From a virus, in IMG/VR virus record IMGVR_UViG_3300010300_004690, positions 1 to 28,317 of that record: a stretch of 28,317 nt of DNA; one strand, 5' to 3'. Each line of letters starts with the position of its first letter. Within the stretch, counting starts at the first letter, position 1. Positions 1-28,317 of this stretch are shown one piece after another. The notes beneath the pieces were generated by a model. The model saw only the letters and a program-made list of their open reading frames with translations, made no database searches and was not told where the DNA came from. A program made the position numbers and the translations under genes.

Positions 1-411
1 ATCTGAACCATCAGAGAATAGCCCGGTGCCAAGATCATCCTTTAACGTCTTTTCAGCAATCTGAATCTTAGACTTCAAAAGGTTGACTTGTTGCGCTTGG
101 CCAGAGTTTTTCAACTCATCTTCGTCAGTGATTGAAATGCCTGCATAAAGGGATTTCCAGTCATAAGCCGCTGACGTGATGTTGTCGCTGTCGGCTGTGC
201 TAAGCGTGTCGGCACCTGAATACCACCCTTTGCTACCAGCTACGGCGTAGTTCAAAGGAACGTAAATTTGCGTTCCACCATCGGCTGACTTGTAGCTACC
301 ACTGTTTTTCATTTTGCGAAGTAGTGGGTTTGAATCGAAAATATTGTCATGTAACTTTTTTACGTAATACTTTTCTGTGATCGCATTGAGCTGATCGACT
401 GAAAGACTCAT
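1..411 (-). CDS. Major capsid protein, N-terminal 137 residues (runs off left edge)
   Basis: This is the N-terminal part of a phage major capsid protein, probably with the HK97 fold, which assembles the head shell. The start is the ATG whose first base is 411, preceded on the minus strand by an AGG ribosome site about 6 bases upstream. The reading frame stays open to base 1. Recognisable family features are an early 'DSNPLLRKMK' stretch, a 'GGTQIYVPLNYA' strand, a 'KGWYSGADTL' loop and an 'AYDWKSLYAGISIT' strand, in the order seen in many phage capsid proteins. It follows the scaffold-like gene with the two genes about 8 bases apart, so it belongs to the packaging and head operon. The assignment rests on remembered family patterns and position; the C-terminal half is not in the window. 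Confidence 0.85.
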   Translation of the reverse strand, partial: MSLSVDQLNAITEKYYVKKLHDNIFDSNPLLRKMKNSGSYKSADGGTQIYVPLNYAVAGSKGWYSGADTLSTADSDNITSAAYDWKSLYAGISITDEDELKNSGQAQQVNLLKSKIQIAEKTLKDDLGTGLFSDGSD

Positions 412-419
412 GATTTACC

Positions 420-1337
420 TCATTTTTGTTGGTTTTGTAAAAACTCTAATGCGTGTGCTGTCAGTTGGTCATAGCTTGACTTTGTGACATCAAAACCAGG
501 TGAGGTGGATCGTGAACGTACGATGCCTGCTTTTGAATTCTTTTGATGTTCTCTTAATAGCTGTTCTTTTTCACGCATCACAGCCCTATCCACGAGCTTA
601 TCGTGGTAGAAAGCTTTGAAAGCCTGGTCAAAAGAACCTAGACCATTTTGAATTTGGAATTCCAACACGCTGTATTCCAAACTCTTGCCAGTTTCAGGGT
701 CAGTCGTATCGAAGTCAATGTCAGGATATGCTTTCCTGATTGATTGAACCTCGCCTTCTAAACGCCTGTCCTCGGCTTGTTGGTCAGCTTGGGCTTTTTG
801 AGCTTCAATCTGTTTTGAATACTCATCAATAGGCTTGAGCCTTTCATCCAACATCTTCGCAATACGCGATTCGATATCGATTGTAGGCTCGCTACCACCC
901 GTACCTTCCAAACCTTGCTCGCGGCTGTCCCAAGCCTTCATCCAATGGTCATACCATGCAGGATTTGACTCGGCATATTTTTGCCACTCAGCAAATTTCT
1001 CTAAACCTTTGGTAGCCTCAAGTTGAGATTGAAAACCTTCACGCTCTTTTGTAAAGGCATCTTGCTCCTGCTTGAATGCTGCCATCCGTTGAGCATAATC
1101 ATAACCCATTTGAGCGCGTTTTAGTATCGTTTCAACGGGTTCTTCTAACTCTTTACCGGAAGCTTTGTATTTTAACGAATGCTTGAGTAGGTCTTCATCT
1201 GACTTAAATTGGTAAGCGTAGGCGTCACCCTGAGAAGGTTCTTGGCCCACGCTCTTATCGTCAATGACTTCGTTAGATGAATTCGAGTCATTAGAATTAA
1301 TGTCATTCAATATAGTTTCATTGTCAACATCATACAT
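420..1337 (-). CDS. Putative capsid scaffolding protein
   Basis: This 305-residue protein is encoded between the portal block and the capsid gene, the usual place for a scaffold that guides head assembly and is then removed. The N-terminal 40 residues are rich in Asp, Asn and Ser and probably disordered. A 'LKYKASGKELEEPVETILKRAQMG' type segment follows (about residues 55-80). Most of the rest is charged helix with many Gln, Glu and Lys, consistent with a coiled coil. Its start codon overlaps the stop of the upstream gene as TAATG, implying translational coupling. No protease catalytic motif is visible. The role is inferred from position and composition. Confidence 0.65.
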   Translation of the reverse strand: MYDVDNETILNDINSNDSNSSNEVIDDKSVGQEPSQGDAYAYQFKSDEDLLKHSLKYKASGKELEEPVETILKRAQMGYDYAQRMAAFKQEQDAFTKEREGFQSQLEATKGLEKFAEWQKYAESNPAWYDHWMKAWDSREQGLEGTGGSEPTIDIESRIAKMLDERLKPIDEYSKQIEAQKAQADQQAEDRRLEGEVQSIRKAYPDIDFDTTDPETGKSLEYSVLEFQIQNGLGSFDQAFKAFYHDKLVDRAVMREKEQLLREHQKNSKAGIVRSRSTSPGFDVTKSSYDQLTAHALEFLQNQQK

Positions 1338-1627
1338 TATTGGACGGGTACTCCCTCAGGTGAAGGGGCTGGCATAGCCCTACCTTGGCCTTGTTGTGCA
1401 GGGGCTTGACCTACTGCGATTAGTACGCCTTCTTCAAACATGGTCAAAGCTTGATTGATCATGTCCAAGCCTTGCGGGTTTGCTTGTCCCTGTTCTAAAA
1501 CGTTTGCAACAGTTCCCATGCCTTCAGCTATAGTTGAAACCATCTGTTCTAACTTTGCAGCTCCCTCGCCTGGTTGCGGCGCGCCTTCGGCTGGTGGTGT
1601 TTGCTCTGGTGGCATTTGATCGGCCAT
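1337..1627 (-). CDS. Small Pro/Gln/Gly-rich virion-operon protein
   Basis: This 96-residue protein sits between the portal and scaffold-like genes. Both ends are rich in Pro, Gln, Gly and Ala and probably disordered. The central 55 residues look like amphipathic helix with repeated Met, Leu and Val. Small proteins in this position are common in phages with P22-like portals, but I do not recognise the family. It starts 2 bases after the portal stop and shares TAATG with the scaffold-like gene, so it is coupled on both sides. A minor head component or an assembly factor is possible. Confidence 0.6.
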   Translation of the reverse strand: MADQMPPEQTPPAEGAPQPGEGAAKLEQMVSTIAEGMGTVANVLEQGQANPQGLDMINQALTMFEEGVLIAVGQAPAQQGQGRAMPAPSPEGVPVQ

Positions 1628-1629
1628 TT

Positions 1630-3411
1630 CTATACTCCCTGTTGTTGTTGAGCTAATTGGGCTTGCCTTTCAGCCACCCGTTGCAATATCGCCTCGCGGT
1701 CGGGATATTCGAGCGCGTCTAAAACTTCTTCTGCATCTATGATACCACGGTCGAAAAGCGCAAAAACTTTGCTTTCCTTTTCAGCCACGGTGAAAGGTAA
1801 ACTTGAACCTGTATTTACCCTTATATCAAATTGACCGTTTATCAAATAGTTTTTCATCTCGCCTGTTTGCATGTCAACCACCGATGCTTGCCGTTGACCG
1901 TCCATCGTGGTTGTGAGATGCATCTTGAAATACCTCGCATCGTCCTTTTCGCCCGTTACCCGCACTACCCGTGGTTGCGAATACCGCTCCAAAACTATGT
2001 CAGCGTATTGACGGCCAACATCGCGCAGGTACATGTCAAGTTGTCTCTGCTTTTGGCGGATCTGCGTTTGACTTGCCGCTTGCAATTGCTCGATAGCGCT
2101 TGCAGCCGTTACGCTTCCAGGTGTTTTGCCCTGGCTGACATCTGTTTGACCTGACAAATTGTTAAAGTAGTTTTCAAACCGATCGATAAGGCTTAGAGCC
2201 GATGGTGATAGCTGAACGCCTGGCTCCCTACGGGCTTCGCTACCAGGTTCTTTTTCAACCACAAGCCCCGTACGGTTGACAAGCTTACGTGGGTTTATGC
2301 CCGAATCGGTCGAGACGATCCAAATAGGATTGCCCATATAGTTCATGACTTCGAGTGACGCATTGACCAGCTTATTAAACACCCGTTGTGGGCTTTCTAG
2401 GTTTTCTAACTCTGATATCCCGTAAAACTCACGCGGCAATACCCGATTGACGTACTTTGCAAAAGGAAAGCTTTGATTATCAAACTCTAGCGGCCCTTCT
2501 TCAAGTAAGATCCCGCTTGCAATCGTAAGCTTACGACCGTTCGGGTAAACCTTATGAACCTCGGTGGTGAGTATCGGGCTTCCCTCATCGTCCATCTCGC
2601 CCGTCTCAACTTCTACTTCCTTTGTATCATAGGGTTTCATCCACACTTCGAAAAGTAGAGTCTGGTCACTTTCCGAATCGGTGTACCCACTGAAGTAAGA
2701 GGCGTCTGGCATTTCGCGGTCGGTCGATTGCCATGCTAGTTTAAAATCGTTGATCGCAGTCTTAGACGATTGCACAAAGTCTGAAACATCGGATTTTATG
2801 ACATCCTCAAAGTCAGGGTATTTCCTTTTGAGCCTTTGAGTATCTACGGGCTTAGCTACGATGAAAAATTCGGAATCCTTGCCGTTGATGTCTTTTGCTT
2901 CAAAGTCAGGATAGCAATAAAAAGGGTCTTCGCTTTCGTAAGTAGCAGCTCCCACGCCGTACATCGCTTCAGGGTCGTAGCCTTGTTGCGAGTAGCCTAT
3001 CCCGTAAAGGTTTCCATCGATAACAATCTCTGTAAGCACCTCTAGCCAGTTATTTGACTCCCAATCAAACTCAACTAGCTCATTCATTACTTGTGCAAAC
3101 TCAGTATCTTGAGGCTCTGTCGGTACAAACGTAATCCGTGGCCTAGCATCCGTTTGAAGTGCCACGCCTGAATTAATAGCCGAAGCAATCAGGTTTACAA
3201 TCTCTTTTTGCCGAAACCTCGGCATCTTGATGCCATCCCATTGGTCGCCCCGATACATTTTGTAATAATGCAACCAATTGCAGGAATATTTATCCCTAAC
3301 CTTCTTGGCCTTATAAAACATTTTCATGACTTGCTTGACAGTCTCTTGAGCTTCTTCCGGTTGCTCGGTCGATACTGCATCGTCGCCCATGGGCGCGTCA
3401 TAGCTTTGCAT
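1630..3411 (-). CDS. Portal protein (P22-like type)
   Basis: This 593-residue protein is the dodecameric portal through which DNA enters and leaves the head and to which the neck or tail attaches. Family features visible are the N-terminal 'NWLHYYKMYRGDQWDG' segment (about residues 45-60), 'KEIVNLIASAINSGVALQ' followed by 'DARPRITFVP' (about 70-100), and a later 'SGQTDVSQGKTPGSVTAASAIEQLQ' helix region. The C terminus is Gln-rich. The length is typical of P22-like portals. The start at 3411 overlaps the end of the zinc-ribbon gene by 14 bases. The order terminase, portal, scaffold, capsid supports the call strongly. Confidence 0.92.
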   Translation of the reverse strand: MQSYDAPMGDDAVSTEQPEEAQETVKQVMKMFYKAKKVRDKYSCNWLHYYKMYRGDQWDGIKMPRFRQKEIVNLIASAINSGVALQTDARPRITFVPTEPQDTEFAQVMNELVEFDWESNNWLEVLTEIVIDGNLYGIGYSQQGYDPEAMYGVGAATYESEDPFYCYPDFEAKDINGKDSEFFIVAKPVDTQRLKRKYPDFEDVIKSDVSDFVQSSKTAINDFKLAWQSTDREMPDASYFSGYTDSESDQTLLFEVWMKPYDTKEVEVETGEMDDEGSPILTTEVHKVYPNGRKLTIASGILLEEGPLEFDNQSFPFAKYVNRVLPREFYGISELENLESPQRVFNKLVNASLEVMNYMGNPIWIVSTDSGINPRKLVNRTGLVVEKEPGSEARREPGVQLSPSALSLIDRFENYFNNLSGQTDVSQGKTPGSVTAASAIEQLQAASQTQIRQKQRQLDMYLRDVGRQYADIVLERYSQPRVVRVTGEKDDARYFKMHLTTTMDGQRQASVVDMQTGEMKNYLINGQFDIRVNTGSSLPFTVAEKESKVFALFDRGIIDAEEVLDALEYPDREAILQRVAERQAQLAQQQQGV

Positions 3412-3730
3412 ATGTATCTTTTACCTTCTGCTCTCGTTGAGCTTCGAAGTGCTTATGTATTTTGTCCGGTGATTCGTTTCCAAGCTCTATCATACCACGT
3501 CTTTTTGCTTCCTTCGATGCCTGAACGGGTGTGAGGGGTTTGCCGAAAGCCGGATTGTAATCAAGTTGGTTCCAATCCTTTTCACCTGAGAAGTTTACCC
3601 GTCCTATGCGACGCTCTGTACGCGTCGTCTGGCATTTGGGGCATGACTCAGGGTCGTTCATTGCAGCCACCTGCTTTACGACTTCAAACCTATGGCCGCA
3701 ATCGATGCAAGCATATGGGTAGTACGGCAT
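3398..3730 (-). CDS. FmdB-like zinc-ribbon protein
   Basis: This 110-residue protein begins with a zinc ribbon: Cys8-x2-Cys11 and Cys30-x2-Cys33, with the 'PYACIDCGHRFE' and 'CPKCQ' knuckles typical of FmdB-type putative regulatory zinc ribbons. The remaining 70 residues are charged and hydrophilic, with a predicted helix at the C terminus. The start ATG shares TAATG with the terminase stop, and the gene end overlaps the portal start. It is therefore translated together with the packaging machinery. The function is unknown; a nucleic-acid or portal/terminase accessory role is a guess from its position. Confidence 0.75.
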   Translation of the reverse strand: MPYYPYACIDCGHRFEVVKQVAAMNDPESCPKCQTTRTERRIGRVNFSGEKDWNQLDYNPAFGKPLTPVQASKEAKRRGMIELGNESPDKIHKHFEAQREQKVKDTYAKL

Positions 3731-6048
3731 TACCAGTCTTGCTCCTCTTCCACGTCTGCTAGAAGTAGATTATCAAAATAATGAAGTTTTAAATTCTTAT
3801 CGGTTTGACCAGGGACACTTGGATCTTTTTTAATTCCAAATTTGGTATTTTTCAACCACTTGCATACGTAGCGGGCTGCGTCCATCGCGTGATCATGCTG
3901 TTTGACGGGCAAACGTTCCTTCTTATCCTGATCGGGCTTTACGTCGTCAATCGTCGGATAATGGTAAATCGCTATTTCGTCAAGAAAGTGCTTAGCCCTA
4001 TTCCTCAAGACTTTGAACTTGCCGGTAGTGATCATCTCGTACATGGCATCCACGCCCGAACGGATATCATTGTCAGCTGGTATGGCAGTCAGCCCCGCCT
4101 TGTTTAACTCCAAAATATTCGCAGGGCTCGAAGGGTCACAAAGGAAACGCTCGACGCCATAAGTATCGCGAGCCATCCGGCAAGCCGCAACCACATCTGC
4201 GATTGTCTTACCTGACTTGTACCACTCGGAGACAAGGAAACAGCCCCACTTTGGGCAAACGGCAAAAATCAAAATCACGCCTGGATTTGTAAAACCCCAG
4301 TCCACGCCTGCAATGTAATAGGGACGAGCCTCTTGGTGGATGTCTGCAACCACGTGTGCGTCTTCGTCAAAGCAGTCGTATACCAATCCCTCAAGCTTAT
4401 GGAATTCACCGCCAAACATCATGTTGAATCTGCGCGGGTCCATCGTCGCACGCTTGCGCTCGTACTCGGCTTGCGGAAAGTAAGGGTTCTCATCAGACCT
4501 GGCTTGAATGATATCAACGTCAGGCAGTTCGCCCATTTTCTGCCACGGTCTTATGTAGTCGGTATATACCCAATTGAGGGAATAAGGCGAGCTTGTATAG
4601 CAAATAGGGGATTCTTTAAACGCTGCGCGTGCTTGAAGGTTCTCATGAAAGTAAAGTGGGAATAAGCCTGCCTCGTCGCCCCAAATTGAACGGCAATTTG
4701 TAATACCAACTACGCTATTCGGATCGGTAGCCGTGCGCATGAAGCATTTGCCACCACCGTGCATTTCAAATACAGCTTCAGCTTTGTTGTATGTTCCAAC
4801 ACCTTCCATAATTTCTAGGAACGCTGGTAACGTCGCTTGTTGCATCGTTTTGTAGGTTGGGGCTGCGATAATGAACGAATCTGACTTGTCGGTAAAGGTA
4901 TGCATAGCAATTTTCGTACGCCACGCACCGACGCGAGTGTTATGGGTCACTGTTTGGTTTTCGCCCACAAAACTACTTGTTGGGCTTTCCACTTCAAAAC
5001 AAATTGTTTCCTTTTTTCCTGTGCTTTCAATACCATACAAAACTTTGTTTTCTGTATTTTCATGCACAAAATAGTTTTGTGCCTTTCTTGATAAATAGAA
5101 TGGATTATATTTTTTTAAAATAATCGATACTCGATACGCTAGCCGACATCGTGTTTTCTTGTCTGTTATCCAAGCTTTGCCGGATAAGCTTTCCACCAGA
5201 TATTGAACGTCCGAAGCCAATTGCTTTGAAGTCGAATAAAATTCAATATATTTGTTTCTCTTCACCGTTCCGTCGGTATCTAACAAACCTCTAAGAAGAT
5301 CAAGCCTTTGAGTGATTGAGCCGTATTTGTAAATATCAGGTACGTGCTTTTCAGGCGATTTTTTTCCGTACAATTGTAAACGCTTTAATTCCGATGTTAT
5401 CCTTGAATAACCGTATCCGTTGCTATCCCGCTTGGGTATAGACTCTTTTATTATCCAGCCGTACGGATCGCCTTTTTTCTTGGTTATCGATATCCCTTCG
5501 GGCAATTCCCTGCTTATGCGCTCCACGATTTCAATATCTGCCAAGGTTATTTCGCTGCTTTTGGTTATACTGCCATCGCCTAACAGGCAACCAATGATAT
5601 AAGGCGATATCAAATATTGTTTCGTCGGCATTTCCACAGCGTTAGAAATGCTCGGTAGTTGAGCTTTGCCTAAATAATGAGGCTTCAAAAGAATGTCAGT
5701 AGTTGATTCTACCCTTTCCGCCCTATCGCTGCGCGGCTTGATTATATGTAAATGCTGGTCATCGCATTCAAAGGTGCGACCATCTCTAAAGATAAGCTTA
5801 TAAGTGGGACGCAAGCCTTGAGGATAAACCCCTACCACCTTTGTGGGTTTGCCGTTCCGGTCTATTAACCAATCGCTAGTTTTGATGCTACCTGCCTCGC
5901 GATAACCGTCGGGTGTTAGAACCTTTGCGCTAACAGGTACGCCTTTCCCAAATTGAATGCCACAGGCAAGTATAACCATAGGCTTTTTGGAAAATAGAAC
6001 TTTCTCTTGTTTTTGAGAGTGAGGTCTAAAGCGTAATGGTTTCGCCAC
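3730..6048 (-). CDS. terL: Terminase large subunit precursor with intein
   Basis: This 772-residue precursor encodes the DNA-packaging ATPase/nuclease, interrupted by an intein at residues 36-370. Removing the intein leaves a 437-residue terminase and restores the Walker A element as C-G-I-Q-F-G-K-T. Walker B is 'SIWGDEAG' (D458, E459). The RNase H-like nuclease domain shows 'GVDWG' (D583), 'CDPSS' (D638) and 'HDHAMDAARY' (D719, D723). The start ATG lies inside the end of the upstream neuB-like gene (23-base overlap). The stop overlaps the zinc-ribbon start. Packaging cannot work unless the intein splices, because it splits the ATP-binding loop. Confidence 0.95.
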   Translation of the reverse strand: MAKPLRFRPHSQKQEKVLFSKKPMVILACGIQFGKGVPVSAKVLTPDGYREAGSIKTSDWLIDRNGKPTKVVGVYPQGLRPTYKLIFRDGRTFECDDQHLHIIKPRSDRAERVESTTDILLKPHYLGKAQLPSISNAVEMPTKQYLISPYIIGCLLGDGSITKSSEITLADIEIVERISRELPEGISITKKKGDPYGWIIKESIPKRDSNGYGYSRITSELKRLQLYGKKSPEKHVPDIYKYGSITQRLDLLRGLLDTDGTVKRNKYIEFYSTSKQLASDVQYLVESLSGKAWITDKKTRCRLAYRVSIILKKYNPFYLSRKAQNYFVHENTENKVLYGIESTGKKETICFEVESPTSSFVGENQTVTHNTRVGAWRTKIAMHTFTDKSDSFIIAAPTYKTMQQATLPAFLEIMEGVGTYNKAEAVFEMHGGGKCFMRTATDPNSVVGITNCRSIWGDEAGLFPLYFHENLQARAAFKESPICYTSSPYSLNWVYTDYIRPWQKMGELPDVDIIQARSDENPYFPQAEYERKRATMDPRRFNMMFGGEFHKLEGLVYDCFDEDAHVVADIHQEARPYYIAGVDWGFTNPGVILIFAVCPKWGCFLVSEWYKSGKTIADVVAACRMARDTYGVERFLCDPSSPANILELNKAGLTAIPADNDIRSGVDAMYEMITTGKFKVLRNRAKHFLDEIAIYHYPTIDDVKPDQDKKERLPVKQHDHAMDAARYVCKWLKNTKFGIKKDPSVPGQTDKNLKLHYFDNLLLADVEEEQDW
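4939..5943 (-). mobile_element. Intein with LAGLIDADG homing endonuclease, inserted in TerL Walker A
   Basis: These 335 codons encode an in-frame intein. The C-terminal junction reads T-H-N followed by Thr as the +1 extein residue. The N-terminal residue is Gly rather than Cys or Ser, followed by a typical block A ending 'KVLTPDGY'. Block F reads 'TICFEVESP', with Cys at the F:4 position, and a Thr precedes the penultimate His. These are two of the three features of class 3 (WCT) inteins; the block B Trp position is His ('DDQHLH'). Two LAGLIDADG motifs, 'YIIGCLLGDGS' (D158 of the precursor) and 'LLRGLLDTDG' (D259), indicate a homing endonuclease that spreads the element to intein-free terL genes. 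The insertion lies exactly between Lys and Thr of the Walker A loop. Confidence 0.93.
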
Positions 6049-6943
6049 GCACGTATTCCCTTTGCGCAGTTTTGCCGTAAACTTGCTCGATCGCGTTCAT
6101 ATAGTTCTCGCAGTCGGAAGTGCCGCGAAAAAAACCGATGTTTTGTAAGTCAAAGTCTTCGCCTGCTTTGATATCCTTGATTGCAACCACGCGCCTATTA
6201 TGCCTAAGCCTCATCTCATGCTCACCGGCTTTCAACAAATTCGATGGCATCCGGTTTTTCAAGTCCTCACATAAGAAAGCAAACTCGGCTGGCCCTACCG
6301 AATGGGGGCTGTCAGGATGGCCTTGAATACCAAGAAAGTTGACATGCTTTTCAACCACAGGGAAGTTAAATATATCATGCGCAAGCGTTAGCTCGCCCAC
6401 GCCTTTTGTGTGGTCTGAGATGCCCACCCTGTCTTTTACCAAAAGCTCTAAGTCTCGCACTGCTTTTAGATCGATGTCAGTGCTAGGGTATTCCGAATCG
6501 CAATAAAGAAAAGTTGCACGCACCCACGTTGCCACGGCTCTGACTTCGTTTAGAGTATGCCCGCCCGTTGATATGAATAGAGGCTTTTCGGTGGCTGCAT
6601 GAATCCTGCTAGCTACTTTGAGTAGCGACTTATGCTCCATGTCAGAGCTTGCGATTTTGATAAAATCAAGGTGTTTTTCGTGTCGTAATAGTTGCTCGTG
6701 GTCGAAAAACGTCACTCCGAAATCTATCTCTAATTCCTTGGCACGCTTCGATAGATCGTAAATCCAAAAGGGACTGATTGAATAATTTTTAAACGTTGGG
6801 ATATGCCTACCGTAGAGCGACCACGAGTCAAAGCATTGAAACTTGACCGCATCCGCTCCACTTGCTTTTGCGTGATAGATCGATTCTAAGCAGTCGGCTT
6901 TTGTTTTAAAACAACTACCAATCTCGGCTATGATATACGTCAC
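6026..6943 (-). CDS. neuB: NeuB-like N-acetylneuraminate (nonulosonic acid) synthase
   Basis: Members of this family condense phosphoenolpyruvate with an N-acetylated hexosamine to make a nine-carbon sialic acid-like sugar. The 305 residues give a TIM barrel followed by a C-terminal SAF (antifreeze-like) domain from about residue 247 ('RRVVAIKDIKAGEDF'). Family motifs visible are 'AEIGS' at the N terminus, 'GADAVKFQ' (29-36), 'SDHTKG' with His178, 'VEKHVNF' with His200, and 'HSVGP'; the two His match the metal ligands of NeuB. It is slightly shorter than the usual 335-350 residues. It lies between the terminase subunit genes, with its start 4 bases inside terS and its end 23 bases inside terL. 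The exact substrate (ManNAc-, legionaminate- or pseudaminate-type) cannot be read from the sequence. Confidence 0.88.
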   Translation of the reverse strand: MTYIIAEIGSCFKTKADCLESIYHAKASGADAVKFQCFDSWSLYGRHIPTFKNYSISPFWIYDLSKRAKELEIDFGVTFFDHEQLLRHEKHLDFIKIASSDMEHKSLLKVASRIHAATEKPLFISTGGHTLNEVRAVATWVRATFLYCDSEYPSTDIDLKAVRDLELLVKDRVGISDHTKGVGELTLAHDIFNFPVVEKHVNFLGIQGHPDSPHSVGPAEFAFLCEDLKNRMPSNLLKAGEHEMRLRHNRRVVAIKDIKAGEDFDLQNIGFFRGTSDCENYMNAIEQVYGKTAQREYVRGETITL

Positions 6944-7428
6944 TCTTGTTCTTCGCTTTCTGCTTCCACGTCAAGGATGTCGGCCTTTTCCGCTAGTAGC
7001 TCAACCGTATCGCCATTGAGTTTTTCAACCACCGCCGGTTTTATTCCCTTGACTTCTATCTCGTGCTTGTCTCGCCATTGGTATCTATTTTTCATATTGA
7101 AAATCCATGCCGGAGCCGAGAACCTGGGAATCTTGCCAGCACTGGCGTTGCGCCCGATCTTCTCCCAAAACACAAGCCCCTTGGACATTCCTATTTGTTT
7201 TGCCTCACGAAACTTTGGGTTTGCGGCTTCCCAGCGCCATAGCGTGGTTAAAGGCACGTCGCATTCACCTGCAAACGACTCAAACGATAAACCCGTGGAC
7301 ATATGCTCGATAAGTTGCTCGCAGTATTCCGGTTTGAATTTTGTTTCTCTGCCTTCAGATTTTCGCGCTGGCCTTTTGCGAGGCTCACCGGCTTTCGTAT
7401 AGCCGAAAGGTGCTTCTTTATCGCTCAT
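6940..7428 (-). CDS. terS: Terminase small subunit
   Basis: This 162-residue protein is the DNA-recognition subunit of the packaging motor. The N terminus is basic. A helix-turn-helix lies around residues 40-70 ('SFESFAGECDVPLTTLWRWE'). It is followed by the 'NPKFREAKQIG' and 'NMKNRYQWRDKHE' segments typical of phage small terminases that bind pac or cos sites and oligomerise. The C-terminal tail is acidic (Glu-rich). It is the first gene of the minus-strand packaging operon, divergent from ssb, and its stop overlaps the start of the neuB-like gene. No good ribosome site precedes the ATG at 7428. Confidence 0.85.
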   Translation of the reverse strand: MSDKEAPFGYTKAGEPRKRPARKSEGRETKFKPEYCEQLIEHMSTGLSFESFAGECDVPLTTLWRWEAANPKFREAKQIGMSKGLVFWEKIGRNASAGKIPRFSAPAWIFNMKNRYQWRDKHEIEVKGIKPAVVEKLNGDTVELLAEKADILDVEAESEEQE

Positions 7429-7457
7429 ATTGTCTAAAACCCTTGCGCTACTTGCGT

Positions 7458-7486
7458 TCTATGAGAAACCAGGCTATACGTGTCAA
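7458..7486 (-). promoter_or_regulatory. Candidate promoter for the packaging operon
   Basis: In the divergent gap between terS and ssb, the minus strand carries a perfect TTGACA (7486 to 7481). A 17-base spacer and a weak -10-like CATAGA (7463 to 7458) follow, about 30 bases before the terS ATG. The -35 match is strong and the -10 match is poor, so an activator or phage-specific polymerase factor may be needed. Confidence 0.35.
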
Positions 7487-7547
7487 TACAATCGCTGATG
7501 TTATTGTAATGCAAAACGTAATAAAACAAAAAACGAAAGGATTATCA

Positions 7548-7928
7548 ATGGTAAACAAGGTTTTTCTCATCGGAAATTTGGGTAAAGAAGTGGAGCTTCG
7601 AAATACGCAAAGCGGGAAATCCGTCGCAAAACTTTCGGTCGCTACCACCGAAAATTATACCAAGGATGGAAATAAAGAGGAAACCACCGAATGGCATAAC
7701 GTCATTGTTTGGGGCAGCCAGGCAGAAAGCTGCGCCCAATATTTGGTAAAAGGCCAAAAGGTTTACGTCGAAGGCAAAATTCAAACGAGAAGCTATGACA
7801 AGGAAGGTGCGAAGGTTTATGTGACTGAAATTGTAGCGCAGCGGGTTCAGTTTTTGGAAAAGCCCAAAGGTGCTAGTAGTGAAAAGCAGGCAACCACGCA
7901 GGCCAGCTTCGATGACATACCGTTTTAG
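7548..7928 (+). CDS. ssb: Single-stranded DNA-binding protein
   Basis: This 126-residue SSB coats single-stranded DNA during phage replication and recombination. The OB fold starts at 'MVNKVFLIGNLGKE' and includes 'TEWHNVIVWG' and 'GQKVYVEGKIQTRSYDKEG', the classic bacterial SSB core. The C terminus ends in the acidic tip 'DDIPF' that recruits partner proteins. The start is the ATG at 7548, preceded by GAAAGG. The longer in-frame opening upstream adds about 70 residues unrelated to SSB and is rejected. The stop TAG overlaps the strong ribosome site of the next gene. The protein is short because the linker between core and tip is reduced. Confidence 0.95.
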   Translation: MVNKVFLIGNLGKEVELRNTQSGKSVAKLSVATTENYTKDGNKEETTEWHNVIVWGSQAESCAQYLVKGQKVYVEGKIQTRSYDKEGAKVYVTEIVAQRVQFLEKPKGASSEKQATTQASFDDIPF

Positions 7929-7938
7929 GAGGCGACAG

Positions 7939-8253
7939 ATGTTTATTTCTATGAAGCTATACGCTTACAGCCCTAACGAAGCAACGGACGATAACGGCAA
8001 CCCAATAGGGTGGTACAAGCCGCAAGTCCATGAGCTTTATCTTAAATTGCAGGATATTCTTGCTATTGAGTATGTGGAAGATCTGCCCATGTTTTTTAAT
8101 GCCGAACTTGACTGGCGCGGCCTAAATCTTTATCTCGTCACTGTAAAAGATGAACTCGTCAACAGCGTACCTCGCATAAACGATCAAAGTTTTTACGCTC
8201 AATTAGATGAAGACACCGAGTCATTTTTACTTAATCAATCAAGATGCCCCTAA
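7939..8253 (+). CDS. Hypothetical protein downstream of ssb
   Basis: This is a 104-residue acidic protein of unknown function. The start chosen is the ATG at 7939, preceded by TAGGAGG, a near-perfect ribosome site overlapping the ssb stop codon, so it is translated with ssb. A longer opening that begins inside ssb has no such site. The sequence has mixed alpha/beta composition with several Tyr and Trp and no recognisable motif. Its end overlaps the end of the convergent ERCC4 nuclease gene by 15 bases. Position suggests a replication or recombination accessory role. Confidence 0.65.
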   Translation: MFISMKLYAYSPNEATDDNGNPIGWYKPQVHELYLKLQDILAIEYVEDLPMFFNAELDWRGLNLYLVTVKDELVNSVPRINDQSFYAQLDEDTESFLLNQSRCP

Positions 8254-8712
8254 ATATTTTAATTCTCGCAATCTTCGGTTTGCAACCACCCAGAGCATTC
8301 GAGATACCATTGTCGCTGCTTGTGGGTGGCTTTCTGCGAATATGATCGGCAAACCGTCAGCCATCCATCCCATGATGCTACCAATTGCAGAATTTGGATG
8401 CACGTTGGATTTGTAATTGCCCTGCACGATATCACACCACCGACACTCAACCACCAGTGCGCGAGTTTGATACGCCTTGAGCCTTTGCAGTTCTCGTTCA
8501 AACCTTTCGCGCTCACGCCCAAAGCACTGCCCAAGGTCATCGAGGCTTTTGCGTTCGATGGCAACCAAATGCTCTAGCCCCTCGATTGAGTAGTCGCCAG
8601 TCGGTAGCCCTTTCCTCACTGTCGGAATTTCGATGTCACCCGCTTTCAACTTCAGTGGCTTTTGCTCGCGTGTATCGATCACCGCCCGCCACGTCACTGC
8701 ATCTTTTTTCAT
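8239..8712 (-). CDS. ERCC4/XPF-type nuclease
   Basis: This 157-residue protein consists of a single ERCC4 nuclease domain. It carries the family signature G-D-x(n)-E-R-K-x3-D: 'DTREQKP' at residues 13-19, 'GDYS' at 39-42 and 'IERKSLDD' at 52-59. Such domains cut branched or flapped DNA, fitting a role in phage recombination or replication-intermediate processing. The ATG at 8712 is the best start. A longer reading from a TTG at 8763 would add 17 Lys/Arg/Gly residues, encoded partly by a run of eleven G. The gene converges on the ssb operon and lies downstream of helicase and primase on the same strand. Confidence 0.88.
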   Translation of the reverse strand: MKKDAVTWRAVIDTREQKPLKLKAGDIEIPTVRKGLPTGDYSIEGLEHLVAIERKSLDDLGQCFGRERERFERELQRLKAYQTRALVVECRWCDIVQGNYKSNVHPNSAIGSIMGWMADGLPIIFAESHPQAATMVSRMLWVVANRRLRELKYLGAS

Positions 8713-9064
8713 CACCCCCCCCCCCTTTCCTTTTCGCTGCCGCTTTGCCTCTTTTTTAAGCAATCCGCTGGGGCGGATTGTGCAACCACCTTGGGGTGAC
8801 TGCTACTTGTAACTCTGGTGGTACCACCTAACAAATTGGTATCATTGACGTAATCGCGTTTTTGACGGTAACCAAACATGCTTAAAAAAACTTTTCTACT
8901 TTTCCTATATATAGCCCTATATATATATATATATATATATATTCTTATATATAACTATTTTTAAGGAAAGGATGGTTACCTGGGTACATAGGATTTTCCC
9001 TTCGTCATTTCAAGGGGATAGGGGAAACCGCGAACATGGGTACCCACGGTCCCCTCAGGTTACA
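8713..9064. other. Non-coding AT-rich spacer between ERCC4 and helicase genes
   Basis: I see no credible gene in this stretch of about 350 bases. It holds a perfect 8-base-pair hairpin with a four-base loop at 8761-8780 (CAATCCGC / GCGGATTG), a 12-base perfect palindrome GGTGGTACCACC at 8817-8828, a run of alternating TA around 8917-8942 flanked by two shorter TATATATA blocks, and a 10-base palindrome TGGGTACCCA at 9037-9046. The hairpin is not followed by a U-tract in the direction of the genes, so it is not a typical terminator. The mixture of easily melted AT repeats and palindromes next to helicase, primase and SSB genes would suit a replication origin or control region, but this is inference. 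Confidence 0.5.
8715..8725 (-). repeat. G11 homopolymer tract directly before the ERCC4 start
   Basis: The minus strand has eleven consecutive G ending 2 bases before the ATG at 8712, with an AAGGA-like site further upstream. The tract may act as ribosome site or spacer, and its length should be prone to slippage. Confidence 0.9.
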
Positions 9065-10516
9065 TCATTTCAACCTTACGCCTGCCACCATTTTCACGCA
9101 TACACCAAACTTTTTAACTGACATCGAATAATGATCTCGTTTTAACTTGCTCGCCACGTACCGTCTAAACTTTTTATCGAATGTTCTTTTACGCCCAATG
9201 CTTGGATGCGCCATGTAAATCTGGTTGAGAACGTTCCTAAAATCCAAAAGACTTACCTCGGCTTTATGGCCGACTGCTTCAGGGTCCAAAATAAAATATT
9301 GATCGAAAAGAACGTCCAAGTCAGATTCAGTTTCCGATACAACGTCCAAAATAGGGTCTAGATTCGCCGAAACGTGGTTGCCAAGGGTAAAGTATAGGTC
9401 GAGGCAATAGCCGTGAATATAGGGCATTTCTGGCGCGATTCTGGCCAACATTTGAGATACCGATATCCTATCGTCATCTGGAATCACTCCATTGATCGAG
9501 CAAGGGATAAGCCTTTCTTTAATAATTGCCTGATTATTAAACACTTCTAGCACGTCCCTGTTGCAATTCATGTAGAAGTTGCCATAGAGCTTCGTGTCGA
9601 TCGCACCCTTGTAGGGCTTTCGTATTTCGATGGTATCCGAGCCAGTGATTCTTTTGAAAAGCTCCGAGCCGATAAACTTCGAATCCACTTCGTCAATACC
9701 CCAAGCGGTTTTGTTTTCAAGGCTCATCAAAGCATAGCGGTCAGTCCAATTGCCGGTGAAAGTCTGCCAGCCAGGCCCAAATATTTCACGCAGGATTGAT
9801 AAAAACATCGATTTACCGCACCCTGGCTTGCCAAAAATCAATGGTGCCATTTTCCTAATCGGCTCACCTGCGAGGCTTGCGCCTATCACTTGGCAAAGTG
9901 CGCGTGCGTTTTCCATCCTGTCGATGAAACTAAAAAATATCGGTGCGGCTTCCCTTGGCGCGGGGTGGTTGCGAATCGGCTCGAAGTCGTAGCGGTGGAA
10001 GCAAAAAGTAAAATCGTTTGGGGTTTTCAGGTAGCCAGTCGGCTTGGTCTCGCCCATGAATAGACGTTTTTCCATCAGGCTTTCGGCAATCGCCTCGGTG
10101 CGCTTGACGCCCAAGCAATAAACCCGCGTAGCTTTCACGGTGTCTAAAAAGTTTGCCCAAAGGTCGCCTAGCGCGTTAACAACGTGCGCTTTCGAGACAA
10201 ACTCGCATAGCCCGCGTGCCATATCCACTTTTAAATATTGAAGTTTCTCATCAGGATTACGCCTATAGCCAAAGTAAGGAAACGTATCCACAAGCTTCGC
10301 CTCGTCGTCGGACATCAGGCGTGGTTGCATGCCCCCGCCAAACCAAATGCAAAGCTCGCGCTCTATTACGTCCCGCCCGTAGCCTTTCGGTATCGGCTCT
10401 TGCTTGGGTGGTGGCATCGGACGCTCGACGGGTTTCAAATACTCAACGTTCGCATTTTCGTTGTTGCTTGATTGATCGGCTGGTTTTTGTGGCTGATTTT
10501 TGTTATCTTCGGTCAT
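9065..10516 (-). CDS. SF3-type replicative helicase
   Basis: This 483-residue protein has a superfamily 3 helicase/ATPase core. Walker A is 'GKPGCGKS' (229-236), Walker B is 'WGIDEVD' (272-278), and a motif C-like 'YGNFYMNCNR' (311-320) ends in the sensor Asn. This matches D5-like phage and plasmid helicases that unwind the origin. The first 45 residues are Asn/Gln/Pro-rich and probably disordered. The region between 45 and 200 has no primase motif that I recognise; a separate AEP-type primase is encoded upstream on the same strand. The ATG at 10516 is preceded by TATAGGAGT, the last of five repeated ribosome-site/ATG units. Confidence 0.88.
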   Translation of the reverse strand: MTEDNKNQPQKPADQSSNNENANVEYLKPVERPMPPPKQEPIPKGYGRDVIERELCIWFGGGMQPRLMSDDEAKLVDTFPYFGYRRNPDEKLQYLKVDMARGLCEFVSKAHVVNALGDLWANFLDTVKATRVYCLGVKRTEAIAESLMEKRLFMGETKPTGYLKTPNDFTFCFHRYDFEPIRNHPAPREAAPIFFSFIDRMENARALCQVIGASLAGEPIRKMAPLIFGKPGCGKSMFLSILREIFGPGWQTFTGNWTDRYALMSLENKTAWGIDEVDSKFIGSELFKRITGSDTIEIRKPYKGAIDTKLYGNFYMNCNRDVLEVFNNQAIIKERLIPCSINGVIPDDDRISVSQMLARIAPEMPYIHGYCLDLYFTLGNHVSANLDPILDVVSETESDLDVLFDQYFILDPEAVGHKAEVSLLDFRNVLNQIYMAHPSIGRKRTFDKKFRRYVASKLKRDHYSMSVKKFGVCVKMVAGVRLK

Positions 10517-10659
10517 GATTGATAACTCCTATAGTGGTTGTTAAACATGATTGATGACTCCTATAGTTTGGTAAACATGATGGATGGTTGATAAACATGG
10601 TTAGCGACTCCTGTAGTGGTTGGTAAACATGCTTGGTAGCTCCTATCGTTGTTATCTTT
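10514..10659 (-). repeat. Tandem array of ribosome-site/ATG modules upstream of helicase
   Basis: Five imperfect direct repeats of 30-32 bases (one shortened to 20) begin at 10514, 10546, 10576, 10596 and 10628. Read on the minus strand, most units have the form ATGTTTA-CAACCACTATAGGAGT- followed by a short A/T/C-rich spacer into the next ATG. The last ATG is the helicase start. Several units open tiny frames, for example 11 codons ending in a TGA that overlaps the helicase ATG. The array could tune translation of the helicase or act as iterons for replication initiation. Confidence 0.85.
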
Positions 10660-10760
10660 CATAAAGGGTTGTCTCCTTTTTTGATGGTTATCGATTCCTT
10701 TTGTTCGACATTTTGTTTGTTCACGAAAAGCTAGGTTGACGCTGCCTGGCTTTTTGATTT

Positions 10761-11525
10761 TTAGGTAAAAGCACTGAATACCGTACGCTCAATTTCACGA
10801 ACGGTAAACCCCTCGCTTGGGATATTAGAGCCAGCGATAAGCGATGAAACTTCGTGACAAGAAAACTCCAACTTGCTCAATTCTTTTGCAATGCGAAACG
10901 TAGTATCGTTCCTTTGGCCGGACGGTATGCCTTCCCTCATGAATTTTAAAATCCAAGGTGGAAGTTTGTCTTTTGAGTAGGTTTGCTTGTTAAATCTATC
11001 CCAAGCTTTAAGAGATTCGCGTGCTTGACTGACGTCCACGGGAGCAACCACCATGCCGTGGTATTGCAGACTCTCCACGTGGTTGCATGGCCAAAACAAC
11101 CTAGCTGCGTCTTTTGCAGCCGGATCGCAGTGGTAGCGCGCGCACAGAGCGCGCATAGTTTCCTCATAAACAAGCCTATCCCGTATCACTTCACTTGCTT
11201 TGAGAAGCACCCTAAACCGATCTGCCACCACGCCATTCTTTTCGACGCGGTGGTTGCGGGTCGTACCGATAATGTGAAGGTGGTTTGCAAAAGTTTCTTT
11301 TGCTTCGTCAATGGAAAGCCCCTCGTCAAAATCTAAAGCAAGCCACATAGCGCACCGGAAGTTTGCTTTTTTCCGAATCCCGCCCGCCCACAAGCAAGGC
11401 GACCACGCGTATTTTGTGATAACTTTCGCAGCTTCACCAGCCGTAGGACAGTGGATGCCCTTCCACCCAGCCGCATACAGCTTGCCGTTGCCGATATTTT
11501 TTAGATCAAAGTGACGCATCAGCAT
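10761..11525 (-). CDS. AEP-type phage primase with PriCT-like C terminus
   Basis: This 254-residue protein resembles archaeo-eukaryotic primases. The catalytic 'LALDFD' (D65, D67) gives the hhhDhD motif, and 'GTTRNH' (His92) with 'DRFRVLL' follow. 'DPAAKDAARLFWP' (about 134-146) is typical of phage and plasmid primases. The C-terminal part ('PPWILKFMREGIPSGQRNDTTFRIAKELS') resembles the PriCT helical domain. I choose the ATG at 11525; the longer reading from a TTG at 11609 would overlap the divergent gene and add an unrelated hydrophobic stretch. It is encoded upstream of the helicase and likely primes its replication forks. The gap between the two (10660-10760) shows nothing clear beyond the repeat array. 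Confidence 0.8.
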   Translation of the reverse strand: MLMRHFDLKNIGNGKLYAAGWKGIHCPTAGEAAKVITKYAWSPCLWAGGIRKKANFRCAMWLALDFDEGLSIDEAKETFANHLHIIGTTRNHRVEKNGVVADRFRVLLKASEVIRDRLVYEETMRALCARYHCDPAAKDAARLFWPCNHVESLQYHGMVVAPVDVSQARESLKAWDRFNKQTYSKDKLPPWILKFMREGIPSGQRNDTTFRIAKELSKLEFSCHEVSSLIAGSNIPSEGFTVREIERTVFSAFT

Positions 11526-11593
11526 TGTCTTGACATTTCCAAGTCGCTTGGTAAAACGAATCAAAAGGTTTTTTAAAACATTGGAGGAAAACG

Positions 11594-11866
11594 GTGAGAG
11601 AAGCAACAAAAATTAAGATTCAAGAAGCAAAAAAACTGGTAGCAAACGGCATGACAATTACGAAAGCGTGCAAGCAAGCAGGGATTCATTCGGGTCAATA
11701 TTATCAGTTTAAAAAGCTATCGGTGAAAAAACCGGCCAAGCAACCACCGGAGCAGGTGGTAGCAACGGCAAAGCGGGCATCTGGCAAACTCACCCTTGAG
11801 CAGGAAAACAAAATTTTGAGAGAAGTTGTTATCGATTTAACTTTGGAGCTTATGCGTGGTCGCTAG
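11594..11866 (+). CDS. Small helix-turn-helix protein
   Basis: This 90-residue basic protein has an N-terminal helix-turn-helix: 'IQEAKKLVANGMTITKACKQAGIHSGQYYQFKK' resembles homeodomain-like segments of transposase OrfA proteins. A Lys/Pro-rich linker and a C-terminal helix follow. The start is GTG at 11594, preceded by GGAGG at 11583-11587. It is the first gene of the plus-strand recombination operon and diverges from the primase gene, so a regulatory role on the shared gap 11526-11593 is plausible. It is not a full transposase; no catalytic domain is present. Confidence 0.7.
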   Translation: MREATKIKIQEAKKLVANGMTITKACKQAGIHSGQYYQFKKLSVKKPAKQPPEQVVATAKRASGKLTLEQENKILREVVIDLTLELMRGR

Positions 11867-12122
11867 AAAAAAAATCAAAAAAGACTCTCACTTTATGCTG
11901 CGCCTTGACAAGTTTCGCCTGCTAGTTCTCAAACAGCTAGCAGAGCGGGAAGGCGTGACGGCAAGTGAGTTAGTCAGACGGTGCATCGACAAACAAATTA
12001 TAGAAGAAGGCAAAAGCCAATATGAAAACATCAAACGAGATAGGAAACCTCGCGAAGTCCCTAGTCGCAGCCCAAAGCCAGATGAGTCAGGCGTTAAAGG
12101 CAGCATCGAACCCATACTTTAA
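11856..12122 (+). CDS. Ribbon-helix-helix DNA-binding protein
   Basis: This 88-residue protein has a core 'SHFMLRLDKFRLLVLKQLAEREGVTASELVRRCIDKQI' that fits an Arc/CopG-type ribbon-helix-helix: one strand and two helices. The start is GTG at 11856, preceded by TTGGAG, overlapping the previous gene by 11 bases. An in-frame ATG at 11893 would remove part of the strand and is less likely. The hydrophilic tail, rich in Lys, Arg and Pro, is encoded by the 101 bases that overlap the ERF gene in another frame. A repressor or DNA-organising role is likely. Confidence 0.72.
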   Translation: MVARKKIKKDSHFMLRLDKFRLLVLKQLAEREGVTASELVRRCIDKQIIEEGKSQYENIKRDRKPREVPSRSPKPDESGVKGSIEPIL

Positions 12123-12579
12123 AGCAAAATATGCAACGTTCGAATCTCTTATCGAGGCATCTCGCCCCGCGCTGGTTGCAAACGGGCTAGCCGTATCTCA
12201 AGGTTCCGATTTTATCGATGGGCGGGTGGTTGTTACAACTATGCTCATCCACGCATCGGGCGAGTGGTTGCAAACATCTGTAAGCCTACGCCCCGTAAAA
12301 GACGATCCGCAAGCAGTAGGTTCTGCAATAACCTATGGTAGGCGGTACGGATACCAAGCAATCGTTGGCCTTGCGCAAGCAGATCATGATGACGATGGCA
12401 ATCACGCAAGTGGTAAAAGCGAAGAACTAAGACGAGAAGCTTTTAAAAACGCAGCGAGGAAAGCAGGCGTTAAATCTCTAGCCGACATGAAAGCTATGTA
12501 CATGGATGCAGTCAAAGTAGGTTTTAAAGAAAGTGAATACCCACAGTTTATTAAAGACTACCTGGAGCATAAAAAATGA
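12022..12579 (+). CDS. erf: ERF-family single-strand annealing recombinase
   Basis: This 185-residue protein belongs to the ERF family, which anneals complementary single strands and can circularise phage DNA by recombination between terminal repeats. The core 'SNPYFKAKYATFESLIEASRPALVANGLAVSQ' (about 28-60), 'TMLIHASGEWLQTSVSLRP' and 'AITYGRRYGYQAIVGLA' are hallmark segments, and 'DHDDDGN' closes the core. It works with SSB encoded nearby. The gene starts inside the ribbon-helix-helix gene (101-base overlap), and its stop TGA overlaps the next ATG. The ATG at 12022 starts the conserved N terminus and is preferred. Confidence 0.92.
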   Translation: MKTSNEIGNLAKSLVAAQSQMSQALKAASNPYFKAKYATFESLIEASRPALVANGLAVSQGSDFIDGRVVVTTMLIHASGEWLQTSVSLRPVKDDPQAVGSAITYGRRYGYQAIVGLAQADHDDDGNHASGKSEELRREAFKNAARKAGVKSLADMKAMYMDAVKVGFKESEYPQFIKDYLEHKK

Positions 12580-13091
12580 CTGACGTAATAAAGAAACTAA
12601 GCGATGCAGCTTACGAATTATCTCAACTATGCGCTAAGATCGACGATCACGACGGCGTGGAAATTGACCAGGCTTTGATTGATGATTTCCAAAACGCGCT
12701 CGGTGACGTCACAAAAGCAGTCGATCGTAGGAAGTTATTTATACAGACGATTGACGCCCGCATAGCCCTAGCAAAAGATTACAGGGATCGTGGGGCGCAA
12801 GCAGTCAAAAGCTTAGAAAATTTGAGACGTAGGACGGTGGATGCAACCAAGTTTGTAGTCGCAAACAACCCCAACATCCCGTTCAGAGACGCCCTTGGCA
12901 AGCAACTTAAAGTCATTCCAAATCAGCCAAAGCTTGTCATAACGAGTCACGGCTGGCATGGCACTGAGTTTGAGCTTACAGTCGAAGAAAAGGTGGTTGA
13001 TAAAGAAGCTTTGAAAAAGGCTTTGCTTGAAGGCAAAAAGTTTGAGTTTGCGACGTTAGAGACAGGCACCCAGCTTAGAGGACTGAAATAA
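12576..13091 (+). CDS. Gp157-like phage recombination-operon protein
   Basis: This 171-residue protein has a long N-terminal helical, coiled-coil-like part (about 1-95) and a C-terminal beta-rich part ending 'FEFATLETGTQLRGLK'. The arrangement and its position directly after a single-strand annealing protein match the Siphovirus Gp157 family, whose members have been linked to phage defence and nuclease inhibition without a firm mechanism. It is coupled to erf by ATGA overlap and is the last gene of the operon, followed within 10 bases by a hairpin terminator. The family call is from pattern and context. Confidence 0.65.
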   Translation: MTDVIKKLSDAAYELSQLCAKIDDHDGVEIDQALIDDFQNALGDVTKAVDRRKLFIQTIDARIALAKDYRDRGAQAVKSLENLRRRTVDATKFVVANNPNIPFRDALGKQLKVIPNQPKLVITSHGWHGTEFELTVEEKVVDKEALKKALLEGKKFEFATLETGTQLRGLK

Positions 13092-13121
13092 AAAAACCCG
13101 ACTCTGGAAAATCGGGCTTTT
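13091..13121 (+). terminator. Rho-independent terminator between convergent operons
   Basis: AAAAAA-CCCGA, a ten-base loop, TCGGG-C-TTTT forms a GC stem extended by A-T pairs, directly after the plus-strand recombination operon. The A run on the other side would let it act in both directions and also close the minus-strand lysis operon ending at 13177. Confidence 0.8.
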
Positions 13122-13176
13122 CGAAGGCTTTTCGTGCTGAACGACATCGGAGAGTATTTATTATCTCCGAATTTGG

Positions 13177-13644
13177 CTAGCTGGTCAATATGGTATTTTC
13201 CAAATCCCTGGCTCGATTCAACCAGCCAGCTAGAAACACCTTCATGCTTGGCTTTCGCCTCACGATATCGTGATAATATTCTTTTTGCTTGTTTGCTACG
13301 AGCATGGCCCTTGCACGTGGTTGCTCAACGTGATTCGTCTCATTCAAAAATTGTTGCGCCTTGCCACCACCGGAATTGACTTCAGTATTGAATACCGCAA
13401 GGCTTAAAGGCCACTCAAGCTTGCCTGCTCGCGTGTCCCAGTAATCTCTTTTGTAAATTTCTTCAACCAGTGAATCAGGCATCGTGCAAACATCAGCACG
13501 CCACCCTGCCTGCCTTGCCCTAGCTGTTGTAATACCTCGGTAGGTCCTACCACCAGGGTCACTTGGATGGTCAGCGCAACCACCCTCCCATTTCAAAATA
13601 AAGTCTAACGCCTTTTTAAAATCGTCACCTGAGACGCTTGGCAG
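13177..13644 (-). CDS. GH108 lysozyme domain, second half of a TGA-split endolysin
   Basis: About 155 residues form a glycoside hydrolase family 108 (TtsA-like) muramidase. The signature 'ALDFILKWEGG' carries the catalytic Glu and is followed by 'HPSDPGGRTYRGIT', 'YKRDYWD' and 'LAVFNTEVNSGG'. It cleaves the glycan strands of peptidoglycan. There is no ATG or GTG start before the domain; in-frame candidates are CTG at 13644 and TTG at 13596, and the TTG would cut off the N-terminal helix. The frame is exactly that of the upstream CHAP gene, separated by a single TGA at 13647-13645. It may be made by readthrough, by reinitiation, or may be a mutated half of a fusion enzyme. Confidence 0.78.
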   Translation of the reverse strand: MPSVSGDDFKKALDFILKWEGGCADHPSDPGGRTYRGITTARARQAGWRADVCTMPDSLVEEIYKRDYWDTRAGKLEWPLSLAVFNTEVNSGGGKAQQFLNETNHVEQPRARAMLVANKQKEYYHDIVRRKPSMKVFLAGWLNRARDLENTILTS

Positions 13645-14355
13645 TCAATCAAACGAGAAATCAGCTGGTAGCCTGATAAAGCCTTGCACTGTAGTTAGAT
13701 AACGGTAAACTATTGCGGTTTTGTCGCGATAATTTCCTTCGTAACAAACAAGTGCAGTACCATCCTTCTTGGCAAAAAACCCTATGTGATCTTCCCAATC
13801 GTTATCTGGATTCGTAGGATTTGACCAGTCAAAAAGCACGATATCGCCTGGTTTCGGCTCAACACCCGCCACATTCGGCAAGTAGTAATTCTTTTCGATC
13901 GCCCATTGCTGCCACGCCTCAACTAACGCGCTGGTATAACCGAATTTAGACGGCATATTCAAAGGCACTTCAACGCCTGCTTCCTCTAAACACCACGTTA
14001 CAAACGCCGCGCACCATGGAAATCGTCCTTTGCCAAAAACAGGTTCAAATTTTTTCGTATACTTTCTAGCGCCTGAGTCATCCCGCCAGCCATAATTTCC
14101 CGCTGCTTCGCGCCCTGCTATCTCTAACAACTTTTCGTGAAAGCTTTGCGTGGTAGCAATTTCAGGGATTTCCTTGCCAGCCGGTGCAACTAAAAACGTG
14201 AAGTAATCAGGGTTTCTCGCGTACTGATCGACCAAATCTTTAAAATCTGCAAAGTCCTTCGTTTTTTCTTTTAAGACGGGCTTATAGCCATCGTAGAATA
14301 CGATGACTGGTTGCCCGTCTTCATCTCTGAATAGTTCAGCCCACGTTGCCTGCAT
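13645..14355 (-). CDS. CHAP-domain peptidoglycan hydrolase
   Basis: This 236-residue protein has a CHAP amidase/endopeptidase domain. The catalytic Cys lies in 'RFPWCAAFVTWCLEEAG', and the His lies in 'NDWEDHIGFF', preceded by 'PKPGDIVLFDW'. The first 75 residues form a separate N-terminal region of unknown role. CHAP enzymes cut peptide bonds in peptidoglycan, so this is half of the lysis machinery. The gene ends in TGA and the next codons continue in frame into a GH108 domain. The ATG at 14355 is preceded by GAGG in a duplicated 15-base unit shared with the end of the upstream gene. Confidence 0.85.
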   Translation of the reverse strand: MQATWAELFRDEDGQPVIVFYDGYKPVLKEKTKDFADFKDLVDQYARNPDYFTFLVAPAGKEIPEIATTQSFHEKLLEIAGREAAGNYGWRDDSGARKYTKKFEPVFGKGRFPWCAAFVTWCLEEAGVEVPLNMPSKFGYTSALVEAWQQWAIEKNYYLPNVAGVEPKPGDIVLFDWSNPTNPDNDWEDHIGFFAKKDGTALVCYEGNYRDKTAIVYRYLTTVQGFIRLPADFSFD

Positions 14356-14383
14356 AATTTAGCCTCGAATAATTTAGCCTCGA
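14354..14383 (-). repeat. 15-base tandem duplication at a stop/ribosome-site junction
   Basis: The unit ATAATTTAGCCTCGA occurs twice in tandem (14354-14368 and 14369-14383). On the minus strand the upstream copy contributes the last codons and TAA stop of the 14374 gene. The downstream copy contributes the GAGG ribosome site and start of the CHAP gene. Confidence 0.9.
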
Positions 14384-14700
14384 ATAATTTTTATCAGTTC
14401 CCAAACTTTGACGATAACGCCTAAGCTCTTTTCAATCACTTCTTCGACGTGATCGTCTTCTAGGTCAAACTCATCAGCAGCCCATTTGACAAGCTCGTGA
14501 GCGTCTTCTACCACGAGATTTCCTAGCTCACTAGGGATTTCTGAAATATTGTCAAACGCCGGCCCAAAAGACGGTAAAAGCGTAAAAAATAGGCTAGCGT
14601 CTTCAAGCCCAATCTTTCCGTCTTCTAATGCCTTTTCAGCGGTTTTTGCAAGTGCGAAAACAAATGAAAGCAGTTCTTTAGTTTCTTTTAAAGCAGTCAT
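14374..14700 (-). CDS. Small helical protein of the lysis region
   Basis: This 108-residue acidic, mostly helical protein has no clear transmembrane segment; moderately hydrophobic stretches lie near 'LLSFVFALAKTA' and 'IVKVWELIKIIRG'. The start is the ATG at 14700, preceded by GGAG about 9 bases upstream; a longer reading from 14778 adds an unrelated hydrophobic stretch and has no ribosome site. It precedes the CHAP gene by about 19 bases. I recognise similar small proteins next to phage endolysins but know no function for them. It could be a virion or lysis accessory protein. Confidence 0.6.
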   Translation of the reverse strand: MTALKETKELLSFVFALAKTAEKALEDGKIGLEDASLFFTLLPSFGPAFDNISEIPSELGNLVVEDAHELVKWAADEFDLEDDHVEEVIEKSLGVIVKVWELIKIIRG

Positions 14701-14729
14701 GCTCGAAATCTCCAAAAAAGTTTGGTAGA

Positions 14730-14737
14730 AGTATACT
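14730..14737. promoter_or_regulatory. Palindromic AGTATACT in divergent gap
   Basis: This perfect palindrome places a TATACT, close to a -10 box, on both strands between the minus-strand gene starting at 14700 and the plus-strand frame starting at 14764. No good -35 is seen on either side, so a bidirectional promoter is only a possibility. Confidence 0.25.
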
Positions 14738-14763
14738 ATGAACGAGCAGGCAAAGGCAGAAAA

Positions 14764-14938
14764 ATGAGCGACAATCATAAATTAGACATTGGCTCGGACG
14801 TCTGAGATTGCAAAACAGACTAGGGCAATCGTTGCCCCTCTTAATATTATCGTAAGCGAAGGGGCTTGGGTAAATATGGTAGCCGATGATACAATCACGC
14901 GAGTCAACGTAGCGGGGTATTACGTTGACACAGTTTAA
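14764..14938 (+). pseudogene. Short split ORF, possible +1 frameshift
   Basis: An ATG at 14764 with an AAAGG ribosome site opens 'MSDNHKLDIGSDV' and then meets TGA at 14803-14805. In the +1 frame a protein-like segment continues, including 'AIVAPLNIIVSEGAWVNM' and 'ITRVNVAGYYVDTV', ending at TAA 14936-14938. Joining the two at GTC-TGA by +1 shift gives one protein of about 57 residues. Alternatives are a natural frameshift mutation or an unrelated TTG start at 14789. The following lipoprotein gene begins 30 bases later. Support is by eye only. Confidence 0.35.
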
Positions 14939-14968
14939 AAAACCAGACCTTTATCCTTGGTATTGCTT

Positions 14969-15700
14969 ATGGGTGTTTTTCATCGTCTTGTTCATCGCCT
15001 TTTGTCTAGCTACCGCCTAGCAGCCCTTGCTACCACCCTCTACGTGGTTGCATCGTGCGAATCAATTCCAATATTCAAAGCAGGTCCCGATCCTTCAGTC
15101 AGGGGCAAATTTTACAAACGAACGCTACGCATGGAAATAAACGGCAAGCAATGCGTGGGTGCCTGTGTCGTCCCGAAAGCCTTGACATATCAAATTAAGC
15201 TCATGTTTGATGCTCACGTAGATCGCATTAGGTGGAATACCTGTCACAGTTTCCAACATATTGTCATTCGAGCCAAGGAATATACATTTTCTTACAACCC
15301 CGTGCCTGAACTGGAATCAAGAAAGTCCTGCTTGCTAGCAGTCGAAGGTCTAAGCCATCACGCCAATCATCAGTGGGGCATCTTGGAATTCGAAGGCTAC
15401 GAAGGACTAAGCGTGGATGCAACACTTTATTGCGACGGTGATTACAGAAAACCCAAAGGCGTAGGAATCTGCCAAAGCTTGCAGGGTCTAACGCAGAGGA
15501 TAATATTTAAGCAAGCCATGGAAGTAGTTCATCCTGATCGGTGCCCGCAACCACGCGCTGTCGATCGAGGCTATACATGGGATTTCGATACGGGTCCAAA
15601 TTACTGCCTATACCGCTTCTACGACAAAAAAACATATAAGCAGTTCAGACTTGTCACGGTAGGTTTTGACGAGGTATGGGATAAGGACGTATTAAAATGA
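14969..15700 (+). CDS. Cys-rich putative lipoprotein of the lysis region
   Basis: This protein has 243 residues counted from the ATG at 14969. A basic N terminus, a hydrophobic stretch 'LAALATTLYVVASC' and Cys30 form a plausible lipobox, so it is probably exported and lipid-anchored. The mature part has many further Cys and a beta-rich appearance ('TLRMEINGKQCVGACVVP', 'YTWDFDTGPNYCLYRF'). I recall similar uncharacterised proteins in other phage lysis regions. An in-frame TTG at 14957 would add four residues. The stop overlaps the next ATG. Its length argues against a simple outer-membrane spanin; function unknown. Confidence 0.65.
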   Translation: MGVFHRLVHRLLSSYRLAALATTLYVVASCESIPIFKAGPDPSVRGKFYKRTLRMEINGKQCVGACVVPKALTYQIKLMFDAHVDRIRWNTCHSFQHIVIRAKEYTFSYNPVPELESRKSCLLAVEGLSHHANHQWGILEFEGYEGLSVDATLYCDGDYRKPKGVGICQSLQGLTQRIIFKQAMEVVHPDRCPQPRAVDRGYTWDFDTGPNYCLYRFYDKKTYKQFRLVTVGFDEVWDKDVLK

Positions 15701-15900
15701 ATTTTGCACTTGACATATTTGTGAAAGTAGCTGGATTTGTATTCGACTTCTTCGTTAAAGACGATAAGCGTAGAACGAAATGGCGCGAAGACTTTCGCGA
15801 GCGACTCAAATATTACAACTACGACAAGATGGCTGAGATTTGTAAAGAAGACGATGAACTGAAAGCAGAGATTGAAAGGCGCAGGCGCGGTGGTAGCTAA
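15697..15900 (+). CDS. Small basic protein after the lipoprotein
   Basis: This 67-residue protein has an N-terminal hydrophobic or amphipathic segment ('FALDIFVKVAGFVFDFFV') and a strongly charged Lys/Arg/Glu helix ending 'ERRRRGGS'. It overlaps the lipoprotein gene by ATGA and ends tail-to-tail over the stop codon of the convergent membrane protein gene. The layout of amphipathic segment plus charged helix next to a lipoprotein could fit a membrane-associated lysis partner, but no family is recognised. Confidence 0.55.
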   Translation: MNFALDIFVKVAGFVFDFFVKDDKRRTKWREDFRERLKYYNYDKMAEICKEDDELKAEIERRRRGGS

Positions 15901-16169
15901 GGGTTTAACGTCTCACACCTGCTTGTCATGCGCTCAAGAACTGCAATTTTCTTTTCATGCTCTAATATCAACGTATCGTATTTTTCTATTTTCTCAAGAC
16001 GGATGGCAATCGCAGTCAAGTCCTTTTGAACCTCGTGCATCGTTTTGACAACGTTGTCGAGGTCTTTAAAAGCACGCTGCAAGTAAAGTTTCGCGAGAAA
16101 CACCACCGTTCCTCCACCTGCCGCGCTTCCCACGACCGAGCTAATTGATATCTGGTCAAAAATTTCCAT
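15897..16169 (-). CDS. Small membrane protein with coiled coil (holin or spanin candidate)
   Basis: This 90-residue protein has one transmembrane segment near the N terminus ('SSVVGSAAGGGTVVFLAKLYL') followed by a long charged coiled coil ('HEVQKDLTAIAIRLEKIEKYDTLILEHEKKIAVLERM'). This topology is common in phage lysis-region proteins. The start chosen is the ATG at 16169; the TTG at 16187 would add six residues. It reads in the same direction as the endolysin genes but is separated from them by the plus-strand lipoprotein pair. Holin, inner-membrane spanin or a virion membrane protein are the candidates; the sequence does not decide between them. Confidence 0.55.
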   Translation of the reverse strand: MEIFDQISISSVVGSAAGGGTVVFLAKLYLQRAFKDLDNVVKTMHEVQKDLTAIAIRLEKIEKYDTLILEHEKKIAVLERMTSRCETLNP

Positions 16170-16247
16170 TTTTTGCCCTATCGCCAAAGTTTGGCAAAAC
16201 GTAATCTCGGTTTTTGAGGGAATTTTGCTTATGTTTATTCTACTTCA

Positions 16248-16264
16248 TGTATCAATTTGATACA
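16248..16264. promoter_or_regulatory. 17-base inverted repeat, candidate operator
   Basis: TGTATCAA-T-TTGATACA is a perfect 8-base inverted repeat around one central base, in the non-coding gap between the coiled-coil membrane protein gene and the plus-strand lipoprotein gene. A smaller palindrome TGATATCA follows at 16297-16304. The form suits a dimeric repressor site. Confidence 0.5.
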
Positions 16265-16360
16265 AGGTGTGCAGATTTTTCATATTTATGACGAGCTGAT
16301 ATCACAAGCTATTTTGTTTTTTCTCAAGGTAATTCAATTCCACCCGTAAAGATAACTAGC

Positions 16361-16420
16361 CATAGGGTTTGGCGGGATGGCTACCCGCCTTTTGCCAGAC
16401 CCTCAACCCTTTACCCTATG
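16361..16420 (+). promoter_or_regulatory. Structured leader or terminator-like hairpin before lipoprotein gene
   Basis: CATAGGGT (16361-16368) pairs perfectly with ACCCTATG (16413-16420). Inside lies a second hairpin, GGCGGG (16371-16376) with CCCGCC (16384-16389), followed by TTTT. The inner hairpin resembles an intrinsic terminator. The outer stem ends next to the GAGG ribosome site at 16420-16424 of the lipoprotein gene, so alternative folding could control transcription or translation. Confidence 0.5.
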
Positions 16421-16429
16421 AGGTGTGAA

Positions 16430-17092
16430 ATGAAGTATTTATCTGTAAGTTTCGGTGTTTTAGGTTTTTTATTGACCGGATGCGGCTCGGATAGCTCAAG
16501 CCCACAAGCAGAGCCAGAAGCGGTGGTTGCTACCACAGACGAGCCTCAATCAAACGGACTAACGCTAGCCGTTAACGCTATGGCGGAATTGCCAGCTTGT
16601 AATGAGGAAACCAAGGGGCAAACCTATTTTGTCAAAGAGCAAAAGGCCATCTATGCCTGTTTGGAAACGGAATGGGAAGTGGCTATTGAAGGTGAAAGGC
16701 AATCTGTTTTCGTGTCTTGTAATATTCCACCTATTCAAAATATTGTAGCTGAAGGCGACTATATAATTTTTGATTCGGTCGAATTTTATGTGACGAATAA
16801 CTTTTTCACTATAGGGGCGCAAGGATTTTATTATATTGGGATATCTGGATTTGATACATTTTCACAGTACATATCAGCGCCATTAAGCGCGGCTGATGAA
16901 GAGGACAAACCTCGTGATTTTTCATCTTTTCCTGAGTCAGTGAGAAGCGTGGTGGATGAAAACAGTATTTTTATAGCTGTCAGGCCATATATTACAATAG
17001 CTATCAATGCTATGACAAAAGCCTATCACGTTTTTGGGCCAAGCACTTCAGAGTATCCCTTGTTATCACAAGGTTCTTGCGAAACTCTATAG
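16430..17092 (+). CDS. Predicted outer-membrane or periplasmic lipoprotein (moron-like)
   Basis: This 220-residue lipoprotein has a short signal peptide ('MKYLSVSFGVLGFLLTGC'), lipobox L-T-G-C with Cys18, then a Ser/Pro/Glu-rich linker. A Cys-containing module follows ('ACNEETKGQTYFV...YACLETEWE'), of a type I associate with bacterial surface lipoproteins. The start is the ATG at 16430, with GAGG 6 bases upstream; an ATG 12 bases earlier lacks such a site. It stands alone on the plus strand between minus-strand late genes, with its own leader and a candidate operator. That is the typical arrangement of a moron expressed from a prophage, for example for superinfection exclusion. Confidence 0.75.
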   Translation: MKYLSVSFGVLGFLLTGCGSDSSSPQAEPEAVVATTDEPQSNGLTLAVNAMAELPACNEETKGQTYFVKEQKAIYACLETEWEVAIEGERQSVFVSCNIPPIQNIVAEGDYIIFDSVEFYVTNNFFTIGAQGFYYIGISGFDTFSQYISAPLSAADEEDKPRDFSSFPESVRSVVDENSIFIAVRPYITIAINAMTKAYHVFGPSTSEYPLLSQGSCETL

Positions 17093-17181
17093 TTTATTCG
17101 CTACCCTAAGCCTTGCGCTAAAGACGCCTTTGACCACGTTCTGACTTTAGACTGTTAGCAAAAGCACAAATGGAAAATATT

Positions 17182-17406
17182 TCATTGCTCTAATTCCGCC
17201 AGGGTCGCATCGTCATTGATGGTCGGATCTATCTTATCACGAAGGATATACTCACCGGTAGGCGTGGAAATCAATTTTGTGGCAGGTTTAGGGCTATGTC
17301 TTACCTGCTCGTATTTAATTGGAGACTTGCGAAAAATTTTAAAAAGCAGGACAGTCTGACAAAATAAAATAACTATTATCATCAAACCGAAAGATATGTA
17401 TATCAA
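17182..17406 (-). CDS. Small single-pass membrane protein
   Basis: This 74-residue protein has an N-terminal transmembrane segment ('ISFGLMIIVILFCQTVLLFKIF') and a hydrophilic tail rich in Lys, Thr and Asp. It overlaps the end of the acetyltransferase gene by 4 bases, so it is translated with the sugar cassette and closes it. A second small membrane protein opens the cassette at 21713. No family is recognised; a role in exporting or attaching the sugar is only a guess from position. Confidence 0.6.
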   Translation of the reverse strand: MIYISFGLMIIVILFCQTVLLFKIFRKSPIKYEQVRHSPKPATKLISTPTGEYILRDKIDPTINDDATLAELEQ

Positions 17407-17921
17407 TAGAGTATCTCGTATGATTTTAACGAATAGAGTTTACAATCTATCCACCGACCGTTTTTGAAATAGAAATCACGTCTGACACCGTCGAGCTTCA
17501 TGCCGAGGCTTACAAATAAATCACTCGCGGGGTTGTCCTGAAAAGTTTCGCCCCAAATTTGATGCAGATGCAATTCGTCAAAGCCGTACTTGAATAAAGT
17601 CTTCAAAGCCTTGCGGCACAAGCCTTTTAGTCTCACATGTTGCGCAATCCAGCAAGAAAATTCTGCCCTTTGATGCAAGTGGTTGATATCAGTAAGCCCA
17701 CAAACACCCACAGGGTTCGAAGCATTATCGATGATCTCAAACATCAGGATATTTGGGTCCTCCCTTTGCTCGTGATACCACTGCGCCTGATCCATCTCAT
17801 CAATCAGTTTGTATTGCCTGCACCACCTCATGCACTGCATGTCGTTGCGCTCTAAACGATAAAACTCAAGGTTTTCTTGTTTCAAAGGTCCAAGCTTGAC
17901 GCCGAATCCGTAATCAATCAC
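17403..17921 (-). CDS. GNAT-family N-acetyltransferase (PseH/RimJ-like)
   Basis: This 172-residue protein has the GNAT fold: an N-terminal strand-helix, 'NPVGVCGLTDIN' (beta strand pair, 69-80), the acetyl-CoA loop 'RLKGLCRKALKTLF' (97-110), where the usual Gly/Ala is Cys, and 'QDNPASDLFVSLGMK' (128-142). Relatives include PseH, which acetylates the amino group of UDP-4-amino sugars in pseudaminic acid synthesis, and the ribosomal-protein acetyltransferases. The surrounding sugar genes favour an amino-sugar substrate. Its start overlaps the preceding small gene by 8 bases. Confidence 0.85.
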   Translation of the reverse strand: MIDYGFGVKLGPLKQENLEFYRLERNDMQCMRWCRQYKLIDEMDQAQWYHEQREDPNILMFEIIDNASNPVGVCGLTDINHLHQRAEFSCWIAQHVRLKGLCRKALKTLFKYGFDELHLHQIWGETFQDNPASDLFVSLGMKLDGVRRDFYFKNGRWIDCKLYSLKSYEILY

Positions 17922-18171
17922 TTTTTTTGCTCGATTCTTGGTAGAAGACTTTCAAAGAGATCTTGTAAACATCAAGCGCGTTCATAGCTTTGTTTGGCTC
18001 GAAGCCTGTCAGTTCCTGGAAGTTTTTAACAAACTTTTGGCTATGTGAAGCCGCATCTTGCGCCGCCTTATCAACGTAATCAATAGCCTCAGCCAAACTG
18101 TCAATCTTTATTGTCGCTGGTTTTTCTTTTACCTCTTCGCTTGGAATCTCCACCACTGGTTGCTCGCTCAT
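17914..18171 (-). CDS. Small hypothetical protein in the sugar cassette
   Basis: This 85-residue acidic protein is predicted to be helical ('DSLAEAIDYVDKAAQDAASHSQKFVKNF'). The ATG at 18171 lies inside the 3' end of the aminotransferase gene (71-base overlap), with AGGAAAAG-like purines upstream, and its end overlaps the acetyltransferase start by 8 bases. No family or motif is recognised. Tight overlap on both sides argues that it is expressed. It could be an accessory subunit of either neighbour. Confidence 0.55.
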   Translation of the reverse strand: MSEQPVVEIPSEEVKEKPATIKIDSLAEAIDYVDKAAQDAASHSQKFVKNFQELTGFEPNKAMNALDVYKISLKVFYQESSKKSD

Positions 18172-19303
18172 TTTTCTTTTCCTCTCTTATTTTCGCAGCC
18201 CACGGAAGCATGGGCTTATCATATTCAAGGTTGACCTTATTATCAGCTATATTCTTTTGAATTTGCTCGATGGCAAGCCACACCGTAGGTTCTTCCTTGG
18301 GGTTTTCAAAACCATAAAACCATGACTTGCAAAAAAGAAGGTAACACCTAGCGGCTTCTTGCATGAATATATAGACATCGTCGGGATTTTTAGAAGTAAG
18401 CACGCCCCTTGTCGGATATCCTTCAATCTGAATAGGTCCAAGGCTATTGAAGTGATCGATAAACCGTTGACCCTTTATCCACAGTTCATCCACAGAGTAT
18501 TGCGGGTTTTTCACAAGTAGTTCACAGACTCTTTTGCATACCGCAAGGCTACCAGCTTCACCGGCATACGTGGATGAAACAAAGTAGGCCATATCGTCCA
18601 TGATTTCCTTTTTACCACCGATGGCGGATAGGGGCATTCCATTTGCCATAGCCTTCCCTAATATTATCAGATCAGGCGTGACATTTGACCAACGTGCAAC
18701 GGAATGTTTTTTAAAACGAAAACCTGTAATGACTTCATCGAATATAAGTAACGCGCCCGCTTTCTTGCAGGCGCTATAGAGCTTGTTGAGGTAGTGAATC
18801 CTCTCTTTTGAGTAATCTGTGATAACAGGCTCAACGATGACAGCAGCCACTTCTTTACTTATCTGCTCAAGGCTTTCAAGTTTTTGCGACCACGCATAGC
18901 CTTCAGGTATACCGCAAGCCGGTGGATGCAAATGCATAAACTCATCAGACCAGCCGTGGTAGCCATCTGTCAAAATCAGGTTTCGCCCCGTAGCATTACG
19001 GGCAATCTTGACAGCGCCCATACACGCCTCGGTGCCGGTTTTTAGGAATTTAAAACGATCGACAAAGCAAAAGATTTCTTTTAAGGCTTCGGCTGCCTCT
19101 ATCTCGAATATAGTAGGGAGGCTATGGGAAAAACCTTGCCTGACCCCCTGAGACAACGCCCCAAAAACTGGTTGATTGTCGTAGCCAAACAGTGCTGCTC
19201 CCAAGCCGCCCATGTAATCTATATAAGCTAGCCCACGTTCGTCAAATAGTTTTGCGCCCTGGCCTCCAGTTACATGGGAAGGGTAGCAACCATCGATAAG
19301 CAT
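18101..19303 (-). CDS. Class III (glutamate-1-semialdehyde aminomutase-like) aminotransferase
   Basis: This 400-residue PLP enzyme resembles glutamate-1-semialdehyde 2,1-aminomutase. The phosphate-binding 'KTGTEACMGAVKIAR' (88-102), 'GYHGW' (114-118), 'IFDEVITGFR' with Asp189, and 'ILGKAMANGMP' with the PLP Lys217 are all intact. Relatives occur in bacterial surface-sugar clusters together with SpsF-like and NeuB-like enzymes. It may aminate a keto-sugar, though classical PseC/LegC aminotransferases belong to another PLP family. The C-terminal tail ('NERATSGGDSKRRGKRK') is strongly basic and mostly encoded where the gene overlaps the next small gene. The ATG at 19303 lacks a clear ribosome site. 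Confidence 0.85.
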   Translation of the reverse strand: MLIDGCYPSHVTGGQGAKLFDERGLAYIDYMGGLGAALFGYDNQPVFGALSQGVRQGFSHSLPTIFEIEAAEALKEIFCFVDRFKFLKTGTEACMGAVKIARNATGRNLILTDGYHGWSDEFMHLHPPACGIPEGYAWSQKLESLEQISKEVAAVIVEPVITDYSKERIHYLNKLYSACKKAGALLIFDEVITGFRFKKHSVARWSNVTPDLIILGKAMANGMPLSAIGGKKEIMDDMAYFVSSTYAGEAGSLAVCKRVCELLVKNPQYSVDELWIKGQRFIDHFNSLGPIQIEGYPTRGVLTSKNPDDVYIFMQEAARCYLLFCKSWFYGFENPKEEPTVWLAIEQIQKNIADNKVNLEYDKPMLPWAAKIREEKKNERATSGGDSKRRGKRKTSDNKD

Positions 19304-19362
19304 TTTAGGGTTTTTGGAATTAGTTAAAGCCCCTTGAGCTATGCAGTTTCCAGCCCTTTGTC

Positions 19363-20070
19363 TTAAAGTCTGAATACCCCGTCCCCTTTCTCTTTTGCAA
19401 TCTTGAGCTTTCGTTGCAAAACATCGTCATACATATTGGTAAACTCTAAATCTTTTTGCGTATCAACAGAGATTTTCAGGCTCGAATTGTCGAGGTATCC
19501 GACTACGTGCGCTATCCTTGCCCATGCTGGTTTTGTCTTTTGCAGTAGGCTTGTGACATGCTCCCGATGCAAAGGCGTGGTTGCATTTTCCATAAGCCAA
19601 CAAAGCATCTTGCGGCTCATCACTTCGCAGTCCCAGCCGTCAGGATGCGTCCTCGTTTCAATGTCCACGTTCGAGCAATAGTCGTATTTGTAATTTGCGC
19701 AGGAAACAATATGCTTTGTTATTAAAAACGGTGGTATCAAAGGACAGTCGCCCGTTACTCTGCATATGTAATCGTAATCAGGGTTTTCAGCCACAAGCTT
19801 ACCGTATCTGGAAAGCACGTCCATCTCATCACCTTCAACCACCCTTGCCAGTGGTTGATATTGCAAAGCCAGTGGGTCGCCGGTAGGTGTTAGCAGATAA
19901 ACATCCACTTCGATATCGCTACCACGCCTATTTGTTATGTAACTCGCAGCATTGAGGCAAGCTTTCAAAGCCTTGCCCACCACCGATTCTCCGCCAATAA
20001 ACATGGACGATTTACCTGGTAGCCTGGTGCTTGTGGACCTAGCCTGGACTCCTATGGCAACCTTAATCAA
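19363..20070 (-). CDS. SpsF/NeuA-like cytidylyltransferase
   Basis: This 235-residue nucleotidyltransferase is of the CTP_transf_3 type, expected to activate a nonulosonic acid (or related acidic sugar) as CMP-sugar. Visible motifs are 'VQARSTSTRLPGKS' (8-21), the nucleotide-binding signature, 'GDEMDVLSRY', 'ICRVTGDCPLI' with the metal-binding Asp, and 'ISVDTQKDLE' near the C terminus. The length and motif pattern are closer to SpsF (spore-coat polysaccharide type) than to canonical NeuA. It overlaps the oxidoreductase gene by 8 bases, and a 59-base gap separates it from the aminotransferase. Confidence 0.87.
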   Translation of the reverse strand: MIKVAIGVQARSTSTRLPGKSSMFIGGESVVGKALKACLNAASYITNRRGSDIEVDVYLLTPTGDPLALQYQPLARVVEGDEMDVLSRYGKLVAENPDYDYICRVTGDCPLIPPFLITKHIVSCANYKYDYCSNVDIETRTHPDGWDCEVMSRKMLCWLMENATTPLHREHVTSLLQKTKPAWARIAHVVGYLDNSSLKISVDTQKDLEFTNMYDDVLQRKLKIAKEKGDGVFRL

Positions 20071-20641
20071 TTTCGTACCATCCCTCGATCACTCGCTTGT
20101 GAGCTTCGATAGCGTACTTCCCATTGCCTTCAGGCTCGGCAAGCCACGCTTTCACTTCGTCCATATAAGCCTTGTCCATATAGCGGAAATTCACGTTGAT
20201 GCCGTTTATCCTGCATTTCCAAATAGGGCTTTTGTTGCTTAGTTTGGGTTTTTTGGAAGCAAGCCCGATAATGTTTACGCAGTCCCATGCCAGCCCATCG
20301 CTACCACTTTTAAAATAGCTGTAGGTTGTTGGCCCTACCATGTCAAAAGATAGGTGACGGTATTGGTTGAGCATGGTTAGTTTTTTATATTTAAAGGCGT
20401 TTTTTACTTCGCTTAGGTCTTTTGAAATAGGTTTTTCACAAAGGATAGGCTTTCTTGTTTTTTTGTAAAACTCGATAGCCTCGCAATGCTTGTCAGTCGG
20501 GCTTGTTATCATGTATCGATCAAAACGCTTCGCCTGGTCCCAGTCATCCACGTCAAAACATTGATGCTCGATCTTGTAGAAGGTAAGGATAGACGAATAC
20601 CGCTTGCCCATATTGCCGTTGCCGATAATTGCTACTTTCAT
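20063..20641 (-). CDS. Short Gfo/Idh/MocA-like oxidoreductase
   Basis: This 192-residue protein has a Rossmann start 'MKVAIIGNGNMGKRY' and the family's 'ILCEKPIS' (Glu69-Lys70-Pro71), where Lys is the conserved catalytic residue. Normal members are 320-400 residues; here most of the C-terminal substrate domain is missing, although the end 'AIEAHKRVIEGWYE' resembles a normal C terminus. It may be a compact family version or an internally deleted gene. Overlaps with both neighbours (4 bases with the PseB-like gene, 8 with the cytidylyltransferase) show it is part of the operon. A redox step on the sugar nucleotide is the likely role. Confidence 0.78.
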   Translation of the reverse strand: MKVAIIGNGNMGKRYSSILTFYKIEHQCFDVDDWDQAKRFDRYMITSPTDKHCEAIEFYKKTRKPILCEKPISKDLSEVKNAFKYKKLTMLNQYRHLSFDMVGPTTYSYFKSGSDGLAWDCVNIIGLASKKPKLSNKSPIWKCRINGINVNFRYMDKAYMDEVKAWLAEPEGNGKYAIEAHKRVIEGWYEID

Positions 20642-21486
20642 TTTAAAACCCTCGCAACCAACGTCTCTAGTTGACTTGAATTAAATCGCTCTATCGATAC
20701 CGAACTGATGGCTCGGTCATTTTCAGGATCGTATGAAATTTCCTCATGCAACTTTTCACCTGGTCGGAAACCAATGACTTCATATTCTGGCTCTGTTGCG
20801 CCTTCGTATTCAGCTACCGCATCGCCCAAAGCCTCGGTGGTTGCCGCCTTCATTTCAGGGATAACAAGGGGTTTGATGGTATTTCGTTCATCCCAAATCA
20901 GATTTGCTATATCGTCAATATGCACCCAAAAACGGGTCATGTCATAGTGAGTAAGTTTAGGCTTTTCGCCTTTTAAAATCGCATCCCTAAACTTATGCAA
21001 AACGCTTCCACGGCTACCAAGGACGTTCCCATACAGAAACGTGGTTGCATCGTCTTTATCCTGCAAATACTTTTGCCCCAAGGCTTTTGCCATGCCGTAA
21101 GCATTGATCGGACGCACTGCCTTGTCGGTGCTTGTAAAAAGATACTTAGCACCTGCAAACCTAGAGTATTTGTAGGTATTGACCACACCCTCATAGTTCA
21201 CCTTGACGGCATATTCTACGTTTGCCTCGCATACCTCAACGTGCTTACTTGCAGCGAGGTTGATAACGTAATCCGCCCTGCGTGGTAGCTTGTCCCACCA
21301 GTCGGTATTGCTTACGTCACCTAAAATATATTTATGACAGCCGAATTTTTTTTCGTGGTCTTTTTGCCTAAGCTCGCAACGGCTTACGATATAAACGTTG
21401 CATATGTTAGGCCACGTTTTATCTCTGATAACTTCCGTTAAGGCATGGCCAAGGCTACCAGTCCCTCCGAATATAACTACGTTCAT
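20638..21486 (-). CDS. PseB-like UDP-GlcNAc 4,6-dehydratase
   Basis: This 282-residue extended SDR enzyme is likely to convert UDP-GlcNAc to a 4-keto-6-deoxy sugar, the first step of pseudaminic or legionaminic-type synthesis. It shows the NAD loop 'GGTGSLG' (7-13), 'NLAASKHV', the catalytic 'TSTDKAVRPINAYGMAK' with Asp121, Lys122, Tyr130 and Lys134, and the PseB/CapD-type 'FRPGEKLHEE' (240-249). It is shorter than PseB (about 330). It starts inside the end of the small membrane protein gene and shares 4 bases with the oxidoreductase gene. Retaining versus inverting stereochemistry at C5 cannot be decided by eye. Confidence 0.88.
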   Translation of the reverse strand: MNVVIFGGTGSLGHALTEVIRDKTWPNICNVYIVSRCELRQKDHEKKFGCHKYILGDVSNTDWWDKLPRRADYVINLAASKHVEVCEANVEYAVKVNYEGVVNTYKYSRFAGAKYLFTSTDKAVRPINAYGMAKALGQKYLQDKDDATTFLYGNVLGSRGSVLHKFRDAILKGEKPKLTHYDMTRFWVHIDDIANLIWDERNTIKPLVIPEMKAATTEALGDAVAEYEGATEPEYEVIGFRPGEKLHEEISYDPENDRAISSVSIERFNSSQLETLVARVLK

Positions 21487-21713
21487 CGTCTATCCTTAGG
21501 GCTGTACATGAATATTTGCGAGGGATCGACTACCTGCGTAATCACCACGGCACCACCACGGTTTAGCTGGTTGAGTAGCTCGGTTGCGGTTGTGGTCAAA
21601 GGCTTTTCAGTAGGATCAGGCTTTCTGGTTTTGAGCTTGTACCAAAGGACAAAAAAACAGATTGCCAAAGGATTGAGCAGGCAAACGCCTAGCAGTAGAT
21701 AGGAATAAAACAT
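21483..21713 (-). CDS. Small single-pass membrane protein opening the sugar cassette
   Basis: This 76-residue protein starts at the ATG at 21713, with GAGG six bases upstream (the TTG at 21725 is rejected). A transmembrane segment 'YLLLGVCLLNPLAICFFVLWY' is followed by a soluble tail that includes 'GGAVVITQVVDPSQIFMY'. It overlaps the PseB-like gene by 4 bases and begins 28 bases after the tail fibre gene. It is similar in design but not in sequence to the membrane protein that ends the cassette. Function unknown. Confidence 0.65.
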   Translation of the reverse strand: MFYSYLLLGVCLLNPLAICFFVLWYKLKTRKPDPTEKPLTTTATELLNQLNRGGAVVITQVVDPSQIFMYSPKDRR

Positions 21714-21740
21714 TAAATACCTCAATACATAAGTATGAAA

Positions 21741-22952
21741 CTACGCAGATTCTAGCGCATCCAGTCTGGCTTTTAAAGAGTCGATTTGCGCTTGCTGCTC
21801 TTGGATTGCCTTGGTTAGCACAGGGATAATTCTAATGTACTCCATAGCCAACTTATCCGCTGGACTATTTTCGTCATTTTTGTCTATTAAGTCACCAGTG
21901 CTATACACAGATTCAGGGATAATAGGTTGAGTCGTTTGCGCTCCAAAACCTATATCCGTTTTACCAAACATTTCATATTTTATAGGTTTTAATTTTAAGA
22001 CTTCTTTTAAACCGTAAGGTATTGGTTCAATATTAAATTTTAATCTTTCGTCAGATGTTTGGCTTCCTACAACGGTACCAGAGCTTGTTCCAACGTTAGA
22101 GCTGTTATTTGTGATCATTAATCGATCGATGCCATCCACATATATCCAGTCGTTACCAGCATCAATAGCGCGCAAATAAATATAAGCAGATTCATTAAAA
22201 CCGGATTTATTTATACACCCAAAAGTGCCAATAGTACCGACGGCAGTAGTCCCCAGCTTAAATGATTCTATAGATTGATTATTTGCTATGGTAGCCCCAT
22301 AAGCATAAAACCCAGTTTCACCAACAGCAGGTTTGGTTTGTAAACTTATAGAAGATGATTGAACAGCACCACCAATCCCCACATTCCCGTCTGTGTCAAC
22401 AGTTATAACCGTATTAGCGTTAGTAATATCTTCAAGCTTCCATTTTTGTGAATCGGAAGTATCACAATAGGCATTCCATTGTTGAGTAGGTGAGGCCGCA
22501 GTGCCTCCGACTGTCCATCTAGCAATAGCGTCACCGGCTGTTGTGTGTATTTGAAAACCGCCATTATCTTCGGTTAAAAGCCTGCCCGTGGTTACAGTGA
22601 CGGCCTCATTAAATGTTGTGGTGCCGTCAACGGTAATCGTATCACCTGAAGCATCGCCTATATTCACATCGCCATTAAAAGTTGCCGCACCATTGAAAGT
22701 CGTAGTACTTGAAAACGTGGTAGCCGCTACAAAAGTAGGCGTGGCATTCACGGTCAAAGTATCACCAGCCGCATTGCCTAACGTCACGTTACCGTTTGCC
22801 GTAAGCGTGGATGTTAGAGTTAGGGTGTTAAAACTCAGATCACCCGTCCCGTCGGAGATCGCATTTAAAATATCTTGGAAGTTTGTATTCACGTCCGGTG
22901 CCGATGCCACACTTCCATTAGAGAAGCTGTAAGTAACTGAAGGTATTGCCAT
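21741..22952 (-). CDS. Tail fibre/spike with S74 endosialidase-type chaperone domain
   Basis: This 403-residue protein has a short N-terminal attachment region and then beta-repeat segments: 'GNVTLGNAAGDTLTV' (54-68) and 'GDVNIGDASGDTITV' (94-108) are 40 residues apart. The C-terminal 105 residues form a peptidase S74 intramolecular chaperone: 'QTSDERLKFNI' with the Ser300-Asp301 dyad, 'VLKLKPIKYEM', 'GFGAQ', then a coiled coil 'LTKAIQEQQAQIDSLKARLDALE'. Such domains trimerise the fibre and then cut themselves off before the Ser. The fibre is the likely receptor-binding protein. No enzyme domain is seen in it. It lies directly upstream of the sugar cassette and downstream of the ejection genes. 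Confidence 0.88.
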   Translation of the reverse strand: MAIPSVTYSFSNGSVASAPDVNTNFQDILNAISDGTGDLSFNTLTLTSTLTANGNVTLGNAAGDTLTVNATPTFVAATTFSSTTTFNGAATFNGDVNIGDASGDTITVDGTTTFNEAVTVTTGRLLTEDNGGFQIHTTAGDAIARWTVGGTAASPTQQWNAYCDTSDSQKWKLEDITNANTVITVDTDGNVGIGGAVQSSSISLQTKPAVGETGFYAYGATIANNQSIESFKLGTTAVGTIGTFGCINKSGFNESAYIYLRAIDAGNDWIYVDGIDRLMITNNSSNVGTSSGTVVGSQTSDERLKFNIEPIPYGLKEVLKLKPIKYEMFGKTDIGFGAQTTQPIIPESVYSTGDLIDKNDENSPADKLAMEYIRIIPVLTKAIQEQQAQIDSLKARLDALESA

Positions 22953-25055
22953 TTATTGTCTCCCGAAATCGAAGCGATTTGCTGGTGATTGATTTAAAAA
23001 ATTAGTCCGTCTCTCGTCTTCTCGTTGAACGCCAAAGCCGAATTGAGTTGCAGCCACAGGCGCTTTTGTTTCAAGTACCCTTCTTCCTGCCCTAGAAAAA
23101 ACATCTACGCCTAAAAGTGGATCAGAAATCATATTACGCCTAAACGTGTCCTCGGAAGCAGCTAGTTCATCTAATATTTGTTTGACAAAAGGGATTTTTT
23201 CGGCTGTCAAAAGCTTTGAAACCCTTGCTACCCAACCAGACCTAGACTGGTTGCCTATCTCCTTCGGGTCTGGGAGAGAATTGATCCAAATTCGTAAGTC
23301 TTCAGCTTTCTGTAGCGCGTCTTCTCCAAATAACAACTTTTTGGCGTTTGCAGGAAGGTTCTCAACCTTTTTTAATATCGCCTTTGGCGTGCCAGATCTT
23401 TCAGCCATCTTTTGGATAACAGCGTCTCGCATGATTTCAAAAGCTTCAGGAAATTCATCGCGCAAAACCTTGATTCGCTCAGTATCTTGAGTATCTAGGG
23501 TTTGATAGATATATTTAGAATCTGCGTATTTATTAAAAAACTGTTGCAGCCCTTCTCTTGGCCCTAGTTTTATTTCTTTACCGCGTGGCAAAATAGCCGT
23601 ATTGAGATCGTCAATTACTTTTTTGTATTCCTGATCTGCCTTCGATAAGATTTTGACTGCTTTATCAGCCAATTCCTTATCACCACTTGCTTTTGCAGCA
23701 TTTACTAACGCTTCTTTTCTCCAATCGCTAGCCGCCTTGTAAAGCTCTCTCGCAGCATATTTCGTGTTAGGGCTAGATTGCGCATCGATCATACCACCGA
23801 TGGTAGTCCTAAAAACTTTAATGTCATTTATGTTTTCTAAGGTTTTTGAATCTTCGATAATACTTCTTACAAGATTGACTGTCTTGCGGTCGCCCTTTAG
23901 ACGTTTAATTATTTCGTCACCACGTTGCTCAAAAGCATTTTTTGCAGCCTGCTTTTCTCCAACTGCCGCAAGTCCTTTGGATGAACTTAAAATCGGAAGT
24001 TGTCCCAACGTCTCTTCAAACTGTGAGTAAATAGCTTCGGGTTTTTCAAGGCGGTTTTCAATCACCTTCACTATTTCATTTTTTGCCTGAACGCCTGAAA
24101 TTTCTTTATCAATAAAGGTGTTTGTTTTTAAGATATCATCTGCTACCGATTGAACTATTTTTTTATTACGTTCTTTTTGCGTCCTAAGTGGAGCCGTTTG
24201 GAATATTTGCCGCTGGTTGAAAGCTATCTCTTCCATTTCCTGCAAAGTTTTAGAGTCAATAAGTTGCCCTGGCGTAGGTCGCAATCCTAATCTTTCAGCA
24301 GCCGCTTCTATTTCCGCCCGTTCAGGTTTTACCGTAGCACCACCAGCTAGCTTGGCCATAGCTTTTCCAAGCCCGCGACCGGTAGCTTTTAAAGCTTCGC
24401 CACCTATCTTGCCTATCGCGCCACCAGCCGCGCCAAAGCCAGCACTTTCGGCAACCAGCAGGGGATCAATCTCGCGCCTAACACCCGTAGCCTTGCCAAC
24501 CGCTTGCCTTGCGGTTTCGGCAAGCCCAGCACCCACCGCACCACCTGCGACTGCGCCAGGTAAACCACCTACGCTACCACCGAGGAAACCAAACCCCGTA
24601 GCAATTCCCTCGATCACATCGCCTGCAAGGTCTGGAATATCGAATATGTCAAACTTTTCCGAGTCAAGAGGCTTAAATTGGGTTTCCCCTGGCTTTTTAA
24701 CTTGAAATGCACCGTCAACCACGCGAGTTTGAAACCCTCGCCTTTGCAAATATCCCTCAATCTCTTTAGGGCTTTCGTTGATTAGGTTTTTTACCGCAAG
24801 CCTCGTCACGGCATCGGCACCACCAGGCGAGAAGCGACCAACTTCACCCGCTGGTTGCGCCATGGCTACTTCGTCAAACACCTTATTCCTAACTTGCGTT
24901 TTCTTCTCATGGTCGGGGTTTTCTTTTACAGCTTGCCATGCCTGCAAAGCGTCATCGGATACGCCTAGCTTTTGCCTAGCCTGAATAGCCTTGGGGTTGC
25001 CAGGGTTTTCAACTATGTAATCGAGTATCGTAGCGGTTTCGTCAATAGTAGGCAT
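22953..25055 (-). CDS. Large internal virion (ejection-type) protein
   Basis: This 700-residue protein has a Gly/Ala-rich hydrophobic region between about 150 and 240 ('GFGFLGGSVGGLPGAVAGGAVGAG'-type) and long helical segments elsewhere. The pattern is typical of proteins injected with DNA by short-tailed phages to form a channel through the cell envelope. No lysozyme or protease motif is visible. It abuts both neighbours (zero and one base gaps) within the tail/ejection gene run. The role is inferred from composition and position. Confidence 0.7.
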   Translation of the reverse strand: MPTIDETATILDYIVENPGNPKAIQARQKLGVSDDALQAWQAVKENPDHEKKTQVRNKVFDEVAMAQPAGEVGRFSPGGADAVTRLAVKNLINESPKEIEGYLQRRGFQTRVVDGAFQVKKPGETQFKPLDSEKFDIFDIPDLAGDVIEGIATGFGFLGGSVGGLPGAVAGGAVGAGLAETARQAVGKATGVRREIDPLLVAESAGFGAAGGAIGKIGGEALKATGRGLGKAMAKLAGGATVKPERAEIEAAAERLGLRPTPGQLIDSKTLQEMEEIAFNQRQIFQTAPLRTQKERNKKIVQSVADDILKTNTFIDKEISGVQAKNEIVKVIENRLEKPEAIYSQFEETLGQLPILSSSKGLAAVGEKQAAKNAFEQRGDEIIKRLKGDRKTVNLVRSIIEDSKTLENINDIKVFRTTIGGMIDAQSSPNTKYAARELYKAASDWRKEALVNAAKASGDKELADKAVKILSKADQEYKKVIDDLNTAILPRGKEIKLGPREGLQQFFNKYADSKYIYQTLDTQDTERIKVLRDEFPEAFEIMRDAVIQKMAERSGTPKAILKKVENLPANAKKLLFGEDALQKAEDLRIWINSLPDPKEIGNQSRSGWVARVSKLLTAEKIPFVKQILDELAASEDTFRRNMISDPLLGVDVFSRAGRRVLETKAPVAATQFGFGVQREDERRTNFLNQSPANRFDFGRQ

Positions 25056-26027
25056 TTATTCACCTAAGAATTTATTTATGACCGACTCTTTATCTTGTGG
25101 CCTTTGCGGTGGTTGCCCTATAGCCGTGGGCACTAGGTCAAACATGCTAGCTGGTTGCTCGGATAACATCTCTTGCCTTTGTTTTTGAAGACTTTCCATA
25201 AATTCAGAAAACCTTTCATCTAAAACATCATCGACATCCACGCCTGCCTTAGTAGCAAGCTGCCGGAATCTATCATCAGTAAAACGCTGCAATTCCATTT
25301 GACCTGCCGCTATTTCCCTGGCTTCTTTATAAAAGTTTTCTCTCTGCTCTGGAGTAAGTCTCTCGCCCGTTAGAATTTTATTATAAAAGTTCCTAACTTG
25401 AGCAGGTATCCCGCCACTATTTTCGGCTGTCGCAACTTCACCTTCACGGACTGTAGACGGGGGATCGATGGTTTTCATAAAAGCGAATACCATTGAAATA
25501 TCGGTCGCCCCTGAAGGGTTAGGATTTCTGTAGGCAGATTCTACTTTTTTGTAGTTTCTTAAAACACCCACAGAATTATCAGAAAGCTTTGTATATTCTT
25601 TTCGAAGATCGGACGTTGCTTTTGATATTCGTTTTTGTTCGTCGCTAGCTAGTTTCGTTGCAAGCCGTTGTTCTTCTCTGCTTTGAGGCGTCAAGGCAAA
25701 AAGCGGCTTTTGATCTGGTGTCATACCAAAACTGATTGCCCCTCGCGTCCCTTCAGGCACAAACTGGATACCTTGCCTAGTCAATTGCGTTTGTTGGTAC
25801 GGTGAAGTAAAACCCTTCTCAGCCATCTCGCGTTCCCTAGCCTCAAACTCACCCTTGGCAATTTGTTGCTCTGCAAGTTTTGATTGCTCGGCACGTTGCG
25901 CAGCCAGCGCGTCGGATTTTTCCATCGCGCCTTTGATGTTGTAAATACCACCGGCAATCTGTAAGCCTTTGAGTATCGTGTCAAGGCTATCCCTACGGTT
26001 GTATCCTGGTAGTTGTACGGTTGCCAT
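25056..26027 (-). CDS. Internal virion/ejection-type protein
   Basis: This 323-residue protein is mostly helical. A recognisable block 'MVFAFMKTIDPPSTVREGE' then 'ENSGGIPAQVRNFYNKILTGERLTPEQR' (about 180-240) occurs, as I recall, in many internal virion proteins of marine and environmental podovirus-like phages. The N-terminal half is a charged coiled coil. It is coupled to the upstream gene by TAATG. DNA ejection or internal-head assembly is the likely role. Confidence 0.7.
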   Translation of the reverse strand: MATVQLPGYNRRDSLDTILKGLQIAGGIYNIKGAMEKSDALAAQRAEQSKLAEQQIAKGEFEAREREMAEKGFTSPYQQTQLTRQGIQFVPEGTRGAISFGMTPDQKPLFALTPQSREEQRLATKLASDEQKRISKATSDLRKEYTKLSDNSVGVLRNYKKVESAYRNPNPSGATDISMVFAFMKTIDPPSTVREGEVATAENSGGIPAQVRNFYNKILTGERLTPEQRENFYKEAREIAAGQMELQRFTDDRFRQLATKAGVDVDDVLDERFSEFMESLQKQRQEMLSEQPASMFDLVPTAIGQPPQRPQDKESVINKFLGE

Positions 26028-26326
26028 TACGCAAGCCCTTCTTGTCTTCTAGCTTGTAGCAAAGCAGCCACAAGTGGTGGTTCGTATTGTTTCCGTTGCG
26101 CATCGGGTAACTGTGAAGCCTCAAACCTAGCCGCTTCCAATGCAGCCACGTTATCAGCTGGAGCCATCATTTGCGCTGGTTGCGGTGTAGGGGCTGGGAC
26201 CGTTGGTTGTGCACCGAGTCGCCTTTGGGCGGCTGAACTTCTAACCGGTTGAACCGGAGGTTTTTGCCCACCAAACAGGTTCGTAGCTAGACTCGCTGCT
26301 GCTATTAAAGTTGTTGGCTCTGGCAT
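26027..26326 (-). CDS. Small Pro/Ala/Gln-rich virion-operon protein
   Basis: This 99-residue protein starts with a hydrophobic 'TLIAAASLATNLFGG', has a Pro/Gln-rich middle, and ends in a charged helix. It lies between two ejection-type genes, coupled by TAATG to the next and 17 bases after the previous. No family is recognised. Similar short proteins with an N-terminal hydrophobic helix are often found in ejection modules. Confidence 0.55.
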   Translation of the reverse strand: MPEPTTLIAAASLATNLFGGQKPPVQPVRSSAAQRRLGAQPTVPAPTPQPAQMMAPADNVAALEAARFEASQLPDAQRKQYEPPLVAALLQARRQEGLA

Positions 26327-26343
26327 TTTATTTATTCCTAAAC

Positions 26344-27090
26344 CTAAAATTTAATGTTTTCAGCTATTTTTTTGCCGTAATCGTATGCCTCTTTGATGGC
26401 AGTACCTACGCCACCGGTAACGGCAAAATCCAACGCTGTAGACGGACCACCACCCAAGCCAAAGTCTTCAAAAAGTTGCCCGATCATACCAGGCTTATTT
26501 AACTCGCTTTGAGCCGTTTGCATATTAAAGTCATTGACCCTAATTTCCTCGTTAAACTGTCTCTCTACAAAACCAAAATTCTTTTCAAATTGCTCTACCG
26601 ATTGAGCGAAGTTAGCCTCAAACTGCTTTTGTGCCTGCTCCCTAGCTAGCTGATTTTGACTCGCTGCAAATTCTTGCCCCGCCTGCCTCTCGGTGGTTGC
26701 AAACTCTCTGCCTAGCTTTGCCTGCCCAGCCGCAAATTCTTGGCCTGCCTTTCTCTCGCCTGTAGCAAAAAGACGCCCTAGCCTTGCTTGCTCGGCTGTA
26801 AACAAACGGCCCTTTTGCGCTTCACCAGCCACAAACTCCCTGGCTTCGCCTATCTCTTTTCGCCTTTGCATCTCTTGTTGCTCGGCTACTCCGATTTTTC
26901 CTAACTGTTGGCTTAGTTGCTTTTCGGCTTCTTGCTCAACACCTGTCTCGGCTTTGATCGCAGCCCCGCTGGTAGTTTGACCAAGTTGCGCAAACCGTCT
27001 CTTCAATGCTTCTTTTTGCTTTTGGCGACCAGCTTGGCTTTCTTGTTTCGCTTGTTGCCGTAGCGTTTGAAATATTCCACCGTCTGCCAT
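26344..27090 (-). CDS. Ejection-module protein with 11-residue repeats
   Basis: This 248-residue protein has a central part (84-149) made of six consecutive 11-residue repeats such as 'RLFATGERKAG', 'QEFAAGQAKLG' and 'REFATTERQAG', with Phe at 86, 97, 108, 119, 130 and 141. An exact period of 11 suggests an amphipathic helix or right-handed coiled coil. The N terminus is Lys/Gln-rich; the C terminus has a Gly-rich hydrophobic stretch ('GGGPSTALDFAVTGGVGTAI'). It lies between the tail protein and other ejection-type genes, joined to the former by TAATG. A membrane-active injected protein is plausible. Confidence 0.65.
   Translation of the reverse strand: MADGGIFQTLRQQAKQESQAGRQKQKEALKRRFAQLGQTTSGAAIKAETGVEQEAEKQLSQQLGKIGVAEQQEMQRRKEIGEAREFVAGEAQKGRLFTAEQARLGRLFATGERKAGQEFAAGQAKLGREFATTERQAGQEFAASQNQLAREQAQKQFEANFAQSVEQFEKNFGFVERQFNEEIRVNDFNMQTAQSELNKPGMIGQLFEDFGLGGGPSTALDFAVTGGVGTAIKEAYDYGKKIAENIKF
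26644..26841 (-). repeat. Coding repeat, six 33-base units
   Basis: These bases encode six tandem 11-residue repeats of the ejection-module protein. The DNA units have diverged at synonymous positions while the Phe-Ala, Glu/Gln and Gly positions stay fixed, so the repeat looks old and kept by selection at the protein level. Confidence 0.8.
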
Positions 27091-28317
27091 TATCTTATTC
27101 CTTTTCGGTTGTAGGAAAAATTAAATCCTAAAACTTTAAACTTTTGGTTGACAATGCTGCCATTCGAAAATCGAAATTGAATTCGCTTGCCTCGAATCGG
27201 AGCAATGTATTTTTTTTCTTCTTTATCATCGATACCAGCCGACCAGTCATCAGATCCCCAAATCATTGTCCCCCAAAGGCTTGAGGCACCATCGAGACTA
27301 AATAAAAACCTATCGCCTATACCAGAACTGGAATCTGTCCTAATGTTAACTTCCATATTGTATGCACCCGATAGCTCGAAAAATGCTAGCAGATCGCGGA
27401 AGTCTTTAAATGTATATTCGTCACCGTCCACGCCTGAAAACTCTTTTGACCAGATATAAGAATTGATGGCCGTTCCATCGTCATTGTAGGTGGTGGTGTT
27501 TAGTTCATATACAAAACCGTTATCGACTGACGATTGCGCATAGAGCTTACCGTCAAGGTCTGTGAAGTCATAGGCATTGATACCGTCCCATGGCACCCAC
27601 GAGAAGTCTTCACGCCTTACCCTACCAGGTGAAAAGTCATAAACATAAATTCGGTTATTTGACGTTTGCCCCGTTCCGAACGGTACTGAAATGTAAGCCT
27701 TGTTTTGAAATACGTAGCTTGTTATCTCATCAGCCGCACCCTCGTTGATTTGCAGCATGTCAGGTTCTATCCGGTCACTCATTAGGTCGCTTGATATTGC
27801 GCTACCAGTGAGGAACGTTGCCGATGGCGTGGTGGTGGTACCCTGAACGGCTGAAAACCCTACGAAGTTACCCGCATCAAGAGCCGGAAACATCACCTGG
27901 TTTGAAAAGTTAAACGTGCCTTTTGGCGAGCGACAACCGTAGTTTGCCCTAACCCGCAACACAGCCCACTCGGCGGGATCGGTCGAAGGCATATAAATCA
28001 ACCAAGGATTTTTTTCGCAAAAGACAATCAGGCTATTATCGTAAATAGCAAATGACCGAGGCTTATCACCGGCTGTATCGCCTACGCGCAAAAAGCTTAG
28101 GGCTTTTGTTACGTAAGGGTTTCCTATCTCGGTATACTTCACAAACCAGTCGGTAGGATCGACAAAAAACAGCCTCGAGGCATGGTATATCGTAGCCTCA
28201 AAGCTTGGTGGTACGCCCTGGTCTGTTGGGGCATCCACGCCAAGACTCCCGTCTGCAATGCCGTCCTCATAGGTGGTTGTCGTATTGTCTGAAATCGTAG
28301 CAAGGCGTTTGAAGGTG
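27090..28317 (-). CDS. Tail/neck (head-completion) protein, C-terminal part, runs off right edge
   Basis: The frame is open through base 28317, so the true start lies outside the window; the visible part is 408 residues plus one base. The in-frame GTG at 28238 is not the start, because the upstream codons continue a conserved-looking 'LATISDNTTTYEDGIADGSLG' stretch. The protein is beta-rich with repeated Trp/Tyr blades ('NPWLIYMPSTDPAEW', 'RREDFSWVPWDG', 'SSLWGTMIWGSDDW') and resembles beta-propeller-like neck or tail-tube closing proteins of podoviruses (P22 gp10-like role). It heads the ejection/tail gene run seen here. Confidence 0.65.
   Translation of the reverse strand, partial: TFKRLATISDNTTTTYEDGIADGSLGVDAPTDQGVPPSFEATIYHASRLFFVDPTDWFVKYTEIGNPYVTKALSFLRVGDTAGDKPRSFAIYDNSLIVFCEKNPWLIYMPSTDPAEWAVLRVRANYGCRSPKGTFNFSNQVMFPALDAGNFVGFSAVQGTTTTPSATFLTGSAISSDLMSDRIEPDMLQINEGAADEITSYVFQNKAYISVPFGTGQTSNNRIYVYDFSPGRVRREDFSWVPWDGINAYDFTDLDGKLYAQSSVDNGFVYELNTTTYNDDGTAINSYIWSKEFSGVDGDEYTFKDFRDLLAFFELSGAYNMEVNIRTDSSSGIGDRFLFSLDGASSLWGTMIWGSDDWSAGIDDKEEKKYIAPIRGKRIQFRFSNGSIVNQKFKVLGFNFSYNRKGIR

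Follow-up and report, generated by a model that had tools for sequence, protein, structure and literature searches.

The DNA analysed here (hereafter, the window) is a stretch of 28,317 nt spanning positions 1–28,317 of the IMG/VR virus record IMGVR_UViG_3300010300_004690, from an uncultured phage; the contig is a genome fragment and genes are cut at both of its ends (Table 1). Five genes for sugar enzymes were found on the minus strand at 17403–21486, in one tight cluster after the tail fibre gene, with lysis genes also nearby; the dehydratase and oxidoreductase genes overlap by 4 bp, and the oxidoreductase and cytidylyltransferase genes by 8 bp. The initial annotation had described these five genes as one operon, with a NeuB-like synthase elsewhere in the window, and had proposed a cassette for a nonulosonic acid-like sugar. 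Pfam and NCBIfam matches upheld the gene assignments and support the proposed cassette, the biochemical activity of which is inferred. The small conserved ORF between the aminotransferase and acetyltransferase genes, for which no match was found in Pfam or PHROG, and the ATT start of the aminotransferase gene are additions to that description.

Table 1. Features of the window relevant to the sugar cassette and its surroundings.
Feature	Position	Strand	Length (aa)	Match or remark
Major head protein gene	1..411	(-)		Truncated by contig end
NeuB-type nonulosonic acid synthase	6026..6943	(-)	305	PF03102, 2e-27; between terminase genes
GNAT N-acetyltransferase, PseH-like	17403..17921	(-)	172	PF13302, 6e-16
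Small conserved protein between aminotransferase and GNAT	17914..18171	(-)	85	L002 and L007 have a homologue at this position
Class III PLP aminotransferase	18101..19375 (probable ATT start); conventional ORF 18101-19303	(-)		PF00202 (Aminotran_3), 4e-36
SpsF-type cytidylyltransferase, predicted CMP-sugar synthetase	19363..20070	(-)	235	PF02348 (CTP_transf_3), 3e-10
Short Gfo/Idh/MocA oxidoreductase	20063..20641	(-)	192	PF01408 (GFO_IDH_MocA), 4e-7
PseB/FlaA1-type UDP-N-acetylhexosamine 4,6-dehydratase	20638..21486	(-)	282	PF02719 (Polysacc_synt_2), 3e-48
Small ORF between fibre and dehydratase	21483..21725	(-)	80	Homologous ORFs occupy this position in L002 and L007
Tail fibre with S74 peptidase chaperone domain	21741..22952	(-)		PF13884, 1e-7, and tail-fibre PHROGs; cassette directly downstream
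Tail-region gene	27090..28316	(-)		Incomplete at the opposite contig end; matches residues 230-637 of the complete L002 gene at 65% identity

The phage proteins score under the NCBIfam equivalog cut-offs, while retaining the residues expected of active enzymes. The top NCBIfam model for the dehydratase is PseB (133 bits, cut-off 408); the T120-D121-K122...K134 motif is invariant in all 26 phage homologues, and Tyr130, which is characteristic of the PseB type and is replaced by Met in PglF and SpsM, is present in 25 of them. The predicted fold of the oxidoreductase (pLDDT 95) resembles those of Gfo/Idh enzymes including GnnA, WlbA, KanD2 and GenD2, with an EKP motif and Asp120 that do not vary across 17 homologues. 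For the cytidylyltransferase, to which 29 phage ORFs could be matched, a profile built from three phages gave the cytidylyltransferase 6oew as its top PDB match (4e-18), and the top NCBIfam model for the GNAT enzyme is PseH (4e-16; 59.5 bits, below the cut-off of 93.1).

The aminotransferase gene is likely to start at an ATT codon at 19375 instead of the ATG at 19303, because the 24 additional codons are homologous to the corresponding region of its relatives. A −1 frameshift fusing the cytidylyltransferase and the aminotransferase was considered and rejected, as no slippery site was seen and the ATT start fits better; an Rfam search of the L002 aminotransferase for an intron gave no match. 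The PLP-binding Lys and an Asp are invariant in 27 phage homologues, and the phage clade is monophyletic with a support of 100. A role as glutamate-1-semialdehyde aminomutase (HemL) was rejected on scores and gene neighbourhoods: the protein reaches 177.6 bits against the HemL equivalog, for which the cut-off is 527, and the phage profile scores bacterial relatives from NeuB clusters at up to 280–296 bits, compared with about 200 bits for ordinary GSAM.

The synthase gene lies apart from the cassette and adjoins TerL in related phages as well. The phage NeuB proteins are divergent; the catalytic Lys (KIAS) and two metal-binding His residues (SDH and EKH) are invariant in 29 of 29 homologues. 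Whole-contig family searches detected NeuB in 37 of 47 contigs; earlier scans of viral contigs with single NeuB or aminotransferase proteins had returned no matches, owing to the weakness of exact-pattern seeding.

The same gene set was found in about 30 divergent viral contigs, mostly in the same order and place, and this gene order also recurs in two phages at 40–58% protein identity. Among the 28 contigs bearing the cytidylyltransferase, the cassette genes share one strand in every case and follow the exact order dehydratase–oxidoreductase–cytidylyltransferase–aminotransferase–GNAT in 19; chance clustering was ruled out by this synteny. The genes diverge in step with the portal gene, with which their distances correlate (Mantel r 0.54–0.76, p 0.001). 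As a point against the proposed pathway, single-enzyme gaps occur in a few contigs where the cassette is covered, affecting the oxidoreductase (G030 and G043), the GNAT enzyme (G041) or the dehydratase (G047). One further relative, G012, has lost NeuB, the cytidylyltransferase, the dehydratase, the oxidoreductase and the GNAT enzyme together, and keeps an aminotransferase that is dead, its PLP Lys and Asp being gone. Taken on gene identity, conservation, intact catalytic residues and co-inheritance, all read from sequence, the sugar pathway genes are a conserved trait of this phage lineage, the members of which have small genomes of 33–40 kb. No isolated phage in INPHARED encodes a relative of NeuB, the cytidylyltransferase or the transferase described below, and only six distant dehydratase matches were obtained there. 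Viral loci matched by the dehydratase alone (L003–L006) were set aside as other viruses with different sugar clusters, in which the transferase was not seen.

The initial annotation had noted the absence of a glycosyltransferase, which holds for the window only. Gene order in relatives places about 5 kb between the tail-region gene and the head gene, a stretch that is absent from this contig. In the sister contig L242, which is 93% identical at the contig end, the head protein gene is followed by a gene for a 161-residue protein and then by an MptE-like gene, and this order recurs in all 16 sufficiently long loci related at ≥63%, some of which are near-duplicates. By inference from these relatives, a Maf-like gene would be expected just past position 1, missing from the contig only through the contig break; the window itself contains no transferase. 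Domain and fold were examined in the relatives, since the window lacks that region. The phage transferases are 337–340 residues long, PF01973 (MptE-like) is present in 23 of 23 homologues, and the predicted structure (pLDDT 92.7) has the Maf protein 5mu5 as its top PDB match (E = 1.3e-10), followed by the archaeal pterin kinase HPPK 8sd5 (3.5e-5) and then by human sialyltransferases, including ST8SiaIII. In 31 of 31 contigs the gene is flanked by head genes, between the coat gene and the tail genes. Position and predicted fold are thus established from sequence, while the transfer of a nonulosonic acid to Ser/Thr of a virion protein, and the identity of the acceptor, are inferred.

The Pfam name and the HPPK match raise the possibility of some other activity for the MptE-like protein, such as that of a pterin pyrophosphokinase, with the cassette product feeding a host glycosyltransferase and the two being separate systems; the retention of the transferase gene by G012 without the pathway also points this way. 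We regard this explanation as very unlikely, since Maf is by far the better structural match, human sialyltransferases match too and no pterin gene was seen among the genes scanned. Moreover, the transferase co-occurs strongly with NeuB and the cytidylyltransferase: in contigs of ≥30 kb chosen by the transferase alone (n = 15), NeuB, the cytidylyltransferase and the GNAT enzyme were each found in 14, and contigs chosen by the cytidylyltransferase alone carried the transferase and NeuB in 7 of 7 cases.

The nonulosonic reading would have been refuted had the nearest relatives of the enzymes belonged to unrelated pathways, which was not the case. In bacteria, the genes most closely related to the cytidylyltransferase/aminotransferase pair neighbour NeuB, often together with PseB, PseG and PseH, within clusters of the pse type; a Roseobacter pse cluster contains a fusion of the two. 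On the other hand, the phage pathway is incomplete by known standards, which counts against our interpretation, because neither a PseG/NeuC-type hydrolase nor a PseC-type (DegT) aminotransferase was found. The lack of a hydrolase/epimerase, already noted for the window, extends to all 32 contigs searched, in which TIGR03590 and PF02350 (PseG/NeuC/LegG-type) are absent. Only a class III aminotransferase was recognised, although DegT enzymes were not searched for separately in every contig, and where bacterial pse clusters contain a class III enzyme, it occurs alongside PseC, not in its stead. The earlier suggestion of a non-standard sugar stands as a possibility. The product might even fall outside the nine-carbon nonulosonic acids, as a related keto-acid or amino sugar such as an octulosonate, still CMP-activated and attached: the phage NeuB is divergent, PseG and PseC are absent, and in further bacterial clusters, whose product is unknown, SpsF and class III aminotransferases accompany NeuB-like synthases and transketolases. 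This alternative is considered unlikely, given that nearly all homologues of the dehydratase carry the Tyr of the PseB type, that the GNAT enzyme is nearest to PseH and that no transketolase pair was recognised among the phage genes scanned.

The explanation that we favour, and hold to be likely, is that these phages synthesise a pseudaminic-like sugar, activate it with CMP and couple it to a protein of the virion; the sugar structure, enzyme order, catalysis, acceptor, hydrolase step and benefit are inferred, and there are no biochemical data. The dehydratase would generate a UDP-4-keto-6-deoxy-HexNAc, to which the aminotransferase would add an amino group for acetylation by the GNAT enzyme; UDP would be removed by a host or unrecognised enzyme, NeuB would condense the sugar with PEP and the SpsF-type enzyme would yield the CMP-sugar. 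The Gfo/Idh enzyme probably has a tailoring role, producing a ketone for an extra amination. The Maf-like enzyme, whose gene lies within the head region of relatives, would then attach the sugar to Ser/Thr of a virion protein, the benefit probably being the shielding or tuning of the particle surface.

Masking of the infected cell, a block to re-adsorption and virion decoration had all been offered as functions, and the last is now preferred in view of the position of the transferase gene, which lies inside the head-gene operon in every contig that could be assessed. Alternatively, the sugar could modify the infected cell (a surface glycan, S-layer or flagellin), blocking superinfection or virion re-adsorption, with the Maf-like enzyme taking a host protein, for instance flagellin, as its substrate. 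Flagellin is indeed modified by Maf enzymes (PMC11339370), changes to capsular nonulosonic acids by prophages are known (PMC12053666) and the cassette is close to the tail fibre and lysis genes. This seems unlikely, however, as the constant location of the transferase gene leads us to expect its expression with the late structural genes, the genes scanned included no recognisable membrane glycosyltransferase or flippase and signs of lysogeny were not seen.

Nonulosonic-acid synthesis and transfer are usually traits of bacterial surfaces and flagella. In Bacillus subtilis, SpsF is part of the CMP-Leg pathway, and legionaminic acid is the product of a bacterial pathway of this type with SpsM, SpsD, SpsE and SpsF (PMC7439481). 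The phage set shares with PseBCHGIF and B. subtilis SpsM/C/D/G/E/F a 4,6-dehydratase, an aminotransferase, a GNAT enzyme, a NeuB-type synthase and an SpsF-type cytidylyltransferase, and differs from the bacterial Pse/Leg pathways in being phage-borne, in its class III rather than DegT aminotransferase, in its extra short Gfo/Idh enzyme, in lacking a PseG-type hydrolase and in the separate location of NeuB, in the packaging module. Similarly, the transferase resembles the Maf flagellin glycosyltransferases (5mu5 and C. botulinum Maf), which couple nonulosonic acids from CMP-sugars to Ser/Thr of flagellin, in its PF01973 domain, best structural match and association with nonulosonic-acid genes; flagellin, Maf and pse genes lie together in a Clostridium drakei locus (L189). 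In contrast to Maf, the phage enzyme has 337 residues instead of 612–632, does not meet the three-domain architecture (≥600 residues) and is encoded in a head operon, not beside flagellin. The A. baumannii prophage O-acetyltransferases EpaA and EpaB are also phage-encoded and act on nonulosonic acids, but alter a capsule sugar made by the host, whereas here most of the synthesis route and a putative protein glycosyltransferase are viral. Giant viruses and chloroviruses likewise encode sugar synthesis and transferases for their particles; a 2022 review of giant viruses (PMC9614988) does not mention nonulosonic, sialic or pseudaminic acid. In mycobacteriophages, capsid glycosylation has been proposed by inference from glycosyltransferase genes (PMC11256854). 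In the literature searched, no report came to light of a phage or virus encoding both a nonulosonic-acid pathway and a transferase.

A bolder reading, which may as easily prove wrong as right, is that of a widespread podovirus-like lineage with its own nonulosonic, or sialic-acid-like, sugar metabolism, for which sialylation of the capsid by a dedicated single-domain Maf-like transferase is a core trait; the class III aminotransferase and the Gfo/Idh enzyme would perhaps together yield a new amino-nonulosonic acid. The retention of seven genes in such small genomes over a large divergence implies a strong benefit. If the proposed pathway and transfer are confirmed, these would be, to our knowledge, the first viruses to synthesise and transfer a nonulosonic acid with enzymes of their own; they would also offer a means of sialylating proteins with a simple, single-domain Maf-like enzyme, and a genetic approach to the pairing of class III aminotransferase and SpsF in bacterial nonulosonic-acid clusters, which is unexplained.

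All five cassette genes proposed in the initial annotation, encoding a dehydratase, an oxidoreductase, a cytidylyltransferase, an aminotransferase and a GNAT acetyltransferase, were confirmed after the tail fibre, as was its NeuB-like synthase elsewhere in the window, which lies between the terminase genes. Each enzyme matched the expected Pfam family yet scored below the specific NCBIfam equivalog cut-offs, and they are therefore distant homologues rather than textbook pseudaminic acid (Pse) enzymes. Relatives share an aminotransferase N-terminus that in the window starts at an ATT codon (position 19375), upstream of the first ATG and preceded by a Shine–Dalgarno-like AAGGGG; the corresponding codon in relatives is ATG.

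Catalytic residues are well preserved: the NeuB lysine and both metal-binding histidines in 29/29 phage copies, and the PLP lysine and aspartate of the aminotransferase in all 27 intact ones. The PseB-type tyrosine is found in 25 of 26 phage dehydratases, whereas the catalytic residue of SpsM, an enzyme on the route to legionaminic acid, is a methionine, M146 (PMC7439481); for this reason a pseudaminic-type configuration is the better guess for the product than a legionaminic-type one, although this is inferred from sequence alone. The short Gfo/Idh enzyme has a fold like those of GnnA, WlbA, KanD2 and GenD2, which are oxidoreductases paired with aminotransferases, and may, by inference, generate the ketone for amination. 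Its absence from two viral relatives (G030 and G043) suggests a tailoring role. The hydrolase/epimerase reported missing by the initial annotation remained so, with no PseG or NeuC homologue in the 32 contigs searched, which leaves UDP release unexplained; a host enzyme, an unrecognized phage enzyme or a different route are all possible.

The strongest support for the assignment of the phage aminotransferase–cytidylyltransferase pair to nonulosonic acid (NulO) metabolism comes from bacterial pse clusters. With the phage profile, a group of class III aminotransferases from Bacteroidota and Cyanobacteriota scored ~220–296 bits over full-length alignments, distinct from ordinary GSAM (~200 bits or less), and is usually encoded beside NeuB and an SpsF-type gene. 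A cyanobacterial locus (L236) has the order PseB, PseC, aldo/keto reductase, PseH-like, SpsF-like, class III aminotransferase, PseG-like and PseI, where PseI exceeds its cut-off (507.6 bits) and the PseC, reductase and PseG names were read from the sequence without a profile scan. A single 677-residue protein encoded on a Pseudosulfitobacter plasmid combines cytidylyltransferase and aminotransferase, its gene lying between annotated pseB/pseC and pseG/pseI. PseC is also encoded in these clusters, and the class III enzyme may therefore not carry out the PseC step but install an additional amino group. Another bacterial cluster (L222–L234, L196), common in Bacteroidota and also present on a Methylomagnum plasmid, combines NeuB, class III aminotransferase and SpsF genes, in some cases a transketolase pair, SDR and HAD, and appears to represent an uncharacterized ulosonic acid pathway.

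The gene order of the window recurs in two viral contigs at 40–58% identity (L002 and L007): fibre, small ORF, dehydratase, oxidoreductase, cytidylyltransferase, aminotransferase, small ORF and GNAT, with NeuB adjoining the terminase in both. A larger set was gathered by scans with transferase, portal and cytidylyltransferase alignments; most of the 32 contigs mapped by HMM carry the full gene set, with the cassette genes sharing a strand in 28/28. This set was selected by two of the genes under study, the scans depend on exact seeds, and all contigs are metagenomic, without stated completeness. Among the 15 contigs ≥30 kb long that were picked by the transferase alone, 14 carry NeuB, cytidylyltransferase and GNAT and 12 all eight tracked genes, while all seven picked by the cytidylyltransferase alone carry transferase and NeuB. 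Mean pairwise identities are 35–52%, distances track portal distances (Mantel r 0.54–0.76) and the phage aminotransferases form a single clade (support 100), a pattern consistent with old, vertically kept genes. In two relatives (G014 and G042) a dehydratase gene lies near NeuB, outside the cassette; that of G042 has a PglF/SpsM-type methionine instead of tyrosine, a hint that another dehydratase has taken the place of the original.

Inserted elements were also observed. The large terminase of the window carries an intein of ~335 residues at the Walker A motif (GIQFGK/GVPVSAK...VTHN/T), with a LAGLIDADG_3 domain and glycine as first residue, where Cys, Ser or Ala is usual; TerL of relatives G001 and G002 lacks it. 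The L002 aminotransferase gene is split by a ~450 bp insertion, likely an intron or homing element, containing in another frame a 148-residue ORF resembling an HNH endonuclease; the insertion gave no Rfam and no convincing Pfam match.

Coordinates of features in the window and in related viral contigs
Feature	Sequence	Position	Strand
Five-gene cassette	Window	17403-21486	minus
NeuB-family gene	Window	6026-6943	
Aminotransferase, apparent ATT start	Window	19303-19375	
Large terminase with intein	Window	3730-6048	
ERCC4-domain nuclease	Window	8239-8763	
ERF recombinase with Gp157-like protein	Window	12022-13091	
CHAP-domain endolysin	Window	13645-14355	
Split aminotransferase gene	L002	12131-13894	
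148-residue ORF	L002	12501-12947	
Dehydratase near NeuB	G014	25078-26049	
Dehydratase near NeuB	G042	5033-5989	

The initial annotation found no glycosyltransferase, which holds for the window only. The window is the entire IMG/VR record (28,317 bases) but starts within the coat gene and stops within a tail gene, and so lacks the coat-to-tail interval (~5 kb in G001), in which relatives encode an MptE-like protein of 337–340 residues (PF01973, 72 bits; cut-off 34.6) between head and tail genes. This gene follows the coat gene in 31/31 contigs, with a ~157-residue protein intervening in 29 and an 89-residue protein mostly next after it. L242, a related locus 93% identical to the coat fragment of the window, continues with a 161-residue protein and the MptE-like gene, an order found in 16/16 loci at ≥63% with enough sequence, some being near-duplicates; three loci at 40% lack it. 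On the evidence of these loci, we infer that the phage very probably carries the gene beyond the contig end. The AlphaFold model of the protein (pLDDT 92.7, pTM 0.91) best matches the Maf glycosyltransferase 5mu5 (E 1.3e-10), followed by archaeal HPPK (3.5e-5) and human sialyltransferase ST8SiaIII (9e-5). The resemblance is at the level of domains, given modest overall TM-scores (0.52 to Maf). Maf enzymes transfer nonulosonic acid onto flagellin Ser/Thr and accept CMP-Neu5Ac, and their central pfam01973 domain resembles the sialyltransferase Cst-II (PMC11339370).

A natural loss supports a single pathway: one relative (G012, 35.8 kb) has jointly lost NeuB, cytidylyltransferase, dehydratase, oxidoreductase and GNAT, and its leftover aminotransferase has Ala and Asn in place of the PLP Lys and Asp. 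That G012 still carries the transferase suggests either use of a host-made donor or another role.

Prophage genes modifying host NulO are known (PMC12053666), and viral glycosylation in general was found in the literature. A phage encoding both a NulO pathway of its own and a transferase did not turn up in the literature searched, which left out most subscription papers and preprints, an absence that is not proof; nor does any PHROGs v4 family match NeuB or the transferase. Because the transferase is encoded among head genes, a virion acceptor is favoured by inference. The coat, 161-residue and 89-residue proteins contain 16–18% Ser+Thr compared with 11.8% in the long ORFs of the window, but this argument is weak because the fibre is enriched as well (21.5%). 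The benefit to the phage would possibly be shielding, adsorption tuning or host mimicry.
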